Assembly (NCBI GenBank): GCA_021805865.1
Contig: JAJZDX010000007.1
Coordinates: 1-64,000, forward strand
From: Pseudomonadota bacterium
GTDB lineage: Bacteria > Pseudomonadota > Gammaproteobacteria > Steroidobacterales > Steroidobacteraceae
Reading direction: 5' to 3'
Length of the DNA: 64,000 bases
Part shown: one piece after another, positions 1 through 64,000 of the stretch
Numbering within the stretch: position 1 is the first letter of the stretch
Layout: the number at the start of each line of letters is the position of its first letter
The notes under the pieces: generated by a model
What the model saw: the letters and a program-made list of their open reading frames with translations, nothing else
Database searches by the model: none
What the model was told of the DNA's origin: nothing
Made by a program: the position numbers and the translations under genes

Positions 1-32
1 ATAGCCGATAGATGTAAAAACCCAGATCAAGA

Positions 33-125
33 GTTGAAGCAAATACCGTTACCGTGTTTAATCAACTCAGCAGATCCTTCCACTCATCGACTCGGAAAAT
101 CTGTCCGAACTACCCGAGCCACCGC
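33..125. repeat. IS-derived fragment, copy 1 of a repeat also at 28991-29090
   Basis: Positions 33-82 are nearly the same as 28991-29040; both contain the core GTGTTTAATCAACTCAGCAG. A second shared block, acccgagccaccgc, lies at 112-125 here and near 29071-29084. The stretch abuts the truncated IS1634-like transposase fragment. I infer that it is one end of that insertion sequence, joined to the 5-prime part of the transposase by an internal deletion. Confidence 0.6.
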
Positions 126-527
126 TAAGCGCACACCGAAAGATCGACCTACGGCGAGTACCACGGAGGTCAGCAGTGCCGCCCGGTCGGCATCGTAGAG
201 CCGGTCCAGTGCCCGACCCAGCCGATCGTCGCCGAGCTGACGCAGTTGCGGCTCCTCGAGCCCGAACAGGCTCGCCGCATAGGCATGCACCGTCTCGGCT
301 TCCCGGTAGATCGGCTCGCGCTCGACGACGATTGAACGTAGCAGCACCCCGAGGGCGAGTGCATGCGGTAGCGCGCAGCGCCGATCGGTGGTGGGCACGT
401 ACTGATCGAGCAGCTCGGTGAGACCGAGCCGTTCGATGAAGTGATTGACGAGGGGAAGCGGTCCCAGCCGCTCGGTAGACAGAGCGAAGTTCTCGGCGAG
501 CGGCTTACGGGGTTGCGCTAGCATCAC
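84..527 (-). pseudogene. IS1634-family transposase, N-terminal fragment (DUF4277-like)
   Basis: The 147-residue product resembles the N-terminal domain (DUF4277 type) found at the start of IS1634-family transposases, with segments such as LGPLPLVNHFIERLGL and LGDDRLGRALDRLYDADRA. Full transposases of this family are about 450-600 residues, so most of the protein, including the DDE catalytic domain, is missing. Homology ends near residue 130, after which the reading frame runs into the repeat-like fragment at 33-125. It is a dead remnant. The family call is from memory of the family, not from a search. Confidence 0.65.
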
Positions 528-570
528 TCTGGCGATAATACTATCGCCAGCTCTTCAGTCTGTCAATCCT

Positions 571-915
571 GTGTCCCACCCAAAGCCCACTGCCAGCGCC
601 CGCGCCGAAGCGAAGATCGCCGCGATCCAGAAAGCGATCGCAGCCATGCAGTACCTGGCCTCGGGCACGTTGCTCAAGCGCACCAAGGTCTGCGGCAATC
701 CCGCTTGCCGCTGCGCACACGATCCGACGGCGCGACACGGGCCGTATTACGAGTGGAGCTATATGAAGGCGGGCCGGCTGCACCACCGCAGCCTCACCCC
801 GAAGCAGGCAGAGCTGATGCGCCAGGCCATCGCCAATTACCGCAGGACCAAGAAGCTCCTGCGGGCCTGGGAGGTACAGACTCAGAAGCTGATCGAGCTC
901 AACGCGCCCGAGTAG
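571..915 (+). CDS. Small IS-associated protein (DUF6788-like)
   Basis: A protein of about 114 residues if translation starts at the GTG at 571. The open frame extends further upstream, but that part overlaps the divergent transposase fragment and looks non-coding. Residues roughly 35-45 carry a cysteine cluster, CGNPACRC, followed by GPYYEWSYMKAGRLHHRSL and a basic helical C-terminus. Small proteins of this kind (DUF6788) often lie next to insertion sequences; their function is unknown to me. The stop codon sits directly against the truncated IS66 tnpA, which suggests that this unit inserted there. Confidence 0.5.
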   Translation: MSHPKPTASARAEAKIAAIQKAIAAMQYLASGTLLKRTKVCGNPACRCAHDPTARHGPYYEWSYMKAGRLHHRSLTPKQAELMRQAIANYRRTKKLLRAWEVQTQKLIELNAPE

Positions 916-916
916 C

Positions 917-1243
917 GTTCCCGCTCAGATCGCCCGGCGGGAAATTGCCGCAAATGCCTTCGCTGATGTGCGGAAAATGGGTCGGGAGTATCGGCGCGGC
1001 AAGCTTCTCGAGCGAGGCGCCGAGAGCGCTCGTGAGCGCAAAGCGCCGGCGTTACTGCCCGTGCAGATCCATGTGCCGATGAAGGCGGCGCCGCAAGAAG
1101 CGCGCGCCGCAGCGGTTTCCCCGGCGTCACAACCCGAGCGGGTGGAGATCGAGTTTCCGAGCGGCACGCGCCTGAGGATTTGGGGTGGCTTGGGCACGGA
1201 GCGGCTGCAGGCGATTCTGCGGGAGTTGGCCGGCCCATGCTGA
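917..1243 (+). pseudogene. tnpA: IS66 TnpA (OrfA) fragment, 5-prime truncated
   Basis: The frame reads QIARREIAANAFADVRKMGR, then KAPALLPVQIHVP, and ends VEIEFPSGTRLRIWGGL and LQAILRELAGPC. This is the typical middle and C-terminal part of the IS66 accessory protein TnpA. The N-terminal helix-turn-helix start is absent because homology begins right after the stop of the upstream small gene at 915. The last bases overlap the start of tnpB in the usual IS66 arrangement. Confidence 0.65.
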
Positions 1244-1404
1244 GCGTACCGGCCGGGGTGCGCATCTGGCTGGTGGCGGGACTCACGGATATGCGCCGCG
1301 GGATCGATGGGCTGAGCGCGCTGGTGCAGACACAGTTATCGGCTGATGTGCTCTCGGGGCAGCTCTTCATCTTCAGGGGGCGACGCCGGAAGCGAACTTC
1401 ATAA
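1237..1404 (+). pseudogene. tnpB: IS66 TnpB (Orf2) fragment, 3-prime truncated
   Basis: Starting at the ATG at 1237, the product begins MLSVPAGVRIWLVAGLTDMR and reaches LSGQLFIFRGRR. These are hallmarks of the IS66 TnpB protein, which is normally about 115 residues. Homology stops at about 1388 and the frame ends at 1404 inside foreign sequence. The tnpC transposase gene that should follow is absent. The break coincides with the start of the serine-recombinase element, so that element probably inserted into tnpB or removed its distal part. Confidence 0.65.
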
Positions 1405-1417
1405 TGCATCTCTCCTG

Positions 1418-3505
1418 TCAAAAGCCTGGGAGTTTCAGAACTCTATCTGCTTGATAATCAGCCACTTTGCGTGGGCGGCGATCGGCAACACCCTGCAGTC
1501 CTGTCTTCACGGACTGGGAGTCAAGGGCGGCGACGGGGATTTGCCAGGGTGCCGAGGGCATCAGTTGAACCGCGGGAAGCGAGCCTTCTCGGATCAGACG
1601 ATATACGGAGCCTACGCAGATCTTCAAGCGACGTGCCGTTTCGTCCACAGTGATGGTCTTCTCACCTGGCGCGTTGGGGTCAAATGGCGCGATCTTCAGT
1701 CGTTCACGAAGCTGTTGGACTCGCATCTTCGTCCACGCACCACCATCGGGATGTTTGCAGCGCATCCGGTTCATTGTCGTCGCAAGTTCCTTGTCTGGCC
1801 ATTTGCCTCCGAGTTTTCGCATGACCACAACGGGGCTGGGATGTCGATCGGCTGGGTAGCGCCCGGTTTTGACACGTGGGATACGCACCTCCGTGTGTCG
1901 TCCGCCGATCCAGTGGATCGTGAGGACGACTTCATCTGCCGTGTCATCGAGATCGATGATGACTTCGAGGATGAGCACGCGCACGATTCGCTGTTTGGTT
2001 CTGGTATCGGTATTGGCCGCGTTCCAGACAGCAGGCAGATCTTGCGCCAATGCGAGGAGTGCCGCGCGGTCAACAGGCCGACGTTGCGCGCAGCTCGCCT
2101 GCATCCCCGCCAGACGTTCCTGAAGCTGCGCTACGCGCTCCAGAGCAGCGTTCCAGCGCGACTCGAGCTCACGTGCCACCAGGCGCTTCGCCGGGTCTAC
2201 GGCCTCATAACGACGCGAGGCAAGGGAGGCCTCGTATTGGGCTTCTTCCAGCTCGTGCAGGAGCGCTTTCTGGACATCGTCCTGCGCATGCGCGAAGCGT
2301 TCCTCGGCGAGGACGGCGGCCTTCACCGCGTGATCCGAGACTACCTCCAGCAGCGCGCGGGCGATCGCCTGATCGACGCGCACGCCACCGATGCCGAGAC
2401 AGATACCATTGCCGATGTGCTCACCGATGCATTGATAGCGATGCGCATGAGAGGCTTGCGAACCGTAGAAGATACGCATCATGCGGGCACATCGGCCGCA
2501 CCGGGCAAGCCCTGTGAGCAAGGCGCGTCCCCCGCGAGCACCTTTACGCGAAGTGCGCTTCTGCATATGTGCGTTCTCCGACAGCGTCTGCTGGTTCTCC
2601 TCAAACTCCGCCCAGCTGATGTAGCCAGGATGATGATCTCGCAGCAGGACACTCCAGTCCTGCATCGGCTTATGATGGCCGGTAGTCTTGCGCGCTCGTC
2701 CCTCCACTACCTTTGTGCGCTGAGTGGTCCGCCCAAAGACGTAGGCTCCAGCATACAGCGGATGCCGCAGCATCGATATCACGTTGTGATAGGCCGGGTA
2801 GTGCCAACCGATGCGCTGCTGCCCCGCCCGGCTTTGGTGAATGACCGGAAAGTCGAGCCCCGCCTCGCGCGCCCAAAGCAGGACCTGGCGGGCGCTACCG
2901 AGTTCGCGGAACTTGCGAAAGAACAGATGAACGGCCTCCACTACCCGCTCATCGCAGTCCAAGACGACGCGACCGAGCTCGTCCCAGCAATACCCAGGTG
3001 GCAAAGCAAAGCGCAGCTCGCCACGCTTGGCCTTGGAATCGCGTGCGGCAAGCCCCCGCTGACGCAGCAGCGACAGCTCGTACTCGGACATCGTGCCCTT
3101 CAAGCCGAGGAGCAACCGATCATTCATCACCCGCGGATCGTAAATACCGTCCGGGTCGATCACCAGCGTCCCCGTCAACGCGCACAAGTCGATCAGGTGG
3201 TGCCAGTCTCGACCGTTACGTGCCAAACGCGAGGCTTCGATGCAGAACACCGCGCCGATCGAACCCGAGCACACTTGGGCAACCAGCTTTTGAAAGCCAG
3301 GGCGTTCCACAAGCCCCGAGCCCGAACGACCCAGATCATCGTCAATGACCGTTACAGGCGAAAAGCCATGCGATTTGGCCGACTCAACGAGCGCATACTG
3401 TCGATGCTGACTCTCGGTGTGCTCGATCACTTGACCCAAGGTCGATTGCCGTACGTACACGACCGCCCCGCGCGCGAGGTGCTCCGTGGTGATTTTAACA
3501 CTCAT
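1418..3505 (-). CDS. Large serine recombinase (recombinase family protein)
   Basis: A full-length, 695-residue large serine recombinase, the type of enzyme that integrates or excises mobile DNA. The N-terminal resolvase domain (about 12-160) carries YVRQSTLGQV, with Ser21 as the expected nucleophile, and EASRLARNGRDW. The Recombinase domain follows (about 180-290, with HPLYAGAYVFGRT). Next is a zinc-ribbon region near 325-375 (ARCGRCARMM) and then a long coiled coil at about 410-480. The C-terminus holds a MerR/excisionase-like helix-turn-helix (ITVDETARRLKICVGSVYRL), which is an extra DNA-binding module. Its start overlaps the stop of the small upstream gene at 3495, so the two are probably co-expressed. 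The gene looks intact and sits in IS66 debris. Confidence 0.9.
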   Translation of the reverse strand: MSVKITTEHLARGAVVYVRQSTLGQVIEHTESQHRQYALVESAKSHGFSPVTVIDDDLGRSGSGLVERPGFQKLVAQVCSGSIGAVFCIEASRLARNGRDWHHLIDLCALTGTLVIDPDGIYDPRVMNDRLLLGLKGTMSEYELSLLRQRGLAARDSKAKRGELRFALPPGYCWDELGRVVLDCDERVVEAVHLFFRKFRELGSARQVLLWAREAGLDFPVIHQSRAGQQRIGWHYPAYHNVISMLRHPLYAGAYVFGRTTQRTKVVEGRARKTTGHHKPMQDWSVLLRDHHPGYISWAEFEENQQTLSENAHMQKRTSRKGARGGRALLTGLARCGRCARMMRIFYGSQASHAHRYQCIGEHIGNGICLGIGGVRVDQAIARALLEVVSDHAVKAAVLAEERFAHAQDDVQKALLHELEEAQYEASLASRRYEAVDPAKRLVARELESRWNAALERVAQLQERLAGMQASCAQRRPVDRAALLALAQDLPAVWNAANTDTRTKQRIVRVLILEVIIDLDDTADEVVLTIHWIGGRHTEVRIPRVKTGRYPADRHPSPVVVMRKLGGKWPDKELATTMNRMRCKHPDGGAWTKMRVQQLRERLKIAPFDPNAPGEKTITVDETARRLKICVGSVYRLIREGSLPAVQLMPSAPWQIPVAALDSQSVKTGLQGVADRRPRKVADYQADRVLKLPGF

Positions 3506-3680
3506 CGCTTTCTCCCGACTCGCTGTCCTGCGCGGGGAGCGCTTCCCCCAGAGCCTCGAGTAGCAGATCGGATAGTGCGAGAAGTAGCGCGTTTTGCTGA
3601 TCGGGCGTCAGGTCGTGTCGTGCCTCGCGCTCGAGGGCGAATGACAGTTGCCCTTTGGACCGTCTTGCCAGACGCTTCAT
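3495..3680 (-). CDS. Small protein encoded just upstream of the recombinase
   Basis: A 61-residue protein starting at the ATG at 3680 (MKRLARRSKGQLSFALERE). It is basic at the N-terminus, then has a helical leucine-rich stretch (QNALLLALSDLLLEALGEAL) and an acidic tail. Its end overlaps the first codons of the recombinase by about 11 bases, which points to translational coupling. I recognise the arrangement of small genes before such recombinases but not a function. An accessory or directionality role is only an inference. Confidence 0.5.
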   Translation of the reverse strand: MKRLARRSKGQLSFALEREARHDLTPDQQNALLLALSDLLLEALGEALPAQDSESGESDEC

Positions 3681-3933
3681 CGGATGGACCCTCCGTCTGT
3701 GAGGGCTTCGATGATCCGCCTGCGGAGGCTTTCGAGGAAAGCACCGTGCGCAACTCACCCAGCGCGGCAATGGATACCTGTGGCGGCCCCGCCGTCATTG
3801 CACCGCAGATCGCCTTATCGATCATCCATGCCGGCAACTCGCGGTTGTATTTCGGGCGCTCTACATCAATGTGCACCACCTGCTCGCCGCGGCGACCGGT
3901 GCGGCGAAATAATGGAACCTTCTTGCCATGCAA
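3502..3933 (-). CDS. DUF5372-like accessory protein of the recombinase element, start uncertain
   Basis: The frame reads IEYRWHPLHGKKVPLFRR, then VVHIDVERPKYNRELPAWMI, which resembles the small DUF5372-type protein often encoded ahead of recombinase genes. The only usual start codon in frame is a TTG at 3933, in the middle of the conserved-looking segment. The open frame continues upstream without ATG or GTG to the stop of the glycosyltransferase at 4093, so the true 5-prime end may be lost. The part beyond about residue 75 overlaps the 61-residue gene in another frame and looks like read-through. This is probably a damaged gene. Confidence 0.4.
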   Translation of the reverse strand: MHGKKVPLFRRTGRRGEQVVHIDVERPKYNRELPAWMIDKAICGAMTAGPPQVSIAALGELRTVLSSKASAGGSSKPSQTEGPSDEASGKTVQRATVIRPRARGTTRPDARSAKRATSRTIRSATRGSGGSAPRAGQRVGRKR

Positions 3934-4092
3934 CGGGTGCCATCGATACTCGATGATGACGGGACACGATCGGTATGCTGAATGTCGTTTGATCCGGCGA
4001 TAGCGAAAGTCGAAATGGAACGCAAGCGCCCCGTGTCCCCAACCTGACCGCGCCCACGGAGGACAGCGCAGGTCACGCGCTGTTACGCACCC

Positions 4093-5244
4093 TCACCGGA
4101 AGCTCACAACCCCCCGAACAACATCTGTCAGCAACGAGAGCTGCTTGCTGATCGTGAATTCGTTCTCGATCCGGGAGCGCGCCTGCAGACTCAGCTGTTC
4201 TCTCCACTCGCTGTCGTCCAACAGTCGCTTCATTGCGCCCGATAGAGCCTCCGCGTCACCCGCCTTTAGAACGAGGCCCGTCTCCCCGTCCCGCACGGAT
4301 TCGTTGATGCCCTTGAGGTCGGAGACGAACAAAGGCAGTCCGCTCGCCTGGACTTCCATGCCGGAGCGTGGAAAGGAGTCCCACCCCGTGCTCATGATGA
4401 GTGCGGCGTAACACCCGCGGTACAGCCGGTCCAAGTCGGAGCGGTACCCGGCGAATGTCACGTGAGCACGGGCCTCATCGGTGAGCATCTTTTCATACGG
4501 AACACTCTCATCCCCCTTGTTCCCGCAGAGCAAGACGTGCCAATCGTCCACCTGACGAAACCGGCTCAAATGGTTCGCGGCCCTCATGATTACCGCGACG
4601 CCCTTACGAGGCTCCATGTGGCCGCAGTAGAAGAAAATGCGCCGCTGCTTCGGGATTCCCGCGGACTCGTACACATACTGGGAGTCCGCGGGGTCAGGCC
4701 TGAAACGATGACAATCCACCCCCAGAGGAACTACGCTCACTCTGCGAGACGGTATGCCCCGCCCTTTGACCGCCAGCTCCGCCATCCCCCGCGACTCGAA
4801 GATGTAGTGGTCCGGACCCTCTGGGTGCAGCATCACCCCTGCCCTCTTGACGAGCCTTAGCGCCCAATTGTTCATCGAGCTCATGGGCGCGCCCCAGTAG
4901 GAGATGAACCGCTTCACGCCGGCGCGACGGAAGCAACGATAGATCGGCTGGAAGACCGGCTGATCAAAGCCAAAGATCGTGTCGATCTGATGGTCGCGGA
5001 TATATTGCTCGGCGGCCTTGCAGTGTTCCGCATCGACACGGTTCGGATCGATCACCGCATATTGCTTGAAGTCCGCCGGCAAAGTCGGCGAAGGTCCCTT
5101 CTTCATCGATGGATACGAAAAGTGGATGCGGGAGGCGTCTCCACCGCACAGCTTCAGCGCCATTTCATAAAAAGTCCGCTCCAACGGACCAATGGCATAA
5201 CCGGTATTGGACTCACAATGCAGCAGTATCAGAATGGATTTCAT
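4093..5244 (-). CDS. Glycosyltransferase family 4
   Basis: A 383-residue GT-B glycosyltransferase that should transfer a sugar from an NDP-sugar to a growing exopolysaccharide repeat. The ATG at 5244 (MKSILILLHCES) is preferred over the longer open frame because the upstream part is low-quality sequence and the GT-B N-terminal strand begins here. The C-terminal domain has the family pattern IFFYCGHMEPRKGVAVIMRA, then the sugar-nucleotide site around GMEVQASGLPLFVSD and INESVRDGETGLV. It is the second gene of a minus-strand pair with the glycosyltransferase at 5294-6610, 49 bases away. Donor and acceptor cannot be read from sequence. Confidence 0.85.
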   Translation of the reverse strand: MKSILILLHCESNTGYAIGPLERTFYEMALKLCGGDASRIHFSYPSMKKGPSPTLPADFKQYAVIDPNRVDAEHCKAAEQYIRDHQIDTIFGFDQPVFQPIYRCFRRAGVKRFISYWGAPMSSMNNWALRLVKRAGVMLHPEGPDHYIFESRGMAELAVKGRGIPSRRVSVVPLGVDCHRFRPDPADSQYVYESAGIPKQRRIFFYCGHMEPRKGVAVIMRAANHLSRFRQVDDWHVLLCGNKGDESVPYEKMLTDEARAHVTFAGYRSDLDRLYRGCYAALIMSTGWDSFPRSGMEVQASGLPLFVSDLKGINESVRDGETGLVLKAGDAEALSGAMKRLLDDSEWREQLSLQARSRIENEFTISKQLSLLTDVVRGVVSFR

Positions 5245-5293
5245 GAGGGTTCTTTGGCGAAAAGCTCCTGCGCGAGAGAGCACCTGCCGGACT

Positions 5294-6610
5294 TCAGGGC
5301 AAGGAGCCGCTCGCTCCGATACCTGCGCGCTGAGTCTCGCCGCCGCGAATCGGGGCGAGGCGGCTTGTATCATAGTTCGCACAGCACCGTTCCAGCTCAT
5401 CGACGAGCCTGCGGCCAATCATCGCATAAGAATACACCGACACCGCCAAAGAACGCGCATTGCCGGACAGCTGCTTCCTCCTCTGCGGGTTTTCAAGCAA
5501 CGTCACGATGCTCTGGACGAACTCGCCGGGCTCGCGAGCGAAAACCACATCATGGCCGTCCTGCACACGGATGCCTTCGCAGGCAACCGGGTGAGCCACG
5601 ATTGCCTTCCCCATGGCAAGTGCATCCAATATCTTCAGCTTCGTTCCGCCGCCATCCATGATGGGACACACGTAGAGTGCCGCTCGGCCGATGTAGGGCC
5701 GTACGTCCGGCACGAAGCCGTGAACCCGGAAATCCTTATCCCGCACCGCCAAGTCCTTCAGCCGGGATGGCGGATTGGAGCCAATCACATCCATGGTCAC
5801 TCCCGGAAGCTTCCTCTTCAGCATCGGCCACACGCTTTCAGCGAAGAAAAGCATCGCCGCCCCGTTCGGGTACCAGGACAGGTTGCCGGCGAATACGAGC
5901 CCAAGCGGATGCTCCGCCTCGCCATCCGGGCGGAAATATTCCGTGTCAACTCCGTTTGGAACTTCCGCGATTGTCGCGCCCGGCGCCACACGCTCGAGCC
6001 TTTCCGTATCGAGACTCGAGCAAGTGATGTTGAGGTCAAACTGCGGGCAGACGCGCCGCTCGTAGCGCTGCAGGCGCAAGCCTTCCTGCCAAAAGTAGAA
6101 TCGCCTCAGCGGATGCCTCTCGATCCGAGCCCTACGGAGCATCATGTCCGATTCGATATTGTGATGATCCAGGGACGTTGCGCCGTGCGTGAAAAGTTCG
6201 CGATACGGCGCCAGGCTCAGCGTATCGAAATGCACGACATCAAAATCGACCGACGCATTCCACTCCGTGGCCGCAGTACGCGCCTCCTCGGACAGCAGCC
6301 ACCGGATGGTATAGGGGTATGTGCCCGTTAGACTGCGCGCCGCAAGCCAGCTTCGCCCGAGCCGCGAGCGCTCAGAGGGGATGGAGAGAAATTGTACACG
6401 GGCACAGTACTGCTCCAGATGCTCCCGGGCTCTTTCGAGCCCTGCATCCACATCGCCCAGCAGCTCCCCGATGATCTTGCGCTGCACGAACGCCAACAGG
6501 TACACCTGGTGAGTCCGGGCGAGCTCCCGCACCAAGTGGTAGCTTCTCTGCAGGACCCCTAAGCCGGTCTCGGGGTAAGGCACGAGGTGGGAAAACCATA
6601 AAACCTTCAT
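5294..6610 (-). CDS. Glycosyltransferase family 4, XrtA/PEP-CTERM-associated type
   Basis: A 438-residue GT-B enzyme. It begins MKVLWFSHLVPYPETGLGVL and carries SLDHHNIESDMMLRRA, EVPNGVDTEYFRPD and LVFAGNLSWYPNGAAMLFF, followed by MDGGGTKLKILDALAMGKAI. This matches the sugar transferase group (stp1 type) that recurs in exosortase-A exopolysaccharide loci. It is transcribed away from the amidotransferase gene at 6713, with a divergent promoter region of about 100 bases between them. It likely adds a sugar to the exopolysaccharide repeat unit at the cytoplasmic face. Confidence 0.88.
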   Translation of the reverse strand: MKVLWFSHLVPYPETGLGVLQRSYHLVRELARTHQVYLLAFVQRKIIGELLGDVDAGLERAREHLEQYCARVQFLSIPSERSRLGRSWLAARSLTGTYPYTIRWLLSEEARTAATEWNASVDFDVVHFDTLSLAPYRELFTHGATSLDHHNIESDMMLRRARIERHPLRRFYFWQEGLRLQRYERRVCPQFDLNITCSSLDTERLERVAPGATIAEVPNGVDTEYFRPDGEAEHPLGLVFAGNLSWYPNGAAMLFFAESVWPMLKRKLPGVTMDVIGSNPPSRLKDLAVRDKDFRVHGFVPDVRPYIGRAALYVCPIMDGGGTKLKILDALAMGKAIVAHPVACEGIRVQDGHDVVFAREPGEFVQSIVTLLENPQRRKQLSGNARSLAVSVYSYAMIGRRLVDELERCCANYDTSRLAPIRGGETQRAGIGASGSLP

Positions 6611-6712
6611 CTTCGCGCGCTACCCATTTCCCCAAGGGCCGAGTCCCCTTTATGATATCCGCGATCCCGGGCAATTACTCACGACCCGAATGTCATCCGG
6701 ACGCCAGACAGC

Positions 6713-8737
6713 ATGTGCGGAATAGCAGGAGCCATCGCGCTGGAATCCGCCCCGGGCCGACTGGCCGATCCGCTCGATCGGATCGTCGAGCGCATGGCGC
6801 AACGCCTGACGCATCGCGGCCCGGACGGATCGGGTCTCTGGAAGTCCCCCTCCGGTCGGCTCGCCCTCGCCCACCGGCGGCTCGCCATCATCGACCTCAC
6901 CGACACCGGGCGCCAGCCCATGGAGTATGCGGGGCGCTTCTGGATGACGTTCAACGGAGAAATCTATAATTTCAGGGAATTGCGCCCCCAATTGCGTGCC
7001 CTGGGTCACACCTTCCGTGGTGAGAGCGATACGGAGGTGCTGCTCGCGGCCATCGGGCAGTGGGGCGTCGAGGATGCCCTGGGTCGCTGTGTCGGCATGT
7101 TTGCCTTCGCCGTGTGGGATGCGCGCGATCAGGTTTTGCACTTGGCCCGGGACCGCATGGGCGAGAAGCCCTTGTATCTGGGCGAGGTCGGTGGACATCT
7201 CTTCTTTGCTTCCGAGCTGCGGGCTTTCCGGGCGATACCCGGCTTTGATGCGCGAATCAGCGGCAGCGCGACAAACGCGTACCTGCGCGACGGCTGCGTA
7301 CCCGGAGCGCTGTCCATCTACGAGGGCGTTTACAAGCTCCCGCCGGGGCATGTGCTCACCGTCCAGGCTGGCCGCGACCAGCGGCTGCCGACCCGATGGC
7401 CGCTGCCAGGGGACGCGCCGAGCCGGAGCGAGCTCAAACCGCGCGCGTACTGGAGCTGTCGGGACACCGCGACCAAGGGCCAACAGTCGCTGATCACCGA
7501 TCAGCGGGCGGTCATCGACCAAGGCGAAGATTTGTTACGCCAAGCCGTGCGGGCGCAGATGCAGGCCGACGTTCCCACCGGGGCGTTTCTCTCCGGCGGC
7601 ATCGACTCTTCCCTGGTCACCGCGGTGATGCAGCATCAGTCCTCACACCCGGTGCGCACGTTCACGGTCGCTTTCGACGATCCGCGGTTCGACGAGTCCC
7701 GTCATGCGCGCGCCATCGCCGCCCACCTCGGCACCCGTCACGAGGAATTTCCGCTGCGCGAACAGGACATCATCGACCAAGTGCCTTCGATCGTTCGATG
7801 CATGGATGAGCCAACGGCCAACGGGTCGTTCTTTCCCGTTTACCTGATCTCCCGGTTGGCGCGCACCCAGGTCACGGTGGCGCTCTCCGGAGACGGTGGA
7901 GACGAGCTCTTCGGCGGATACAATCGATATGCCCTGGCGCCCGGCGCATGGCGCCGGAGCCGATGGGTCCCTCCTCCCCTTCGCCGGCCATTGGCCGAGT
8001 TCCTCCTAAGTGGCGGCTCGCCGAACCGAGCCTCCTTGATCGGCAAGATGGCTCGCCTGGGCAGTCAGGTGGGCTCGGCGGATGCCCGCCGCAAGCTGGC
8101 CCGCATCCTGATGTCCGAGACGTTCACCGAGACCTATCTGCGCCTGACCTCGTGGTGGGCCGAGCCTTCGGTTCTCGAAGGGGACGCAGCGCTCCCCCCG
8201 CGCAACTGGCCGGCGCAATTCACGGACGACCTGCCCTCCATGCTGCTCGCCGACCAGATTAATTATCTGCCCGACGACAATCTTGCCAAGGTGGACCGGG
8301 CCAGCATGGCGACGAGCCTGGAGACGCGCCTGCCGCTGCTCGATCACCGCCTAGTCGAGTTCAGCTGGCGGCTGCCGGATGATCTGAAGCTGCGTGGCCG
8401 AACGACCAAGTGGCTGCTACGGGCGATCCTGGATCGATATGTGCCGCGCTCGCTGATCGAAAGACCCAAGATGGGATTCACCGTCCCGATCGACAAATGG
8501 CTCCGGGGGCCCCTCAAGGAATGGGCTGCAGACATGCTCGCCGGATCAGCGTTCCAGCGCCTGTTCCCGGTCGATCCGGCGACCATCCGCCGGCTCTGGG
8601 ACGAATACATCGCGGAGCGTGGACCCGCGGCGAACGAGATCTGGGCGCTGGTCATGCTGTCGGCCTGGGCGGAATCTGCGACATTAAATACTTTAACTTC
8701 CAAACACTTGGATACTTCTCTTCAAGTGCCTCAATGA
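6713..8737 (+). CDS. asnB: Asparagine synthase-like amidotransferase (XrtA system type)
   Basis: A 674-residue glutamine-dependent amidotransferase. The mature N-terminus is MCGIAGAI, with Cys2 as the glutaminase nucleophile, followed by THRGPDGSG and TFNGEIYNFREL of the glutaminase domain (about 1-220). The synthetase domain starts near 260 with the PP-loop SGGIDSS at 294-300 and continues through LSGDGGDELFGGYNRY. Such proteins are regular members of exosortase-A exopolysaccharide loci, where they are thought to amidate a sugar or protein rather than make free asparagine. The GT2 gene follows 25 bases downstream. Family identity is secure; the substrate is not known. Confidence 0.9.
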   Translation: MCGIAGAIALESAPGRLADPLDRIVERMAQRLTHRGPDGSGLWKSPSGRLALAHRRLAIIDLTDTGRQPMEYAGRFWMTFNGEIYNFRELRPQLRALGHTFRGESDTEVLLAAIGQWGVEDALGRCVGMFAFAVWDARDQVLHLARDRMGEKPLYLGEVGGHLFFASELRAFRAIPGFDARISGSATNAYLRDGCVPGALSIYEGVYKLPPGHVLTVQAGRDQRLPTRWPLPGDAPSRSELKPRAYWSCRDTATKGQQSLITDQRAVIDQGEDLLRQAVRAQMQADVPTGAFLSGGIDSSLVTAVMQHQSSHPVRTFTVAFDDPRFDESRHARAIAAHLGTRHEEFPLREQDIIDQVPSIVRCMDEPTANGSFFPVYLISRLARTQVTVALSGDGGDELFGGYNRYALAPGAWRRSRWVPPPLRRPLAEFLLSGGSPNRASLIGKMARLGSQVGSADARRKLARILMSETFTETYLRLTSWWAEPSVLEGDAALPPRNWPAQFTDDLPSMLLADQINYLPDDNLAKVDRASMATSLETRLPLLDHRLVEFSWRLPDDLKLRGRTTKWLLRAILDRYVPRSLIERPKMGFTVPIDKWLRGPLKEWAADMLAGSAFQRLFPVDPATIRRLWDEYIAERGPAANEIWALVMLSAWAESATLNTLTSKHLDTSLQVPQ

Positions 8738-8762
8738 TTTACGGCATGAGTCCCCTGGTAGG

Positions 8763-9902
8763 ATGATGGAAGCATTATTCTGGCTCTGCGTCATCGCAGC
8801 CACCTACAGCTACTTCTGGTATCCGGCGCTTTTGCTGCTCCTGCCGCCACGCAAAGGCGATGCCAGCGTGCCTACCATCCCCGTCCGCAAGGTCGCGATC
8901 GTCATCGCGGCCCGGAACGAAGCGTCCAAGATCGCCGGGAAGATGGACAATACGCTGGCTCTGGAAGCCGCCGGCATCGAGCTGGACCTGATGGTGGCGT
9001 CGGACGCTTCGGACGATGCCACCGACGCCATCGTCCTCGAGTACGCCGGCAAGGGAATTCGTCTGATCCGCTCACCGGTCCGGAAGGGCAAGGAGCATGC
9101 GCAGGAGCTGGCCATCGCCTCGACCGACGCCGATGTGATCGTCTTTACGGATGCCGGCACCATATTGCCCAAGGATGCGCTCACCCATCTTCTGGATGCC
9201 TTCCGCGACCCGACGGTGGGCGCCGTCTCGAGCGTCGATCGGTTCATCACGGCGGATGGCACGCTGCAGGGTGAGGGCGCCTACGTCCGCTACGAGATGT
9301 GGCTGCGCGACCTGGAAACCCGATTCCACTCCCTCGTGGGCTTGAGCGGCTCGTTTTTCGCCGCACGTCGTGAGGTCTGCCAGCGATGGGACAACCGGGT
9401 GCAGAGCGACTTCGGCACCGCGTTGAGCTGCGTGCAGATCGGGATGCGGGCGGTCTCCGACCGCCGGGTCATCGGGTACTACAAGAACATCACGGACAAC
9501 CGCAAGGAGTACCAGCGCAAGGTGCGCACGGTGACCCGGGGCATGGGGTCGCTGCGCATCCGGGCCGAAGTGCTCAATGTCGCCCGCTACGGGCGGTTCT
9601 CGTTCGAGGTGTTCAGCCACAAAGTGATGCGTTGGGCCACCCCCTGGTTCCTCCTCGGCGCAATCGGAATCAATGCCGCCCTCGCCTTCCAGGACTCCCA
9701 CCCCGTCTACCGGCTGCTGCTCGTCCTGCAGCTGGCCTTGTACCTCTCCCCTCTCGCCTCCCGGATCGCACCCGGGCTGCGTAAGATCGGGCTTGCCAGA
9801 ATCGGCATCTACTTCGTCGAAGTGAACGTGGCCATCCTGCACGCCGCCCTGCTGACCCTGTCCGGCCGCACCATCCTCACCTGGGAGCCCTCAAAGCGGT
9901 GA
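8763..9902 (+). CDS. Membrane glycosyltransferase family 2
   Basis: A 379-residue processive-type GT2 enzyme. One N-terminal membrane helix (about 3-25) precedes the GT-A domain, with VAIVIAARNEASKI and VFTDAGTILPKDAL as nucleotide-sugar and acceptor regions. A QRKVRTVTRGMGSL segment is similar to the QxxRW region of such enzymes. Several C-terminal membrane helices lie at about 285-370. Two adjacent ATGs (8763, 8766) could start it; I use the first. Its stop TGA overlaps the GTG start of the next gene, so the two are translationally coupled. It probably forms part of the repeat unit at the inner membrane. Confidence 0.85.
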   Translation: MMEALFWLCVIAATYSYFWYPALLLLLPPRKGDASVPTIPVRKVAIVIAARNEASKIAGKMDNTLALEAAGIELDLMVASDASDDATDAIVLEYAGKGIRLIRSPVRKGKEHAQELAIASTDADVIVFTDAGTILPKDALTHLLDAFRDPTVGAVSSVDRFITADGTLQGEGAYVRYEMWLRDLETRFHSLVGLSGSFFAARREVCQRWDNRVQSDFGTALSCVQIGMRAVSDRRVIGYYKNITDNRKEYQRKVRTVTRGMGSLRIRAEVLNVARYGRFSFEVFSHKVMRWATPWFLLGAIGINAALAFQDSHPVYRLLLVLQLALYLSPLASRIAPGLRKIGLARIGIYFVEVNVAILHAALLTLSGRTILTWEPSKR

Positions 9903-11080
9903 GGCTCACCGCCCTGCCGCCGGTACGCCGCGCGGTGCCGCTCCAGAGGGGAAACCCGGCGGCTCGCGCCTCCATGGAGCGGTTCTTCGGGAACCGCAAG
10001 ATCACCCTGTACGCCTCCGGGACGGCGGCTCTGGCCCAGGCGATCGCCAATTGCGCCGCACGCAGCGCCACAAGCGATCCGGAGGTCATCCTTCCCGCGT
10101 ACGGCTGCCCCGACCTGGTGGCAGCATGCGCTCATGCGTCCGTATATCCGCGCCTGGTCGATGTCGCATCGTCCCACTGGTCCTACGATCTCGAGGCCCT
10201 CCAGTCCAGCCTGTCGCCCCATACGGTCGCCGTCGTCGCGGTCAATCTTCTGGGTCTCGGCGACGGCGCCGCCGAGCTGACCGGCCTGTGCCGGGACAGG
10301 CGCATCCCTCTCATTCAGGACAGCGCGCAACATCTGCCCCGCGAGCCCATCGACTGGCCCGGGGACTACCTGATCTTGAGCTTCGGCCGCGGCAAACCGA
10401 TGAACCTGCTCCACGGTGGGGCGCTCATCGCGCCGACGGAAGACAGCCGTACGCTGCCAGTCCGCCCTGCGCACTACACCGGGAGGGATCGTCTGCTCGC
10501 GAGCCGAGCCGCCGCCCTTGCATTCAATTTCCTCACCCGCCCCCACGTCTATCGGGTCTTCTCCGCCCTGCCGGGTACCGGGCTTGGCGAGGTCACCTAC
10601 CAGCCGCTGACCGAGGCGGCCCTGCTTCCCGAGGAAGCCTGGAGCCAGGTCGGGACCGCCTTCGAGCTGTATCGGCAAAGGCCTTCCTACCGGCGAGACA
10701 TCTGGGCATCCGCGATCGAGGAATGGTCCCCTCTCGGAATCGCAGCACTGCACTGCCCGGGCTCTGCCTTGCCGGCTGAGCCGCTGCGGCTCGCCTTGCT
10801 GGCGCCAAATCGCGCCGCACGCGACTTGCTCGTCAACACCTTCAACCGCTACGGATTGGGCGCATCCCGCTTCTATGGTACCGATCTCCCGGGGGTGGCA
10901 GGCATACCGGACGGGGTCAAGCGCCAGGGGCCGTTCCCAAACGCGAACTCCCTCGCAAGCAGACTGTTCACGCTCCCCACCCACCATCTCGTGACGGACG
11001 ATTCGGTCCGATCAGCTCGTGACAGCGTAGAGGCGTGGCACCACTCTCAAATGCCCCCCCTTATAGAAGAACGAAAATGA
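9899..11080 (+). CDS. DegT/DnrJ/EryC1-like PLP-dependent aminotransferase
   Basis: A 393-residue protein with the fold of sugar aminotransferases. The start is the GTG at 9899 inside the overlap GTGA with the upstream glycosyltransferase. It shows the cofactor-phosphate segment YASGTAALAQAI, then VILPAYGCPDLV, the PLP-ring aspartate in PLIQDSAQHLP (about 137-147), and SFGRGKPMNLLHGGAL with Lys166 as the candidate Schiff-base lysine. It likely aminates a keto-sugar nucleotide for the exopolysaccharide. Sequence after residue 200 is divergent from typical family members, so a changed or degenerate substrate site is possible. Confidence 0.75.
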   Translation: MRLTALPPVRRAVPLQRGNPAARASMERFFGNRKITLYASGTAALAQAIANCAARSATSDPEVILPAYGCPDLVAACAHASVYPRLVDVASSHWSYDLEALQSSLSPHTVAVVAVNLLGLGDGAAELTGLCRDRRIPLIQDSAQHLPREPIDWPGDYLILSFGRGKPMNLLHGGALIAPTEDSRTLPVRPAHYTGRDRLLASRAAALAFNFLTRPHVYRVFSALPGTGLGEVTYQPLTEAALLPEEAWSQVGTAFELYRQRPSYRRDIWASAIEEWSPLGIAALHCPGSALPAEPLRLALLAPNRAARDLLVNTFNRYGLGASRFYGTDLPGVAGIPDGVKRQGPFPNANSLASRLFTLPTHHLVTDDSVRSARDSVEAWHHSQMPPLIEERK

Positions 11081-11167
11081 GCGACGTGCGACCTACATCC
11101 TGGCGACGTGCGAGAGTAAGTGAGACCCAACTCGGACGTCGGGCGCTTCTACTGCGCATCGTACAAG

Positions 11168-11917
11168 TCAATGCAGCCCTGCCGCTCCGACGCGACGCAT
11201 AAATTTCAGGACGAAATATTTTAGACGCTCCTTTACCGAACGAGTCGACTGAAGTTGCTTTCGCAATTCAGTGTCACGATATTTTCCCGTGAAATCGGTA
11301 AAGCTATAACGTCTACCACCTTCAGGTTTTATCATCACAAATTGAGAGAACGGGAGCGCAAAGAATCGACAACCACTTGCCTCGGCAAAATAGACTGCAA
11401 AAGGGAAAACCAGCGTCGGCTCAAATTGCCGTCCATGCTGCCAAATTGTTGAAGATAAGTCGTCACCCGCCAAGTACCCGCCCGGCTTCAGTTTGGAATA
11501 AGAATTGATGAGGTCTATTGATATACCTCGCAACGTATGATCACCATCGATATACACAAAGTCCAAACTGTCATTGGGAACTCGATCAATCATCTCTACA
11601 GTTGTACCACGCAACACCGCTCGCTTCTCTGCGGCGAACTCCGTGTTCGCCATCGCCTCTCTGAATGCATGCTCAAATGTCGAATCATCAACATTCAATG
11701 GCTTGTTCCAAGATGGAAGTTTTCGCCAAGGATCCAGCATATGATAATCATTTATGGAACCACACTTCGCAAGCACGTACGCGGAAAACTCCCCTTTCCA
11801 AACACCAATTTCCAGGATTCTCGCAGATTGCACGTAGTTGATGAATTGCGCCCAAAACTCCAGTCGCGTTGACGATTTGTTACTAATTGAACGCAATATG
11901 TCAGAAATTTCGTCCAT
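11168..11917 (-). CDS. Class I SAM-dependent methyltransferase
   Basis: A 249-residue protein if started at the ATG at 11917. The SAM-binding motif I is ARILEIGVWKGEFSAYVL (about 32-49), and the acidic segment DSLDFVYIDGDHTL lies near 110-123, typical of the methyltransferase-24 group. The C-terminus is basic and helical. The gene is visibly more A+T-rich than its neighbours and lies beside a transposon, both signs of recent acquisition. In an exopolysaccharide locus it most likely methylates a sugar hydroxyl or a polymer end, but that is an inference. Confidence 0.75.
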   Translation of the reverse strand: MDEISDILRSISNKSSTRLEFWAQFINYVQSARILEIGVWKGEFSAYVLAKCGSINDYHMLDPWRKLPSWNKPLNVDDSTFEHAFREAMANTEFAAEKRAVLRGTTVEMIDRVPNDSLDFVYIDGDHTLRGISIDLINSYSKLKPGGYLAGDDLSSTIWQHGRQFEPTLVFPFAVYFAEASGCRFFALPFSQFVMIKPEGGRRYSFTDFTGKYRDTELRKQLQSTRSVKERLKYFVLKFMRRVGAAGLH

Positions 11918-12201
11918 TTCTATCACCCATGCACTAGGCAATATGTTATTTATCTCAACACGCTACAGCGCCTGACAACGACTCAACGCGCTTAGGGACT
12001 GCGCAATAATAACAGCGCATGAGATTATGAACTGTATCGAGTGCATCGGAGCGATAAGGTCTTGCGCGAATGATGTCTTGGCAGATTCACGGTAATTGTC
12101 CCCCTATTTCGAGCGTCGGTCCGCTGTCCGGCGGCGTTGACGGCGGCCTCAACATAGTGGTACTATTCACCATACTGGCACTCACGGTGATGTATACCAT
12201 T

Positions 12202-12987
12202 ATGAGAACCGCGGAGTTCAGCGCCCAAGACCTTGAGCGTGTGCTTAAAGAGCGCACGGTCTGCACGTTCGAACAGCTGGCCGATGCTCTGGGCACTCAC
12301 TCCAGGATGACCGTGTTCCGCAAGCTCGGCGTGCTGCCTTACCTGACAAGCTACTCCCATCGCGGGAAGTATTATGCGCTGCGATCGGCCTGTCAGTTCG
12401 ATGTGAGCGGCCTGTGGGGGCACCGCGGTATCTGGTTTTCCACTGACGGCACGCTGCTCGACACCAGCAAACGTTTTGTGGAGCAAGCGCCGGCGGGATA
12501 TGCGGCCGGCGAGCTGAACAATGCTCTGCATGTCGAGACGCGACAGACGCTGCTGCATCTGGTCCAGAGACAACTGATTGAGCGGGAAAGGATCAGCGGC
12601 GCCTTTGTCTACTTCGCCTGGGATCAGGCCCAGCGGCAGCGGCAGATCAGTGCCCGAGGCAGGATCGCGCGGGTTGCCGTCGGGGGTGTCTCCGAAGAAG
12701 TACTGGCGCATGAGGTGAAGGCGGCGATCATCCTGTTCTTTGGGCTGCTCGATGAGCGGCAACGGCGGCTGTTCGCCGGGCTCGAGGCGCTCAAGACCGG
12801 CAGAGGGGGCGATGCGCGAGTTGCCGCATTGCTCGGGGTGGACCCCCATACCGTCGCCAAGGGGAGGATCGAACTGCTGGGCGAGGACATCGATCCGACG
12901 CGTATCCGCAGGCCGGGGGGAGGCCGCCGAGCGGCGGAAAAAAAACTCCACGATCCGGGCAAGGATCGAGGAGATCCTCAAAGATGA
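12202..12987 (+). CDS. ISAzo13-family transposase, first reading frame
   Basis: The ATG at 12202 (MRTAEFSAQDLERVLKERTV) opens a 261-residue frame. It holds an N-terminal helix-turn-helix-like regulator segment (about 1-70, with ADALGTHSRMTVFRKLGVL) and a second DNA-binding segment ending in RIRRPGGGRRAAEKK. In related ISAzo13 transposases the RRPGGGR motif leads straight into the catalytic domain. Here it runs instead into a stop at 12987, because the catalytic part is in another frame that starts at the run of eight A residues at 12938-12945. An upstream extension to 12070 is possible but looks non-coding. Confidence 0.75.
   Translation: MRTAEFSAQDLERVLKERTVCTFEQLADALGTHSRMTVFRKLGVLPYLTSYSHRGKYYALRSACQFDVSGLWGHRGIWFSTDGTLLDTSKRFVEQAPAGYAAGELNNALHVETRQTLLHLVQRQLIERERISGAFVYFAWDQAQRQRQISARGRIARVAVGGVSEEVLAHEVKAAIILFFGLLDERQRRLFAGLEALKTGRGGDARVAALLGVDPHTVAKGRIELLGEDIDPTRIRRPGGGRRAAEKKLHDPGKDRGDPQR
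12938..12945 (+). other. A8 run at the frame change of the ISAzo13 transposase
   Basis: Eight consecutive A residues lie exactly where protein homology switches from the first frame (ending AAEKK) to the second (KKNSTIRARIEEIL). The switch needs a net +1 or -2 shift. Runs like this can slip during transcription or translation, so it may be a programmed site. It may also be a recent indel. Confidence 0.55.
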
Positions 12988-13930
12988 AGTCGCCGGAGAT
13001 CCGATCGATGGTACACGCTGGACGAGGAAGACGACGCAGTCGATCGCCGAGCAGTTGCGCGCGCATGGCATCGAGGTCAGCGCCAAGACCGTGGGGCGGC
13101 TACTGCATGCCATGGACTTCTCGCTCAAGACCAATCGGAAGAACATCGAGTCCGGCTTCAAGCGCAAGCGGGGCGATCGGGCCAGGCGCAATCGGCAGTT
13201 CCTGGCCATTGCGGCCAAGTGCCGGAAGTTCGAGACCGCAGATCTGCCGATCATCAGCGTCGATGGCAAAAAACGCGAGCTCATCGGCAACTTCAAAAAT
13301 GGCGGCCGGACCTGGCGGCGCAACGGCCGGGAGGTCAACGACCACGATTTCCCCTCCGATGCCCAGGGCGTGGCGCTGCCCTACGGGGTCTACGACGTCC
13401 GCCGCAACGCCGGCATGGTCATGGTGGGCACTTCGCGGGAGACTCCCGAATTTGCAGTCGAGGCCATCGAGTACTGGTGGCGCAGCTACGGCAAGAAGCA
13501 CTACCCCGAGGCCAGGGAACTGCTCATCCTCGCCGACGCCGGTGGGGCAAACAGCGCCCGCTGCAGGGTCTTCAAATGCGACCTGCAGCAGCGGCTGTGC
13601 AACAAACATGGCCTGCGCGTGACCGTCTGCCACTATCCGCCCGGAGCCTCCAAATGGAACCCCATCGAGCATCGACTGTTCAGCGCGGTCAGCAAGAACT
13701 GGCAAGGCGTGCCGCTCGAGACCCACGAGGTGGCCCTGAACTACATCTGCACGACCAAGACCAAAACCGGATTGACTGTGTCCGCGAAGCTCAACTCCAA
13801 AGTCTACGAGAAAGGTCAGCAAGCGACCAACGAGGAGATGGAATTGCTCAACATCCGCGCCCACAGAACTCTCCCGGAGTGGAACTACACCATCAAACCC
13901 TATGCCCAGAAACAGCTACGCAAAATGTGA
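12938..13930 (+). CDS. ISAzo13-family transposase, catalytic part in second frame
   Basis: About 330 residues of the DDE catalytic region follow the A8 run without their own convincing start codon. Characteristic segments are IISVDGKKRELIGNFKNGG, FPSDAQGVALPYGVYDVRR, LLILADAGGANSARCRVFK and CHYPPGASKWNPIEHRLFS, then WNYTIKPY near the end. They supply the expected acidic residues (Asp in SVDGKK, Asp in ADAGG, Glu in PIEHR). The segment ends at 13930 in a normal C-terminus, so the enzyme would be complete if the frame change were bypassed. The insertion lies between the methyltransferase and flippase genes. Confidence 0.8.
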   Translation, partial: KKNSTIRARIEEILKDEVAGDPIDGTRWTRKTTQSIAEQLRAHGIEVSAKTVGRLLHAMDFSLKTNRKNIESGFKRKRGDRARRNRQFLAIAAKCRKFETADLPIISVDGKKRELIGNFKNGGRTWRRNGREVNDHDFPSDAQGVALPYGVYDVRRNAGMVMVGTSRETPEFAVEAIEYWWRSYGKKHYPEARELLILADAGGANSARCRVFKCDLQQRLCNKHGLRVTVCHYPPGASKWNPIEHRLFSAVSKNWQGVPLETHEVALNYICTTKTKTGLTVSAKLNSKVYEKGQQATNEEMELLNIRAHRTLPEWNYTIKPYAQKQLRKM

Positions 13931-14039
13931 AGTTGTTTTTGCGCGGCCCCTTAGCGGCAATGGCGCTTAGCCTCTCACTCCCTGTCGCGACAACCAGCCC
14001 CCCGTATTACAGCTTCTGAAGAACGAAAATTCAAGCCAA

Positions 14040-15545
14040 TCAACCCTCCGATTGCCGCCCAAACTGCAGACGTCCCAATAAATGCAGTGGCCATGGCAAA
14101 CTCTCAAGCGAAGTCCCCTCCACCGCCTGAATGGCGCGGACTCCCACAAACGCCATGAGCGTAATTGCGATCGCCATTACGATCGACCTAACCAAAAGAT
14201 CAACGGCCAATCCGGAATTTTCAACCATTAAATTCGAACACACGTAAGCCACGATACCAATCAGCGCAAAGATACCTATCGGAACTAAGTTGAATCCAGG
14301 ATCATAATATCGGCGCGACAGAAAGCGGACATATATGAAGTTAATTGCAAAGGCCAAAGCCTGTCCAGCCGCTGCGCCCAGGAGACCGAATCTAGGAATG
14401 AGCACAAGATACGCGACCGTGATGAGCACCGCAGTACCGTACTGGCACAAGCTGGGGATCTTCGTATTTCCCGTAACAAGAAAGCTGAAATTAAAGAACT
14501 GTCTGAGACTGCTTAAAACAAAGCCAAACGTCACGATGGGTACTACGGCGGCGGCCGCATCAAAGGGCTTTGCAGCCATCAACTTGATTGCGGGCTCTGA
14601 AAATATACTGACCCCCAATCCCCCAGCAAACATCAATGCAGAAATTGTGATAAATGCCACCTGAAACTTCCGCCGTCCGCCCTCTTCTTTGTGATACTGA
14701 TAGCTCATCGGCTCCCAATGCGAGAAGAACGGCGACCAAATCAGAACACCAACGACAGTGGCAAACTTTTCCGCCAGCGACAGCCTTCCTACATCGCTCA
14801 GCGTGTCGAACAGCCTGAGGTAAATTGCACTCGACGAACCAATATAGAGCCCGGCAATGGCAGACAACCACATGGGCCAACAGAACTGCACCATCCTACG
14901 GGTTACTAGCCAGTCAAATGCCGGAGCTTCGTGTACTGCAACATATGTCGTCGTTCCAATACTTAACAGAATGGATGAACTTACCGTACTCAACACAACG
15001 CCGAGAACACCGTCCCGCCAATACACGACGAAGAGGACGTTCATCGCCAGCTGCACCAAAAGCTTGCACATGCTGAAGGCCAAAAATAACCGGGATCGTT
15101 CCCGCAATCGGAGATACGTCATCCCCGTCTGCTCAATCGGTTGGCTCAGAAGGGTGACCGCGAACAATCCCAAGTCCATCGCATACTTACGATTCCCAAA
15201 CAGCAATTCTGCGCCCGTGCCCCTAAAAAAGACGAGCACAGCCAAAGACACGGCGCTCGCAGCGCCGGTTAAAATCAATGCCCCCCAGATTACAGCCCGC
15301 CTCCCTCGGCTGTCAGGAGCATCGAAATAGAATTTCGGAATCGCCCATCCTAGTCGCGCACCAAGTAATGGCTCGAACACCGCTAACGCAAATATAAGTA
15401 GACCGACGACGCCATAATCTGTCGGACTCAAAAACCTCGTGTAGATCGGCAACATCACGAATCCGACTACTCTGCCGACTATGTTTCCGATAGCATAGGT
15501 AGCCGCGTGGCCTGCGAAGCTACCCGACCGTTTACCGGACTCCAT
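14040..15545 (-). CDS. wzx: Oligosaccharide flippase (Wzx-like, MATE/MOP superfamily)
   Basis: A polytopic membrane protein of about 500 residues with 12-14 predicted helices, beginning near SFAGHAATYAIGNIVGRVVG and followed by LPIYTRFLSPTDYGVVGL, the typical opening of Wzx flippases. It should flip lipid-linked repeat units across the inner membrane. I chose the ATG at 15545; another ATG at 15566 and a GTG at 15575 are also in frame. It is the last gene of a minus-strand run that starts with the phosphatase at 18721. Its codon use is less G+C-rich than the export operon further right. Confidence 0.85.
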   Translation of the reverse strand: MESGKRSGSFAGHAATYAIGNIVGRVVGFVMLPIYTRFLSPTDYGVVGLLIFALAVFEPLLGARLGWAIPKFYFDAPDSRGRRAVIWGALILTGAASAVSLAVLVFFRGTGAELLFGNRKYAMDLGLFAVTLLSQPIEQTGMTYLRLRERSRLFLAFSMCKLLVQLAMNVLFVVYWRDGVLGVVLSTVSSSILLSIGTTTYVAVHEAPAFDWLVTRRMVQFCWPMWLSAIAGLYIGSSSAIYLRLFDTLSDVGRLSLAEKFATVVGVLIWSPFFSHWEPMSYQYHKEEGGRRKFQVAFITISALMFAGGLGVSIFSEPAIKLMAAKPFDAAAAVVPIVTFGFVLSSLRQFFNFSFLVTGNTKIPSLCQYGTAVLITVAYLVLIPRFGLLGAAAGQALAFAINFIYVRFLSRRYYDPGFNLVPIGIFALIGIVAYVCSNLMVENSGLAVDLLVRSIVMAIAITLMAFVGVRAIQAVEGTSLESLPWPLHLLGRLQFGRQSEG

Positions 15546-15606
15546 CAGTTTCTGTTTCTCCCACATTCGTCGCACGCCACCGCATTACCTTTTCGTCCGC
15601 GCCTAA

Positions 15607-16734
15607 TTAGTCTTTCTCTGCCAGCACCTGTAGGTACAATGCGCGAATTCTCTCCGCATTGCGCTGGGCCGAAAAGCGTACAAGCGTCTCAGCCGCGCTC
15701 CTCGTGAAAATGGCCCGGCCATCCGAGCAAAGAGTTCTCAATACTCCTTTCCGGTAGCCATGCGCGCTGTGTTCAGAAATTAGAAACTCTTCTGGCACCA
15801 CGTCGATCAGTCCCCCAACCGCATGCGCAACCATGGGCACACTAAGAGCTGACGCTTCCAGCGCCACCATCGGCATGCCTTCATGATCTGAGCACATCAC
15901 AAGACCATCCAGTCCAGTGATACAGGTTAGAATATCTTGGCGATGACCGTGAAACGTCACGCTTCTCGAGATCCGCAGCGCTTGCGCGAACTCCTCGAGT
16001 TCCCGGCGCATCGGCCCATCGCCAAAGACGTGAAATTTCCAGCAGCGATGCGGATGGTCTCGTAACAACAAAGCCGCTGTCTCGAGAAAAAGATCCACTC
16101 GTTTCACCTTAACCAAGCGGCCGGCGATTCCAATGTGTGTCGCATTCGGCGCATCCCGTCGAAACTCGGCAACACCCATTGTCTTTTTTACTTCTTCAGC
16201 ATCTATTCCATTTTCGATCACAGCGATTTTGTCTGCCAAAAACTCCTCCATCAACTGAGAGCCGAGATCCGCCGTGACAGCAATGACTCTCTGCTGCAAT
16301 GCTCGGCCACACCATCGATCGAGATCATTCATCACTCGACGGCGGATATCACTCCAACCATCCATCTCGAAATGTTCGTCTGCTCCATGTACTGTGCGGA
16401 CGGAAGGTACATTTCCGCAAAAGCGGTTGGCGAGCGAGCCCAGAATATTCTCTTTTTCACGGTGCGTATGTACAATATCCGGGCGCCAACTTCGCAGAAA
16501 GCCGCGCAACCGACTTATTATTCCGACCGGCGAAATCCTCTGTTCATCGATTACATGCACCAATATCCCAACGGACCGAAGCCTATCGCAAAGAGTACCT
16601 TCATTCATCAACACTGCCGCTACGGCAGTCTCAGGCATGCGAGTGAGATGGGACATCAAGGTGAATGCCTGCACTTCGGCCCCCGCCCAAAGGTCGCCCG
16701 AAGCGATGTGCAATACACGCAAAGCTCGAGTCAT
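15607..16734 (-). CDS. Glycosyltransferase family 4
   Basis: A 375-residue GT-B enzyme starting at the ATG at 16734 (MTRALRVLHIASGDLWAGAE). This start lies in an ATGA overlap with the stop of the upstream ligase gene, which argues for coupling. The acceptor domain has DIVHTHREKENILGSL, and the donor domain has HIGIAGRLVKVKRVDLFLE, then VMCSDHEGMPMVALEASALS with the E-x7-E type pattern. It is likely one of several transferases that build the exopolysaccharide repeat unit. Confidence 0.88.
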   Translation of the reverse strand: MTRALRVLHIASGDLWAGAEVQAFTLMSHLTRMPETAVAAVLMNEGTLCDRLRSVGILVHVIDEQRISPVGIISRLRGFLRSWRPDIVHTHREKENILGSLANRFCGNVPSVRTVHGADEHFEMDGWSDIRRRVMNDLDRWCGRALQQRVIAVTADLGSQLMEEFLADKIAVIENGIDAEEVKKTMGVAEFRRDAPNATHIGIAGRLVKVKRVDLFLETAALLLRDHPHRCWKFHVFGDGPMRRELEEFAQALRISRSVTFHGHRQDILTCITGLDGLVMCSDHEGMPMVALEASALSVPMVAHAVGGLIDVVPEEFLISEHSAHGYRKGVLRTLCSDGRAIFTRSAAETLVRFSAQRNAERIRALYLQVLAEKD

Positions 16735-18092
16735 AGGAGATTTCGAGACGATGTCAGCTTCCCTTGGGCCGGCTCCGAATCTGCGCTCAATGGCGCCCAT
16801 GCCTCGCGAGACTGGGGCGCCAGATTGGCTCCCGCTCTCTGCTCGACGGACACGCGCACGATGTTCGCAAGGGAAACCGTCAATGCCAAGTTGATCCATA
16901 GGAAAGGATAATATGTGACCGTATTAAATTGACCGGCGACTACGAACCCCAAAGTGGTGACGGCCAACCCTCTCGCGACGTTCGAAGCAAATGCAGGAGC
17001 TCCCTCGTTGTTCTTACATATACGCTGGATATCCTTCGCGATTTTCAAATTTCGATATATCAACACCAGAAAAATCACAAGTCCAACAAGACCAGCATCA
17101 GTGGCGACCTGGATAAATATGTTGTGTGGTAGTTGCGGCTTGCCGTTGCTCCACAGCTTATTCGGATCATGCACAGCATAAACCGGCGCGAAATTAAAAT
17201 AACCGACTCCCAAAACAGGATGATTTTCGATCATCTTCAGCCCCGCTCTCCAGTAATCGAGGCGTTGTATAGAAGTACGATCAGTCCCCGATCTGGTGAA
17301 TCGCGCTTTTTCCGCCGCGGGCAGCAACGCGAAGCCCACGCCTGCGAGCAGGGCGATACCGATCAGGACTTTGAATTTGAGCCGTCGTTGAACGGCCATC
17401 CAAGCACCCTGGCAAGCCAGCGCAAGCTGAGATCCCCGGTCGCTCGCTCCCAGAATCGACAATCCGCCGGTGATTGCGCCAAGCATCAGAAACCAATACG
17501 TCACACGCCGGACGTATGGCTTGACGAACCGGGCGAGCTCAAACGCTATAGGTGCGAACATGAGCATTTCCCCAGAAAAATCAGCGGAATTCTGGAAGAA
17601 TCCTGGTGGCCCCTCAATCCCCCACGTGGCAAAACCAAAACCTCGCTCGGCCCACGTGCGGGCACCAAAGAATGATAACTTAAAATTGGCGAGCAGAAAA
17701 ATTACCAGAAATATGAAGTAACGCTCCGCGGTCGTGACGGTATTGATGATGAGAAAATAGATCACAAGCCAATTGAAGAAATCAAACCAGTGACTCCATG
17801 ATATTGAGGGATAAATAGCTAAAACCGATGAAACGACGGTCAATAACCAAAAAAATACCATCCATATGTTGGTTGAATCTCGCGCCCAGCGTCTTTTCGG
17901 ATCCATCGGCAACGTTAGGATCACGAGACCGATTGCGATCTTATCCAAGGGAAGAGAACTGAGACTGTGGTAGATCCGCAAAGGATCAAAATACTGCAAG
18001 ACCAAGTAAAGGCACATCATCCAGAATGCAAAGGACTGCTTCTGAAATTCCGACCACAATGCGCGGGGATTCAAGGTGTAGAGAGTTTCCAT
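16731..18092 (-). CDS. O-antigen ligase / Wzy-type polymerase family membrane protein
   Basis: A 453-residue polytopic membrane protein with about ten helices. A large periplasmic loop contains RLDYWRAGLKMIENHPVLGV and GYFNFAP, then QLPHNIFIQVATDAGLVGLV. The G-x-G-x-x-N and H-N-x-x-x patterns are those of the Wzy_C (O-antigen ligase) family. It should polymerise repeat units or ligate glycan in the periplasm. The start ATG at 18092 overlaps the phosphatase stop (TGATG), and its own end overlaps the next glycosyltransferase (ATGA), so three genes form a tightly coupled set. Confidence 0.85.
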   Translation of the reverse strand: METLYTLNPRALWSEFQKQSFAFWMMCLYLVLQYFDPLRIYHSLSSLPLDKIAIGLVILTLPMDPKRRWARDSTNIWMVFFWLLTVVSSVLAIYPSISWSHWFDFFNWLVIYFLIINTVTTAERYFIFLVIFLLANFKLSFFGARTWAERGFGFATWGIEGPPGFFQNSADFSGEMLMFAPIAFELARFVKPYVRRVTYWFLMLGAITGGLSILGASDRGSQLALACQGAWMAVQRRLKFKVLIGIALLAGVGFALLPAAEKARFTRSGTDRTSIQRLDYWRAGLKMIENHPVLGVGYFNFAPVYAVHDPNKLWSNGKPQLPHNIFIQVATDAGLVGLVIFLVLIYRNLKIAKDIQRICKNNEGAPAFASNVARGLAVTTLGFVVAGQFNTVTYYPFLWINLALTVSLANIVRVSVEQRAGANLAPQSREAWAPLSADSEPAQGKLTSSRNLL

Positions 18093-18721
18093 CAATCAGG
18101 CGTCCTGTGGCAGGGATTTCTATGTACCGCGTTCGCTCGCTGAATTTCCGGGGCCAAATCCTTGGCGGCGGGCGCTGCGTTTCTTGCCATGTGTTCGACG
18201 AGTTTTGCAATATTTGCGTCAATCACTGAAAAGCATCGCTGAAAGTATCTGTCGCTCTGTCCGTATGGGTCATGGATATGAGGCTGAAGAGGGCGCGACC
18301 AGATACCGAGCAGGCTAACTGGCGCCCGACTACCCAACCGTCGCCGAATCTCGACGAGATGCACCGGCTCAAATACGATGACGAGATCGCCGTTTGCAAG
18401 ACCAGTCGCGTCCAATCTTGCGGAACGGTGGGAGGACAGATCCATGCCTCGTATGGCGGAATTCTTCAAAGCAGCCGGATCCGCCTCACTCCCCTCCCGT
18501 GTATCCAGACCGAAAGAAGCAGCCGCTATGCCCAATGAGAGCGCTCTGGCGGAAGCGTATGGGCTTCGGCAAATGTTTCCTTTGCACACGAAGGCGAGCC
18601 TTTCCACAGCGGCCCATTCGATGGCCTGCGAGCTATGGTAGGCCCCCAAAGCGTACAGCGCGCGAGCACGGATGTGCTCGAGGAACCCCCTCTTCCCACC
18701 GTAAAGTTCCACATCTACCAT
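18092..18721 (-). CDS. Low-molecular-weight protein tyrosine phosphatase-like protein
   Basis: About 209 residues starting at the ATG at 18721. After some 40 extra N-terminal residues, the phosphatase core starts LAFVCKGNICRSPYASARAL, with the C-x5-R loop at Cys46-Arg52. A late HDPYGQSDRYF supplies the general-acid aspartate. Such phosphatases dephosphorylate BY-type tyrosine kinases that control capsule or exopolysaccharide chain length. A kinase of that type lies in this window at 32223-33107. The loop reads CKGNICR, where classic enzymes have C-x-G-N-x-C-R-S, so the active site looks intact. Confidence 0.85.
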   Translation of the reverse strand: MVDVELYGGKRGFLEHIRARALYALGAYHSSQAIEWAAVERLAFVCKGNICRSPYASARALSLGIAAASFGLDTREGSEADPAALKNSAIRGMDLSSHRSARLDATGLANGDLVIVFEPVHLVEIRRRLGSRAPVSLLGIWSRPLQPHIHDPYGQSDRYFQRCFSVIDANIAKLVEHMARNAAPAAKDLAPEIQRANAVHRNPCHRTPD

Positions 18722-18832
18722 ATGCGCGCGCTCACTTCCGGCGTCGCGGAGTGGGCGCAACAGGCGTTCCGCGCACTTTTGATTCTGATAAGCTCATCGC
18801 ACTCAAGGTTCGTCAGTTAGTCCGCAGGCTGC

Positions 18833-20017
18833 ATGCATAAGGTACTGGTGCTCGATGCGAATCAGCGAAGCGCATTGGCCGTTATCCGCAGTCTTGGCCG
18901 CGGCGGCCTGAAGGTCATTGCTGCCGATCATCGGGCACGGCCTCTCGGCGCGGCGTCGAAGTACGCCATCACCTCGGTCCGCTATCCGAACCCCGAGACG
19001 TCTCCCAGTGCGTTTGTCAAGGAGCTCATAGGCATAGTCGGCCGTCACGGCATCGATGTGATCGTGCCGGCAACTGATTTGACGACGATGCTGCTTGCCA
19101 GTCAATCAGATTTATCTAAAATCGCACGTGTGGCGACTCCACAAGCCGACAGCTACGAGACCTTGACCGATAAGGCTCGGCTGCTGCAGCTGGCCAGTAG
19201 CCTCGACATTTCAGCTCCCGTGACGCACATAGCACGTACCACGGCAGCCGTCGTAGACGCAGCGCACGATCTCGGTTTCCCGGTAGTGCTTAAACCCGCA
19301 AGGTCCCGATATCTCAAAGGGGATCAGGTTCTCTCGACCAGCGTTGAGATAGCTCGCAATGCCGATGACCTCTCAAACGCATTGCGCTCCCAAAGGTGGC
19401 TGGATGACATTCCCTGCCTAGTTCAGCGCTTTGTGCCTGGTCATGGCGCCGGTGTATTCGCGCTGTACGGCCCATCGGGGCCGATCGCATGGTTTGCCCA
19501 TCGAAGAATCAGAGAGAAACCTCCAGCAGGCGGCGTCAGCGTTCTGTGCGAGAGCGTTTCGATTGATCCGATCATGCAGTCCGCTGCGACCAAGCTCCTC
19601 TCCGCCACTGGCTGGACCGGGGTCGCTATGATCGAATTCCGTGTCGCAGATGATGGAACGCCCTATCTGATGGAAGTCAACGGGCGTTTCTGGGGCTCCC
19701 TGCAACTGGCCATCGACTGCGACGTGGACTTCCCCTGGCTCTTGTACCAGATGACCAAAAATTGCCCGTTGGAAGAACCCGCGCCCTATGTCATCGGCCG
19801 ACGCCTCCGGTGGCTTTTAGGGGATCTCGACAGCCTCCTGATCCAAATACGGACGGCCACTCGAGCGCGCATCAAGGCACAGACGATCTTGGCGTTTGCG
19901 CGCTCCTTTGCAGACCCCGTCTGCCGGCAGGAAATCCTTAGACTCTCCGACCCTCACCCCGGAATTCGGGAAATCTCTCAATGGATTAAGGCCATGCGCC
20001 CCCCAAAAGCAAGATGA
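18833..20017 (+). CDS. ATP-grasp domain protein
   Basis: A 394-residue protein with an N-terminal Rossmann-like pre-ATP-grasp part (MHKVLVLDANQRSALAVIRS), followed by an ATP-grasp domain: LGFPVVLKPARSRYLKGDQV for nucleotide binding, PCLVQRFVPGHGAGVFALY, and AMIEFRVADDGTPYLMEVNG with metal-binding acidic residues and Asn, then GRFWGSLQLAI. ATP-grasp enzymes form amide or similar bonds through acyl phosphates. Comparable proteins occur in exopolysaccharide loci, where they may attach an amino acid or acyl group. The substrate is unknown. It is transcribed divergently from the phosphatase gene. Confidence 0.8.
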   Translation: MHKVLVLDANQRSALAVIRSLGRGGLKVIAADHRARPLGAASKYAITSVRYPNPETSPSAFVKELIGIVGRHGIDVIVPATDLTTMLLASQSDLSKIARVATPQADSYETLTDKARLLQLASSLDISAPVTHIARTTAAVVDAAHDLGFPVVLKPARSRYLKGDQVLSTSVEIARNADDLSNALRSQRWLDDIPCLVQRFVPGHGAGVFALYGPSGPIAWFAHRRIREKPPAGGVSVLCESVSIDPIMQSAATKLLSATGWTGVAMIEFRVADDGTPYLMEVNGRFWGSLQLAIDCDVDFPWLLYQMTKNCPLEEPAPYVIGRRLRWLLGDLDSLLIQIRTATRARIKAQTILAFARSFADPVCRQEILRLSDPHPGIREISQWIKAMRPPKAR

Positions 20018-20033
20018 CTGCCCTTGGGCCCCG

Positions 20034-21032
20034 CTACTGTACCGCGACATCTGACGGAGGTTCCGGCAACGACGTCGGCATAAAGCCTCCTGTCGAAATC
20101 CGAATGTCGTCATAATAGAGTTGAAATGGCTCGGGGTCGTTTTGGGCCCATCCGAAGAACTGGATGTAAGAGATTGGTCCGTTTGCAGGGTTGCGGTTGT
20201 AGAGACCCGTCGCATCCACATACACTTTGCCGTCGATCTCGAGATAATACTCTCCGTTGGGCAACGCATTTTGCGCGGTAGTACCACTATTGAACTTGAT
20301 ATGAATCTTGAAGTGATGCCACCCCGTCCCCCAATCCGCAGACGAAAAGTCACTCATCTGGGGGGTTTGGACCACTGCGGTGCCGTACGAGCGCCCTATA
20401 TACTGGGGAGCATCTCCGTTGAGATACAGGACATTCTGAGAGTCATTTGTAATGCTGGTTCCGTCGCCAAAATAGAATCCCATGATGGCTCCGAAGTCTG
20501 CTCCTGTATAATCCGTCGGGAGCGTAGTATCCGCGTAATTCGTCGAGGTCAGCCGTTCGCCAAATACCTTCACGAACTTGCAGCCCCCCTTATACTGACT
20601 CGGCATTTTGGCCCAGAATTCGATGTAGATATCCTCTGTATTCAGGTTCGCGACACTGTAGTTTGCCCACATATATTGGCCGCCGGCGCGGGACGACGCC
20701 GGATACGAGCCTTCAAGGGCGTCAACGGTGGACGCGGAAGACATCGGCGTGGCCGCCGACGATGCCGCCGGCGTTTGCGACACTCCAATCGATCCATCGC
20801 CTTGGGCGCCAATAACCCAACCCGAAGTGCTGACCGAAGAAGGCGACGCCACTGATGCCGCGGACACCGAAGTCGCCATCTGTGCCGTCGAATTGAACTG
20901 AAGAAACGTCAACAGCGTAGGGGTACCGTCCGGAGCACCCGCTGAAGGCGTGGCGGCCACCGCGCCAGGGGAAGCGATGAGGATTGATGCGAAAGACAGG
21001 CCCGCGATCAGCCCGCCGCGAAACAGTTTCAT
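20034..21032 (-). CDS. Secreted protein, possibly with a lectin/lyase-like beta-sandwich
   Basis: A 332-residue exported protein. Residues 1-27 form a signal peptide (MKLFRGGLIAGLSFASILIA, cleavage near AVAA). A Ser/Ala/Thr-rich linker to about residue 100 follows, then a domain with IYIEFWAKMPSQYKGGCKFV, GWHHFKIHIKFNS, GEYYLEIDGKVYVDATGLYN and PFQLYYDDIRIS. This strand pattern resembles concanavalin-A-like sandwich domains of polysaccharide-binding or polysaccharide-lyase proteins. I see no catalytic signature. Located in an exopolysaccharide locus, it may bind, trim or depolymerise the polymer. The function is not established. Confidence 0.6.
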   Translation of the reverse strand: MKLFRGGLIAGLSFASILIASPGAVAATPSAGAPDGTPTLLTFLQFNSTAQMATSVSAASVASPSSVSTSGWVIGAQGDGSIGVSQTPAASSAATPMSSASTVDALEGSYPASSRAGGQYMWANYSVANLNTEDIYIEFWAKMPSQYKGGCKFVKVFGERLTSTNYADTTLPTDYTGADFGAIMGFYFGDGTSITNDSQNVLYLNGDAPQYIGRSYGTAVVQTPQMSDFSSADWGTGWHHFKIHIKFNSGTTAQNALPNGEYYLEIDGKVYVDATGLYNRNPANGPISYIQFFGWAQNDPEPFQLYYDDIRISTGGFMPTSLPEPPSDVAVQ

Positions 21033-21346
21033 GACTTACGATTCTCCGGACCCATACGACTTCAATTGACCCAACACGCTTGCCGTCACAGGCCTTGCGC
21101 AGCGAGATCGAGCCCTTTCCACGGCAACCTGCACGCCGAACTTAGCGCCGATCCTCGCCGCGTTCTACAGCGCGGGCACGCCAATGTGACGCATCGCACA
21201 GCTGCCGCGCAACACTTTTCTTGACGGATTTCGCATCTTGCGAAACCAACCTCGTGATCGTCTCTCATCGGCGACGCTCCCGGTCCTGCTAAGATGCGCC
21301 GCCCCGCAATGTTCCACGATAAAAGCCCTCGGACCCCGCGAAGCCC
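21033..21346. other. Divergent intergenic region without recognisable gene
   Basis: This 314-base stretch separates the secreted protein gene (minus) from the glycosyltransferase gene (plus). It must hold the promoters for both, but I see no clear -35/-10 or -24/-12 pair and no hairpin with a T-run. Confidence 0.4.
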
Positions 21347-22495
21347 ATGATCCGCGTTTTACATGTCATCGACACCGGCGGCCCCGGTGGCGCCGAAACG
21401 GTCTTCCTGCAAACCGCCACGCGTCTCGATCCGGCTCGCTTTCACTCGCTTGCGGTGGTCGGTGGCGAGGGATGGCTCGCGCAGCAGTTCCAGGAACGCG
21501 GAGTGAGCCCTGTGGTCGCGCCTGCCAAGGGCTCCTTCAATGCTCGGTATCTGGCGCTGCTCCTGCGTCTCGCTCGGCGCCACCGCAGCGATGTGATCGT
21601 GGCGCACCTGTATGGCTCGGCGGTATACGCGAGCCTGGCGGGGATGCTTCTCTCGATTCCGGTCGTCTCGGTCCTGCACGGTCACACTGACGTGGCTGGC
21701 GCGGGACGGTTCTCGTCTCTCAAGGCCGCCCTCGTGCGCAGAGGCTCCCGCAAGATCCTCTTCGTATCGGAACGCTTGCAAGCGCATCTCGGGGCCCGGC
21801 TGCATCTCGCTGATTCGCAATGCACCGTCATTCCGAACGGAGTCGATACGGAGGTCTTCAGGCCCGATCCGGATCGCTCCCTTCGAGCCGAGCTCGGTCT
21901 ACCCGAAGAGACGGTGCTGGTCGGGGCGATCGGCAATGTCCGCCCGCCCAAGGCCTACGACGTGCTTCTGCGAGCCGCCCGCATCGCGATCGATCGATCT
22001 CGACGATGGCATTTCGTCATTGCAGGCGATCGCGCCAACGATCTCGGCCGCCAGCTCGAGCAGCTCAGCCGTGATCTTGGGATCGAGCGGCACGTGAGCT
22101 TCGTCGGACTCAGATCGGACGTGGCCCGGATCCTCAATAACCTCGATGTCTTTGTGCTCAGCTCCCACACGGAGGGCTTCTCGATCGCCTGCATCGAGGC
22201 GATGGCCTGCGGCGTGCCGGTCGTCGCCACCCGCAGCGGCGGCCCGGAGCAGATCCTCGAGGGCGAGGCGGGGATCCTCGTGCCGACCGGCGACCCCGAA
22301 TCCCTGGCCGCGGCCATCGAGCGGGTCGGCTCCTCGAAGGATCTGGCGGCCACCCTGACCGCCCGCGCCATGCAGCGCGTTCAGGAGCGCTACTCGCTGA
22401 CGGCGATGCTCGCTCGCTATGAGGAGTTGTTGGAGCGCGTCGCGCAGGACTGCGGGAAAAGGCGTGCGAGCAGGGGTATACCCGGGGGGGCTTGA
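21347..22495 (+). CDS. Glycosyltransferase family 4, PEP-CTERM-associated type
   Basis: A 382-residue GT-B enzyme. MIRVLHVIDTGGPGGAETVF is the N-terminal strand and glycine loop. VIPNGVDTEVFRPDPDR marks the linker. The donor domain includes VLVGAIGNVRPPKAYDVLLR and VFVLSSHTEGFSIACIEAMA with the conserved Glu pattern, followed by GVPVVATRSGGPEQIL. It matches the stp2-like sugar transferases seen in exosortase-A loci. It ends two bases before the end of the convergent deacetylase gene. Confidence 0.88.
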   Translation: MIRVLHVIDTGGPGGAETVFLQTATRLDPARFHSLAVVGGEGWLAQQFQERGVSPVVAPAKGSFNARYLALLLRLARRHRSDVIVAHLYGSAVYASLAGMLLSIPVVSVLHGHTDVAGAGRFSSLKAALVRRGSRKILFVSERLQAHLGARLHLADSQCTVIPNGVDTEVFRPDPDRSLRAELGLPEETVLVGAIGNVRPPKAYDVLLRAARIAIDRSRRWHFVIAGDRANDLGRQLEQLSRDLGIERHVSFVGLRSDVARILNNLDVFVLSSHTEGFSIACIEAMACGVPVVATRSGGPEQILEGEAGILVPTGDPESLAAAIERVGSSKDLAATLTARAMQRVQERYSLTAMLARYEELLERVAQDCGKRRASRGIPGGA

Positions 22496-22497
22496 GC

Positions 22498-23520
22498 CTA
22501 CCGCCAGCCGCTCAGGCGCTCGAGAAACGGCTCCCGAGCGTTGCTCACATCCTCGTGCACGCCGATCCGCCGGATCAGGTGCGGATCACCGCTTGCCTCA
22601 TGCCATCCGCTGCGGGTCGTGACCGCCCCCAGGTAGTGGCGGCGAACCAGATCGAGCGCCGCCGGAGAGGTCTCTCCGTTCGGATAGCAGAACAGCTCGA
22701 CGGGCTGACCGGAGAGCTCCTGCAGTTCTTTCCGGGAGCCGGCGATTTCGCTTTCCAGATCGGAAGGCGATATCCGCCCGCCGAGGCGAAAATGCGTGGC
22801 TGTGTGCGAGCCGTATCGGATGAGACCGGTCGCGGCCATCTTTTCGACCTCGCTGCGATCGAGAATCTCCCCTGCTTGCGAGATACCGTCGCCGCTCTTC
22901 TCGGCCGTCTCGATCAGACGACGGATCTCCTCCTCATCGAATCCCTTCGCCCCCTGCACCACCCGATCCGCGTCCTCGACGGCAAGCGCTCCGCGACGCT
23001 TCACCTCCTGCAGCACGGGCGCCACGATCCGGCGCAGCGGGTCCGGATAGTCCACCGAGCCGGGCTCGGCGGCGGATTTCTGCAAGAGACTCATGAGCCG
23101 GTTCGGCCAGAACCGGTAGGTCGTGCCGATGTAGCCTGAGACGAGGAAGACGGTTGCGGGAGCCTGGTGCTTCACCAGCACCGGCAGGGCAAAGTCGTAA
23201 TTATCCCGCCAGCCGTCATCGAAGGTGATCGCGCAGGCGAGCCTCGGGAGCGGCGCGCCTGCCTTCGCCCGGCGCAGCCAGTCATCCAGGTGCACGAGCT
23301 CGAAATGGCGCTTGAGCTCATTGAGGTGCAGATCGAGGGTCTCAGGCGACACGTACATCCCGGGCTGCTCGGTTTGGCGCGCCGGGGAATCCTTCGGCAG
23401 CACCCGGTGATACATCAGGACGATGAGCGAGCCCGGCTTGCGCCATCCCCAGGTGAGGGGCGCCGTTCGGGCGATGGTATGAACCACCGCCCGCTTGGCG
23501 ATTCTCTTCCAGGCGCTCAC
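22498..23520 (-). CDS. Polysaccharide deacetylase family protein (NodB homology)
   Basis: A 340-residue protein with the NodB fold. Residues about 33-40 read IVLMYHRVLP. The metal and catalytic motif is ACAITFDDGWRDNYDFALPV, and the histidine motif is YGSHTATHFRLG, with H-x3-H. ELFCYPNGETSPAALDLVRR is the later family signature. It should remove N-acetyl groups from the exopolysaccharide. The GTG start at 23520 lies in a GTGA overlap with the stop of the upstream FemAB gene. It is distinct from the second deacetylase at 58860. Confidence 0.85.
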   Translation of the reverse strand: MSAWKRIAKRAVVHTIARTAPLTWGWRKPGSLIVLMYHRVLPKDSPARQTEQPGMYVSPETLDLHLNELKRHFELVHLDDWLRRAKAGAPLPRLACAITFDDGWRDNYDFALPVLVKHQAPATVFLVSGYIGTTYRFWPNRLMSLLQKSAAEPGSVDYPDPLRRIVAPVLQEVKRRGALAVEDADRVVQGAKGFDEEEIRRLIETAEKSGDGISQAGEILDRSEVEKMAATGLIRYGSHTATHFRLGGRISPSDLESEIAGSRKELQELSGQPVELFCYPNGETSPAALDLVRRHYLGAVTTRSGWHEASGDPHLIRRIGVHEDVSNAREPFLERLSGWR

Positions 23521-24593
23521 CAGGGCAGCGCTCCGCTGATGAGGGGCCCGATCGTGTTCGCGATGGGCAATGGCAGACGTTGCCAGACCGCCGTCGCCAA
23601 CTCCATCACTCTCCCCTTCCCCTCCCCCTCGCCGGCAGAACCCTCAGACCCGCTGCCCTGCCGCTCCCAGCGATACCAGTACAAGGGCGCGGGCTCTGCG
23701 CCCCACTGGCGCTTGAACCGGTAGGTGCCGCTGTCGACGGTCGAGCGGCCGAAGTCAAACAGCGTACAGCCCCGGCCCACCGAGAGGCAGAGCAGCTCCC
23801 AGTAGAGCTTCATGTTGAGCCCCAGGGGCTTGGCCTTGGCCCGGCAGGAGGCCCAAGGGACCTCTCCCCGTCCCTGCCAGAAGGTGAGGAACGCCGCGGC
23901 CGCCGGCTCGCCATTCCAATCGATCACCACCAGCTGGCAATAGGGCTCGAAGCGCCGGAGGATGGCCTCGAAGAAGCGCTTGGGATAGACGGGGGTACCG
24001 AGATCGCGCATGTTCTCGGCGAACACGCGGTAGAAATCATCCAGAAGGTCATTCGACCCGGTACGGCACCGGACCCCTTCCCGCTCCGCCCGCTTCACCT
24101 GCGAGCGCAGCTTCGCGCCCAGGCGCTTGGACAGGGCCTCGAAGGTCTCCGGCAATTCAAGCTGCAGCGTGATCTTGTCCTTGCGCAGGGCCCAGTCGAC
24201 CGGGCGGCATTGGGTGTCGCGGAACTCCAGATAGCGGCAGCCGAGCTTCTCGGCGGCCTCGGACGCCCGGATCATCATCTGCCGGGCGACCTCCGGCTCC
24301 GCCGTGAGCGCCCCGCCGTAATTGTAAAAGGCCACGGACGTGGCGAAGTTCCCGAGCAGCCGGCTCTTCTGCTGGATCACCGGCAGCACCCCGATGAGCG
24401 CCCCGGACGCCTGCCGCGCCTTCACGAAGAGCGTCCGGTGCCCGAAGACCTCCCGGGCAAGCTCGGTCCAGCCGCTCAAGTGATAGAGACTGGCGCCCGT
24501 GCTTTGCCTCACGAACGGATCCCAGTCCGCGCCGGCGCTCTCCTCGACAGACAGGCGGCAGTCGGACGGGACAACCCCGGGTAGAGCAGCCAT
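23517..24593 (-). CDS. FemAB-family XrtA/PEP-CTERM-associated protein
   Basis: A 358-residue protein starting at the ATG at 24593. It has a double GNAT-like FemAB architecture: LYHLSGWTELAREVFGHRTL at the N-terminal half, FYNYGGALTAEPEVARQMMI, then QVKRAEREGVRCRTGSNDLL and the C-terminal FDFGRSTVDSGTYRFKRQWG. The last motif is the signature of the FemAB group found with exosortase A. FemAB enzymes transfer amino acids from aminoacyl-tRNA onto amino groups. Here the acceptor could be an amino sugar of the exopolysaccharide, exposed by the co-translated deacetylase. Confidence 0.88.
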   Translation of the reverse strand: MAALPGVVPSDCRLSVEESAGADWDPFVRQSTGASLYHLSGWTELAREVFGHRTLFVKARQASGALIGVLPVIQQKSRLLGNFATSVAFYNYGGALTAEPEVARQMMIRASEAAEKLGCRYLEFRDTQCRPVDWALRKDKITLQLELPETFEALSKRLGAKLRSQVKRAEREGVRCRTGSNDLLDDFYRVFAENMRDLGTPVYPKRFFEAILRRFEPYCQLVVIDWNGEPAAAAFLTFWQGRGEVPWASCRAKAKPLGLNMKLYWELLCLSVGRGCTLFDFGRSTVDSGTYRFKRQWGAEPAPLYWYRWERQGSGSEGSAGEGEGKGRVMELATAVWQRLPLPIANTIGPLISGALPW

Positions 24594-24717
24594 CAGCCCC
24601 GCTCCGCGGCGGTCCCGCATCCGACCGCCTGAGACGCGCTGTAGCACGCTCTGGGTGGATGGAGCACACTGAGAGCCCTACGGAGCCAGAGCGGACGCAA
24701 AAGCGCCGGATGATCTC

Positions 24718-25809
24718 TCAGGCCCATAGCTCGTTCCGCCCGAAGTAGAGGTAGAACGCATCGTTGTCGATCATCTGCACCCTCGGCGTCTCCTGGGGAA
24801 CCGGCATCTCCCCCGAGCTTCGCAGGTAAATCGGCAGACTCAGGCGCGCATGAAAGCCGCAGGCGCCGAGGACCTGCGACAGCCGCGGATCGCTCGACCA
24901 GACCACGAGCTCCGCCAGCCCGCCCCGGCTCTTGGCCTGCCGCACCGCAGAGTGCACCAGGGCGCGCCAGTCGGCGGGGTCCTCCGAAGCCATCCACAGA
25001 TCGACGAGCCGGGCTTGTCCGGGAGCGTAGCTCAAAACGAAATACCCCAAGGCCCGCCCGGCTTTCTCGAGCGCATAGAGCTCCACCGGGACGATGGGAC
25101 AGGCCAGCACGTGACGGAGGAGGTCCGGTGAGCGCCCGAGAAGCACCCGACCCCGATGTCTGTCGGGCAGGGCCTGCGCGATCCGCGCCACCTCCTCGAC
25201 ACCGATCCGCCGCGCCTGCCAGCCGGCCAGAGTGGCTGCGGGGGCCGACAGGGACCAGAGGAGGCTGCGGGCCATCCGGGGAGCCACCTTCCAGCGGGCT
25301 TCGCTCGGCCTCTCCACGATGCGAAGCGCTGAGAGCGTCCGAACATACCCCGTGACGGTACCGCAAGGACGATAGCCGATGAGGGGCATGATCCTGAGCG
25401 TGTGATCGCTGCCGCCGATGCCGAGCAGAAAGTCGGTCCTCCGTGCGACGTGCTTCATCAGCAGCACGCCGGCGCCCACCGAATCGCGCCGCGCGGCCCA
25501 ATCGATCATGTGGATCACTCGCGCCTGGAGGACGCCCGAGTGAAGCGTCCCCGGACAGGCGGCGCCATGCGCCAGGATCTCCTTGCCGTCCGTGACCACG
25601 AACGAGCGCGATCCGGACCAGTCCGGGCGCGCCTGCCAGTATTTCCAGTACAGGTGCGCCGGATTCTCGTGCGGCTGAAGCCCCGCCTGTTTCATCAACG
25701 CGACGATGGCCGGGCCGTCCTCGGGGCTCGAGGGTCTCACCCATCGCCCGCCTGCGACAGGGGGCGTCGGCGTCTCAGCGGAGGACACGGTCTCGTATTC
25801 CTGATCCAC
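24718..25809 (-). CDS. GNAT-fold acetyltransferase-like protein
   Basis: A 363-residue protein from the ATG at 25809. Residues about 23-130 look like one GNAT domain (WVRPSSPEDGPAIVALMKQA, then RDSVGAGVLLMKHVARRTDF in the acetyl-CoA-loop position). A second, weaker domain follows (YALEKAGRALGYFVLSYAPG and LVDLWMASEDPADWRALVHS). It lies upstream of FemAB on the same strand (125-base gap) and divergent from the exosortase. It may acylate a sugar or protein of this system. The exact family is not recognised. Confidence 0.6.
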   Translation of the reverse strand: MDQEYETVSSAETPTPPVAGGRWVRPSSPEDGPAIVALMKQAGLQPHENPAHLYWKYWQARPDWSGSRSFVVTDGKEILAHGAACPGTLHSGVLQARVIHMIDWAARRDSVGAGVLLMKHVARRTDFLLGIGGSDHTLRIMPLIGYRPCGTVTGYVRTLSALRIVERPSEARWKVAPRMARSLLWSLSAPAATLAGWQARRIGVEEVARIAQALPDRHRGRVLLGRSPDLLRHVLACPIVPVELYALEKAGRALGYFVLSYAPGQARLVDLWMASEDPADWRALVHSAVRQAKSRGGLAELVVWSSDPRLSQVLGACGFHARLSLPIYLRSSGEMPVPQETPRVQMIDNDAFYLYFGRNELWA

Positions 25810-25938
25810 GTCGCAAAAAAAAACGTACCAGATTGGCGGCGCTTGGGCCTGCGGACCCGGCTATGGTACAAAATGCGGCACCGGAACACTGGATGACGAG
25901 TGCGGCGGAGTGGCCTCCGCCCGGAGGCGCCGGAGCAG

Positions 25939-27525
25939 ATGTCGGACTTGACCACTCCCGAGGGCTGTGAGTCCTCCGTGACCGCGCAGCCGCCTGCCGC
26001 GACTCGCTCCCGCGGCCTGCCGCAAGCGTCCGCGTTGCACCGTCTGATCACAGTCTACGGGCTCTGGGTCGCGGTCGCCCTCCTCTACTGGCCGAGCGCC
26101 GTGGCGCTCAATGCGCTGTGGACGAACCCCTCCCAGGAGGAGCCGTTTACGCACGGCTATCTGGTCTTGGCTATTGCGCTCTGGCTGATCTACCGCGACC
26201 GAAAACGGCTGGCGGCAGCGCCGATCCGGCCTGCGCCGCTCGCACTGATTGCGCTTGCGCTGCTGAGCGCCCTGTGGGTCTGGGCCTGGCGCGCAGTGAT
26301 TCAGGAAGCGCACCTGATGCTGCTGCCTCTGCTCCTGTTTGCGGCCATCGTGGCCGCTTTCGGCTGGCGCGTCGCGCGCGTGCTCGCATTCCCGGTCGGC
26401 TACCTCTACTTCGCGATGCCGATGTGGACCGACATCAACGGCATCGTACAAACATTGAGCGCGAAGATGACCGGCGTGCTGATCTGGATCACCGGCCTGC
26501 CGGCCTATGTGCGGGGTGATTTCGTTCACCTACCCGGTGGAACGATAGAAATTGCCCAAACGTGCAGTGGCTTGCACGCGCTCATCGTCGGGCTGGCGCT
26601 CGCCACCCTGTACGGTGAGATCACCAGCGAGCCGCTGCGTCGCAGGCTGACGTGGATCGGCGTGATGGGCGTTCTGTCTCTGATCGAGAACTGGGTGCGG
26701 ATTTTCATCGTGCTCACCGCGGCGTACTTCAGCCACATGCACAGCTCGCTCGTGAAGAATCACTATTGGCTCGGCTGGTGGCTCTTCGCCGCAATCTTCG
26801 CTGGCTTTCTGTGGTGGACGGGACGCCAGCCGGCTTCCAGAGATCACAAGCATGCCACCGGGAAACGCCAGGACACCACTCATCCTGACGCCGGACTCAG
26901 GGAAACACGGATCGCCGTCACACTCGTGGTGCTGGCGTTCCTGCCCGCGCTCGCGTACGGCATGGATTGGGCACACTCTGGCGAACCGGCACTTGAGATC
27001 AAGTGGCCCGCAGCGCCCGCGGGGTGGAGCGGACCGCAGCCAGTTGCCGGCGGGGTTTGGCACCCGTATTTTCTGCGTCCTGACGGTGAATCCCTGGTGG
27101 CCTACACCGGCGCTGGCGGAAAAGTGGAAGCGTTCGCAGTGGCGTACCGGGCGCAGACTCAAAACGCCAAGCTCCTGAGCTACTGGAACCATCTACTGGG
27201 CGACAAGCACCGGTTGCGGGCAGAATCCGTGCGCATCGTGAATTCCCCTTCGGGAAAGTGGCGGGAGACACTGGCCGTGGATCGAGCGGACACGCGCTCG
27301 CTCATCTGGACGCGTTACCTCGTCGGCAACCGCGCATTTACCGACCCACGTCTGTCCCAACTCTGGTATGGACTCTCAGCAATAGTGGGTCATCCTCTGT
27401 ATTCGCTGACGGCGCTGCGCGCCAACTGCACTTCGAACTGCAAAGCAGCCCATGCCCTTCTGCACAACGCAGATAATATACAACCGATTTTTTCGCAACC
27501 CAGTGCTGACGGGGCACGGAAATGA
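25939..27525 (+). CDS. xrtA: Exosortase with fused EpsI domain (XrtA type)
   Basis: About 528 residues. The N-terminal exosortase domain has around eight membrane helices. The proposed catalytic residues are Cys209 in EIAQTCSGLHALIV, Arg254 in ENWVRIFIV and His275 in KNHYWLGWW. After the last helix, the EpsI-type periplasmic domain (about 340-515) contains WPAAPAGWSGPQPV and LLSYWNHLLGDKHRL. The Cys/Arg/His set and the EpsI fusion identify exosortase A. It is thought to recognise PEP-CTERM tails in the inner membrane, cleave them and pass the protein on for export. Its likely cargos are the PEP-CTERM proteins at 39973, 46595, 47799 and 48797. I start it at the ATG at 25939. Confidence 0.93.
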   Translation: MSDLTTPEGCESSVTAQPPAATRSRGLPQASALHRLITVYGLWVAVALLYWPSAVALNALWTNPSQEEPFTHGYLVLAIALWLIYRDRKRLAAAPIRPAPLALIALALLSALWVWAWRAVIQEAHLMLLPLLLFAAIVAAFGWRVARVLAFPVGYLYFAMPMWTDINGIVQTLSAKMTGVLIWITGLPAYVRGDFVHLPGGTIEIAQTCSGLHALIVGLALATLYGEITSEPLRRRLTWIGVMGVLSLIENWVRIFIVLTAAYFSHMHSSLVKNHYWLGWWLFAAIFAGFLWWTGRQPASRDHKHATGKRQDTTHPDAGLRETRIAVTLVVLAFLPALAYGMDWAHSGEPALEIKWPAAPAGWSGPQPVAGGVWHPYFLRPDGESLVAYTGAGGKVEAFAVAYRAQTQNAKLLSYWNHLLGDKHRLRAESVRIVNSPSGKWRETLAVDRADTRSLIWTRYLVGNRAFTDPRLSQLWYGLSAIVGHPLYSLTALRANCTSNCKAAHALLHNADNIQPIFSQPSADGARK

Positions 27526-27653
27526 AGCACCAACCCAAAAACACCAAAGGATTGCTCGACAGCGTTCACTCACGATTTTTCCGCCTCTCGTATCCCGATT
27601 GCGCCAAAGACCGCGACCGCCCACCATCGACCCATCGAGCTGGAATTATTTGA
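27522..27653 (+). CDS. Possible 43-residue ORF coupled to the exosortase gene
   Basis: An ATG at 27522 lies in an ATGA overlap with the exosortase stop and opens a 43-codon frame (MKHQPKNTKGLLDSVHSRFF...). It is basic, with no membrane helix or known domain. In this position in other loci a short EpsI-like or accessory gene can occur, but I see no such similarity. It may be chance. The rest of the gap to 27862 shows no gene. Confidence 0.25.
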   Translation: MKHQPKNTKGLLDSVHSRFFRLSYPDCAKDRDRPPSTHRAGII

Positions 27654-27862
27654 ATCCCAGCATGCCGATCTCACAGGCACACAAAATCGCGCTCGACACC
27701 GCGACGACCCTCCACAATTGCCAAGATGAAGCGCGTCTTTTTTGACTGCCTGAGTTCTGTTGGCCAAAAGATAGTCCGCAGGCCAGCAGCAATTGCGCAC
27801 ATTCTGTTTGGATTTGGCCCACACCTTGACGCAAATTATTCCGCTCATTCCAGCGATTCGGA

Positions 27863-28843
27863 TCATCTCTCAGGGATAACCGCTCGAGCCAAAGTCAACC
27901 AACGTCGAGGAACGTGCGCTCGTCTCTGCGATGCTATGAGCGCCGACGTCCCTTGAAGCACGCGCTTTTCGCACAAATGCCAACGAGCAAGAGAATAAAG
28001 CTCATCCGAAATGGCTTTATCGACGGCACGTGCAAGCGTCCTGCTTTCACGCACTCGCGGATGATCGTGCATCCACTCCAGGTAGGAGATTTTGCTCTGA
28101 GCCTGGGCCAGTCCGGTGCCGGCTTTGCTGAAAAGGTTGTAAACCCCCACTCGCCAGCGATAAATCGAGCCTCTGAGGAATGCAGTGCGAAGAGCAAATG
28201 AGGCCCTGATGGACCACTCGTTATCCCACAGGAGGCAATCTTTCCGGAACCCGCCGACCTCAGCGAAACCCTTGGTAGTCACCGCAAATCTCTGGAACGG
28301 CATAGGGATTCTTGAGAAAAGGGAGACCGGTAGCTGGCGATCCAGAACCAGCAGATCGCGAAGCGACGACGGCCCCGAATGTTGGCTGAGCAAATTCTCC
28401 GTCGCAGCAGCGATCGCCGCTTGGAATTCAACTGCGCGCTCGCCAAAGCAAGCGACATCAAGGTATAAGAGATCGACCTGCGGAAGTGCCTTGAATGCTT
28501 CAAGAATTCGCGCGCAAGCTCCCGGACACAATGTGTCATCGTCGTCCAAGAACACCACAACTTGCCCGCGCGCGGTTCGCGCTCCTGCAGTTTTCGCCCA
28601 AGCTCCTCCTGCTGACGGCCCGCTCCGCATTATTCGCAGGCGCGCGTCTCCGGAGGCACACCACCGAGACCGTTCAGCAGGAATGGTCGGATGATCATCG
28701 ACCACGATCACCTCGACGTCCATAAGACCCTGAACAAAGACGCTGTCAATGGCCTCATCCAGTAATTCCGGCCGCCCATAGGTCGGAATGACAACACTAA
28801 GGCTTGGCGTCCATCCCTTCAACGCCGTGCTATCTGAGTTCAT
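27863..28843 (-). CDS. Glycosyltransferase family 2 (GT-A)
   Basis: A 326-residue protein started at the ATG at 28843. The GT-A core is SLSVVIPTYGRPELLDEAID with VVDDHPTIPA, and the metal-binding acidic run is VVVFLDDDDTLCP. Later residues (GFAEVGGFRKDCLLWDNEWS) fit the acceptor side, with Glu in the catalytic-base position. There are no membrane helices, so it is probably a cytoplasmic enzyme adding one sugar. It is convergent with the exosortase gene and its composition is less G+C-rich than the export operon. Confidence 0.85.
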   Translation of the reverse strand: MNSDSTALKGWTPSLSVVIPTYGRPELLDEAIDSVFVQGLMDVEVIVVDDHPTIPAERSRWCASGDARLRIMRSGPSAGGAWAKTAGARTARGQVVVFLDDDDTLCPGACARILEAFKALPQVDLLYLDVACFGERAVEFQAAIAAATENLLSQHSGPSSLRDLLVLDRQLPVSLFSRIPMPFQRFAVTTKGFAEVGGFRKDCLLWDNEWSIRASFALRTAFLRGSIYRWRVGVYNLFSKAGTGLAQAQSKISYLEWMHDHPRVRESRTLARAVDKAISDELYSLARWHLCEKRVLQGTSALIASQRRAHVPRRWLTLARAVIPER

Positions 28844-28990
28844 TGTCCCGGGGTACCTCAAGACCGTGCTCTAGCAGCAGGAACCGTCCTGCCTGTGCCC
28901 GTAAGTTCTGGCCGCAGGTTAAACTTCAGGATACTCGTCATTCGCATTCGATGCCACCACCACCTCAGTACCGAGGTCAAATCATTTTTC

Positions 28991-29090
28991 GTTGAACAGC
29001 AAATCGTTACAGTGTTTAATCAACTCAGCAGGTTCGTTCACTTAATCCCGCGCCGCAACCCACCTGAAGAACCCGAGCCACCGCCGAACG
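28991..29090. repeat. IS-derived fragment, copy 2 of the repeat at 33-125
   Basis: In the 316-base gap between two genes lies a solo copy of the fragment seen at the left edge of the window. It shares GTGTTTAATCAACTCAGCAG and the downstream acccgagccaccgc. No transposase is attached here. It may be the scar of a deleted insertion sequence. Together the two copies bracket about 29 kb of exopolysaccharide genes. Confidence 0.55.
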
Positions 29091-29159
29091 AACAAGTAAG
29101 AGCCCACATTTAACTTGAGAACCCCACGATGGAATATTTACACATTCGGAGAGATGAGC

Positions 29160-30188
29160 ATGTGGAGCCTGAGACGTAATTTCGAAGCTACCGCCGCTCG
29201 CTCATATGTCGTCCGCATGGTTCGGCGCCAATTCCCGACTCTCGATTCTCAAACCATCGCGTATCGACTCGCCTATGGAAGTTTCGTAAGCCTCCGCCAC
29301 AAGATTCTCTACGTCGAGACGCCAAAGGTAGCATGCACAACTATCAAGGAATATCTGCGAGACCTGTGCGATGCCCCCCCGCTCACATTTTCTATCGGGC
29401 ACCATCGCGAGTCCCGCCGAGACATGTTCGTGCACGCTCGCTCAAATGTGCCGCTTCCGTCTCTTTTTGACCTCGACGAAGAAACCCAACGGCATGTGCT
29501 TACGTCACCAGAATTCTTGCGCTTTGGCATCGTACGAAATCCTTACTCTCGTCTATTATCTGCGTGGCGCAACAAGATCCTGCTTTGCGAGCCCGGGTAT
29601 GAATACGTATACCGCAAGATGACCGGGATTGAGCCTTCCTTACGTGAAAAGGAGACTTTGACGTTCGAGCAGTTTCTGAAGTTTGTAGAAGGCGAGGATG
29701 TTGGCACTTGCAACCCCCATTGGCGTCGACAAATTGACCTGCTCCTGTATCCGGCCATCCCCTATACCCATCTCGGGAAGATCGAACGACTGCGCGATAC
29801 GTTCGAGCTGATCGAGAAACATGCGGAGCCAGGAAGATCAGTTCCTTTAGGCAACAGCAATAGCACCAGAGTCGGTCATGCCAAATTGACTGACGCTATC
29901 GCCGGGAGAATCCACAAGCTCTATGCTGCTGATTTTGAGGCCTTCGGCTATAACAGAAATTCCTGGCTCGCGCTGAACGAGTCGGAACACGGAAACCGCA
30001 CCATCCCGGAAACACGCTTCGTCGACGAGGTCATCGAGCGAAATTTGGTGATTTCTCACCTGTACGAGCAATATGCCCAATTGCAGTCTCGCTATCGGAA
30101 CTCATATCGATTTTCTTTGGCCCGAATCCAAGATACGGTCGCTGCCTTGTGGGAAGCCGGCCGGCACAGATCCAAGGCAGATCGATAA
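29160..30188 (+). CDS. Carbohydrate sulfotransferase (sulfotransferase family 2)
   Basis: About 342 residues if the start is the ATG at 29160. I prefer it over 29115 and 29154 because a GGAG lies seven bases upstream of it. LYVETPKVACTTIKEYLRD is the 5-prime PAPS-phosphate loop, and FGIVRNPYSRLLSAWRNKIL is the 3-prime phosphate motif. YTHLGKIERLRDTFELIEKH resembles the later family segment. It should transfer sulfate from PAPS to a sugar hydroxyl, so the exopolysaccharide may be sulfated. It is flanked by IS fragments on both sides and is more A+T-rich than the export operon, both signs of acquisition. Confidence 0.85.
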   Translation: MWSLRRNFEATAARSYVVRMVRRQFPTLDSQTIAYRLAYGSFVSLRHKILYVETPKVACTTIKEYLRDLCDAPPLTFSIGHHRESRRDMFVHARSNVPLPSLFDLDEETQRHVLTSPEFLRFGIVRNPYSRLLSAWRNKILLCEPGYEYVYRKMTGIEPSLREKETLTFEQFLKFVEGEDVGTCNPHWRRQIDLLLYPAIPYTHLGKIERLRDTFELIEKHAEPGRSVPLGNSNSTRVGHAKLTDAIAGRIHKLYAADFEAFGYNRNSWLALNESEHGNRTIPETRFVDEVIERNLVISHLYEQYAQLQSRYRNSYRFSLARIQDTVAALWEAGRHRSKADR

Positions 30189-30640
30189 TGATCATAGGCG
30201 TTACCCCTCCGACGGAAAGCGCCAAGTGCAGGCGACCAAACGTCGCACCAAGGAGGATTTCGTCGGATTCGTCTGCCGAACGCCGCACCGTGGGTACGCC
30301 GATATAGACAAGGCGCGCCTAGTCCTTGACAATCCCCACACCGATCTGCGCAGCAGCTTGCAGGAAGTCCTGGGCAAGTAAGCTGCCGCCAGCATTCTGC
30401 GGCGCATCCAATTTGACTACACCGCAGTGCACGCAAGCTGGCTGAACGTCGCCGAGATCGAGATGGCATCTTCGAGCGCCCGTGCTTGGCGTGCGCCGCC
30501 GACCAAGCCACTCTTACCACCCAAGTGGCGGCATGGCATCGACGAAGCAAAGCCGCTCAATGCGGCATCGAGTGGACGTTTTACGCACTGGAACGCCGAT
30601 TGAAAGATGCGTCGACATTATGTTTCGTAATTAGCATGTC
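30189..30640 (+). pseudogene. IS630-family transposase, degenerate C-terminal part
   Basis: Translation in shifting frames gives an IS630 C-terminal half: RQVQATKRRTKEDFVGF, KARLVLDNPHTDLRSSLQE, then after a stop ILRRIQFDYTAVHASWLNVA, and in another frame QATLTTQVAAWHRRSKAAQC and IEWTFYALERRLKD. The DDE Asp in LVLDN and the Glu in VAEIE are still visible. At least two frame changes and one stop separate the parts, and the N-terminal half is absent. It fills the gap between the sulfotransferase and the export operon. Confidence 0.75.
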
Positions 30641-30646
30641 GTCATA

Positions 30647-32101
30647 CTAATATCCTCCCATGAACTCTCCCATCCCCGGCATCCCCTGCAGGGACGGCTG
30701 CATGGATCGCTCGCCGAACAGGTCGTACGTGAAGTAGATGCCGACGCGATCGTCGTTGTAGGAGGAGGCGAAGAATCCGGAGCGCCCCGGGGCACCGCTT
30801 TGTTGCCAGCGCTCGACGTAGAACCAGACCATCGTGCGGGCGAAGCGCTTGGAAACGGTCAGCCCGATGGTTTCGCGGCGGGTGTTGGCATGAAGGCTCG
30901 AGTACCGGTCCCAATAGCCCTGCGCCTGCAGCTGCACCCTCAACGTCGGGCGCAGCTGCCGGCCGAGGATGACGGTGGCGCCATAATCCCGGGAGTTGTA
31001 CCGGTTGGAGGTGACGCTCGTCTGATTGAAGATCTGCTGCCCGTAGGTGCCCGTCAAAGACAGGCTGGTGCGAGCGCGGTTGAACATCCAGCCGATATCG
31101 GCGCTGCGCTGGTTGAAGGGCTGCGCCACGGCGTAACCGGGGTTCAGCGAGGCGCCGACTTGCAGGCCGATCCGCGCATTGGGCGAGCCGAGCGAGCCGC
31201 CGTTCGTGGTGTAGGTCTGCTGGCCGTCCACGAACACGGTCGAGAACGGGGAGATCTGGCGGCTGAGGCGCACCTCGTACAGCGGCGCGCCGTGCGTCGA
31301 TCCGCCGCCAAATTGGATCATATTGTAGCCCGCGCTCAGCATGAGGTCGGTGCGCACGAATTTCGCCTTGTACGAGATCGAGGCCTGGCGCATGTCGTAG
31401 CTCGCGGACGACCCGGCAAAGAACTGTCGCACCGCCGCGCTGTTGAGGTACGTGGTGTGCGCGGTGCTGGCGTTGAGCGACAGGGACGATGCCCCGGGGA
31501 GCGCATGCGAGAACTGCGCCCCGCCCTGGTAGGTCTGCGAGTCGAACGGCGAGCGCTGATAGGTCGTGCGCGAGTAAGTGCCGAAGAGCGTGAGGCGATT
31601 GGTCAGCCCGAAGTGCAGGTTGACCAGGGGCCCGGTCATGACGTTGTTGATGAGCTGCAGGCTCTGGGGTGTGGGCGCCGCCAGCGGGTCGGTCATCTCC
31701 TCGCCGAAGCCGTCGGAGAGCTGCCACTGAAGGATGCTCGTGGGCTTGCCGAGGATGCCTGAGCCGAAGAACTGGCCGTAGAAGCTGCCGCCGAAGGAGC
31801 TCTTGATGTATTGGATCCGGTCGAGATTGCCGAGCAGATTCAGGCTAAGATTGCCCCGCCGTTTGTAATCGACGTTGAACCCGACGGTCGCAATGCCGTC
31901 GCTCGCGTGATTCTGGCTCGTGAGCAGCGCGTTGTCGGTGTACCCGAGCCCCGCCAGCAGGTCGACGTAGCCGCTGTGTTGGGCGGGTGTGGAGGCGGTG
32001 GTGCCCGCCTGCGCCGGTTGCCCGATGTCCTGCGCGCGCGCATGCCCCTGCCATCCGAGGGCGAGCAGGGCAAGCCAAAGATGCCGTGTGTCGAGTCTCA
32101 T
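30647..32101 (-). CDS. XrtA/PEP-CTERM system outer-membrane beta-barrel protein
   Basis: A 484-residue protein with a signal peptide (MRLDTRHLWLALLALGWQGH, cleavage near ARAQ). The rest is alternating amphipathic strands rich in aromatic girdle residues, for example LTLFGTYSRTTYQRSPFDS, LMLSAGYNMIQFGGG, SLSLTGTYGQQIFN and RTMVWFYVERWQQSG. This matches the outer-membrane protein (TIGR03016 type) that closes the export operon in exosortase-A loci. It may form or assist the secretion channel. It is the last gene after the tyrosine kinase, 121 bases downstream. Confidence 0.85.
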   Translation of the reverse strand: MRLDTRHLWLALLALGWQGHARAQDIGQPAQAGTTASTPAQHSGYVDLLAGLGYTDNALLTSQNHASDGIATVGFNVDYKRRGNLSLNLLGNLDRIQYIKSSFGGSFYGQFFGSGILGKPTSILQWQLSDGFGEEMTDPLAAPTPQSLQLINNVMTGPLVNLHFGLTNRLTLFGTYSRTTYQRSPFDSQTYQGGAQFSHALPGASSLSLNASTAHTTYLNSAAVRQFFAGSSASYDMRQASISYKAKFVRTDLMLSAGYNMIQFGGGSTHGAPLYEVRLSRQISPFSTVFVDGQQTYTTNGGSLGSPNARIGLQVGASLNPGYAVAQPFNQRSADIGWMFNRARTSLSLTGTYGQQIFNQTSVTSNRYNSRDYGATVILGRQLRPTLRVQLQAQGYWDRYSSLHANTRRETIGLTVSKRFARTMVWFYVERWQQSGAPGRSGFFASSYNDDRVGIYFTYDLFGERSMQPSLQGMPGMGEFMGGY

Positions 32102-32222
32102 GCTTATACAGCCCCGTCACACCGGCTCAAGCGCCGGCATGAATTGAGTCCCCCGGGTGACTCGGGCAGCCCTTGCCCGAACGATTCAGCAAACGCGGCC
32201 TCACCGCGCAGTGATGCGCCGC

Positions 32223-33107
32223 CTAGCCACTGACCGTATTCGAGCGCTCGCTGCCGTAGCCGTAATAGTAATACGCGGAGGCCGCCACGCGCAGACTCTG
32301 GTTGAGCACCAGAGAGACCGAGGGATGAGCCTCCAGGGTCTTCAGCGCATCGAGCAGCACCGGCTGCGGGGTGGATTCGGCGCGCACCACCACCACGACC
32401 TGGCCGGCGAGCCGGGCGAGCATGGGCGACTCGGTGGTCTGCAGCAGCGGCGGGGAGTCGAAGACCACGATGCGCTCACCCTGCTGCCCTAGCCGCTCCG
32501 CGGTGCGCTCCATGCGGGCGCTCGCGAGCAGCTCGGTCGCCTCCTCCGCCCCCGCCCCGGCCGCCAGAAACGACAGCGCCGGCACATCGGTCGGCCGGAT
32601 GAGCGATTCGACATCGAGATCGGGCTGGCGCAGCGCATCGAGCAGCCCCGGCGCTTGCGCCAGTCCCAGCACGTGGGTGAGTTGAGGCTTGGCGACGTCG
32701 CCGTCCACGAGGAGCACTCTGACGTCCTTCTCGAGCGCGAGGCTGAGGGCGAGGTTCAGGGCCGTGAAGGTCTTGCCCTCCCCGGCCATGGCGCTCGCGA
32801 TCATGATGAGATAGCCCTTGGGCACGCGGGGCCCGCCGAGACCGATGGCCTGCGTGACCAAGGGATGCTTGATCTTGCGGTACTGGCGCGAGAGCAGCCC
32901 CATGTCCTCCTCCGGCGGCAGCAGCCCCGAGGCTCGCAGCGCCCCTCGATCCAGAGCGATGGGCGGCTGCTGCGGCGCTGCGGCGTCCCGGGCCTGCGCC
33001 GGCGTGGCCGGGTGCACGGGGGATACATGGGCCAGCGGCTCCACCGGGGACGCGGGCTGTTGCTGTTGCTCCTGGAGCTTGCGGATGGCTTTCTCGACGA
33101 CGCTCAT
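32223..33107 (-). CDS. BY-type protein tyrosine kinase, XrtA-associated
   Basis: A 294-residue cytoplasmic ATPase/kinase that starts at the ATG at 33107 in an ATGA overlap with the chain-length gene. Walker A is SAMAGEGKTFTALNLAL (about 105-121), Walker A-prime is VRVLLVDGDVAKPQ, and Walker B is ERIVVFDSPPLL. The C-terminus carries a tyrosine cluster, SAYYYYGYGSERS, where autophosphorylation is expected. Such kinases regulate polymer length with the adjacent membrane partner. The phosphatase at 18092-18721 is the likely counter-enzyme. Confidence 0.9.
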   Translation of the reverse strand: MSVVEKAIRKLQEQQQQPASPVEPLAHVSPVHPATPAQARDAAAPQQPPIALDRGALRASGLLPPEEDMGLLSRQYRKIKHPLVTQAIGLGGPRVPKGYLIMIASAMAGEGKTFTALNLALSLALEKDVRVLLVDGDVAKPQLTHVLGLAQAPGLLDALRQPDLDVESLIRPTDVPALSFLAAGAGAEEATELLASARMERTAERLGQQGERIVVFDSPPLLQTTESPMLARLAGQVVVVVRAESTPQPVLLDALKTLEAHPSVSLVLNQSLRVAASAYYYYGYGSERSNTVSG

Positions 33108-34714
33108 AGAAGCTCCACGACCATGTTGGAAATGTGTGCCTGCAGCAACAGCACGGCCACCCCGGCGAGCAGCAGCCCGCCCGCCCAGCAGGCATAGCGC
33201 AGATTTCCCCGGTGCGCCTGCACGCGGTGCTCGCCCGCCCACGCCATGCTCACCGTGCCGAGCACCGTGAGGCCGGTCACCGCGCCGAGCTGGCGGGCGC
33301 TCACGAACACCGGTCGCAGCAGCTGCAGCAGGTACGCCACCGCGATCCCGGCGCCGATCGCGAGGAAGAGCGTACCGATGATGAGGAGCGGGCGCTTGGG
33401 CGAGACGGGCGTGTACTTGGCCGACGGCGGATCGATCACCTGGAAGTCCACCAGTCCGGTCGAGGCGGCCTGCTGGCCGAGGCGCGTGCTGTCGAGCCGT
33501 GCCAGCAGCGCATCGTACTGCTTCCTCGTGACGGCGTAGTTACGCGTCAGCCGGGCGTATTCGGCCTCCACCTTCGGCGCGGCGCCCATCTTGGCCTTGA
33601 GGACGCCCATCTGCTGCTTGAGGTCGGCGATCTGCTGCTGGATGGAGGCGACCTGGACCTGCTGGGCGTTGTACTGCTCCTCGACCTGCTGATAGACGGG
33701 GCTCGCCGCGAGGCCGAGCGCGGAGGCCGCTCCCACGTCCCCTTTCTGCGCGGCGGCCATTTGCCTCTTCTGCCGCGCCTTGAGCTCCTGGATCGTCTGC
33801 TTGAGCGCGATCACGCCCGGATACTGGTCGGTGTACTGCAGCAGCATCTGATCGAGCTGCTGCTCATCCTGCGCGATCTGCTGCTCCGTATCGAGGGCGG
33901 CGCCGCTCGGCACGCCCGCCGGCGCGGAGGCCCCGCCGGTCGTGAACTGCTTGCCGGTGCGCAGCTCCTGGGCGAGCGCATCGCGCTCGCGCTCGGCCAC
34001 GTACAGGTTTCCCTCGAGCGATCTTAACTGGCTGTCATCGCCCTGGAGCTGGGCGAAGGCATCGCCCTGCTCCCCCGGCACCAGCCCGATGTTCTGACGC
34101 TTGAATTCCGCGAGCTGCTGCTCGGTGGCGGACAGGCGCCGCCCGTAATCGGCGATCTGCTGCGTGAGGAACCGCTCGGCCTGCCGCGAGCCGTTGCTCT
34201 TGCCCCCGAGGGAGCCCTCGACGAAGTCGTTGAGCAGCTTGTTGACGACGCGGATGGCGCGCGCGCGGTTGGCATCCTCGTAGCTGAGGGTGAAGAGGGT
34301 CACCTGGTCCTTCGGCACCTTGGGATTCACATCCGCGGTGATATCGATGCTGTCGCGCAGGCTGTCGATCACCGCCTCCTGCTGCCGGCCGGTGATGGCG
34401 CCCGCCATGAGGTTGGTCTCGTTCGCGACCTTGCGCAGCTGCGGAGTACTCAGCAGCACATCGCTCACCTGCTGGATCTGGGCGGCGATGTCATCGCTCA
34501 GGCTGATGCCCTTGGTCGCCTGACTCAGCGTCGTGCCGGTGTTGACGAAGATCTTCGCCTTGGCCTCGTACTTGTTCGGGATCAGGAAAACCCCCACCCA
34601 GGCGAGCAGCGCCACGGCCCAGGCGACGATGAGCGCCGCCCACTTGAAGCGCCACAGGCCGCGCAGCTGGTCCTGAACGCCCGCCAGCTCGGTGAACAAT
34701 GATGAGCTTGCCAT
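33104..34714 (-). CDS. Polysaccharide chain-length determinant (Wzz/GNVR, XrtA type)
   Basis: A 536-residue inner-membrane protein started at the ATG at 34714. A first membrane helix lies at about 24-46 (AALIVAWAVALLAWVGVFLI), followed by the Wzz opening NKYEAKAKIFVNTGTTLS. A long periplasmic coiled coil runs through the middle, with many Gln-rich heptads. A GNVR-like segment and the return helix (PLLIIGTLFLAIGAGIAVAY) come next. A third hydrophobic stretch at the end (AGGLLLAGVAVLLLQA) is unlike short Wzz proteins. It should set polymer length and pair with the downstream tyrosine kinase. Confidence 0.9.
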   Translation of the reverse strand: MASSSLFTELAGVQDQLRGLWRFKWAALIVAWAVALLAWVGVFLIPNKYEAKAKIFVNTGTTLSQATKGISLSDDIAAQIQQVSDVLLSTPQLRKVANETNLMAGAITGRQQEAVIDSLRDSIDITADVNPKVPKDQVTLFTLSYEDANRARAIRVVNKLLNDFVEGSLGGKSNGSRQAERFLTQQIADYGRRLSATEQQLAEFKRQNIGLVPGEQGDAFAQLQGDDSQLRSLEGNLYVAERERDALAQELRTGKQFTTGGASAPAGVPSGAALDTEQQIAQDEQQLDQMLLQYTDQYPGVIALKQTIQELKARQKRQMAAAQKGDVGAASALGLAASPVYQQVEEQYNAQQVQVASIQQQIADLKQQMGVLKAKMGAAPKVEAEYARLTRNYAVTRKQYDALLARLDSTRLGQQAASTGLVDFQVIDPPSAKYTPVSPKRPLLIIGTLFLAIGAGIAVAYLLQLLRPVFVSARQLGAVTGLTVLGTVSMAWAGEHRVQAHRGNLRYACWAGGLLLAGVAVLLLQAHISNMVVELL

Positions 34715-34728
34715 CTTCGCCTCGACTC

Positions 34729-35364
34729 CTAGAACCACGACTCCGGCACGACCAGCACGTCGCCCGGCTTGACCTTGAGGTTCTGCGACAGCTCCCCGCC
34801 GTTGAGCAGGTTGGAAAGCCGCACGTGCAGCGTCTGCACCTTCCCGTCGACCTTGCGCTCGAGCTTCGCGTCATTGCCGGCCGCATACGGGGTGAGCCCG
34901 CCGGCGGCGAGCACCACATCGAGCACCGTCATCCCCTTGTAGTAGGGGATCGACTCCGGGTGCACCACCTGACCGATGACCTGTACCTGGCTCAAGACGC
35001 TCAAGGCCGTGTTCACGATCACCGTGACCCTGGGGGAGCGGATGTACTTGCTGAGCGCCTTGTCCATGGCATGCGAGAGCTGCGACGGGGTCTGGCCGGC
35101 CGCCCTGATGTTGGAGATCAGGGGAGTGGAGATCCTGCCGTCGGGGCGCACGGGTACCGATTTTTCCGAAAGGTCCGGGTTTTGCCATACGTAGATGTCG
35201 AGGACATCGCCCGGCCCGATGATGTAGTCCTTGGAGACCTTGGCGGGCTTGCCTGCCGGGGCGGCGGGAGCGGTCCCCGCCTGCGCGGGCACGCCGCCGA
35301 GGCAGAGCGCGAGCACCGCAGCGGCTGCGATCCACCCGGAAAACCGTGAAATCTGTCGCAACAT
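34729..35364 (-). CDS. Polysaccharide export protein (Wza-like, XrtA type)
   Basis: A 211-residue exported protein. The signal peptide (MLRQISRFSGWIAAAAVLAL) is cleaved near PAQAG. The poly-export domain has YIIGPGDVLDIYVWQNPDLS and VRPDGRISTPLISNIRAAGQ, and an SLBB-type segment is QVQVIGQVVHPESIPYYKGM, then TVLDVVLAAGGLTPYAAGND. No lipobox is seen. It is the first export component after PrsT, and the chain-length gene follows 14 bases later. It likely contributes the periplasmic and outer-membrane part of the export channel. Confidence 0.9.
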   Translation of the reverse strand: MLRQISRFSGWIAAAAVLALCLGGVPAQAGTAPAAPAGKPAKVSKDYIIGPGDVLDIYVWQNPDLSEKSVPVRPDGRISTPLISNIRAAGQTPSQLSHAMDKALSKYIRSPRVTVIVNTALSVLSQVQVIGQVVHPESIPYYKGMTVLDVVLAAGGLTPYAAGNDAKLERKVDGKVQTLHVRLSNLLNGGELSQNLKVKPGDVLVVPESWF

Positions 35365-35410
35365 GTTGTCAGCCTAGCGGAAAGTGATATGGGAGTCTGT
35401 GGTTAGGGTC

Positions 35411-38218
35411 TCAGCTGCTCGAGCGTCCCAAGGCGGCCAGCAGATGCTTCGCCTTGCCCCGGGCATCGAACGGCTGCGGGCTGGAGAGGATCCGGGTGAG
35501 AATCTTGCGGGCCTCGGCCGCCCGGCCGCTCTTGGCGAGCGCATAGGCATAGTGGTAGGCGAGCTCCGGGTCCTTGGGAGCGAGCTTCACGGCCCGTGCG
35601 AGGTAGGGCAGCCCCTGGCTCTCCCGCCCCTGCTTCGTGAGGATCCACCCCAGGGTGTCGTTCACGCCGGGGGACTGGGGCGCGAGGCGATCGGCGCGCT
35701 CGGCGTAGACGCGCGCCTCGGGGTCGCCGCGCTTGCCGAGGAGCCAGGCGAGGTTGTTGAGCGCGACCGGGTCATCGGGCGCCTGCGCGACGACGGTCTT
35801 CAATTCCCGCTCCGCCTCGAGGGGCGCATGCGCCACCAGCAGGTAGTAATCGCCGAGCACGCCCCGTACGCGCCAGTCACCCGGTGCGCGCTTCAGCCAC
35901 TGCGTGAGCGGCTCGGCCGGATCGGCGAGGTGCGCGGCGAGCCGGGTCTGATAGAGCTTCACGGCCACCACCGGGCTCGGCTGAAGCCTCTGGGCCTCGC
36001 CGTAGGCGCTCAGGGCCGCCGCATCGTCCCCGAGCGCCCGCTCCACGTCCCCTCTCAGCGCGAGTGCCCCCGGATTGCGCGGCTGGGCCGCCACCAGCGC
36101 ATCGACGCGCGCGAGCGCGGCTTGGGCGCGATGCTCGCGCACATCGATCATCGAGCGCATGCCGACCACGGGCAGCCAGTGCGGCTTCAGCTTCCCGGCC
36201 TTGCGAAGCGAGTCGCGCGCGGCTACCGGCCGGTTGAGCGCGAGCTGGGCGCGGGCGCTTTCCAGCCAGTAGAGCGCATTGCCGGGCTGCAGCTGCGTGG
36301 CCTGGGTGAAGCGCTCGAGCGCGGCACCGTAGTGGTTGGCCTGCATCAGCAGCGCCCCGGCGTCCTCGACGACCGCGGCGTCTCCGGGACGCGCGGCAAT
36401 GGCCCGATCGAGGGCGCTGTTCGCCTGGCGCAGATCGCCCTGGGCGAGGGCCACCCGGGCAAGGGCGAACTGCACGCCGGTGAGGGTGCGGGCGTGCGGG
36501 GCCGCCTGCAGCACGGTGCGGGCCTGGGCGAAGGCGCGTGTGCGAAGGAGCATATCGGCGAGCGCGAGGCGCAGCGGCAGCGCCTGCGGATGCGCCGAGA
36601 CCGCCGCGGTGAGACGCCGCTCGGCGGCGGTCACATCGCCCTGGGCCACCTCCACGCGCGCCAGGTCCAGGAGCGAGCCCGCATCATTGGGGTCGAGGGT
36701 GAGTGCGCGGCGCAGGAGCGTGCGCGCCGGGCCGAGCTGGTTCTGCGAGACCTCGTAGGAGGCCGCGAGCGTGAGCATCGCGGGGTTTTCGGGCTGGGCG
36801 GCGAGGAGCGAGTCGACCTGTTGGCCGGCGGCCTGAGGCCCGCGGGTGGCGAGGAGCGCGGTGATCAGGAGCTTGTCGCGATACAGATCGGCGCTGTCGC
36901 GGGTCTTCTCGAGGAGCGAGAGCGCCTGCGGGGCCTTTCCGGAGCTCAGGTACACCGCGGCGAGATTGACCGCGGCGGCCTCCTCGTTCGGATGGGCGTG
37001 CTGCTCGCGCTCGAGCGCCTGCAGCAGCGCCCCGGAGTGGCCCGAGCGGCGGGCGGCGAGGCCGAAGAGCTTGAGCAGCTGCGGATCGAGGCCGGGGGCG
37101 GCCAGCGCCGGAGTGAGCACGCTCAACGCCTCGCCGGGCTCCCCGAGCTTCAGCTGCACTTCGGCGAGGAGCTTCCTCGCCTCGAGGTTGTCGGGAGTCT
37201 GGCTGACGACGTGCTCGAGCTGCTGCTGCGCCTGCTCGAGATCTCCCCGCTGCAGGAACACGGCGCCGAGCAGCATGCGGGCCTGCACGAAGCCCGGATC
37301 GCCGGCCACCACGCGCTCGAGCTCGGTGGTGCCGCTCAGCAGGTGCTTGCGCGCCAGCTTGATACGGGCATCGAGCAGATGCGTCTCGGGGGCCTCGGGC
37401 TCGAGGTGCGCCAGAGCGGCCTGGCTCTTGGCGGCGAGGGCCACCTCCCCGAGCGCGAGGCGCGACTCGGTGAGGCCGATCAGCGCCACCACGCGGTGCG
37501 TGATGGGCTCCGAGGGCTTCATGCGCTTCAGCGCCCCGGCGAGCGAGCGCTCGGCGCCCGGGTACTGGCCCAGCCACTCCTCGACCCGGCCCGCAAGCAG
37601 CAGGGGCTCGGGGGACCTCGGGTCGAGGCGGGCGGCCGCGTGCAGCCGCTTGAGCGCCTCCCCGAGCTTGCCCTCCTGGGCGAGGGAGGCGGCGAGCAGG
37701 TCCTCGGCTTCGACGGGAGGCGCTTGACCGGCGAGCACCGGCTTCAGCGTTTCGATCGCCTGGGCGGGGTTGCCGGTGTCGAGCTCGGCATGGGCGAGGA
37801 ACACCGTGCGCTCGGGCTCCTTCAGGTGCAGGGTGTGGTGCGCGAGCGCGGCGAGCAGGGTCTTCGCCTCTCCGGTGGAAAGCCAGATGCGCGCGCGCAG
37901 CCTCTCGACCTCGGCGCCCTTCGCGCCGGCGGCAAGCGCATGCCGGAGCGCCGATTGCGCCCCATTGCGGTCAGCGGCATCGAGCGACAGCCGCGCGAGC
38001 AGCAGCCAGGCCTGGGTATCGTGCGGGTCCTTGCGCAGGACGGTCTTCAGGTCGAAGGCCGCATCCTGCCACTCCCCCGAGCGCATCTCCCGCCGTGCCC
38101 GCTCGATGCGGTAGTGGTTCGTCAGGAAAGCGCCACATCCGGACAATGCGAGCGTGGCGAGGAGAACGCCAATCGTACCCGCCCGCGCCGGACTGACGCC
38201 GAGCCAATTCCTCATCAT
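35411..38218 (-). CDS. prsT: PEP-CTERM system TPR-repeat lipoprotein PrsT
   Basis: About 935 residues. I use the ATG at 38218, because GGAG lies six bases before it, rather than the TTG at 38230. A lipobox is visible in LLATLALSGCGAFL. The rest is more than 20 tetratricopeptide-like helix pairs rich in Ala, Leu and Arg, such as DTQAWLLLARLSLDAADRNG and DPVALNNLAWLLGKRGDPEA. Its length and position agree with PrsT of exosortase-A loci. It is probably an outer-membrane-anchored scaffold for assembly or secretion of the polymer. It starts in a TGATG overlap with a small ORF at 38218-38358. Confidence 0.92.
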   Translation of the reverse strand: MMRNWLGVSPARAGTIGVLLATLALSGCGAFLTNHYRIERARREMRSGEWQDAAFDLKTVLRKDPHDTQAWLLLARLSLDAADRNGAQSALRHALAAGAKGAEVERLRARIWLSTGEAKTLLAALAHHTLHLKEPERTVFLAHAELDTGNPAQAIETLKPVLAGQAPPVEAEDLLAASLAQEGKLGEALKRLHAAARLDPRSPEPLLLAGRVEEWLGQYPGAERSLAGALKRMKPSEPITHRVVALIGLTESRLALGEVALAAKSQAALAHLEPEAPETHLLDARIKLARKHLLSGTTELERVVAGDPGFVQARMLLGAVFLQRGDLEQAQQQLEHVVSQTPDNLEARKLLAEVQLKLGEPGEALSVLTPALAAPGLDPQLLKLFGLAARRSGHSGALLQALEREQHAHPNEEAAAVNLAAVYLSSGKAPQALSLLEKTRDSADLYRDKLLITALLATRGPQAAGQQVDSLLAAQPENPAMLTLAASYEVSQNQLGPARTLLRRALTLDPNDAGSLLDLARVEVAQGDVTAAERRLTAAVSAHPQALPLRLALADMLLRTRAFAQARTVLQAAPHARTLTGVQFALARVALAQGDLRQANSALDRAIAARPGDAAVVEDAGALLMQANHYGAALERFTQATQLQPGNALYWLESARAQLALNRPVAARDSLRKAGKLKPHWLPVVGMRSMIDVREHRAQAALARVDALVAAQPRNPGALALRGDVERALGDDAAALSAYGEAQRLQPSPVVAVKLYQTRLAAHLADPAEPLTQWLKRAPGDWRVRGVLGDYYLLVAHAPLEAERELKTVVAQAPDDPVALNNLAWLLGKRGDPEARVYAERADRLAPQSPGVNDTLGWILTKQGRESQGLPYLARAVKLAPKDPELAYHYAYALAKSGRAAEARKILTRILSSPQPFDARGKAKHLLAALGRSSS

Positions 38219-38358
38219 CAGTTTCTCCAACAGGCGCAGTGGGCAGCCGTCTCGAGCCGCATGCGGGGGCCGGAACGGTGCGTGCCGGCCTCGAGCGCGG
38301 GGGGAGAGGATACCGGCTGACCGAAGAACGCGCCAATTCCGTAGCCGATCAGGGACAT
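38218..38358 (-). CDS. Possible 46-residue ORF coupled to prsT
   Basis: An ATG at 38358, preceded by a G-rich ribosome-binding-like run, opens a 46-codon frame (MSLIGYGIGAFFGQPVSSPP...). Its TGA overlaps the prsT ATG as TGATG. The layout suits translational coupling, but the peptide has no known domain and the region is very G+C-rich, where chance ORFs are common. The rest of the gap up to 38675 shows no gene. Confidence 0.3.
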   Translation of the reverse strand: MSLIGYGIGAFFGQPVSSPPALEAGTHRSGPRMRLETAAHCACWRN

Positions 38359-38675
38359 ACCGCCCCCCGGGCCGAGTGTTGTGGGGGAGGATGCTACCAG
38401 CTTGGCGGGGAGAGCGTCCTGGAAAGCCGACCCGGGGGGGGCAACGCTACGCGCGCGTGGCGCCGGGAGGCAGGAACTGCTTCGCAGTCCGAGCGCGGGC
38501 CGTGCCCCGGGCCGCGCCCGGGCCTCGATGCGGCTCGAGCCTGGGCGCGCATCGGGCCGGGCGCTTTCTTGTTCGGGAACTCGGGTCGGTCTGCCCTGCC
38601 CGACCCCTCCTCGGGGCAGCGCGTGCGCATCCTCCGCGGGGCCCTGGATCCCGGGCCGGGGGAGCGCTGTGCCGA

Positions 38676-39356
38676 TCAGCTGATGGTCGTGCTCGCGACG
38701 TTCGAGAGGCCGCTTTCGGCCCCGGAGGTGGTGTAGGCGGTCACCGCGAAATACCAGGTGCCGGCGGTGAGCCCGCTGATGACGTAGTTGGTGAGCCCGA
38801 TGTTCGTCACCTGAACCTTCTGGGTGAGCGAGGTGGCGCTCGTGCCGTAGAAGATGTAGTAGCCGGCGAGATTGGTCAGGGTCGAGCCGTTGGTATTGGT
38901 GGTCGGCGGCATCCAGGATACATCGGCGCTGGTGCCGCTGGAGTTCGCCTCCGCCACCGTGATCGTGAACGCCGGGAGCGTGGCCGTCGACTGCCCGTCG
39001 CTCGCCGTGATCACGATGTCGGCGTAGGTGCCGGCATCGCCCGCCTGGGGCGTGCCGGAGAGCTGGCCCGTGCTCGCATTGAAGCTCGCCCAGCGCGGGG
39101 GGTTCTCGATACTGAAGGTGACCGTGCCGCTCGCATGGCTCACCGAGGGCGTGAAGCTGTAGGCCTGGCCGGATGAGACGGCGCCCTGGGGCGTGCCCGC
39201 GACCGACAGCTGCGTGCTCTTGTTGGAGAGCTGCGCCGCGGGCGCGGAGGCGAGCGAGGACGTCGAGGTAGCACTCGATCCTCCTCCGCCACAGCCCGCC
39301 AGCGCCATCATCATCAGCGCCGCGCAACTAGCGGTTGGGATCGACACTGCACGCAT
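38676..39356 (-). CDS. Lipoprotein with putative Ig and fibronectin type III domains
   Basis: A 226-residue lipoprotein. The signal and lipobox are ALMMMALAGCGGGGSS. A putative-Ig (cadherin-like) domain lies at about 45-135 (YSFTPSVSHASGTVTFSIEN, then FNASTGQLSGTPQAGDAGTY). A fibronectin type III domain follows at about 145-225 (ADVSWMPPTTNTNGSTL, LAGYYIFYGTSATSL, SGLTAGTWYFAVTAYTTSG). These are binding or adhesion folds, so it may contact the polymer at the outer membrane. A near-consensus sigma-54 promoter lies about 100 bases upstream (39461-39476), so PrsR may control it. Confidence 0.85.
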   Translation of the reverse strand: MRAVSIPTASCAALMMMALAGCGGGGSSATSTSSLASAPAAQLSNKSTQLSVAGTPQGAVSSGQAYSFTPSVSHASGTVTFSIENPPRWASFNASTGQLSGTPQAGDAGTYADIVITASDGQSTATLPAFTITVAEANSSGTSADVSWMPPTTNTNGSTLTNLAGYYIFYGTSATSLTQKVQVTNIGLTNYVISGLTAGTWYFAVTAYTTSGAESGLSNVASTTIS

Positions 39357-39460
39357 GACCCTCGACTCCTCGCCCGGGGCGCCGCCCTCGGGACTTGGCG
39401 CTCTGCCACACCGCCGCGCTGCAGTCCGGGGGAGGATCTGCGGCGGCCCGGGAGGGCATA

Positions 39461-39476
39461 AGCAACTTGCGTGCCG
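39461..39476 (-). promoter_or_regulatory. Sigma-54 promoter for the Ig/Fn3 lipoprotein gene
   Basis: On the minus strand the sequence is CGGCACGCAAGTTGCT. It matches the -24/-12 consensus (YTGGCAC, five bases, TTGCW), with GG and GC ten bases apart. Transcription would start near 39450, about 95 bases before the start codon. The sigma-54 activator PrsR is encoded nearby at 40727. Confidence 0.75.
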
Positions 39477-39972
39477 AATTCAAAAATCATCCATGAATCA
39501 ACGTATTGGGAGCGCACGACCGGTGTTATGTCGCCACGCGGGAACGCGGGATGTCTGCCCGTGCAGACGCAATGCTGATGGGGCACCGTCGAAGGGTGGT
39601 GCAAGAGGCTGAATTTCAGGTGAAATCCCTACTGTCGCGGTTACGCTGCCGAAGGCCGTCAGCAGGTGACCAAGAGTGTCACTCCGTGATGGGCGGCCGG
39701 AACCCGCGCGGCCCGATCCAACATAACACGTGCGCATGCGACAGAATACGCGCCGAGGTGACAGAATATATTTTCGCCATTGCCCGCCGCATGGGCCGCG
39801 CGGCTGCGAAATGTCAATGCGCGCCCCGGCATGAGCTTTCGCGCGTAAGTTCCCGTGGAATATGTTATGACGCCATCTTGCGACAGTCCTAACCCCGCGA
39901 TAGACTGCCGTCCACTAAGGATCCCAAGAGCCCGCGAGCACACAACAGGGATCCCGAGGCGATACCGCCCTT
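39477..39972. other. Intergenic region, no gene recognised
   Basis: About 500 bases of lower-quality coding potential lie between the divergent lipoprotein gene and the PEP-CTERM gene at 39973. I find no -24/-12 element reading toward 39973 and no terminator. Short open frames here look like chance. Confidence 0.4.
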
Positions 39973-40680
39973 ATGAAGGCCAAAACTCTCCGGCCGTTTT
40001 TGATCGTACTGCTGTTCGGCTTTTTATCGGCGAGCGGATGGCTGACCTTTAGCGGCGGTGCGCATCACGCGAGCGCCCCTGCCCTCCTCGGCGCCAACCC
40101 CCGAGCAGGTACGGCCGCGCACCGGCCCACGGCCGGCTCGGCCGGCTCAGCCGGACAGGAGCGCCCGGGGTCCGCCGTGCCCTCCGCTGCCGCTCTGTAC
40201 GCGCAGTCCGCAGCCCCGGGCACGCCCCTCCCTGCAGGAACGGCCCCACACGGGACGTCGGGCGATCCGGCCTCCGCGGCCCATCGGCCGGCCGAGCCCG
40301 GGGCGGGCCCTGCGATCCTCATCGCGGCGGATGACGCCTACGATCCCGGGGTGGGGTTCGGTGAGCTCGGCAGTGCGGGCGCCTTGCCGGCCGCGGATGC
40401 TTCCAATCCCCGCGGAGGCCGGCCGGATTCCGGTGGGGGCTCCGCTTCGGGCCGCTCGGGCTCGGGCGGCAGCGGCACGAGCAGTCTGCTCGACCCGCCG
40501 GGGGCGACCGGCGGCGGCTCGAGTGCCGGTGGCGGTGGTGGTGGTGGTGGTGGTGGTGGCGACCCCGCCGGCAGCAACGGCAATCATCAGGTGACCGTGC
40601 CGGAGCCTTCCACGCTCGCGTTGTTCCTCGCCGGGACGGCGGCGCTCGGCTTCGCGCTGCGGCGGCGCCTGAGCGGCTGA
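39973..40680 (+). CDS. PEP-CTERM protein, Gly/Ser/Ala-rich
   Basis: A 235-residue exported protein with an N-terminal signal or anchor helix (LRPFLIVLLFGFLSASGWL). A low-complexity Ala/Gly/Ser/Pro-rich body follows. It includes an uninterrupted glycine tract near 185-197 encoded by tandem GGT codons (about 40530-40560). The C-terminus is VTVPEPSTLALFLAGTAALG followed by FALRRRLSG: the PEP motif, a membrane helix and a basic tail recognised by exosortase. It is a likely cargo for XrtA. No known enzymatic domain is seen. It converges on prsR. Confidence 0.85.
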   Translation: MKAKTLRPFLIVLLFGFLSASGWLTFSGGAHHASAPALLGANPRAGTAAHRPTAGSAGSAGQERPGSAVPSAAALYAQSAAPGTPLPAGTAPHGTSGDPASAAHRPAEPGAGPAILIAADDAYDPGVGFGELGSAGALPAADASNPRGGRPDSGGGSASGRSGSGGSGTSSLLDPPGATGGGSSAGGGGGGGGGGGDPAGSNGNHQVTVPEPSTLALFLAGTAALGFALRRRLSG

Positions 40681-40726
40681 GCCGGACTCTTTACGCGGCT
40701 GCGCTCGCGGTCGCGCATGGGCCGGG

Positions 40727-42071
<1,345 letters not shown>

Positions 42072-42091
<20 letters not shown>

Positions 42092-44159
42092 TCTTCAGTC
42101 CTTCTCCTTCCGTTCTCGACAGCGCAGGCGCGAGCGGCAGGCGCAGGGTGAATCGCGTGCCGCGTCCCGGGCGGCTCTCGACCTCGATGCTGCCGCCGCA
42201 TTTGCGCACGAACTCGCGCGCCTGGTAGGCGCCGATACCGAAGCCCTTCTCCCCCTTGGTGGTCTCGAAGGGCGCAAACAGCTTGTGGCGCACGAACTCC
42301 TCGTCCATGCCGCAGCCGGTATCGGCCACCTCGATGAGCGCCTGCTGAGCCGAGGTTTGCGCCCGTACGGTAACCGATCCCTGCGCCGGTGTCGCCTCCT
42401 GGGCGTTGCGGATCAGGTGCTCGAGCACCTGCAGCAGGCGCTCGCGATGGAGCACGACCTCGCCGCGCTCGCGCACCTCGAGTGTCGGGCGCGGCTGCCC
42501 CGGGCAGCGCCGGATCGCCTCCGCGCAGAGCTCGGCCACCTCCACGCGATGGGTCTGCTCGGTGAGCACGCCGCTGCGCAACTCGTCCATCAGGCGCGTC
42601 ATGCGCTTCACGGAGTTGTCGATCGTCAAGATCGCATCGTCGAAGAATTCCGGGTTGCCGCGGTGGCGCGCGGCGTTCTGCACCACGAGCGCCTGTTGGG
42701 CGATCAGGTGCCGCAAGTCGTGCATCAGCACCGCCGAGAGCCGGTTCAGCGCCTCGAACTGATGGGCCTCGGCCAGGCGCTTGGCGGCCTGCTCGAAGGC
42801 GAGGTAGCTCGCGACCTGCCGTCCCGCGGCCTTGAGCAGGTCGAGCTCCTCCCAGGAGAGCCTCATCGCGGCGAGCGGCTGGGCGATGAGGACGAACCCG
42901 ACCATCGCGCTCTCGCAGATGAGCGGCACCACCAGCCACAGCCGGGCGTTCTCGAGCATCCACGCGGGCGGGACCGGCACGGGCTTGCCGCGCCGGGGGC
43001 CGCGCACCTCATCGAGGTCGCAGATCCACTCGTTGTGCAGCAGGTACTCGAAGAACTCCCCCTGGCCGCTCTCGTGCGGTGCCGAAGGCGGAGCGAGATC
43101 CCCGCCCGCGGGTGCGAAGCCGCCCTCGGTGTCCTTCAGCCACAGCCCCCCGTACGGGGAGCTCATGAAGCCCGCCATGACCTTGGCGATGCGCTCGTAG
43201 ATCGGCGTCTCCCCGCCGACCGAGAGCGCGCGCGTGAGCTTCTGCCACTCCCGGCGATAGTCGTAGCGATAGGGGAAGAGGTACTTGGCGAGGGTCACCC
43301 GCGACCAGGCGCGAAACTGCTCCGACAGCGCCGCCACCACCAGCACCAGAGCGCCGGCGGCGAGGAAGAGCATCTGGCCGGCCGCCCCCCAGGAGCCCCC
43401 GAGCCGGCGGATGAGATAGCTCCCCACCGCCATGACGAACGCATACAGCGCCGCCCCGAGGAGCGTCGCGCTGAAGAACACGATGCGGGGCGAGAGAAAG
43501 GCCGCCGACTCCCACTCCTCGATGCGGCTGAAGGCGACCGCGAGCAGGCCCGCGAGCACGGCGTCCACGATGCCGCGATCCGCCCAGAAGACATTCGCCA
43601 GGCTGCCTCGCAGCATGCCGATGGAGAAGAACCCCAGGTCCCAGGCGAAGAGCGCACCGAGAGCCAGCCACACATACTTCAGCGCCCAGCGCTGGGTCGA
43701 GCGCGTGTTGCGCGCCGCCTGCTCCACCAGCACCAGGCCGCCGATCGAGAGCAGGAATCCCCCCCACAGCCAGTAGCGCTCGATCAGCCTCGAGATCCCC
43801 GGATGGCCCGGCCAGAGCGTGAGGCCACCGGCCACGATGACCACCCCCACCAGCACGGCGAGGCCCTGCTGCACGGCGCGGGTGGTAGCCGATGTGCCGG
43901 CCCCCCGCAGACAGCGCACAAGCACCAGCATCCAGGCGAGATCGCGCAGGTACTCGACCGTGATCGCAAGGCCCGCCTGGATGGGCGCCCCGGCCGCCTG
44001 CGCGGCGAGCAGCCCCGCCCAGCCGAGCTGGGCGGCGATCGCCACGGCGAACCCCGAGCCCGCCAGGCGCCGCCGCCAGAGCGTGAGGCACACCCCGAGC
44101 AGCCCCGCATAGGCGGCGGCACAGAGAAGGTAGCCCAGCGCGACGCGATCGTAATGCAC
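42072..44159 (-). CDS. prsK: Membrane sensor histidine kinase PrsK
   Basis: A 695-residue protein with a GTG start at 44159. The N-terminal third has about nine membrane helices (1-275), matching the large membrane sensor of PrsK. A GAF-like domain follows (about 310-460). The kinase core has NRLSAVLMHDLRHLIAQQ with His480, LIRNAQEATPAQGSV (N box), VADTGCGMDEEF and GEKGFGIGAYQAREF (G boxes). It should phosphorylate PrsR, whose gene starts 20 bases before the prsK stop. The signal sensed is unknown. Confidence 0.95.
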
Positions 44160-44257
44160 GGGCGGGAGAGTAGCGGGATTTGCCGGTCAGTTGGGGCTCA
44201 GCGTCCGCGGTCGCTCGGAATCTGCGATCGGCTGCGCGGCGGGCGCTGGGAAGTGTG

Positions 44258-44284
44258 GGCGGGCGGGCGCAACGCCCGCCCGCC
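44258..44284. terminator. Strong G+C hairpin between the NHL gene and prsK
   Basis: A perfect stem of 12 pairs (left arm 44258-44269, right arm 44273-44284) with a three-base loop sits in the 132-base gap after the NHL lipoprotein gene. No T-run follows on either strand, so it is not a classic intrinsic terminator. It could still limit read-through into prsK. Confidence 0.45.
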
Positions 44285-44291
44285 ACAAGGG

Positions 44292-45872
44292 CTACGGAGC
44301 GAGCTCGACGATCGTCTTGCTGCCGAAATCGCCCACGTACAGGTCGTCCAGATTGCCGGTGGAGGTGCCCACCGAAATGCCCCAGGGACCATTGAACGCA
44401 TAGATCTTATTGGTGGTGCCGTTCGTCGGGTCAGCCGAGGCCGCCACCGTAGTGACCACCCCTTGCGGGGAGACCTCCCGGATGGCGTTATTGAGGTTGT
44501 CGGCCACGTATACATTGCCTGCGGAGTCCACCGCCACACCCATGGGGTCCTCGAACTCCGCAGCCGTTCCCGTACCATTCAGATAACCGGCGGTACCCGT
44601 AGTGGCGCCGGAGCAGGTTCCGCCCCCCCCGGCCAGGATCGAGACCGTGTCGTTCGTGCCGACCGAGGTGACCTCGCGGATCACGCTGTTGTTGGCGTCT
44701 GCCACGTACAGGTTGCCCGCGGAATCCACGGCGATGCCCGTAGGATCGTCGAACTCCGCGCTCGGCCCGTTGCCTTCGACGCAACCGGCCACGGTCGAGC
44801 CCGCCACCACGGACACCGTACCCGTCGAGGCGATCTCGACGATCTCGTTGTGCCCGGAGTCGGTCGCGAACACATTGCCCTGGGAGTCGACCGCCACACC
44901 TTTGGGACTGAGGAAGGTATGCGAGCTACCCAGCGTGTTCACCGCGCCGGAGGACTTGACGATCTCGAGAATGTCGTTACCCCCGGAGTTGGCGACATAT
45001 ACGTTGCCCGCGGAATCCACGGCGATGCCGTAGGGACTGGAGAACGTATAGGTGCTTGCCAGCTCCGTCGCCACACCACCGGAGATCTCGTAGATCTTGC
45101 TGGCGCTGGTGTCGGCCACGAATATGTCCCCGGAAGAATCCACCGCCACGCCGGTAGGACCTTGGAGCGTGGCGCCCGTCATCGTGACCGTGCTGGCGCT
45201 TGCCGTGTCCGCTGTGCAAGTCAGGTCCTCGCCCGTCACGTTCTGCGCGACTGTCCCGGAGAAGTCACCGGAGTTCTGCGTGCACGTCTCCCAGCCCGGC
45301 TGCTGGCTGATGAAGCTCGCCAGGATGCTGCTGCCGTAGGGCACACTGGAATCCGTGTACGAGGCGGAGCCCGAGGCCGCCCCCGCCACCGACAGCACCT
45401 GTCCGCCCGTATAGAACTGCAGCTTCAGGCCCGCGGACGTAAGTCCGGTGGCGCTGCCCGTGATGGTGTAGGTGTTCGCCGTGCACGCCACGCTGACGTT
45501 GCTGACATTGGCACTCGAGATCGTGCCCGTGTTCGAGGAGGGTGTGCAGGTCTCTCCCGTGGGCTGAGTCGCCACGGTCACGTCGTACGCGGCGCCGTTC
45601 GCGAGCATCGTGGTGAAGGTGAACGAGCTTTGTCCGTTGTTCACCGTGAGGTTGTTGCCGCCGTTGTCCTCGAGTACGAGGCCCGAGGCGCTCAGGCCGC
45701 TGATGGAGCCACCGACACTGTAGGTGGTGGGGCTGCTCCCTCCGCCGGAGCTGCTGCTGCTACTGCCACTGCTCCCGCTGCTGCCACCGCCGCCGCAGGC
45801 CGTGAGAGCGAGGCTGGCGAGCGCGCAGAGCATCCAGCGCGCGGCGCTGAATCCGACACGATGAGTACGCAT
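44292..45872 (-). CDS. NHL-repeat lipoprotein
   Basis: A 526-residue lipoprotein. The lipobox is CALASLALTACGGGG, followed by a Ser/Gly linker. Residues about 50-230 contain two similar beta-domains (YSVGGSISGLSASGLVLEDN and YTITGSATGLTSAGLKLQFY), each ending in cysteine-bearing TC-type segments. From about 235 on, NHL repeats form a beta-propeller, each with the pattern PTGVAVDSSGDIFVADT, PYGIAVDSAGNVYVANS and so on, about six units. It probably faces the outer surface and binds protein or glycan. Its stop is close to prsK on the same strand, with a hairpin between. Confidence 0.88.
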   Translation of the reverse strand: MRTHRVGFSAARWMLCALASLALTACGGGGSSGSSGSSSSSSGGGSSPTTYSVGGSISGLSASGLVLEDNGGNNLTVNNGQSSFTFTTMLANGAAYDVTVATQPTGETCTPSSNTGTISSANVSNVSVACTANTYTITGSATGLTSAGLKLQFYTGGQVLSVAGAASGSASYTDSSVPYGSSILASFISQQPGWETCTQNSGDFSGTVAQNVTGEDLTCTADTASASTVTMTGATLQGPTGVAVDSSGDIFVADTSASKIYEISGGVATELASTYTFSSPYGIAVDSAGNVYVANSGGNDILEIVKSSGAVNTLGSSHTFLSPKGVAVDSQGNVFATDSGHNEIVEIASTGTVSVVAGSTVAGCVEGNGPSAEFDDPTGIAVDSAGNLYVADANNSVIREVTSVGTNDTVSILAGGGGTCSGATTGTAGYLNGTGTAAEFEDPMGVAVDSAGNVYVADNLNNAIREVSPQGVVTTVAASADPTNGTTNKIYAFNGPWGISVGTSTGNLDDLYVGDFGSKTIVELAP

Positions 45873-46008
45873 GGTGCCCTCCTTCAGGCATGCGAATCGA
45901 GACAGGGTGCGGCCCGCGATAGTGCCATGGACGCCCCCCGTCCGTAGCGCCGCGCATCCGAAATGTCGAAATCTTTGACAGCGTTCTCGATGCGGCGGCG
46001 GACAACGC

Positions 46009-46042
46009 CAGATTAGGTTAACCCGCAGCAGATTAGGTTAAC
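46009..46042. repeat. Two 14-base direct repeats 20 bases apart (possible activator site)
   Basis: CAGATTAGGTTAAC occurs at 46009-46022 and again at 46029-46042. The spacing of 20 bases is about two helical turns. It lies 75-110 bases upstream of the orphan sigma-54 promoter at 46116, where an activator such as PrsR would bind. I did not find the same sequence near the other promoters. Confidence 0.5.
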
Positions 46043-46115
46043 ACAGCTGAATCCATGCTGAATGTCGCCAACGTAAGACGTTGATTTCAGAGGAGACCCA
46101 AAGTTGTCCTCCACA

Positions 46116-46131
46116 TGGCATGTGCCTTGCA
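46116..46131 (+). promoter_or_regulatory. Sigma-54 promoter with no clear downstream gene
   Basis: TGGCATGTGCCTTGCA fits the -24/-12 consensus with the required ten bases between GG and GC. It would start transcription near 46143, reading toward 46174-46515, where I recognise no intact gene. It could drive a decayed PEP-CTERM gene, a leader or a small RNA. Confidence 0.65.
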
Positions 46132-46173
46132 TCGAGCGGTGTCGTCCGACACGAATCATGGACCTGAAAGACT

Positions 46174-46515
46174 GTGCATCATGACTCGCTCATCGAGATA
46201 CCACGCAGCCTCACCGTGGCTGCCGGCCTGTTGGGGCCTGCTGCGGCCGAAGCCAACACTCCAACGCCGTGCGGGGCAAGACCCGCATGGCACGGGAACC
46301 CGATGCGCCGGCCGTGCTTGCCGCAGTCCTCACCCGGGTGGACCTGGCGATGGCTCGCGTGCAGCGGCGCACGCAAGAGCGACCTGCCTGACTCCCGGAA
46401 CGGCATTCCGAAAGCCACCTTCGAGGAGCACTCTTCTCAATTAGATCCGGATCCGATCGTCGATAATTTTTACACTCCAGGCGATCGTTCGGTTGGTTTT
46501 CACATAACTAGTTGA
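46174..46515 (+). other. Weak open frame, possible relic of an exported protein gene
   Basis: A 113-codon frame runs MHHDSLIEIPRSLTVAAGLL, then GPAAAEANTPTP, which faintly resembles a decayed signal peptide. The remainder is Arg/Pro-rich, as chance frames are in this composition, and there is no PEP-CTERM tail. It lies between an orphan sigma-54 promoter and that of the next PEP-CTERM gene. I treat it as a probable relic, not as a gene. Confidence 0.25.
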
Positions 46516-46536
46516 TATACATGAATTTATTGAATA

Positions 46537-46552
46537 TGGCATTTTTCTTGCT
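46537..46552 (+). promoter_or_regulatory. Sigma-54 promoter of the PEP-CTERM gene at 46595
   Basis: TGGCATTTTTCTTGCT matches the -24/-12 consensus, with GG and GC ten bases apart. Transcription would begin near 46563, leaving an untranslated leader of about 32 bases that contains a GGGAG-type ribosome site. Confidence 0.8.
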
Positions 46553-46594
46553 CAATATTGGTCGTGGAGACCACCATTACCGGGAGTTCACTTA

Positions 46595-47281
46595 ATGAAC
46601 AGGCACATTTCTAAGCTTGGCCTCATCGCCGCGATTGGCGCGATGGCGGCGGGTACCGCGTTCGCCGGCCCCATGCAGATGACCGTGTCCAGTGGAGGGA
46701 ACAGCAGCACGTTTTTCACGACCAATGGAAGCAGCTACACCAACTCGGATCTGAACGGCTGGGACGTCTCCTATTTTGTCCCGGAGAGCAATTCACCCTC
46801 GACCCAGCCATGGGGGCTTGATCTGGGTGGTTTCACGACTGCCTGCATGAACTCGAGCGGTTGCGGCGCCCTCACGGTGTCCATCAGCGCGACCGGCTTC
46901 ACGACTCCTGTGGGGGCGAATGAGTTTGGCACAACGCTCGGCGGAGCGCTGACGGGCTCGGGCAGTGTCATGCAAACGGCCTATTGGGGCGCAAGCAACC
47001 AACTGTGGGATGAGAGCGGCACCATCGGGACGCTCACCAGCTTGGGCTCCACGGTAGGAGGCGGTCCTGCTCCCGCCATGGACATGTCGGCGTACTCGCT
47101 GACACTCGTCGATACGTTCAACGCCACCTGCACCAAGAGCAATTGCGCATCATTCAGCATCGACGGTGACATCACCGGCGTCAGCACCGTCCCGGAGCCC
47201 GGCACCCTGGCGCTCTTCGGGGCCGGACTGCTCGGCTGCGGCCTCTTCGTCTCCCGGCGCCGTCGCGCCCGTCAGAGCTGA
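46595..47281 (+). CDS. PEP-CTERM protein (XrtA substrate)
   Basis: A 228-residue exported protein. The signal peptide is LGLIAAIGAMAAGTAFAG. The mature part is Ser/Thr/Gly/Asn-rich and of beta type, with two possible cysteine pairs (ACMNSSGCG and CTKSNC). The C-terminal sorting signal is VPEPGTLALFGAGLLGCGLF followed by VSRRRRARQS. Such proteins are exported, cut by exosortase, and are thought to be held in the exopolysaccharide matrix. It is preceded by a sigma-54 promoter and followed by a strong terminator, so it is a single-gene unit of the PrsR regulon. Confidence 0.9.
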   Translation: MNRHISKLGLIAAIGAMAAGTAFAGPMQMTVSSGGNSSTFFTTNGSSYTNSDLNGWDVSYFVPESNSPSTQPWGLDLGGFTTACMNSSGCGALTVSISATGFTTPVGANEFGTTLGGALTGSGSVMQTAYWGASNQLWDESGTIGTLTSLGSTVGGGPAPAMDMSAYSLTLVDTFNATCTKSNCASFSIDGDITGVSTVPEPGTLALFGAGLLGCGLFVSRRRRARQS

Positions 47282-47335
47282 GCGCAAGGCAATGTGACAT
47301 CCCGCGAGGACGTGACATGCACGCGGATGTTCCTG

Positions 47336-47366
47336 GAACGGCCCCCTCGAGGGGCCGTTCTCTTTT
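47336..47366 (+). terminator. Intrinsic terminator, copy 1 of a conserved hairpin
   Basis: The stem GAACGGCCCC / GGGGCCGTTC (ten pairs, five-base loop) is followed by TCTTTT. The identical stem recurs after the next two PEP-CTERM genes and at 58783. Confidence 0.85.
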
Positions 47367-47489
47367 AGGACCCTCAGACCAGGCACCCCCTTGCCGGGTG
47401 TACGCTCATCGACGGCGATAGGACGCGTGGCACGGTGCGCTCCCGGGAGAAACGGCGGCGACATCGTGGTCGGGAAGACCGGCACCGAT

Positions 47490-47582
47490 GTCCCGCTGCC
47501 CGCGGCACTGGCGCTCTTCAGTGCGAAGATGCCCGGCTGGACGCTATTCATTGCCTGCCGCCCCGCCGGGTCGGTTGGCGCC
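47490..47582 (+). pseudogene. Possible relic of a VPLPA/PEP-type sorting signal
   Basis: In the 517-base gap between two PEP-CTERM genes, one frame reads VPLPAALALFSAKMPGWTLF. This resembles the motif-plus-helix of the VPLPA or VPEP sorting tails, but no proper exported protein precedes it and the basic tail is degraded. It may be what is left of a duplicated gene. The rest of the gap shows no gene. Confidence 0.35.
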
Positions 47583-47728
47583 GCGCCGAGCGCGAGCGGT
47601 GAGATCGCGCATTGTCGATGGATTTTACGAACAGCCTGATCGTGGCGCCGCACGGATGGATGGCAGCCGGGCCTGCTTTCCCGTAAGCCTTTCATTTTCA
47701 ATGGGTATTCAATGGACCCTCCCTATCA

Positions 47729-47744
47729 CGGCATGTAGCTTGCA
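47729..47744 (+). promoter_or_regulatory. Sigma-54 promoter of the PEP-CTERM gene at 47799
   Basis: CGGCATGTAGCTTGCA fits the -24/-12 consensus, with GG and GC ten bases apart. The start point would be near 47755, about 45 bases before the gene. Confidence 0.75.
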
Positions 47745-47798
47745 TGTAGTGATTTCACGAGGCGTTGCGGAAGGCACGCCATTTTGGAGGTGCGTATC

Positions 47799-48509
47799 GT
47801 GATGCGATCAACCAAAGCGGTTTGTGCAGTTGCGGCCGCGGCCGCCGGCTTGTTCTGGTCTTTCTCGGCCTGCGCCGCTGCGCTGCACGCGTTCTGCTAT
47901 AGCCCGACACCGGCGTGCTCGGATAACGGCAGCGTCACCCCGACCACCGCCTCCTCGCCGAACTTCGGGTTCTGGTCTGCCTCGGGGCCGGCGACCGGGG
48001 ATTTCCTGGTCGATATTCTGGTCCCCAACAACTACACACTGCCCTCCGGCTTCACCGTCACCGGCGGCGGGAACGGCGCGGCAACGGCCTCCGAGTCCGG
48101 CTCGGGGTGGACGGGCGGATTCCTGGATACTTATCTCGGGCTCTCCGCCTCGCCAAGCAATCCCCTGAGCGCCTGGCTTCGCACCACCCAGGGCAATGAT
48201 CCCGGCGCCAGCGGCTATTACGTGTTCCAGGCGAATCTCGGCACCAACACGCTCGCCGGCGCGGCCGGATCCGGACCCGATCTAAATGCCGGCACCCTGC
48301 AGGTGGGCACGGTGGTGGTCGGTTTCCTGGGTCCGCAGACCTGCAAGAAGGAAGAAGCATGCAGCGACTGGATCGGGACCCCCAACAGCGCCGCGCTGTA
48401 CGACGGGACGAGCACCACCGTCCCGGAGCCCGGCACCCTGGCGCTGTTCGCCGCGGGACTGCTCGGCTGCGCGCTGGTGGCTGCCCGCCGCCGCGCTCGA
48501 CAGAGCTGA
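47799..48509 (+). CDS. PEP-CTERM protein (XrtA substrate)
   Basis: About 236 residues. Start is GTG at 47799 or ATG at 47802; a GGAGG lies 8 or 11 bases upstream. The signal peptide is VCAVAAAAAGLFWSFSACAA. The mature part is a beta-rich domain with Cys-containing ends (FCYSPTPACSD, TCKKEEACSDW) and GASGYYVFQANLGTNTLAG. The tail is VPEPGTLALFAAGLLGCALV with AARRRARQS. The promoter-gene-terminator layout is the same as at 46595. No known enzymatic domain. Confidence 0.9.
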   Translation: MMRSTKAVCAVAAAAAGLFWSFSACAAALHAFCYSPTPACSDNGSVTPTTASSPNFGFWSASGPATGDFLVDILVPNNYTLPSGFTVTGGGNGAATASESGSGWTGGFLDTYLGLSASPSNPLSAWLRTTQGNDPGASGYYVFQANLGTNTLAGAAGSGPDLNAGTLQVGTVVVGFLGPQTCKKEEACSDWIGTPNSAALYDGTSTTVPEPGTLALFAAGLLGCALVAARRRARQS

Positions 48510-48546
48510 GCGTCTCCGCCACGTCCTGACACCTTGGCGGTGTCCC

Positions 48547-48579
48547 GAGAACGGCCCCCTTGCGGGGCCGTTCTCTTTA
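48547..48579 (+). terminator. Intrinsic terminator, copy 2 of the conserved hairpin
   Basis: GAGAACGGCCCC and GGGGCCGTTCTC form a 12-pair stem followed by a short T-run (TTTAT). It has the same core stem as at 47336, 49362 and 58783. Confidence 0.85.
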
Positions 48580-48738
48580 TGATGTCAGGATGCCTGCGTC
48601 AGGAGCGCAGGCCCGCGACGCGGCACGTCTGTATTTGACATAAAACTTGTCGGCAAACCTTACATCTGCCGGGAACAGGGTTTACCCAAAGGATGCACCC
48701 GGGGCACAATTGCTTGTCTTGGAGATGATTTTTCTCCG

Positions 48739-48754
48739 TGGCATGGAAGTTGCT
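48739..48754 (+). promoter_or_regulatory. Sigma-54 promoter of the repeat-rich PEP-CTERM gene
   Basis: TGGCATGGAAGTTGCT is a clear -24/-12 element, with GG and GC ten bases apart. It lies 43 bases before the start codon at 48797; transcription would begin near 48766. Confidence 0.8.
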
Positions 48755-48796
48755 TAATTCCCGCCAGCAGCGGAACAACCCCGCATGGAGGTCTAC

Positions 48797-49324
48797 ATGA
48801 GCTCGTTTACCGCATTCGTTCGTCCGTCGGCCCTGGCACGTGCCACCCTGAAGTCTCTTACGCTTGCCGCCGTTGGGGCAATCGCACTGGCTTGCGTGCA
48901 GCCGGCCCACGCGAATCCCTACCCGGGCCACTACAACAACCAGAACAACTCCGGTAATCAGGGTAACGACGGTAACCAGGGAAATTACGGTAACGACGGC
49001 AACCAGGGTAACGACGGCAACCAGGGAAATTACGGTAACTACGGTAATCAGGGCAACGACGGTAACCGGGGAAATTACGGTAACGACGGCAACCAGGGTA
49101 ACGACGGTAACCAGGGAAATTACGGTAACGACGGCAATCAGGGCAACGACGGCAACCAGGGAAATTACGGTAACGACGGCAATCAGGGCAACGACGGCAA
49201 CCAGAACAACTGCGGTGGCAAGGGCAAGTACAACGTCCCCGAGCCGGGCACCCTGGCGCTGTTCGCCGCGGGACTGCTCGGTTGCGGGCTGTTCGCCGCC
49301 CGCCGCCGCGCAAGGCAGCGCTGA
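48797..49324 (+). CDS. Asn/Gly-repeat PEP-CTERM protein
   Basis: About 175 residues from the ATG at 48797; a GGAGG five bases upstream supports it over the ATG at 48785. The signal peptide is LKSLTLAAVGAIALACVQPA, cleaved near HAN. From about residue 48 to 137 the protein is built from five-residue units, GNQGN, GNDGN and GNYGN, about 17 in all, with almost no hydrophobic residue. After a short CGGKGKYN segment comes the sorting tail VPEPGTLALFAAGLLGCGLF with AARRRARQR. It is likely a disordered, hydrated matrix protein. Identity to other PEP-CTERM tails here is high. Confidence 0.88.
   Translation: MSSFTAFVRPSALARATLKSLTLAAVGAIALACVQPAHANPYPGHYNNQNNSGNQGNDGNQGNYGNDGNQGNDGNQGNYGNYGNQGNDGNRGNYGNDGNQGNDGNQGNYGNDGNQGNDGNQGNYGNDGNQGNDGNQNNCGGKGKYNVPEPGTLALFAAGLLGCGLFAARRRARQR
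48955..49204 (+). repeat. Tandem coding repeat (15- and 30-base units)
   Basis: The Asn/Gly units are encoded by near-identical short repeats (ggtaacgacggcaacc, aaattacggtaacgac and variants). They recur every 15 or 30 bases in frame. Unit number may vary between strains by slippage without breaking the frame. Confidence 0.8.
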
Positions 49325-49361
49325 GCGGCTGCGGCAAGTCCGGGACTGCAGGCGTCCCAGA

Positions 49362-49392
49362 GAACGGCCCCCTCGCGGGGCCGTTCTTTTTT
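49362..49392 (+). terminator. Intrinsic terminator, copy 3 of the conserved hairpin
   Basis: The stem GAACGGCCCC / GGGGCCGTTC is followed by TTTTTT. It ends the transcript of the Asn/Gly-repeat gene and lies within direct repeat A. Confidence 0.9.
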
Positions 49393-49438
49393 GAAGCGCC
49401 GCGCAGCGAAACGGGGGCGGGTCCGCTACCGTGAAGGA

Positions 49439-49629
49439 ATGGCGGCAGATCCCCAAAGCCTGGCCGGACCCCAGGGCCCCTTGCGAGCGGCCGCAACCGG
49501 CCGCTCCCTGCGTTCACGGTCGACGGGGAGGATTCTTTTCAGGTCGCGGCATTGGCCTCCGCGCTCTCGCGGGACAGCTGGGCCACGCCTGAGTGCCATG
49601 TGAAGCGCAATACGGAGCGTCTGCCGGCT
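49439..49629 (+). pseudogene. Truncated 5-prime copy of the polysaccharide deacetylase gene
   Basis: The ATG at 49439 corresponds to the start of the intact deacetylase at 58860, and both begin AADPQSLAGPQ. A one-base loss near residue 12 shifts the frame, so the product turns into an Arg/Ser-rich nonsense tail. Similarity ends at about 49629, where unrelated sequence begins. It is clearly non-functional. Confidence 0.8.
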
Positions 49630-50251
49630 TCGCCTGCCCCCTCACGGGGACCTGCGCATGACTCGGGGTCGATGTGGTTCGCCAAACCTGCCTCACCGTG
49701 GACTTCCCGCCTGGCGACATTGATTCTTCGCGGGCGAAACTCGATTGTCGCTGCGTGACTTCCACCACTTGCTCCTCGCCGGTCTCCCGGCGCATCACAA
49801 AGGCTTGGCAAAGCTGCCTCCGACGGCGCTGCGCGCCGAGGGCCCCGGGGTTCGATGCCAATCAAACTACCGGGCCTTCCTCTATCTGCATCTCACACCT
49901 TCAGCGTAGCCGAAATGGATCAGGCCGCATCCCGATGCAGGTGCCGGCACCCCCGGGAATCCCATCGCAGCGTTAGCTCTCTGCCCGGCCTCTCAGGCCG
50001 GGCAGACTGCGCCGCCGTTCTGGCGAGGCGCAGAAAAACGACGTCGATGAGGCGAAATCGGAAGCGGACGGGAGGCAGACCCGAGCGCCGAGACTCACCC
50101 GGTCAAATCAAAACCGCGCCCCAACCCCAGAATCAGCCGGTTGCTGACCACCGTTCACACCAGAAGCGGGTGGCCGAAGGATCGCGACTGTGCCTCGCGG
50201 ACAACTGCTTGCATGCAGGGGTCTCGGCCGCAATCGCGATGGGCATCGCCC
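49630..50251 (-). other. Possible group II intron remnant and non-coding region
   Basis: On the minus strand, a frame at about 49640-49700 reads GLANHIDPESCAGPREGAGE. This resembles the spurious reading frame often seen in the 5-prime RNA domain of bacterial group II introns. No reverse transcriptase follows. From about 49870 to 50251 I find no gene, only an 11-pair palindrome at 49981-50005 without a T-run. Confidence 0.35.
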
Positions 50252-52381
50252 TCAGAAGTTTGCCGTGACTTCCACGCCGTATGTGCGCGGCTCGGCCAGG
50301 GACCCGATGTCGTAGGGCAAGCCGGTGAACTTCGAGGGGTTGTAGTCCTCGTAGTAGCGCTCGTTGCCGAGATTCCTGCCCCAGAGATAGACGCCCCAGG
50401 GGGCAAACTCGACCCCGGCCCGGGCGTCGAGCAGGTTCAGGGGCTTCTGCACCGCGCGATTGTAGACCTGCCAGTACTGCTTGCCATCGTGGGTGAAATC
50501 CACCCGCAGTGTGCCGCGGTAGCCATCGCCCAGCGGCCGATCATACTGGAACCCCACCTTGAGGTCCCAGGGAATCGTCTTCGGCGTGTGATTGCCGTCG
50601 ATTCCCGGGAAGGCGTTGCTCACCGAGGAGCTGTTGACGATGTCCGTGTGGGTCGTGCCGACACCGCCGAACACCTGCAATCCGCCGGTCACGACCGCCT
50701 GGACGCTCAGCTCGAGTCCGCGGATGTGCACGCGGTTAAGATTCTGGATGATCTGCGAGCCGTTGGTCGCATTGACGAAGAAAAACTGGTAGTTGTGATC
50801 GACGTCGTAATAGTAGTCGCCGTTGACGATGAGCCGCCGATCGAGCCAGCTGGTCTTGAAGCCGGCCTCGTAATTGGTGAGCGTCTCGGGGCGGAAATAC
50901 TCGGAGAACGGCGCCGAGATGCCCGGTGAGTTGAAGCCGCCGCCGCGAAAACCCGTCGAATAGGTGAGGTAGCCGAGCGCCCGCCTCGTGAAATGATATG
51001 TCAGGGTCGCCTTGGGCTCCGAATCCGTCTCGGTCTTGCGCGCCACGCCACCGAAGCCCGGATTGGCGAGGTTCGTCTGAGCAAGGGTATTTGAATCGTA
51101 GCGCAGAGCGACGGTGGCCGTGAGGCGATGCGTCAGGTCGTAGTCGGCCTGTCCGTAGAGCGCCCAGGAATGGTTGTGATCGGCCTCGTTGCGGTTGATG
51201 ATCACCGCGGCCGGGTTGTAGAACTGATCCGACCCGGTCGGGATCTCGAAGAACGCCCGGGTGAGGAGCGACTTGGTGGTCTGCTCGTAATAGGCTCCGA
51301 TGAGCCAGCGCAGCCGCTGCGCATTCGGCGAGGCGAGGTGGATCTCCTGGCTTGTGATCGCGGTCGACAGGTTCTGCCCCTGTCCCACCGGCCCGAGGAA
51401 GCCGAACAGACCTCCCGGATTGATCGTCGGGTTGGTGAAGTCCAAAGACCCGCGGTAGTCCTCGAGGAGGTTCGTGTAGCCGGTGACGCCGGTCAGGGTT
51501 GCGAAGCCCAGATTGGCGTCGAACTTGAACGCCAGGTCGCTCACGTGACCGGAGCTGGCGCCGAGATAGTCGCTCTGGGGCGGCTGGATGTCATTCGCAT
51601 TGCCGCTGAACACCACGCTGTCCCAGGTCGCGCCTCCCTTGAAGCCGTTGTAGTCCCCGCGCAGATCGAGAGTCAACCAGCTCGTCGGCAGGGCAAGCAG
51701 CCGTGCCCGGATCGTATCATCGTGATTGACCGCATCGACGTTCCTGCGCAGGTAGGGATTCCTGATGAGCCCGCCGCTGCCGTGCACGTTGCCGTCGATG
51801 CTGAAGAGCAGCCTGTCCCTGATGAGCGGTCCGGAAACGCTCGCCGTCGCGGCGTACGCACGGCCATTGCCGTATTTCAGGTCGAGGTGCGAATGAAACC
51901 GGTTGGTCGGTCCGCGCGTGGTGATGATCATCACGCCGCCGATGGCGTTCTGGCCGTACAGGCCGCCCTGGGGCCCCATGAGCACCTGCACCTGCTTCAC
52001 GTTGAACAGGTCCATCAACAGCTGCTTCTGGCTGTTCTGCGCCACGCCATCGACCACCACCAGCATCGGCGGATCGGCGTTGTTGATCTCCGAGACGCCG
52101 CGGATGGTCACGAAAGAATTGAGGAACGTGAACGAATTCGCCACCGTCACGTTCGGGATGAGATTGAGCGCCTGCTGGGTGTTGCTGACGTCGGCGGCCG
52201 CCAGCTGCCGTCCCGAGAGCGCCGTCATCTGTATGGGCACGGACTGGATGTGCTGGGCGCGTCTTTGCGCGGTGACGATCACCGGCTGCAGCTGCTGGGT
52301 CACAGCGGGCTGCGCGGCGACGGCAATACCGCTCCACGCGGCAAGAACAACGGCCATCAGGCCTGTGGCGGCGCGATTCAT
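50252..52381 (-). CDS. TonB-dependent outer-membrane receptor
   Basis: About 709 residues from the ATG at 52381. The signal peptide is MAVVLAAWSGIAVAAQPA. A TonB-box-like QLQPVIVTAQRRA precedes the plug domain (AADVSNTQQALNLIPNVTVA, FVTIRGVSEINNADPPMLVV, VQVLMGPQGGLYGQNAIGGV). A 22-strand-type barrel follows and ends YGVEVTANF with a C-terminal Phe. It is of the type that takes up unknown small organic molecules. It is the last gene of the minus-strand block with the hydantoinase and DUF917 genes, 70 bases from the latter, so its ligand may be their substrate. Confidence 0.9.
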   Translation of the reverse strand: MNRAATGLMAVVLAAWSGIAVAAQPAVTQQLQPVIVTAQRRAQHIQSVPIQMTALSGRQLAAADVSNTQQALNLIPNVTVANSFTFLNSFVTIRGVSEINNADPPMLVVVDGVAQNSQKQLLMDLFNVKQVQVLMGPQGGLYGQNAIGGVMIITTRGPTNRFHSHLDLKYGNGRAYAATASVSGPLIRDRLLFSIDGNVHGSGGLIRNPYLRRNVDAVNHDDTIRARLLALPTSWLTLDLRGDYNGFKGGATWDSVVFSGNANDIQPPQSDYLGASSGHVSDLAFKFDANLGFATLTGVTGYTNLLEDYRGSLDFTNPTINPGGLFGFLGPVGQGQNLSTAITSQEIHLASPNAQRLRWLIGAYYEQTTKSLLTRAFFEIPTGSDQFYNPAAVIINRNEADHNHSWALYGQADYDLTHRLTATVALRYDSNTLAQTNLANPGFGGVARKTETDSEPKATLTYHFTRRALGYLTYSTGFRGGGFNSPGISAPFSEYFRPETLTNYEAGFKTSWLDRRLIVNGDYYYDVDHNYQFFFVNATNGSQIIQNLNRVHIRGLELSVQAVVTGGLQVFGGVGTTHTDIVNSSSVSNAFPGIDGNHTPKTIPWDLKVGFQYDRPLGDGYRGTLRVDFTHDGKQYWQVYNRAVQKPLNLLDARAGVEFAPWGVYLWGRNLGNERYYEDYNPSKFTGLPYDIGSLAEPRTYGVEVTANF

Positions 52382-52450
52382 GTCTGTCCCCCCGAGTTTC
52401 GTCGTTGTCATGGTCGCAATGGTTCAGCTGTCAGCGGTGGTCGATCGAGG

Positions 52451-53548
52451 TCATGGTGTTGCGGCGAGGATTTCGATGGGCACGAACGGGTGATCGAGCC
52501 TGAAGGCCTGCGGTCCGAACACCGCCAGGGCATCGCTGGTGCGCAGCGCCGGCGGCGCGCTGACCCCGAGCACGCTGACCCGCTGGCCATAGCGCAGGCC
52601 CTCCGTCGTGATCGGTTCGGCGCTCTCCCGATCGACCACGACGATCAGATCGGGGACGATGGCGATCACGCGTCCGTCCCGCTGCGCGCAGAGATTCTCG
52701 TTCTGGAACTGGATCTCGAGGCGCGCACCCCGACCGTCGAGGGCTTCGAGCACACATCGCCCGAGAACCCATCCCCGCGTCGTCTCGCGCTGCACGTCGA
52801 TGATTTTTCCCTCGAAGAGCAGGTGGGCATGACGGTAATAGGGCGTGGTGCGCAGATACGCGAGCAGCGCCGCGACCGGCTCGCCGGCGCTGCGGCCGGC
52901 GCTGATCGCCCGGCCGATGCCATATGCCACCGACAGCGTCGCCGCCACGGCGGTGCGCTTCGCCTCCGCGCCGGTCATTGGATAGCAGGAGAGCATGGCC
53001 GAGGCGCCCATCTGCACCACGAGCGCCCGCCCGATTTCCTCGGCGGCGACCGCCGCGCCCGTCTCGATGATGACACTCTCGCCGTGCTCATTGGCGATCA
53101 CCATCGGCGTGCAGGCGACACCGTAGACGTTGAAGGACACCATCTGGATCGACGGGAAGGCCCGGCCCATCCCATCCGCATCGACAACGGGCAATCCGCG
53201 CAGGGCCGCATAGGCGACCGGCAGCGTCGCGTTGATGCCGCCGCACTCGGCCGCGATGATGACATCCGCGCGGCGACCGAGGAATCGCTCGAGCTTGGAA
53301 ACCGCCAGATGCGCCTCCTCGAGCGAGAACAGCTTCTCCACGAGGACGGTAGGCGCCCCCATGCCCGCGACCGAAAACACGTTGGCATCATCCGCCACGG
53401 CCTCGAGCGCCAGCAGCTGCGGGGCGCCGTACTGCTCGATCGCGTGGGCACAGCACAGGCGGCCGATGTACGGATCACCGCCGCCGCCGGTGCCGAGGAA
53501 AGCCGCCCCGCGCGCAAAGTCCTCGAGCATCGCGGTCTCGATCTTCAT
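52451..53548 (-). CDS. DUF917 / S-methyl-thiohydantoin desulfurase-like protein
   Basis: A 365-residue protein starting at the ATG at 53548 in an ATGA overlap with the hydantoinase stop. It begins MKIETAMLEDFARGAAFLGT with the glycine-rich GTGGGGDPYIG, then VVDADGMGRAFPSIQMVSF and VYGVACTPMVIANEHGESVI. The C-terminal half is VIAIVPDLIVVVDRESAEPI and VSVLGVSAPPALRTSDALAV. This is the DUF917 two-domain protein that is often fused to or next to hydantoinase/oxoprolinase proteins. It probably acts with the upstream gene product on a cyclic amide. The exact reaction is unknown. Confidence 0.85.
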   Translation of the reverse strand: MKIETAMLEDFARGAAFLGTGGGGDPYIGRLCCAHAIEQYGAPQLLALEAVADDANVFSVAGMGAPTVLVEKLFSLEEAHLAVSKLERFLGRRADVIIAAECGGINATLPVAYAALRGLPVVDADGMGRAFPSIQMVSFNVYGVACTPMVIANEHGESVIIETGAAVAAEEIGRALVVQMGASAMLSCYPMTGAEAKRTAVAATLSVAYGIGRAISAGRSAGEPVAALLAYLRTTPYYRHAHLLFEGKIIDVQRETTRGWVLGRCVLEALDGRGARLEIQFQNENLCAQRDGRVIAIVPDLIVVVDRESAEPITTEGLRYGQRVSVLGVSAPPALRTSDALAVFGPQAFRLDHPFVPIEILAATP

Positions 53549-55143
53549 GCGCCCACCTCCCCCGCCGGCGCCCCCTGCGGGCGCGCCAATGCCAGATCGC
53601 CCGTGACCTTGACCCGCAGGCGCACCGCCCCGCCCGGCACGTACGCGATAGGCAATTCCTCCACCTCGACCACTCTCAGGGTATCCGGGACTGCTCCGGC
53701 AGCGAGCGCGGCGCGTCGGGCCTCCTCGGTCGCCGCCGCGATCGCGCCTTCCCGACCGAGCTGCTGGTACGAATACACCCGATCCACCTCGCCGCCCGCC
53801 TGCGCGATCGAGGCGCCGATCGCGTTGGCAACCCCCGCGGCCTGGGGAACGATCACCTCCGAGACTCCGGGAATGGCCCGGTGGATCAACACCGAACCGC
53901 CCCCCACCAACACCAGGGGGATGGCGGCCGCCGAGGTTTTCATGCGGTCCAGGGCCTCGGCGAACAGCCGATGGATCTCGGCGACGCCGGCCTCGACCCG
54001 CGCCGGATCGAGGCCGGCGACCCGCACGGCATCGCCCATCCGGGCATAGCCCGCGGCGACGGCGATGTCGCTCGCCGTCAGCACGTCTCCGCCGAAGACT
54101 CGGGCCTGCTGCGCCAGCCGATAGCCGACCGAGCGCGGACCGACGCGCACTGCGCCCGCATCGGCGTGTACGAGACTGCCGCCGCCGAGCCCGATTGACA
54201 GCAGATCGGGCATGCGAAAGTTGGTGCGTACTCCGCCGATGTTCGCGCTGATCGCCGACTCGCGCGGGAAACCGCCCACCAGCATGCCGATGTCGGTCGT
54301 GGTGCCGCCGATGTCCGCGACCAGCGCATCGCTCAGCCCGGACAGGTACGCCGCCCCCCGCATGGAATTGGTCGGACCCGAGGCGAAGGTCAACACCGGA
54401 TATTGCGCCACCCGCTCGGCGCTCATCAGCGTGCCGTCGTTTTGACTGATGAAGAACGGCGCCTCGATGCCGAGGGCGCGCAGCGCCGCCGCGAACGCCG
54501 CCACGACCTCGCGCGCCATGCCCGCGAGGGAGGCGTTCATGATGGCGGCATTCTCGCGCTCGATGATCCCGATCCGCCCGATCCGGCTCGACAGCGTCAC
54601 GGCGATCTGCGGGGCTTCCTGCGCAATGATCTGCGCCGCGCGCTCCTCCATCTCGGCATTGACGGGCGAGAACAGCCCGCACACCGCGGCGCACTTCAGT
54701 CCCTGGGCCTGCATCTGGCGCGCGGCCTGCGCGACCGCCTGTTCATCGAGCGGGGAATTAATTCGTCCGTCGTAGTGATATCCGCCACGCACGCAGTGCA
54801 CGTTGTGGCCGATCGCCGTGACAAAATCCCGCGGCCAGTCCATCAGCGGCGGTACGCCGCGCGCGGCCGGCAAGGCAATGCGCACCACCCCGACCGACGA
54901 GAGATTGCGCCGCTCGACGAACGCATTGGTGAAATGGGTGGTCCCGATCATCACGGCGGCGATGCTCTCGGGCGAGCGCTCGGCGCCCGCGCCACCGTCC
55001 TCGAGGATGGCGCGGATCGCCCCCACGATGCCGTCGCTGACGTTGGGCGTCGTCGGATGCTTGTGGAATGCGATCAGGCGCCGGCCGTCCATGAGCACGG
55101 CATCCGTGTTCGTTCCGCCGACATCGACGCCGATTCGAAGCAC
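53545..55143 (-). CDS. Hydantoinase/oxoprolinase family protein (HyuA type)
   Basis: About 532 residues from a GTG at 55143; an AGGGGG run lies upstream. The N-terminus is the ATPase-fold opening LRIGVDVGGTNTDAVLMDG. It continues with AVMIGTTHFTNAFVERRNLS, VLTFASGPTNSMRGAAYLSG, and a second phosphate loop LVADIGGTTTDIGMLVGGF. These are the actin-like ATPase motifs of the N-methylhydantoinase A group, which couples ATP hydrolysis to ring opening. Some longer frame upstream of 55143 is not supported. It is co-translated with DUF917. Confidence 0.87.
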   Translation of the reverse strand: MLRIGVDVGGTNTDAVLMDGRRLIAFHKHPTTPNVSDGIVGAIRAILEDGGAGAERSPESIAAVMIGTTHFTNAFVERRNLSSVGVVRIALPAARGVPPLMDWPRDFVTAIGHNVHCVRGGYHYDGRINSPLDEQAVAQAARQMQAQGLKCAAVCGLFSPVNAEMEERAAQIIAQEAPQIAVTLSSRIGRIGIIERENAAIMNASLAGMAREVVAAFAAALRALGIEAPFFISQNDGTLMSAERVAQYPVLTFASGPTNSMRGAAYLSGLSDALVADIGGTTTDIGMLVGGFPRESAISANIGGVRTNFRMPDLLSIGLGGGSLVHADAGAVRVGPRSVGYRLAQQARVFGGDVLTASDIAVAAGYARMGDAVRVAGLDPARVEAGVAEIHRLFAEALDRMKTSAAAIPLVLVGGGSVLIHRAIPGVSEVIVPQAAGVANAIGASIAQAGGEVDRVYSYQQLGREGAIAAATEEARRAALAAGAVPDTLRVVEVEELPIAYVPGGAVRLRVKVTGDLALARPQGAPAGEVGA

Positions 55144-55279
55144 GCCTCGATCCCCCTGCGGGGCTCGTGCCCCTGTGCGCCGGACTTTACCCGGCGCGAA
55201 TGAGGCGCCAAGGGGGAAAAAAGCTAGGAGCAGAGGCAATTCCGGCAGGAGGGTCGGATCGGGCCCGTACGGGGCCACC

Positions 55280-57967
55280 CTACCGATTCCGGGAGGGTGC
55301 CTCCCTCAGCACGCCCAGCTCGCGAGCCCGGACGAGCGCTTCGAGGCGCCCGTGGGAACGGGTCTTGGCATAGATGTTCTTCAGGTGAAAACGCACCGCA
55401 TGCTCGCTCACTCCGAGACGGCGAGCGATGACCTTGTCCTTCAGACCCCGATCGAGCTGCTGGAGAACATCGAGTTCCCTCGGACTGAACACCGGCCTTT
55501 GCCGGACGGCCTCGCCCGTGAGCAGCGCATGCAGATCACACGCCTGCCGGCGCAGCGCTTCCTCGGCAAGCACGCGGCCGGCCTCGGCGAGCAGCGCTGC
55601 GAGCGCCGCCCCCTCGCGCAGCACGGCGCGCAGATAACCCGTGCGCGCGACTTCCGCACACACCTCGCCCATGCGCGCCAGCGCCTCGGCATGCTCCCCC
55701 ATGCCCTCCAGACACATGGCCGCAAGGACGTTCAGGCGCAGCACCATCCGCGCGACTCCGCGGGAGCGTCCGTAAGCGAGCGCCGCCTCGCAGACCCGCA
55801 TGCCCTCCTGGAACCGGCCGTGGCGCGCCATCAGGCGCACCCAGGCCGTGGCGAGGCACTCGACCTCCCGCCAGGAGGCCCCCTCTCCTTCGGCAAGGCC
55901 GGCAGCGGCGAACCGCGTCGGGCTTCTCTCCGCCACACGCAGCGCCCGGTCCGGCTCGCCGGCGAGGGTCAGGGAGGCGACGCGCAGCGCATCGAGCAGC
56001 GGCACCAGTTTCGCAAGGCCGAGACGCTGAGCGTGCGCGTGCGCCTCATCGAGCATGGCGAGCGTCTCCTCGAGCCCCCGATCGAGCAGGTAGACTTCGG
56101 CGCTCGCCCCATAAGCGGCCGCATAGATCTCGAACCAGGCCTCGGCGTCGCGCAGCCGCGTGATCACCTGCGAGAGGCGCCGCTTCGCATTGCCGAGAGC
56201 GTTGCATTCCAGATCCAACTCGGCCATCAGTACATTGCCGATCAGGCCCAGACCCGCGTCGTGCGGGAAATGCCTGCGGCTCTTGCGCCGGCCCCGCTCG
56301 TAACGCTGCAGCGCCTCCTGGGTATCCCCGCGGGCCATCGCGATCGAGCCGGTGTGAAAGTCGATGAAGTTCGCGCCGTAGATCGAGCCGAACGCCAGGC
56401 AGTGCGCGGCGGCTTCCTCGCCGTAGCGCCATGCGGCATCAAACAGCCCGCTCTGCAGATGGGTCACGCACAGCACGGTCTTGTGATGCGCCAGCTCGAC
56501 GTCTTCGGCGGCCGGATCGTGCAGGCCCTGGGCGAGAGAGCCCAGGTGCGCATCGGTGAGCGGCAGGCAGCAGTAGATCACCAGCATGGACAGGATGAAC
56601 AAGCCCTCGCGCCGCAGCGCCGTGGCCCCGGGTTCGGCCGGATCCTGCGAGAAGCCCCGCGTGGCGGTGGCGACCCGGTCGTACTGTGCGCGAGCCTCGT
56701 GCAGGCGCGACTGCTTGATGAGCACGATGGCGCGTATCAGCCCGAGGCGCGGCATCGCGGCAATCATCTCCTCATCGATCAGCCGCTGCGCTGCGATCAC
56801 TTCCTGCATGCCGTGACGGATCCAGATCGACACGCCTCCCGCCTGCAGGATCAACGCGCCGGTGAGCATCTTGTCGCCGGCCGCCTTCGCGTGACGCAAC
56901 GCGGCCAGGAGATCCTGTGCGTCGGCCAGCCATTGCGCCGCGCGCCGGTGGATCCGCGCGCATCGGGCCGGATGCCGCTCGGCCAGCATCGCGAAGTGCT
57001 CGCGCAGCATCGGGTGCAGCCGCAGATGACCGGCGGCCTCTTCCAGGGGCGGCATCAGCGCGGAAAGATATTCGAGAGCGCGCAGGATCTGTGCGGAGTC
57101 GTGCGCCTCGCGCACACGGTCGGCGAGCTCGACGCTCACCGAATCGAGCAGGCTGACGTCGCAGAGGAACTCCCGCTGCGGCTCGGTCAGTCCGCGGACG
57201 AGCTCTTCCGTGAAATACTTCGCCGCCACCGTCTGCGAGAGCGGATTGCGCAGCACGCCGTGCTCCTGCAGCGGCTCCTGCGCCGCGAGCGCGCGCAGAA
57301 TCTGCAACGCCACCGGCCAGCCCTGCGTCTGCTCCCGGACAGCGCCCAGATCGTGGGCCGACACCGCTCCTTGCAGGCAGGCGTTCATTTCCGCCTGCGT
57401 GAAGCGCAGGCTCCCCGCATCGATATGGCTGACCTGCCCGATCAGCGCGAGGTGCGAGAGCGAGAGTCCGGGGTTGGCGCGCGCGGCGAGCGCCACGTGC
57501 AGATTCTCTGCGGCGTACCGGATCAGAGTATCGAGCTGGCCCAGGGCATCTGCGCTCGTGACTCGTTCGAGGTCATCGAGAATGAGGCAGATCTCCTGCC
57601 TGGCGCGCGCGGCGCCATGCAGTACCGCGTGGATCGCGAGCGTGCCGGCCGCCGAGCCGCGCTGGCCGTCCTTCAGCAGCCCGGTCGCAGACATGTCAAC
57701 GCCGGCCTCCTGCAGCGTGAAAGCGAGGTAAGCGGCCAGCCGCTCCCCGCTGTCATCCGCATCGAGCGTCAGCCATGCGACCTGCACGCCCTCTGCAAGC
57801 AGCAGCTCCCGCCACTGCGCCAGGAGCGTCGTCTTACCGAAGCCTGCCGGGGCTTCAAGCAGAGTGACCCGGCGCGAACGGCCCGCCGAGAGACACTCGA
57901 GGAGCCGCGGGCGGCTGAGCAGCACAACGGTTTGTCTCGGCGCCGATATCTTCGTCTTTAGCAACAT
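55280..57967 (-). CDS. MalT-like LuxR-family ATP-dependent transcription activator
   Basis: An 895-residue regulator. Near the N-terminus LLEAPAGFGKTTLLAQWREL holds the Walker A loop (AGFGKTT, 41-47), and ARQEICLILDDLERV is the Walker B part. TPR-like helices fill the middle (about 400-800). The C-terminal LuxR helix-turn-helix is RPVFSPRELDVLQQLDRGLK and RRLGVSEHAVRFHLKNIY. This is the STAND-type architecture of MalT. It lies 136 bases upstream of the hydantoinase gene on the same strand, so it likely activates that gene block, with the uptake substrate or a product as inducer. Confidence 0.92.
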   Translation of the reverse strand: MLLKTKISAPRQTVVLLSRPRLLECLSAGRSRRVTLLEAPAGFGKTTLLAQWRELLLAEGVQVAWLTLDADDSGERLAAYLAFTLQEAGVDMSATGLLKDGQRGSAAGTLAIHAVLHGAARARQEICLILDDLERVTSADALGQLDTLIRYAAENLHVALAARANPGLSLSHLALIGQVSHIDAGSLRFTQAEMNACLQGAVSAHDLGAVREQTQGWPVALQILRALAAQEPLQEHGVLRNPLSQTVAAKYFTEELVRGLTEPQREFLCDVSLLDSVSVELADRVREAHDSAQILRALEYLSALMPPLEEAAGHLRLHPMLREHFAMLAERHPARCARIHRRAAQWLADAQDLLAALRHAKAAGDKMLTGALILQAGGVSIWIRHGMQEVIAAQRLIDEEMIAAMPRLGLIRAIVLIKQSRLHEARAQYDRVATATRGFSQDPAEPGATALRREGLFILSMLVIYCCLPLTDAHLGSLAQGLHDPAAEDVELAHHKTVLCVTHLQSGLFDAAWRYGEEAAAHCLAFGSIYGANFIDFHTGSIAMARGDTQEALQRYERGRRKSRRHFPHDAGLGLIGNVLMAELDLECNALGNAKRRLSQVITRLRDAEAWFEIYAAAYGASAEVYLLDRGLEETLAMLDEAHAHAQRLGLAKLVPLLDALRVASLTLAGEPDRALRVAERSPTRFAAAGLAEGEGASWREVECLATAWVRLMARHGRFQEGMRVCEAALAYGRSRGVARMVLRLNVLAAMCLEGMGEHAEALARMGEVCAEVARTGYLRAVLREGAALAALLAEAGRVLAEEALRRQACDLHALLTGEAVRQRPVFSPRELDVLQQLDRGLKDKVIARRLGVSEHAVRFHLKNIYAKTRSHGRLEALVRARELGVLREAPSRNR

Positions 57968-58191
57968 GGGATTGAACGGACTCCTGCTCGCAGCAGCGAT
58001 CGGCGCGACAAGCCTGTTTTCGTGTTGCCTCAGCTAATTTTGTTACCGCGTTCCTCATCAGCAATGTTACCGAGGAGCGGCTTCCCATCTCTTCCGGATC
58101 GAGCTTCGATGCGCAACGCTTGTGCCTCATCTTGCTGTCCATAGCCCCCACGGTGCGGTGGAGAGTGCATCCTGGCAGGGGCTATCGCCGG

Positions 58192-58596
58192 TCACATCTC
58201 AGCCGAAGCAACGGCCGGGATCGGTACCATTTTTCGCCAGACAATGCGAGGGCCACCGCCGACATCGCGCCGAAACGGCTGTCGTACGATCCGGTGCTCG
58301 CCGCGCCGGGCTCCAAGCCCCTGAAGCTGACTGACCATCGCTTGGTTCACCGCGTTCTGGCAGGATCGGCCGGCACTCAACTCCTGCCCCGGAAACATCG
58401 CCAGTGTCACGGTCGGCGGGTACCTGCGCTCCCGGTACTGCGGCAGCCGTGCTTCCAGGGGCTCGAAAAGCTCAGGACCGGTCAGCAGGTCGAAAAAGCT
58501 CATCGAATCCACTGGCACTTGCCGGGCGAGTCCCTGCAGGTGCTTGCGCAAATGCCGTTGCTGTCGGGCGTTTCTCGGTCTACGCTTGATCGCCAT
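58192..58596 (-). pseudogene. IS4-family transposase, N-terminal fragment
   Basis: The 134-codon frame has the N-terminal domain of one IS4 transposase group: LRKHLQGLARQVPVDSMSFF, DLLTGPELFEPLEARLP and RRYPPTVTLAMFPGQELSA, then SCQNAVNQAMV. Around residue 90 the frame shifts and homology ends. The catalytic domain is absent. It sits at the right border of the 9-kb block, next to direct repeat B. Confidence 0.7.
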
Positions 58597-58722
58597 GAAG
58601 GGTAGCCTCCGGGGCGCAGGGTGGATGTGTCACAACAACATCCTACCACTCTGAGCCAACCTTCTTCTTTACTTTTCAACACCTTGCGCAACCCCGCCTC
58701 GCGCGCTGCGCCTTCCCCGAGT

Positions 58723-59050
58723 GCCGCCGCGCAAGGCAGCGCCGAGCGGCTGCGGCAAGTCCGGGACTGCAGGCGTCCGAGAGAACGGCCCCCTCGCGGG
58801 GCCGTTCTTTTTTGAAGCGCCGCGCAGCGGAACGGGGGCGGATCCGCTACAGTGAAGGAATGGCGGCAGATCCCCAAAGCCTGGCCGGACCCCAGGCCCC
58901 CCTTGCGAGCGGCCGCAACCGGCCGGTCAATGCGTTCACGGTCGACGTGGAGGATTATTTTCACGTCGCGGCGTTGGCCTCCGCGGTCTCGCGGGACAGC
59001 TGGGGCACGCGTGAGTGCCGTGTGGAGCGCAATACGGAGCGTCTGCTGGC
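58723..59050. repeat. Direct repeat copy B (pair with 49302-49629)
   Basis: It carries only the tail codons of a PEP-CTERM gene, with the stop codon region changed, then the same terminator and an intact deacetylase start. It differs from copy A at about 20 positions. The two copies bracket 9.1 kb. Confidence 0.9.
58783..58813 (+). terminator. Intrinsic terminator, copy 4 of the conserved hairpin
   Basis: GAACGGCCCC / GGGGCCGTTC is followed by TTTTTT. No intact gene ends just upstream, so it is a leftover of the duplicated PEP-CTERM gene end. It lies about 50 bases before the deacetylase start, so the deacetylase promoter must lie between them or transcription must read through. Confidence 0.85.
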
Positions 59051-59768
59051 GCTGCTCGCCGGCCAGGAAATCCGGGGAACGTTCTTCGTGCTCGGCTGGG
59101 TGGCCGAGCGCTACCCGGCGCTGGTGCGGCGCATCGCGGACTGCGGCCACGAGGTCGCCTGCCATGGATTCTCCCACCAGCTCATCTACCGGCAGAGCCC
59201 CGAGGAATTCCGCGAGGAGACCGCACGCGCCAAGACGCTCCTCGAGCAGGCGATCGGGGCGCCCGTCCTGGGCTATCGCGCGGCCAGCTTCTCGGTGGTC
59301 CGCTCCACGCTGTGGGCGCTCGATACGCTGATCGACCTGGGGTTCGCCTACGATTCCTCGATCTTCCCCATCCGGCACGACCGCTACGGCATCCCCGATG
59401 CCTCAGCGGACCCGGGACGCGTCGCCGCCCCCTCGGGGCGCACCCTGGTGGAATTCCCCATGGTGCCGGCGCAGTTCATGGGGATGAAGGTCCCCATCTG
59501 TGGAGGCGGGTACTTCCGGATCTTTCCGTACTGGCTGACGAGGGCGGGCCTGAGGCAGATCAATGCCGGTCGGCGGCCGTTCCCGTTCTACCTGCATCCG
59601 TGGGAGATCGATCCCGGCCAGCCCCGCATCCGCGTCGGCGCGGTCTCCCGCTTCCGCCACTACACCAATCTTCATCGCTGCGAGCGGCGCCTCGGCCGCC
59701 TCCTTCAGGAATTTCCCTTCGCCCCGATGCGCGACGTGCTGCACGCACGCGGCCTGCTCAACGCCTAA
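58860..59768 (+). CDS. XrtA-system polysaccharide deacetylase
   Basis: A 302-residue protein with a NodB fold. NAFTVDVEDYFHVAALASA carries the metal-binding Asp pair. GTFFVLGWVAERYPALVRRI and EVACHGFSHQLIYRQSPEEF carry the histidine motif. GYRAASFSVVRSTLWALDTL follows, and the end is FYLHPWEIDPGQPRIRVG. This is the deacetylase type (TIGR03006) of exosortase-A loci, usually near the kinase and amidotransferase; here it is separated from them by the inserted block. It should remove acetyl groups from the polymer. The AAGGA just before the ATG is too close to act as a good ribosome site, so expression may be weak. Confidence 0.9.
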   Translation: MAADPQSLAGPQAPLASGRNRPVNAFTVDVEDYFHVAALASAVSRDSWGTRECRVERNTERLLALLAGQEIRGTFFVLGWVAERYPALVRRIADCGHEVACHGFSHQLIYRQSPEEFREETARAKTLLEQAIGAPVLGYRAASFSVVRSTLWALDTLIDLGFAYDSSIFPIRHDRYGIPDASADPGRVAAPSGRTLVEFPMVPAQFMGMKVPICGGGYFRIFPYWLTRAGLRQINAGRRPFPFYLHPWEIDPGQPRIRVGAVSRFRHYTNLHRCERRLGRLLQEFPFAPMRDVLHARGLLNA

Positions 59769-59839
59769 GGAGACGGCGGTCGCTCTCTGACACGGCCTGG
59801 CCGAGGGTTGCCCGAGGCTGTCGCCGACCGAGCCGCCAT

Positions 59840-60567
59840 GCCAGCGGCCGCGGGGGAGCAGGGCCGCACGCCCGAGAGCTTCCAGGCCATCGAGCCTCTC
59901 TGCTACATCGGCAGCGGTGGCATGGGCGCTCTCGAGTTCGCCCCCGCCCTGGGCCCGGGACCCCGGCACGCCACGAGGCTCCGGGTGGACGCGCTCGTCG
60001 CGCTGGCATCCGAGGTGCTCCGCCACCGCAACGCGCTTCACGGCTCCTTCGACCCGGGCCATCGCGAGGGCGCCCTGCCGGACATCTTGCGCGTCGGCAC
60101 CTCGGCCGGCGGGGCGCGAGCCAAGGCGATCATCGCGTGGAATCCCGAGACGAACGAGGTCCGCTCGGGCCAGGTGACCGCCCCCGAGGGCTTCGGGTAC
60201 TGGCTGTTGAAGTTCGACGGCGTCAGCGGCAACCGCGACAAGGAGCTCGAGGATCCGAAGGGCTACACCGTGATCGAATACGCCTACTCGCTGATGGCCC
60301 GCGACGCCGGCATCGAGATGGCCGAGTGCCGGCTGCTCGAGCAAGGCGGGCGGCAAGCTGCACAGGCAGTCCCTCGCCGCGCTCGCGCACCTCGACTTCA
60401 ATGCCGCAGGCGCGCACTCCTGCGAGCAAGCCCACGAGGTCATCCGGGCGCTGCGGCTCGAGTTTCCCCTGCGCGAGGCGAGGCAAAAGGCACGCCCCCC
60501 CGCAACGCCCGGCCCCGCCTCGGCAGTGAGCTCCTCAGACGGCCGCCCCCGCCTCAACTGCTCTTGA
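59840..60567 (+). pseudogene. HipA-family toxin kinase, internal fragment
   Basis: One frame reads ALEFAPALGPGPRHATRLRV, DILRVGTSAGGARAKAIIAW, FGYWLLKFDGVSGNRDKEL, EYAYSLMARDAGIEMAECRL, then breaks. The +1 frame continues GGKLHRQSLAALAHLDFNAA and ends at 60567. These are conserved HipA segments: the Gly-rich loop with its phosphorylation serine, then part of the kinase core. The N-terminal domain, the segment MTKRFDR-like with catalytic residues, and the C-terminal half are all missing, and no HipB antitoxin is seen. A dead remnant. Confidence 0.75.
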
Positions 60568-61000
60568 AGCCCACGGCGCGGCTGACCGCGTGGCTCAACG
60601 GGCCGAGCGTGTCGGGCTCCCCGCCCGGCCTCGCCGCTCTCGACCAGGTTGCGGACAGCTCGCGCAGGTCAAGCTCCACACAGCGCACACGGTCCTTGAG
60701 GCTCACCATGTCGGACTGCACCCGGTCCACCCCGAAATCGAAATCCGAGAAGCGGCTCTCGATCCGCTCCCGCCGGCTCTCCGCGTGCCGCAGCCGGTTC
60801 TCGATACCGGTCAGGCGGGTCTCGGCGATGGACACGCCCGTCTTGAGCGCGGCAAGGTCCGACTCAACTCCCGTCAACCGGGCCATCAGCGTCGCCAACT
60901 GGACCCTGAGATCGTTGACTCCTGACTCCATGTGCGCCATCCGGGCCTGCTGGCTCTGGCGCCCGGTTTGACCACGGTCTCGATCGGCTTCGATTTGCAT
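60554..61000 (-). CDS. Coiled-coil protein, paralogue of 62542-63072
   Basis: A 148-residue protein from the ATG at 61000, chosen because AGGAGA lies six bases upstream. It is almost all alpha-helical heptads: MESGVNDLRVQLATLMARL, VESDLAALKTGVSIAETRL, IENRLRHAESRRERIESRF, then LKDRVRCVELDLRELS. It has no membrane helix. The block KxRVxxVExDLREL recurs in the protein at 62542, so the two are probably diverged copies. They flank the site-2 protease gene. Function unknown. Confidence 0.65.
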   Translation of the reverse strand: MQIEADRDRGQTGRQSQQARMAHMESGVNDLRVQLATLMARLTGVESDLAALKTGVSIAETRLTGIENRLRHAESRRERIESRFSDFDFGVDRVQSDMVSLKDRVRCVELDLRELSATWSRAARPGGEPDTLGPLSHAVSRAVGFKSS

Positions 61001-61293
61001 GTACGCTCTCCTGGTGACGCCCATCACGATCGACAGCTCAAGGACTGCGGCGGGTCATCGGATCACCTGACCCGGGTCACGAGACGCAGACCCGCTACGA
61101 TCTGAAATCTAGGCAATTCGCATGGATCTGCCAAGGACCGGTTGTAGACTTTTTTCGCGGCTGTTTCAACGCGTCTCCAGCGTGCGTCATCGACGTAAAT
61201 CATGACGTCGCAAATCCGTTGAAAGCCGACACGTCGCTCCTCCCGTCGAGCCAAGTTAGCGTCGCAGATCACAGACTGCTACAATCGCCTTCT

Positions 61294-62496
61294 ATGCGTG
61301 GACTGCACCTGATGCGTATTGCCGGCATCGACATCACCGTCGATTGGAGCCTGCTCATCATTTTCGTGCTGATCACCACCGGTCTCGCCTCGGGCCTGTT
61401 CCCGCAGTGGCACCCGCAGTGGAGCCCCACGACCGCGTGGCTCACCGCCTTCGCCGCCGCGCTGCTGTTCTTCGCCTCGGTTCTCGCCCACGAGCTCTCC
61501 CACTCCCTGGTGGGGCGCATGAACGGCATCGAGATCAAGCGCATCACGCTGTTCGTGTTCGGCGGCATGGCGCAAATCGAGCACGAGCCGGGGCGCTGGC
61601 CGGCGGAGCTGTGGATGGCGATCGTCGGGCCGCTCACCAGTCTCGCCATCGGCATCCTCTGTCTGCTCGCCGCCAGCGCCGGCACGCCGGCCGCCGACCT
61701 TGCCAGCATCGCGCGCGTGCAGCACCTGCTCGCCGGGCTCGACCCCGGACGCACGCTCCTCCTGTGGCTCGGCCAGATCAACATCGTGCTCGCGGTCTTC
61801 AACCTCGTTCCGGCCTTCCCGCTCGATGGCGGGCGGGTCCTGCGCGCCCTCATGTGGGGCGCCACGCACGATCTGCGCCGCGCCACCCGCTGGGCCTCGG
61901 CGATCGGACAGGGCTTCGCGTGGCTGCTGATCGGCTCCGGCATCGCCATGGTGCTCGGGCTCTCGGTGCCGTTCCTCGGCGGCGGACTCCTCAACGGGAT
62001 CTGGCTCGCCTTCATCGGCTGGTTTTTGAACAACGCCGCGCTGATGAGCTACCGCCAGCTGCTCACGCGGGAGATGCTCCAGGATGTGCCGGTCTCGCGC
62101 CTCATGCTCGTCCATTTCGAGGTGGTGCCGCCGCAGGTGCCGCTCGATACGCTCATCGAAGGGTACATGCTGCGCAGCGACCAACGCGCCTTTCCCGTCG
62201 TGGACCGCGACGAGCGGCTGCTCGGAATGGTGTTTCAACGTGACATCGAGCGCCTGTCCCCGGAGCAGCGCCGCACGATGACCGTGCGCGATGCCATGAA
62301 GCCGGTGGAGCAGCTCGTGGGGGCGCGGTCGGGAGACGACGTGCTCGACGTATTGAATGTCCTGGCGCAGCGCGATTTCAACCAGCTGCCGATCCTCGAG
62401 AACGGCCGCGTCATCGGCCTCATCCGCCGGGTGGACATTCTGCGATGGCTTGCGCTGCACGGCTCGCCCAAGCCGGCACCGGGCGCGCGGAAGTAG
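61294..62496 (+). CDS. Site-2 protease family protein with CBS domains
   Basis: A 400-residue membrane metalloprotease. I start it at the ATG at 61294 (MRGLHLMRIAGIDITVDWSL). Six or so helices carry the zinc motif LAHELSHSLVGRMNG with His66, Glu67 and His70, and the second motif NLVPAFPLDGGR with Asp178. After about residue 250, two CBS repeats follow (VSRLMLVHFEVVPPQVPLDT and VRDAMKPVEQLVGARSGDDV), which may sense adenine nucleotides. The family cuts membrane-bound substrates such as anti-sigma factors. It is flanked by two paralogous coiled-coil genes on the opposite strand. Confidence 0.92.
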   Translation: MRGLHLMRIAGIDITVDWSLLIIFVLITTGLASGLFPQWHPQWSPTTAWLTAFAAALLFFASVLAHELSHSLVGRMNGIEIKRITLFVFGGMAQIEHEPGRWPAELWMAIVGPLTSLAIGILCLLAASAGTPAADLASIARVQHLLAGLDPGRTLLLWLGQINIVLAVFNLVPAFPLDGGRVLRALMWGATHDLRRATRWASAIGQGFAWLLIGSGIAMVLGLSVPFLGGGLLNGIWLAFIGWFLNNAALMSYRQLLTREMLQDVPVSRLMLVHFEVVPPQVPLDTLIEGYMLRSDQRAFPVVDRDERLLGMVFQRDIERLSPEQRRTMTVRDAMKPVEQLVGARSGDDVLDVLNVLAQRDFNQLPILENGRVIGLIRRVDILRWLALHGSPKPAPGARK

Positions 62497-62541
62497 CGCG
62501 GGGCGGAGACCGCCGCGCCCGCACCGATGCGTGAGCGGACG

Positions 62542-63072
62542 CTAAAGCAGATGAAACAGCTTGAGTAAGGTCCCGAGCAAAGTGATCAATGAACTCGCGC
62601 CGATCGCGATCAGCGACACGAACAGGCGGGTGAACTTCGTATCCATGGCAGTGAACTTCGCATCCACGGCAGTGAACCTGGCATCGAGCCTGCCATCCTG
62701 CGCATCGAGCCGCTTGTCGATGGTGAAGCGAAGCTCGCGCAGGTCCACCTCGACCGTCCCCATGCGTTGCTTGAGCGCGGAAATGTCGGTTTCGATCCGG
62801 GCCATACCGGTCTGCACCCCGCTCAGCCGACCCTCAACCCTCTCCAACCGGCTCTCGACTTTCTCCAAACGGCCCTCGACCTTCTCCAGCCGGTTCTCCA
62901 CGACGGACACCCGGGTCTCGAGGCCGCCCAGGCGCTGCTCGACGCCCGCCGCCCGGGCCTCAAGACCCGTGACCCGATTCTTGACCTCGGTGAGCCCGCT
63001 CTCGACCGCGGTCAGCAGGACCTTCGCCTGGCTGAGCTCAGATGGATCGCGTCCGCTGTCTTCGACCGGCAT
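62542..63072 (-). CDS. Coiled-coil protein with C-terminal membrane anchor
   Basis: A 176-residue protein from the ATG at 63072 (MPVEDSGRDPSELSQAKVLL). Continuous heptads follow, with tandem VENRLEKVEGRLEKVESRL and VEGRLSGVQTGMARIETDI, then LKQRMGTVEVDLREL. Near the end FTAVDAKFTAMDTKFTRLF leads into a single membrane helix (VSLIAIGASSLITLLGTLL). It would be a tail-anchored inner-membrane protein with a long cytoplasmic or periplasmic coiled coil. It converges on the site-2 protease gene, 45 bases apart. It could be a partner or substrate, but this is a guess. Confidence 0.65.
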   Translation of the reverse strand: MPVEDSGRDPSELSQAKVLLTAVESGLTEVKNRVTGLEARAAGVEQRLGGLETRVSVVENRLEKVEGRLEKVESRLERVEGRLSGVQTGMARIETDISALKQRMGTVEVDLRELRFTIDKRLDAQDGRLDARFTAVDAKFTAMDTKFTRLFVSLIAIGASSLITLLGTLLKLFHLL

Positions 63073-63403
63073 GATGTCTCTCGCCCTCGCCCGCACCGTT
63101 GCATGACATGACACCACGCGGCCTGCGCGTGGGGAACACTGTAAATTTAGGGAATTCGCCCGCTTTTGCCAAGCGTGTGCGGATCTTTTCTGCAGGTATT
63201 TTGACGCTGTTTGATACGTGTGATTTGACGTAGCAGCCCACGCATTGCGCAAAAGAGGGTCATGCGAGCACGCGCGAGCGGAGCAGCCGTGAACGGCCCA
63301 TGCCGATACCCGCTGCTGCAACATCGAGGGCGCCCTGGCCGGATTGCATTCGACCCGCGCCGGCCGCATGCCGGACCGGCGCACCGGGCGCGCCCGGGTC
63401 GGA
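63073..63403. other. Intergenic region, no gene recognised
   Basis: This 331-base gap holds no supported gene, hairpin with T-run or clear promoter. It is upstream of the coiled-coil gene and just beyond the end of the efflux gene, both on the minus strand. Confidence 0.4.
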
Positions 63404-64000
63404 TCAGGGCCGATCCTGCGCCACGGTGCTGGCGAGCGTCTCCCGCACGCCGTCGTTGCGCCGCTTCAGCTGTGAGTGGCGCCATCCCCCGCCCACCGCG
63501 TCGATCAGATCGACGCTCGCCACCAGGCGCTGGCTCTGCAAGCTGACCAGGGTGATCTCCGCGGTGAGGCGCGCGGTCTGGGCACTCAGCAGGGTCGCAT
63601 AGTCGGCCACGCCCGCCTTGTACTGATTGAGCGTCAAGGCCTCCGCCCGCTTGGCATCCTGCACCGCCTGCTGCTCCTCGGCATACTCGGATTGGAGGTA
63701 GCGCAGCGTGGCGAGGTCGTTCTCGACCTGCTGGAAGGCGTTGAGCACGGTCTGGCGGTAATTGGCGACCGCCTCATCGTAGAGGGCCCGCGCCTCGCGC
63801 GTCTGCGCGAGCGTCGCCCCCCCGTTGAACAGGTTCTCGGCGATCGAGGGACCGAAGGACCACACCGCGTTGCTTGCGCGGATCAGGGTCGAGAGCGCGG
63901 AGGAATCGAAATCATACGAGCCGGAGAGCGTCAGGCTCGGGAACCACGCCGCCTCGGCCACGCCGATCTGGGCGTTGGCGCTCGCCATCGCCCGCTCGGC
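63404..64000 (-). CDS. TolC/NodT-type outer-membrane efflux protein, C-terminal part
   Basis: The last about 198 residues of an outer-membrane efflux component; the N-terminus lies beyond the window. It shows IGVAEAAWFPSLTLSGSYDF, SFGPSIAENLFNGGATLAQT, ARALYDEAVANYRQTVLNAF, QVENDLATLRYLQSEYAEEQ and LTLNQYKAGVADYATLLSAQ. This is the typical second repeat of NodT-type proteins. It would form the outer-membrane exit of a multidrug (RND-type) pump. The C-terminal tail past KRRNDGVRETLAS is disordered. Confidence 0.85.
   Translation of the reverse strand, partial: AERAMASANAQIGVAEAAWFPSLTLSGSYDFDSSALSTLIRASNAVWSFGPSIAENLFNGGATLAQTREARALYDEAVANYRQTVLNAFQQVENDLATLRYLQSEYAEEQQAVQDAKRAEALTLNQYKAGVADYATLLSAQTARLTAEITLVSLQSQRLVASVDLIDAVGGGWRHSQLKRRNDGVRETLASTVAQDRP

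Follow-up and report, generated by a model that had tools for sequence, protein, structure and literature searches.

A decayed duplication of a PEP-CTERM–deacetylase junction flanks a 9.1-kb gene block

Introduction

Genomic islands that are brought into tRNA genes by an integrase are bracketed by direct repeats, and the repeat restores the gene that was interrupted. The locus described here also has a direct repeat on either side of a gene block. It differs from such islands in that no integrase was found among the five open reading frames of the block that were scanned against Pfam, in that Rfam gave no match at gathering score to a tRNA or other small-RNA attachment gene in 44000-64000, and in the length of the repeat, which is about 327 bp. 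Matches to the sX11 sRNA were set aside as weak and overlapping the terminators.

Duplications of the target are known from conjugation in E. coli. In the excerpted report, 56 of 60 unusual integrants gave a duplication PCR product, and the 14 sequenced integrants carried duplications of 109-950 bp, which were ascribed to the single crossover of a trimmed and recircularised molecule (PMC3240628). The likeness to our locus lies in an insert that has part of its target, a few hundred bp long, repeated directly on either side. The integrants in that excerpt differ, however, as they arose from a laboratory plasmid under one-step selection, whereas the present case is natural and older, carries a cargo cluster and has decayed copies (PMC3240628).

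Joints formed by microhomology-mediated break-induced replication (MMBIR) have 2-5 bp of shared sequence according to an extract of its description (PMC2621351). MMBIR or template switching resembles the present case in the few-bp joints (2 and 3 here), in the duplication at the insertion and in the copying of a piece from elsewhere. As presented in that extract, it is proposed mainly for human copy-number variation, whereas here there are two joints, the overlaps of which are possibly due to chance (PMC2621351). Homology-facilitated illegitimate recombination, in the passages available from two reports, as a rule removes about as much recipient DNA as it inserts (PMC3240628) and has been proposed for added modules in Vibrio (PMC5361080). 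The process in those passages and the present locus are alike in that DNA is gained via an illegitimate joint, but here no loss is evident, the target is duplicated and both edges look illegitimate; homology-facilitated illegitimate recombination would fit less well. The kind of event is known. Literature searches, which were not specific to this insertion, returned no description of it, and the individual case is new and clear as far as we have seen; it looks like a legible fossil and not like a new system.

Results

The junction repeat and its neighbours

The window is the whole stretch of 64,000 nucleotides that was analysed, C67:1-64000 of a genome of 4.68 Mb in 83 contigs, and its features are collected in Table 1. 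A sequence-only reading of the window had described a 328-bp direct repeat bracketing a 9-kb block. The repeat is real, with one correction, namely that the left copy (A) ends at 49628 and not at 49629. From 49627 onwards the left copy passes into group II intron sequence, and 49628 is the end of true homology. Copies A and B flank about 9.1 kb, and the junction of about 327 bp is 93-94% identical between them. The repeat search returned two ungapped families with spacings of 9421 (95%) and 9422 (91%), the step between them being a 1-base gap, and a gapped alignment of 49302-49638 with 58723-59064 gave 317 identities in 342 positions (93%). When the genome was searched at the DNA level, the copies were 94% identical over 1-327 (E = 9.4e-142), and there was no third full-length junction copy in any of the 83 contigs.

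Random sequence pairs of 328 bp with the same spacing served as a control. In the 298 pairs without overlap with copy A, the longest exact word did not exceed 14 (mean 9.0), and the remaining two of the 300, which overlapped copy A, had longest exact words of 45 and 21. Chance is excluded as the source of the repeat. The junction has two weaker matches in the genome (80% over 90 bases and 94% over 31), both of them in the tail and terminator regions of the two further PEP-CTERM genes in the array (46595-47281 and 47784-48509). The tail-terminator unit was therefore already a local repeat beforehand.

The same reading had assigned an intact PEP-CTERM end and a dead deacetylase start to copy A, and a dead PEP-CTERM end and an intact deacetylase to copy B, and both assignments hold. 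The PEP-CTERM gene at 48785-49324 is complete, its product having collagen-like Gly repeats and an intact PEP-CTERM tail. The deacetylase start behind it is cut at about codon 63 and frameshifted, the 1-base deletion in copy A splitting the reading frame into two pieces. Of the PEP-CTERM gene, copy B keeps just the final 23 bases, with the stop codon lost at 58743 (now a sense codon), and it leads into a deacetylase gene at 58860-59768 that scores above the TIGR03006 cut-off. Judged from the sequence, both copies have kept an intact terminator hairpin, and relatives share the terminator stem of copy A. Where copy A has TACCGT in the putative -10 box of the deacetylase, copy B and the relatives G054, G050 and G013 have TACAGT. 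No further pieces of the PEP-CTERM gene or the deacetylase were found inside the block, the best match being at chance level (E 0.066).

Table 1 Features of the duplicated junction, the block and its neighbours (window coordinates)
Feature	Position	Strand	Basis or remark
PEP-CTERM gene, third of three-gene array, left neighbour	48785..49324	+	PF07589, PF01391
Junction copy A: PEP-CTERM tail, terminator, mutated deacetylase upstream region, dead deacetylase start	49302..49628	+	
Intrinsic terminator, copy A: GC hairpin and T run	49362..49392	+	read from sequence
Putative deacetylase -10 box, copy A, TACCGT	49427..49432	+	-10 reading is inferential
Dead deacetylase start, ends at codon ~63	49439..49628	+	1-base deletion near 49475, ten clear nonsynonymous changes
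Left joint, 2-nt overlap (GC), deacetylase / group II intron	49627..49628	.	alignment with relatives
Relic, 5' part of group II intron	49627..49794	-	~110 nt of intron sequence and a ~56-nt stretch absent from relatives' introns
~350-bp repeat	49807..50160	.	also in G058, G059, G054 (one long and one partial place), partly in C73 of this genome
TonB-dependent receptor	50252..52411	-	PF00593, PF07715; 89% to G054
DUF917 / S-Me-THD family protein (DUF917 now S-Me-THD)	52451..53548	-	PF06032, PF20906; 90% to G054
Hydantoinase/oxoprolinase family protein	53545..55278	-	PF05378, PF01968; 89% to G054; ORF limits, start may be further in
MalT-like LuxR-family regulator, 895 aa	55280..57967	-	PF00196, PF17874
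N-terminal remnant, IS4-family transposase	58192..58596	-	tblastn to plasmid IS4 family transposase genes, 46%, 5e-17
IS4-family element end region, without outermost 3-4 nt	58597..58725	-	comparison with relatives' copies
Right joint, 3-nt overlap (GCC), IS end / PEP-CTERM tail	58723..58725	.	
Junction copy B: PEP-CTERM tail remnant, terminator, deacetylase upstream region and start	58723..59050	+	
Intrinsic terminator, copy B	58783..58813	+	read from sequence
Intact XrtA-system polysaccharide deacetylase, right neighbour	58860..59768	+	TIGR03006 383 bits, cut-off 276

The empty site in relatives

The comparison genomes belong to other species, of which the nearest is G054 with about 86-92% DNA identity in the right flank. 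With copy A as the query, 16 of 58 congeneric genomes gave a match, the genome studied here included. Two full junction copies occur in this genome only, and G054 has one (query 1-327, 74%). The G054 junction runs unbroken into the deacetylase (8501-9536 of L053, 86%), and the downstream genes match at 89-92%; to the left of the junction the PEP-CTERM tail continues and the block is absent. The empty site that had been predicted, a single copy in which PEP-CTERM tail, terminator and deacetylase are contiguous, is thus present at full length in G054.

A chosen set of 16 deacetylase loci from 15 genomes was surveyed, one of the two G019 loci consisting only of a deacetylase piece at a contig end. 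The set did not include the second copies found in G006 and G023, the pieces at contig ends in G015 and G008, or four genomes of the same order. In 12 of the 16 loci (11 genomes) a PEP-CTERM tail precedes the inferred deacetylase start by 69-136 bp, and in G001 by 208 bp. A doubtful regex match at 970 bp in G016 runs through a stop, and G045 and G068 have no PEP-CTERM motif within 1.2 kb of the deacetylase. None of the stretches fetched for the 16 loci (6-19 kb) contains cargo genes. The adjacency is, as far as these sequences tell, ancestral among the closer relatives, and the block is confined to the lineage of the present genome among the genomes examined. The suggestion that the PEP-CTERM gene and the deacetylase were once neighbours agrees with the tail positions in these 12 loci. 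A block with two copies in all relatives, which had been named as evidence against an insertion, was not found, the block being seen in this genome only.

Polarised decay of the two copies

In a FastTree phylogeny of the junction, copies A and B are sisters (1.000) and are joined by G054 (0.998), against G050 and G013. The branch leading to A has a length of 0.066 and that leading to B a length of 0.008. When sites were compared with G054, 70 separated both copies from it, 15 were changed in A only, 3 in B only, and 1 differed in all three; the two-sided sign test of 15 against 3 gave about 0.008. Twelve of the 15 A-derived changes fall in the coding part. Ten are supported by all outgroups, and all ten are nonsynonymous; 49476 and 49504 are not among them because G013 or G050 has the base of A. 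As for copy B, the change at 59005 is derived and nonsynonymous, and that at 58973 may be derived.

The tree places the origin of both copies in a single target copy within the lineage of this genome. It bears out the proposal that the block entered with duplication of the junction, as A and B form a pair that excludes G054, which has a single copy. The complementary decay that had been proposed is likewise seen in the polarised changes, in the frameshift and the altered TACAGT box of A, and in the lost stop of B. Half of the dS between this genome and G054 amounts to about 0.10-0.20 neutral change per lineage. Set against the A branch of 0.066, this would place the insertion, very roughly, at one third to two thirds of the time since the G054 split, a crude estimate as the fragment is short and rates may differ.

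With a genome in 83 contigs, an assembly artefact was considered in which two places were misjoined at the repeat. Such an error is extremely unlikely because the copies differ at 18 sites that are polarised by G054. A difference of 6-7% with a polarised pattern means that they are not one collapsed or doubled sequence, and each joint enters sequence that has no other long copy in the genome.

Mobile-element relics and the joints

Relics of mobile elements had been noticed at both inner edges, and they proved to be a group II intron relic on the left and an IS4-like fragment on the right. The DNA of the left relic matches the introns of four relatives at 49627-49705 and 49757-49794, and partially that of a fifth. 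Against the D1-D4 covariance model RF02005 it gave 38.7 bits (E 3.1e-8), below the gathering score of 49, with a match span (49562-49706) that extends into copy A. The homologous introns in the loci of five relatives score 165-188 bits, and it is on account of these homologues that we count the left element, as a truncated group II intron relic only. Since the fragment is cut inside the intron, whose own 5' end lies near 49794, the left joint is not an intron end.

The IS4-like transposase fragment on the right has no Pfam or NCBIfam match of its own, and the remnant shows 78% DNA identity to an IS relic in G058. At the IS end the sequence is GAGTGCC, after which the PEP-CTERM tail takes over. 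As G058, G180, G068 and both ends of a copy in G152 continue with ATT after GAGTGCC, the outermost 3-4 IS bases are gone here. The G152 copy seems intact; it encodes a DDE transposase of 451 aa and has CAATGGCACT at either end, and its target duplication, as read by eye, is about 10 bp long. A repeat of about 52 bp is also present at 58020-58072.

Both joints lie inside damaged elements. Neither looks like the normal product of intron or IS movement, and there is no support for a plain transposition, as neither edge has kept an intact element end. For joints made at random, with a per-base match of 0.28, an overlap of two or more nt has a probability of about 0.19 and one of three or more about 0.07, and the overlaps of 2 and 3 nt may be due to chance. 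An IS4-family element might have moved the cargo by one-ended or composite transposition, the repeat being its target-site duplication, and the right edge of the block does lie within 3-4 nt of an IS4-family end. However, the outermost IS bases present in the relatives' copies are lacking, no IS end is recognised at the left edge and the transposase is a fragment. Moreover, the element in the G152 relative duplicates about 10 bp (by eye) against 327 here, and G054 has the cargo but no match to the IS relic. We regard this origin as very unlikely and as already mostly refuted.

The cargo cluster within the genus

Domain matches were found for all four cargo genes that had been named in the sequence-only reading (LuxR, hydantoinase, DUF917 and TonB receptor), and the block is a probable set of nutrient-use genes. 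The LuxR gene is 89% identical to its counterpart in G054, 83% to that in G017 and 82% to that in G057. Among the matches listed, close LuxR homologues occur in 4 of 58 congeneric genomes, which are the present genome and these three, and the other LuxR-family proteins in the tally of 55 of 58 are distant, at about 45% identity or less.

The four cargo genes of G054 are collinear with the block over 7.77 kb (89.3%) and lie between a LacI regulator and a MATE transporter. All four are also found in G057, where the TonB gene reaches the contig end. The G017 cluster, of which the contig stops just within the hydantoinase gene, is near a GH3 glycosidase and an arabinofuranosidase-like gene. The flanks of the cargo differ between G054 and G017, so repeated mobility of the cargo is possible. 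The present genome has no second LuxR copy among the matches listed, the next own match showing 29% identity, and no second TonB-DUF917 copy, with 51- and 78-base matches only.

Between this genome and G054, dS is 0.25-0.39 for the cargo genes and 0.21-0.35 for five genes outside the block (histidine kinase, HemN-like, MATE, LacI and deacetylase). The dS values exclude a CBS-protease, for which the reading frame taken in G054 was off (premature stop). The block does not look recently foreign, as three other congeneric genomes share the LuxR gene and the divergence of all four cargo genes from G054 is core-like. Such divergence would mean that the common ancestor with G054 had the cluster or gained it about then.

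The site of the cargo in G054 was compared across 20 LacI/MATE loci, of which 13 have both genes and 7 gave no MATE match, several of the latter being contig ends. Ten of the 13, the present genome included, have the layout LacI-AGE-MATE with an AGE-type epimerase in between; G013 and G005 have neither AGE nor cargo, and cargo is present in G054 only. As AGE is usual between LacI and MATE, the cargo position in G054 is itself an insertion, and the layout in the present genome (C5) is ancestral. The C5 locus was considered as an emptied donor site and rejected because LacI-AGE-MATE is common in this genome and its relatives. The AGE protein of this genome is just 42-55% identical to the others, and its replacement by another copy is possible. 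A search with tblastn for AGE remnants beside the G054 cargo gave no credible match (best E 0.089). Direct repeats bracketing that cargo were not found, with matches of 22 and 30 nt only, and a second case of duplication-buffered insertion, which was sought in G054, was not found there.

Discussion

We believe, with good confidence, that the locus arose by a duplication-type insertion of a pre-existing cluster after the split from G054, followed by complementary loss. A piece of about 9.1 kb, containing the TonB/DUF917/hydantoinase/LuxR cluster already in the genus and broken mobile-element sequence at both ends, would have been joined between the last PEP-CTERM gene and the XrtA-system deacetylase after that split. 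About 327 bp at the entry point would have been copied to either side (P-J-D becoming P-J / cargo / J-D), with the left copy completing the PEP-CTERM gene and its terminator and the right copy giving the deacetylase its upstream region and start. The duplication of the junction would make the insertion harmless to the neighbours, and each copy would subsequently have lost its dispensable half.

The ancestral adjacency, the restriction of the block to this lineage among the genomes examined, the duplication, the polarised decay and the position of both joints inside damaged elements are shown directly; that there was a single event, and how the ends were joined, we infer. The best reading is an illegitimate end-joined or template-switch insertion with target duplication. 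The exit would have occurred inside the deacetylase at 2 shared nt, the cargo would have been copied or captured, and the re-entry would have taken place 327 bp upstream at 3 shared nt. One replicative template switch, or the fill-in of a staggered break, might be the simplest form of this insertion since it takes the fewest steps and needs no pre-linked molecule; we propose it tentatively, at a little less than even weight.

A circle with the cargo and a trimmed junction copy, integrated by a single RecA-dependent crossover of the Campbell type, would also leave the ~327-bp repeat and give a topologically identical product, and the excerpted work on E. coli conjugation provides a precedent with flanking duplications (PMC3240628). 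It requires, however, a prior linkage of cargo and junction, which was seen in none of the genomes examined, and we consider such a circle rather unlikely. A larger tandem duplication of the PEP-CTERM gene and the deacetylase may instead have come first, with the elements and the cargo entering afterwards and deletions trimming the inner ends. The locus is indeed prone to duplication, as the three PEP-CTERM genes share tails and terminators and four or five such tails are present in G054, G050 and G013. Such a course is nevertheless improbable: several events are needed, the larger duplication is present in 0 of 16 relative loci, and the block is without further pieces of either neighbour. Among template switch, circle and tandem duplication, we would choose the template switch.

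Insertion buffered by duplication might be a recurrent, integrase-free route by which the metabolic clusters of the genus enter tight gene junctions, a speculation that we think quite improbable. If this were true, the few hundred bp of target copied on entry would keep both neighbours intact, and homologous recombination between the repeats could undo the insertion for as long as the copies had not decayed. The cargo site of G054 between LacI and MATE would then stem from a further move of this kind, although the search there gave no flanking duplication. The locus itself is a readable natural example of a large block entering an interval of little over 100 bp with neither gene harmed. The start region that is kept in copy B and decayed in copy A may hint at which bases in the start region of the deacetylase matter.

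Cargo genes and inner edges of the block

The families of the four cargo genes, a TonB receptor, an S-Me-THD (DUF917) protein, a hydantoinase-like protein and a MalT-like regulator, suggest that the segment at 50252-57967 serves to take up and degrade a compound resembling hydantoin or thiohydantoin. The same four-gene cluster is found on contig C3 of the nearest relative, G054 (locus L087:5757-13524), flanked by LacI and MATE genes. An AGE-type epimerase occupies this LacI-MATE position in 10 of the 13 comparable loci.

The repeat of ~350 bp at 49807-50160, which contains a 27-nt near-palindrome, is dispersed in the genus (other places at loci L143, L144, L145, L146 and L092). On contig C73 of the source assembly, its two ends are matched ~1 kb apart, around small ORFs. 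The right inner edge of the block carries a ~52-bp sequence (58020-58072), also present in genomes G052, G060, G076, G077, G171 and G200; it may mark where a further mobile element ends.

Genes flanking the block

A conserved TACAGT box (58848-58862 region) lies 6 nt before the deacetylase ATG in the source genome and G054, and 8 nt before it in relatives G050 and G013. With the box this close to the ATG, the deacetylase transcript would be leaderless or nearly so.

Each PEP-CTERM gene is preceded by a sigma-54-like site, scored against the sigma-54 consensus; a scan of 40-64 kb yielded four more matches elsewhere.

Sigma-54-like sites upstream of the PEP-CTERM genes
Start	Strand	Mismatches	Downstream gene	Distance from site start (bp)
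46537	+	1/11	first PEP-CTERM	58
47729	+	2/11	second PEP-CTERM	55
48739	+	1/11	third PEP-CTERM	46

In Aquincola, a PEP-CTERM gene is reported to be under RpoN control (PMC9850573).

The last PEP-CTERM gene contains a collagen-like Gly repeat with a 9-nt period (48902-49261), for which a repeat search gave 25 overlapping copies in register and a Pfam scan of the gene gave a PF01391 match.
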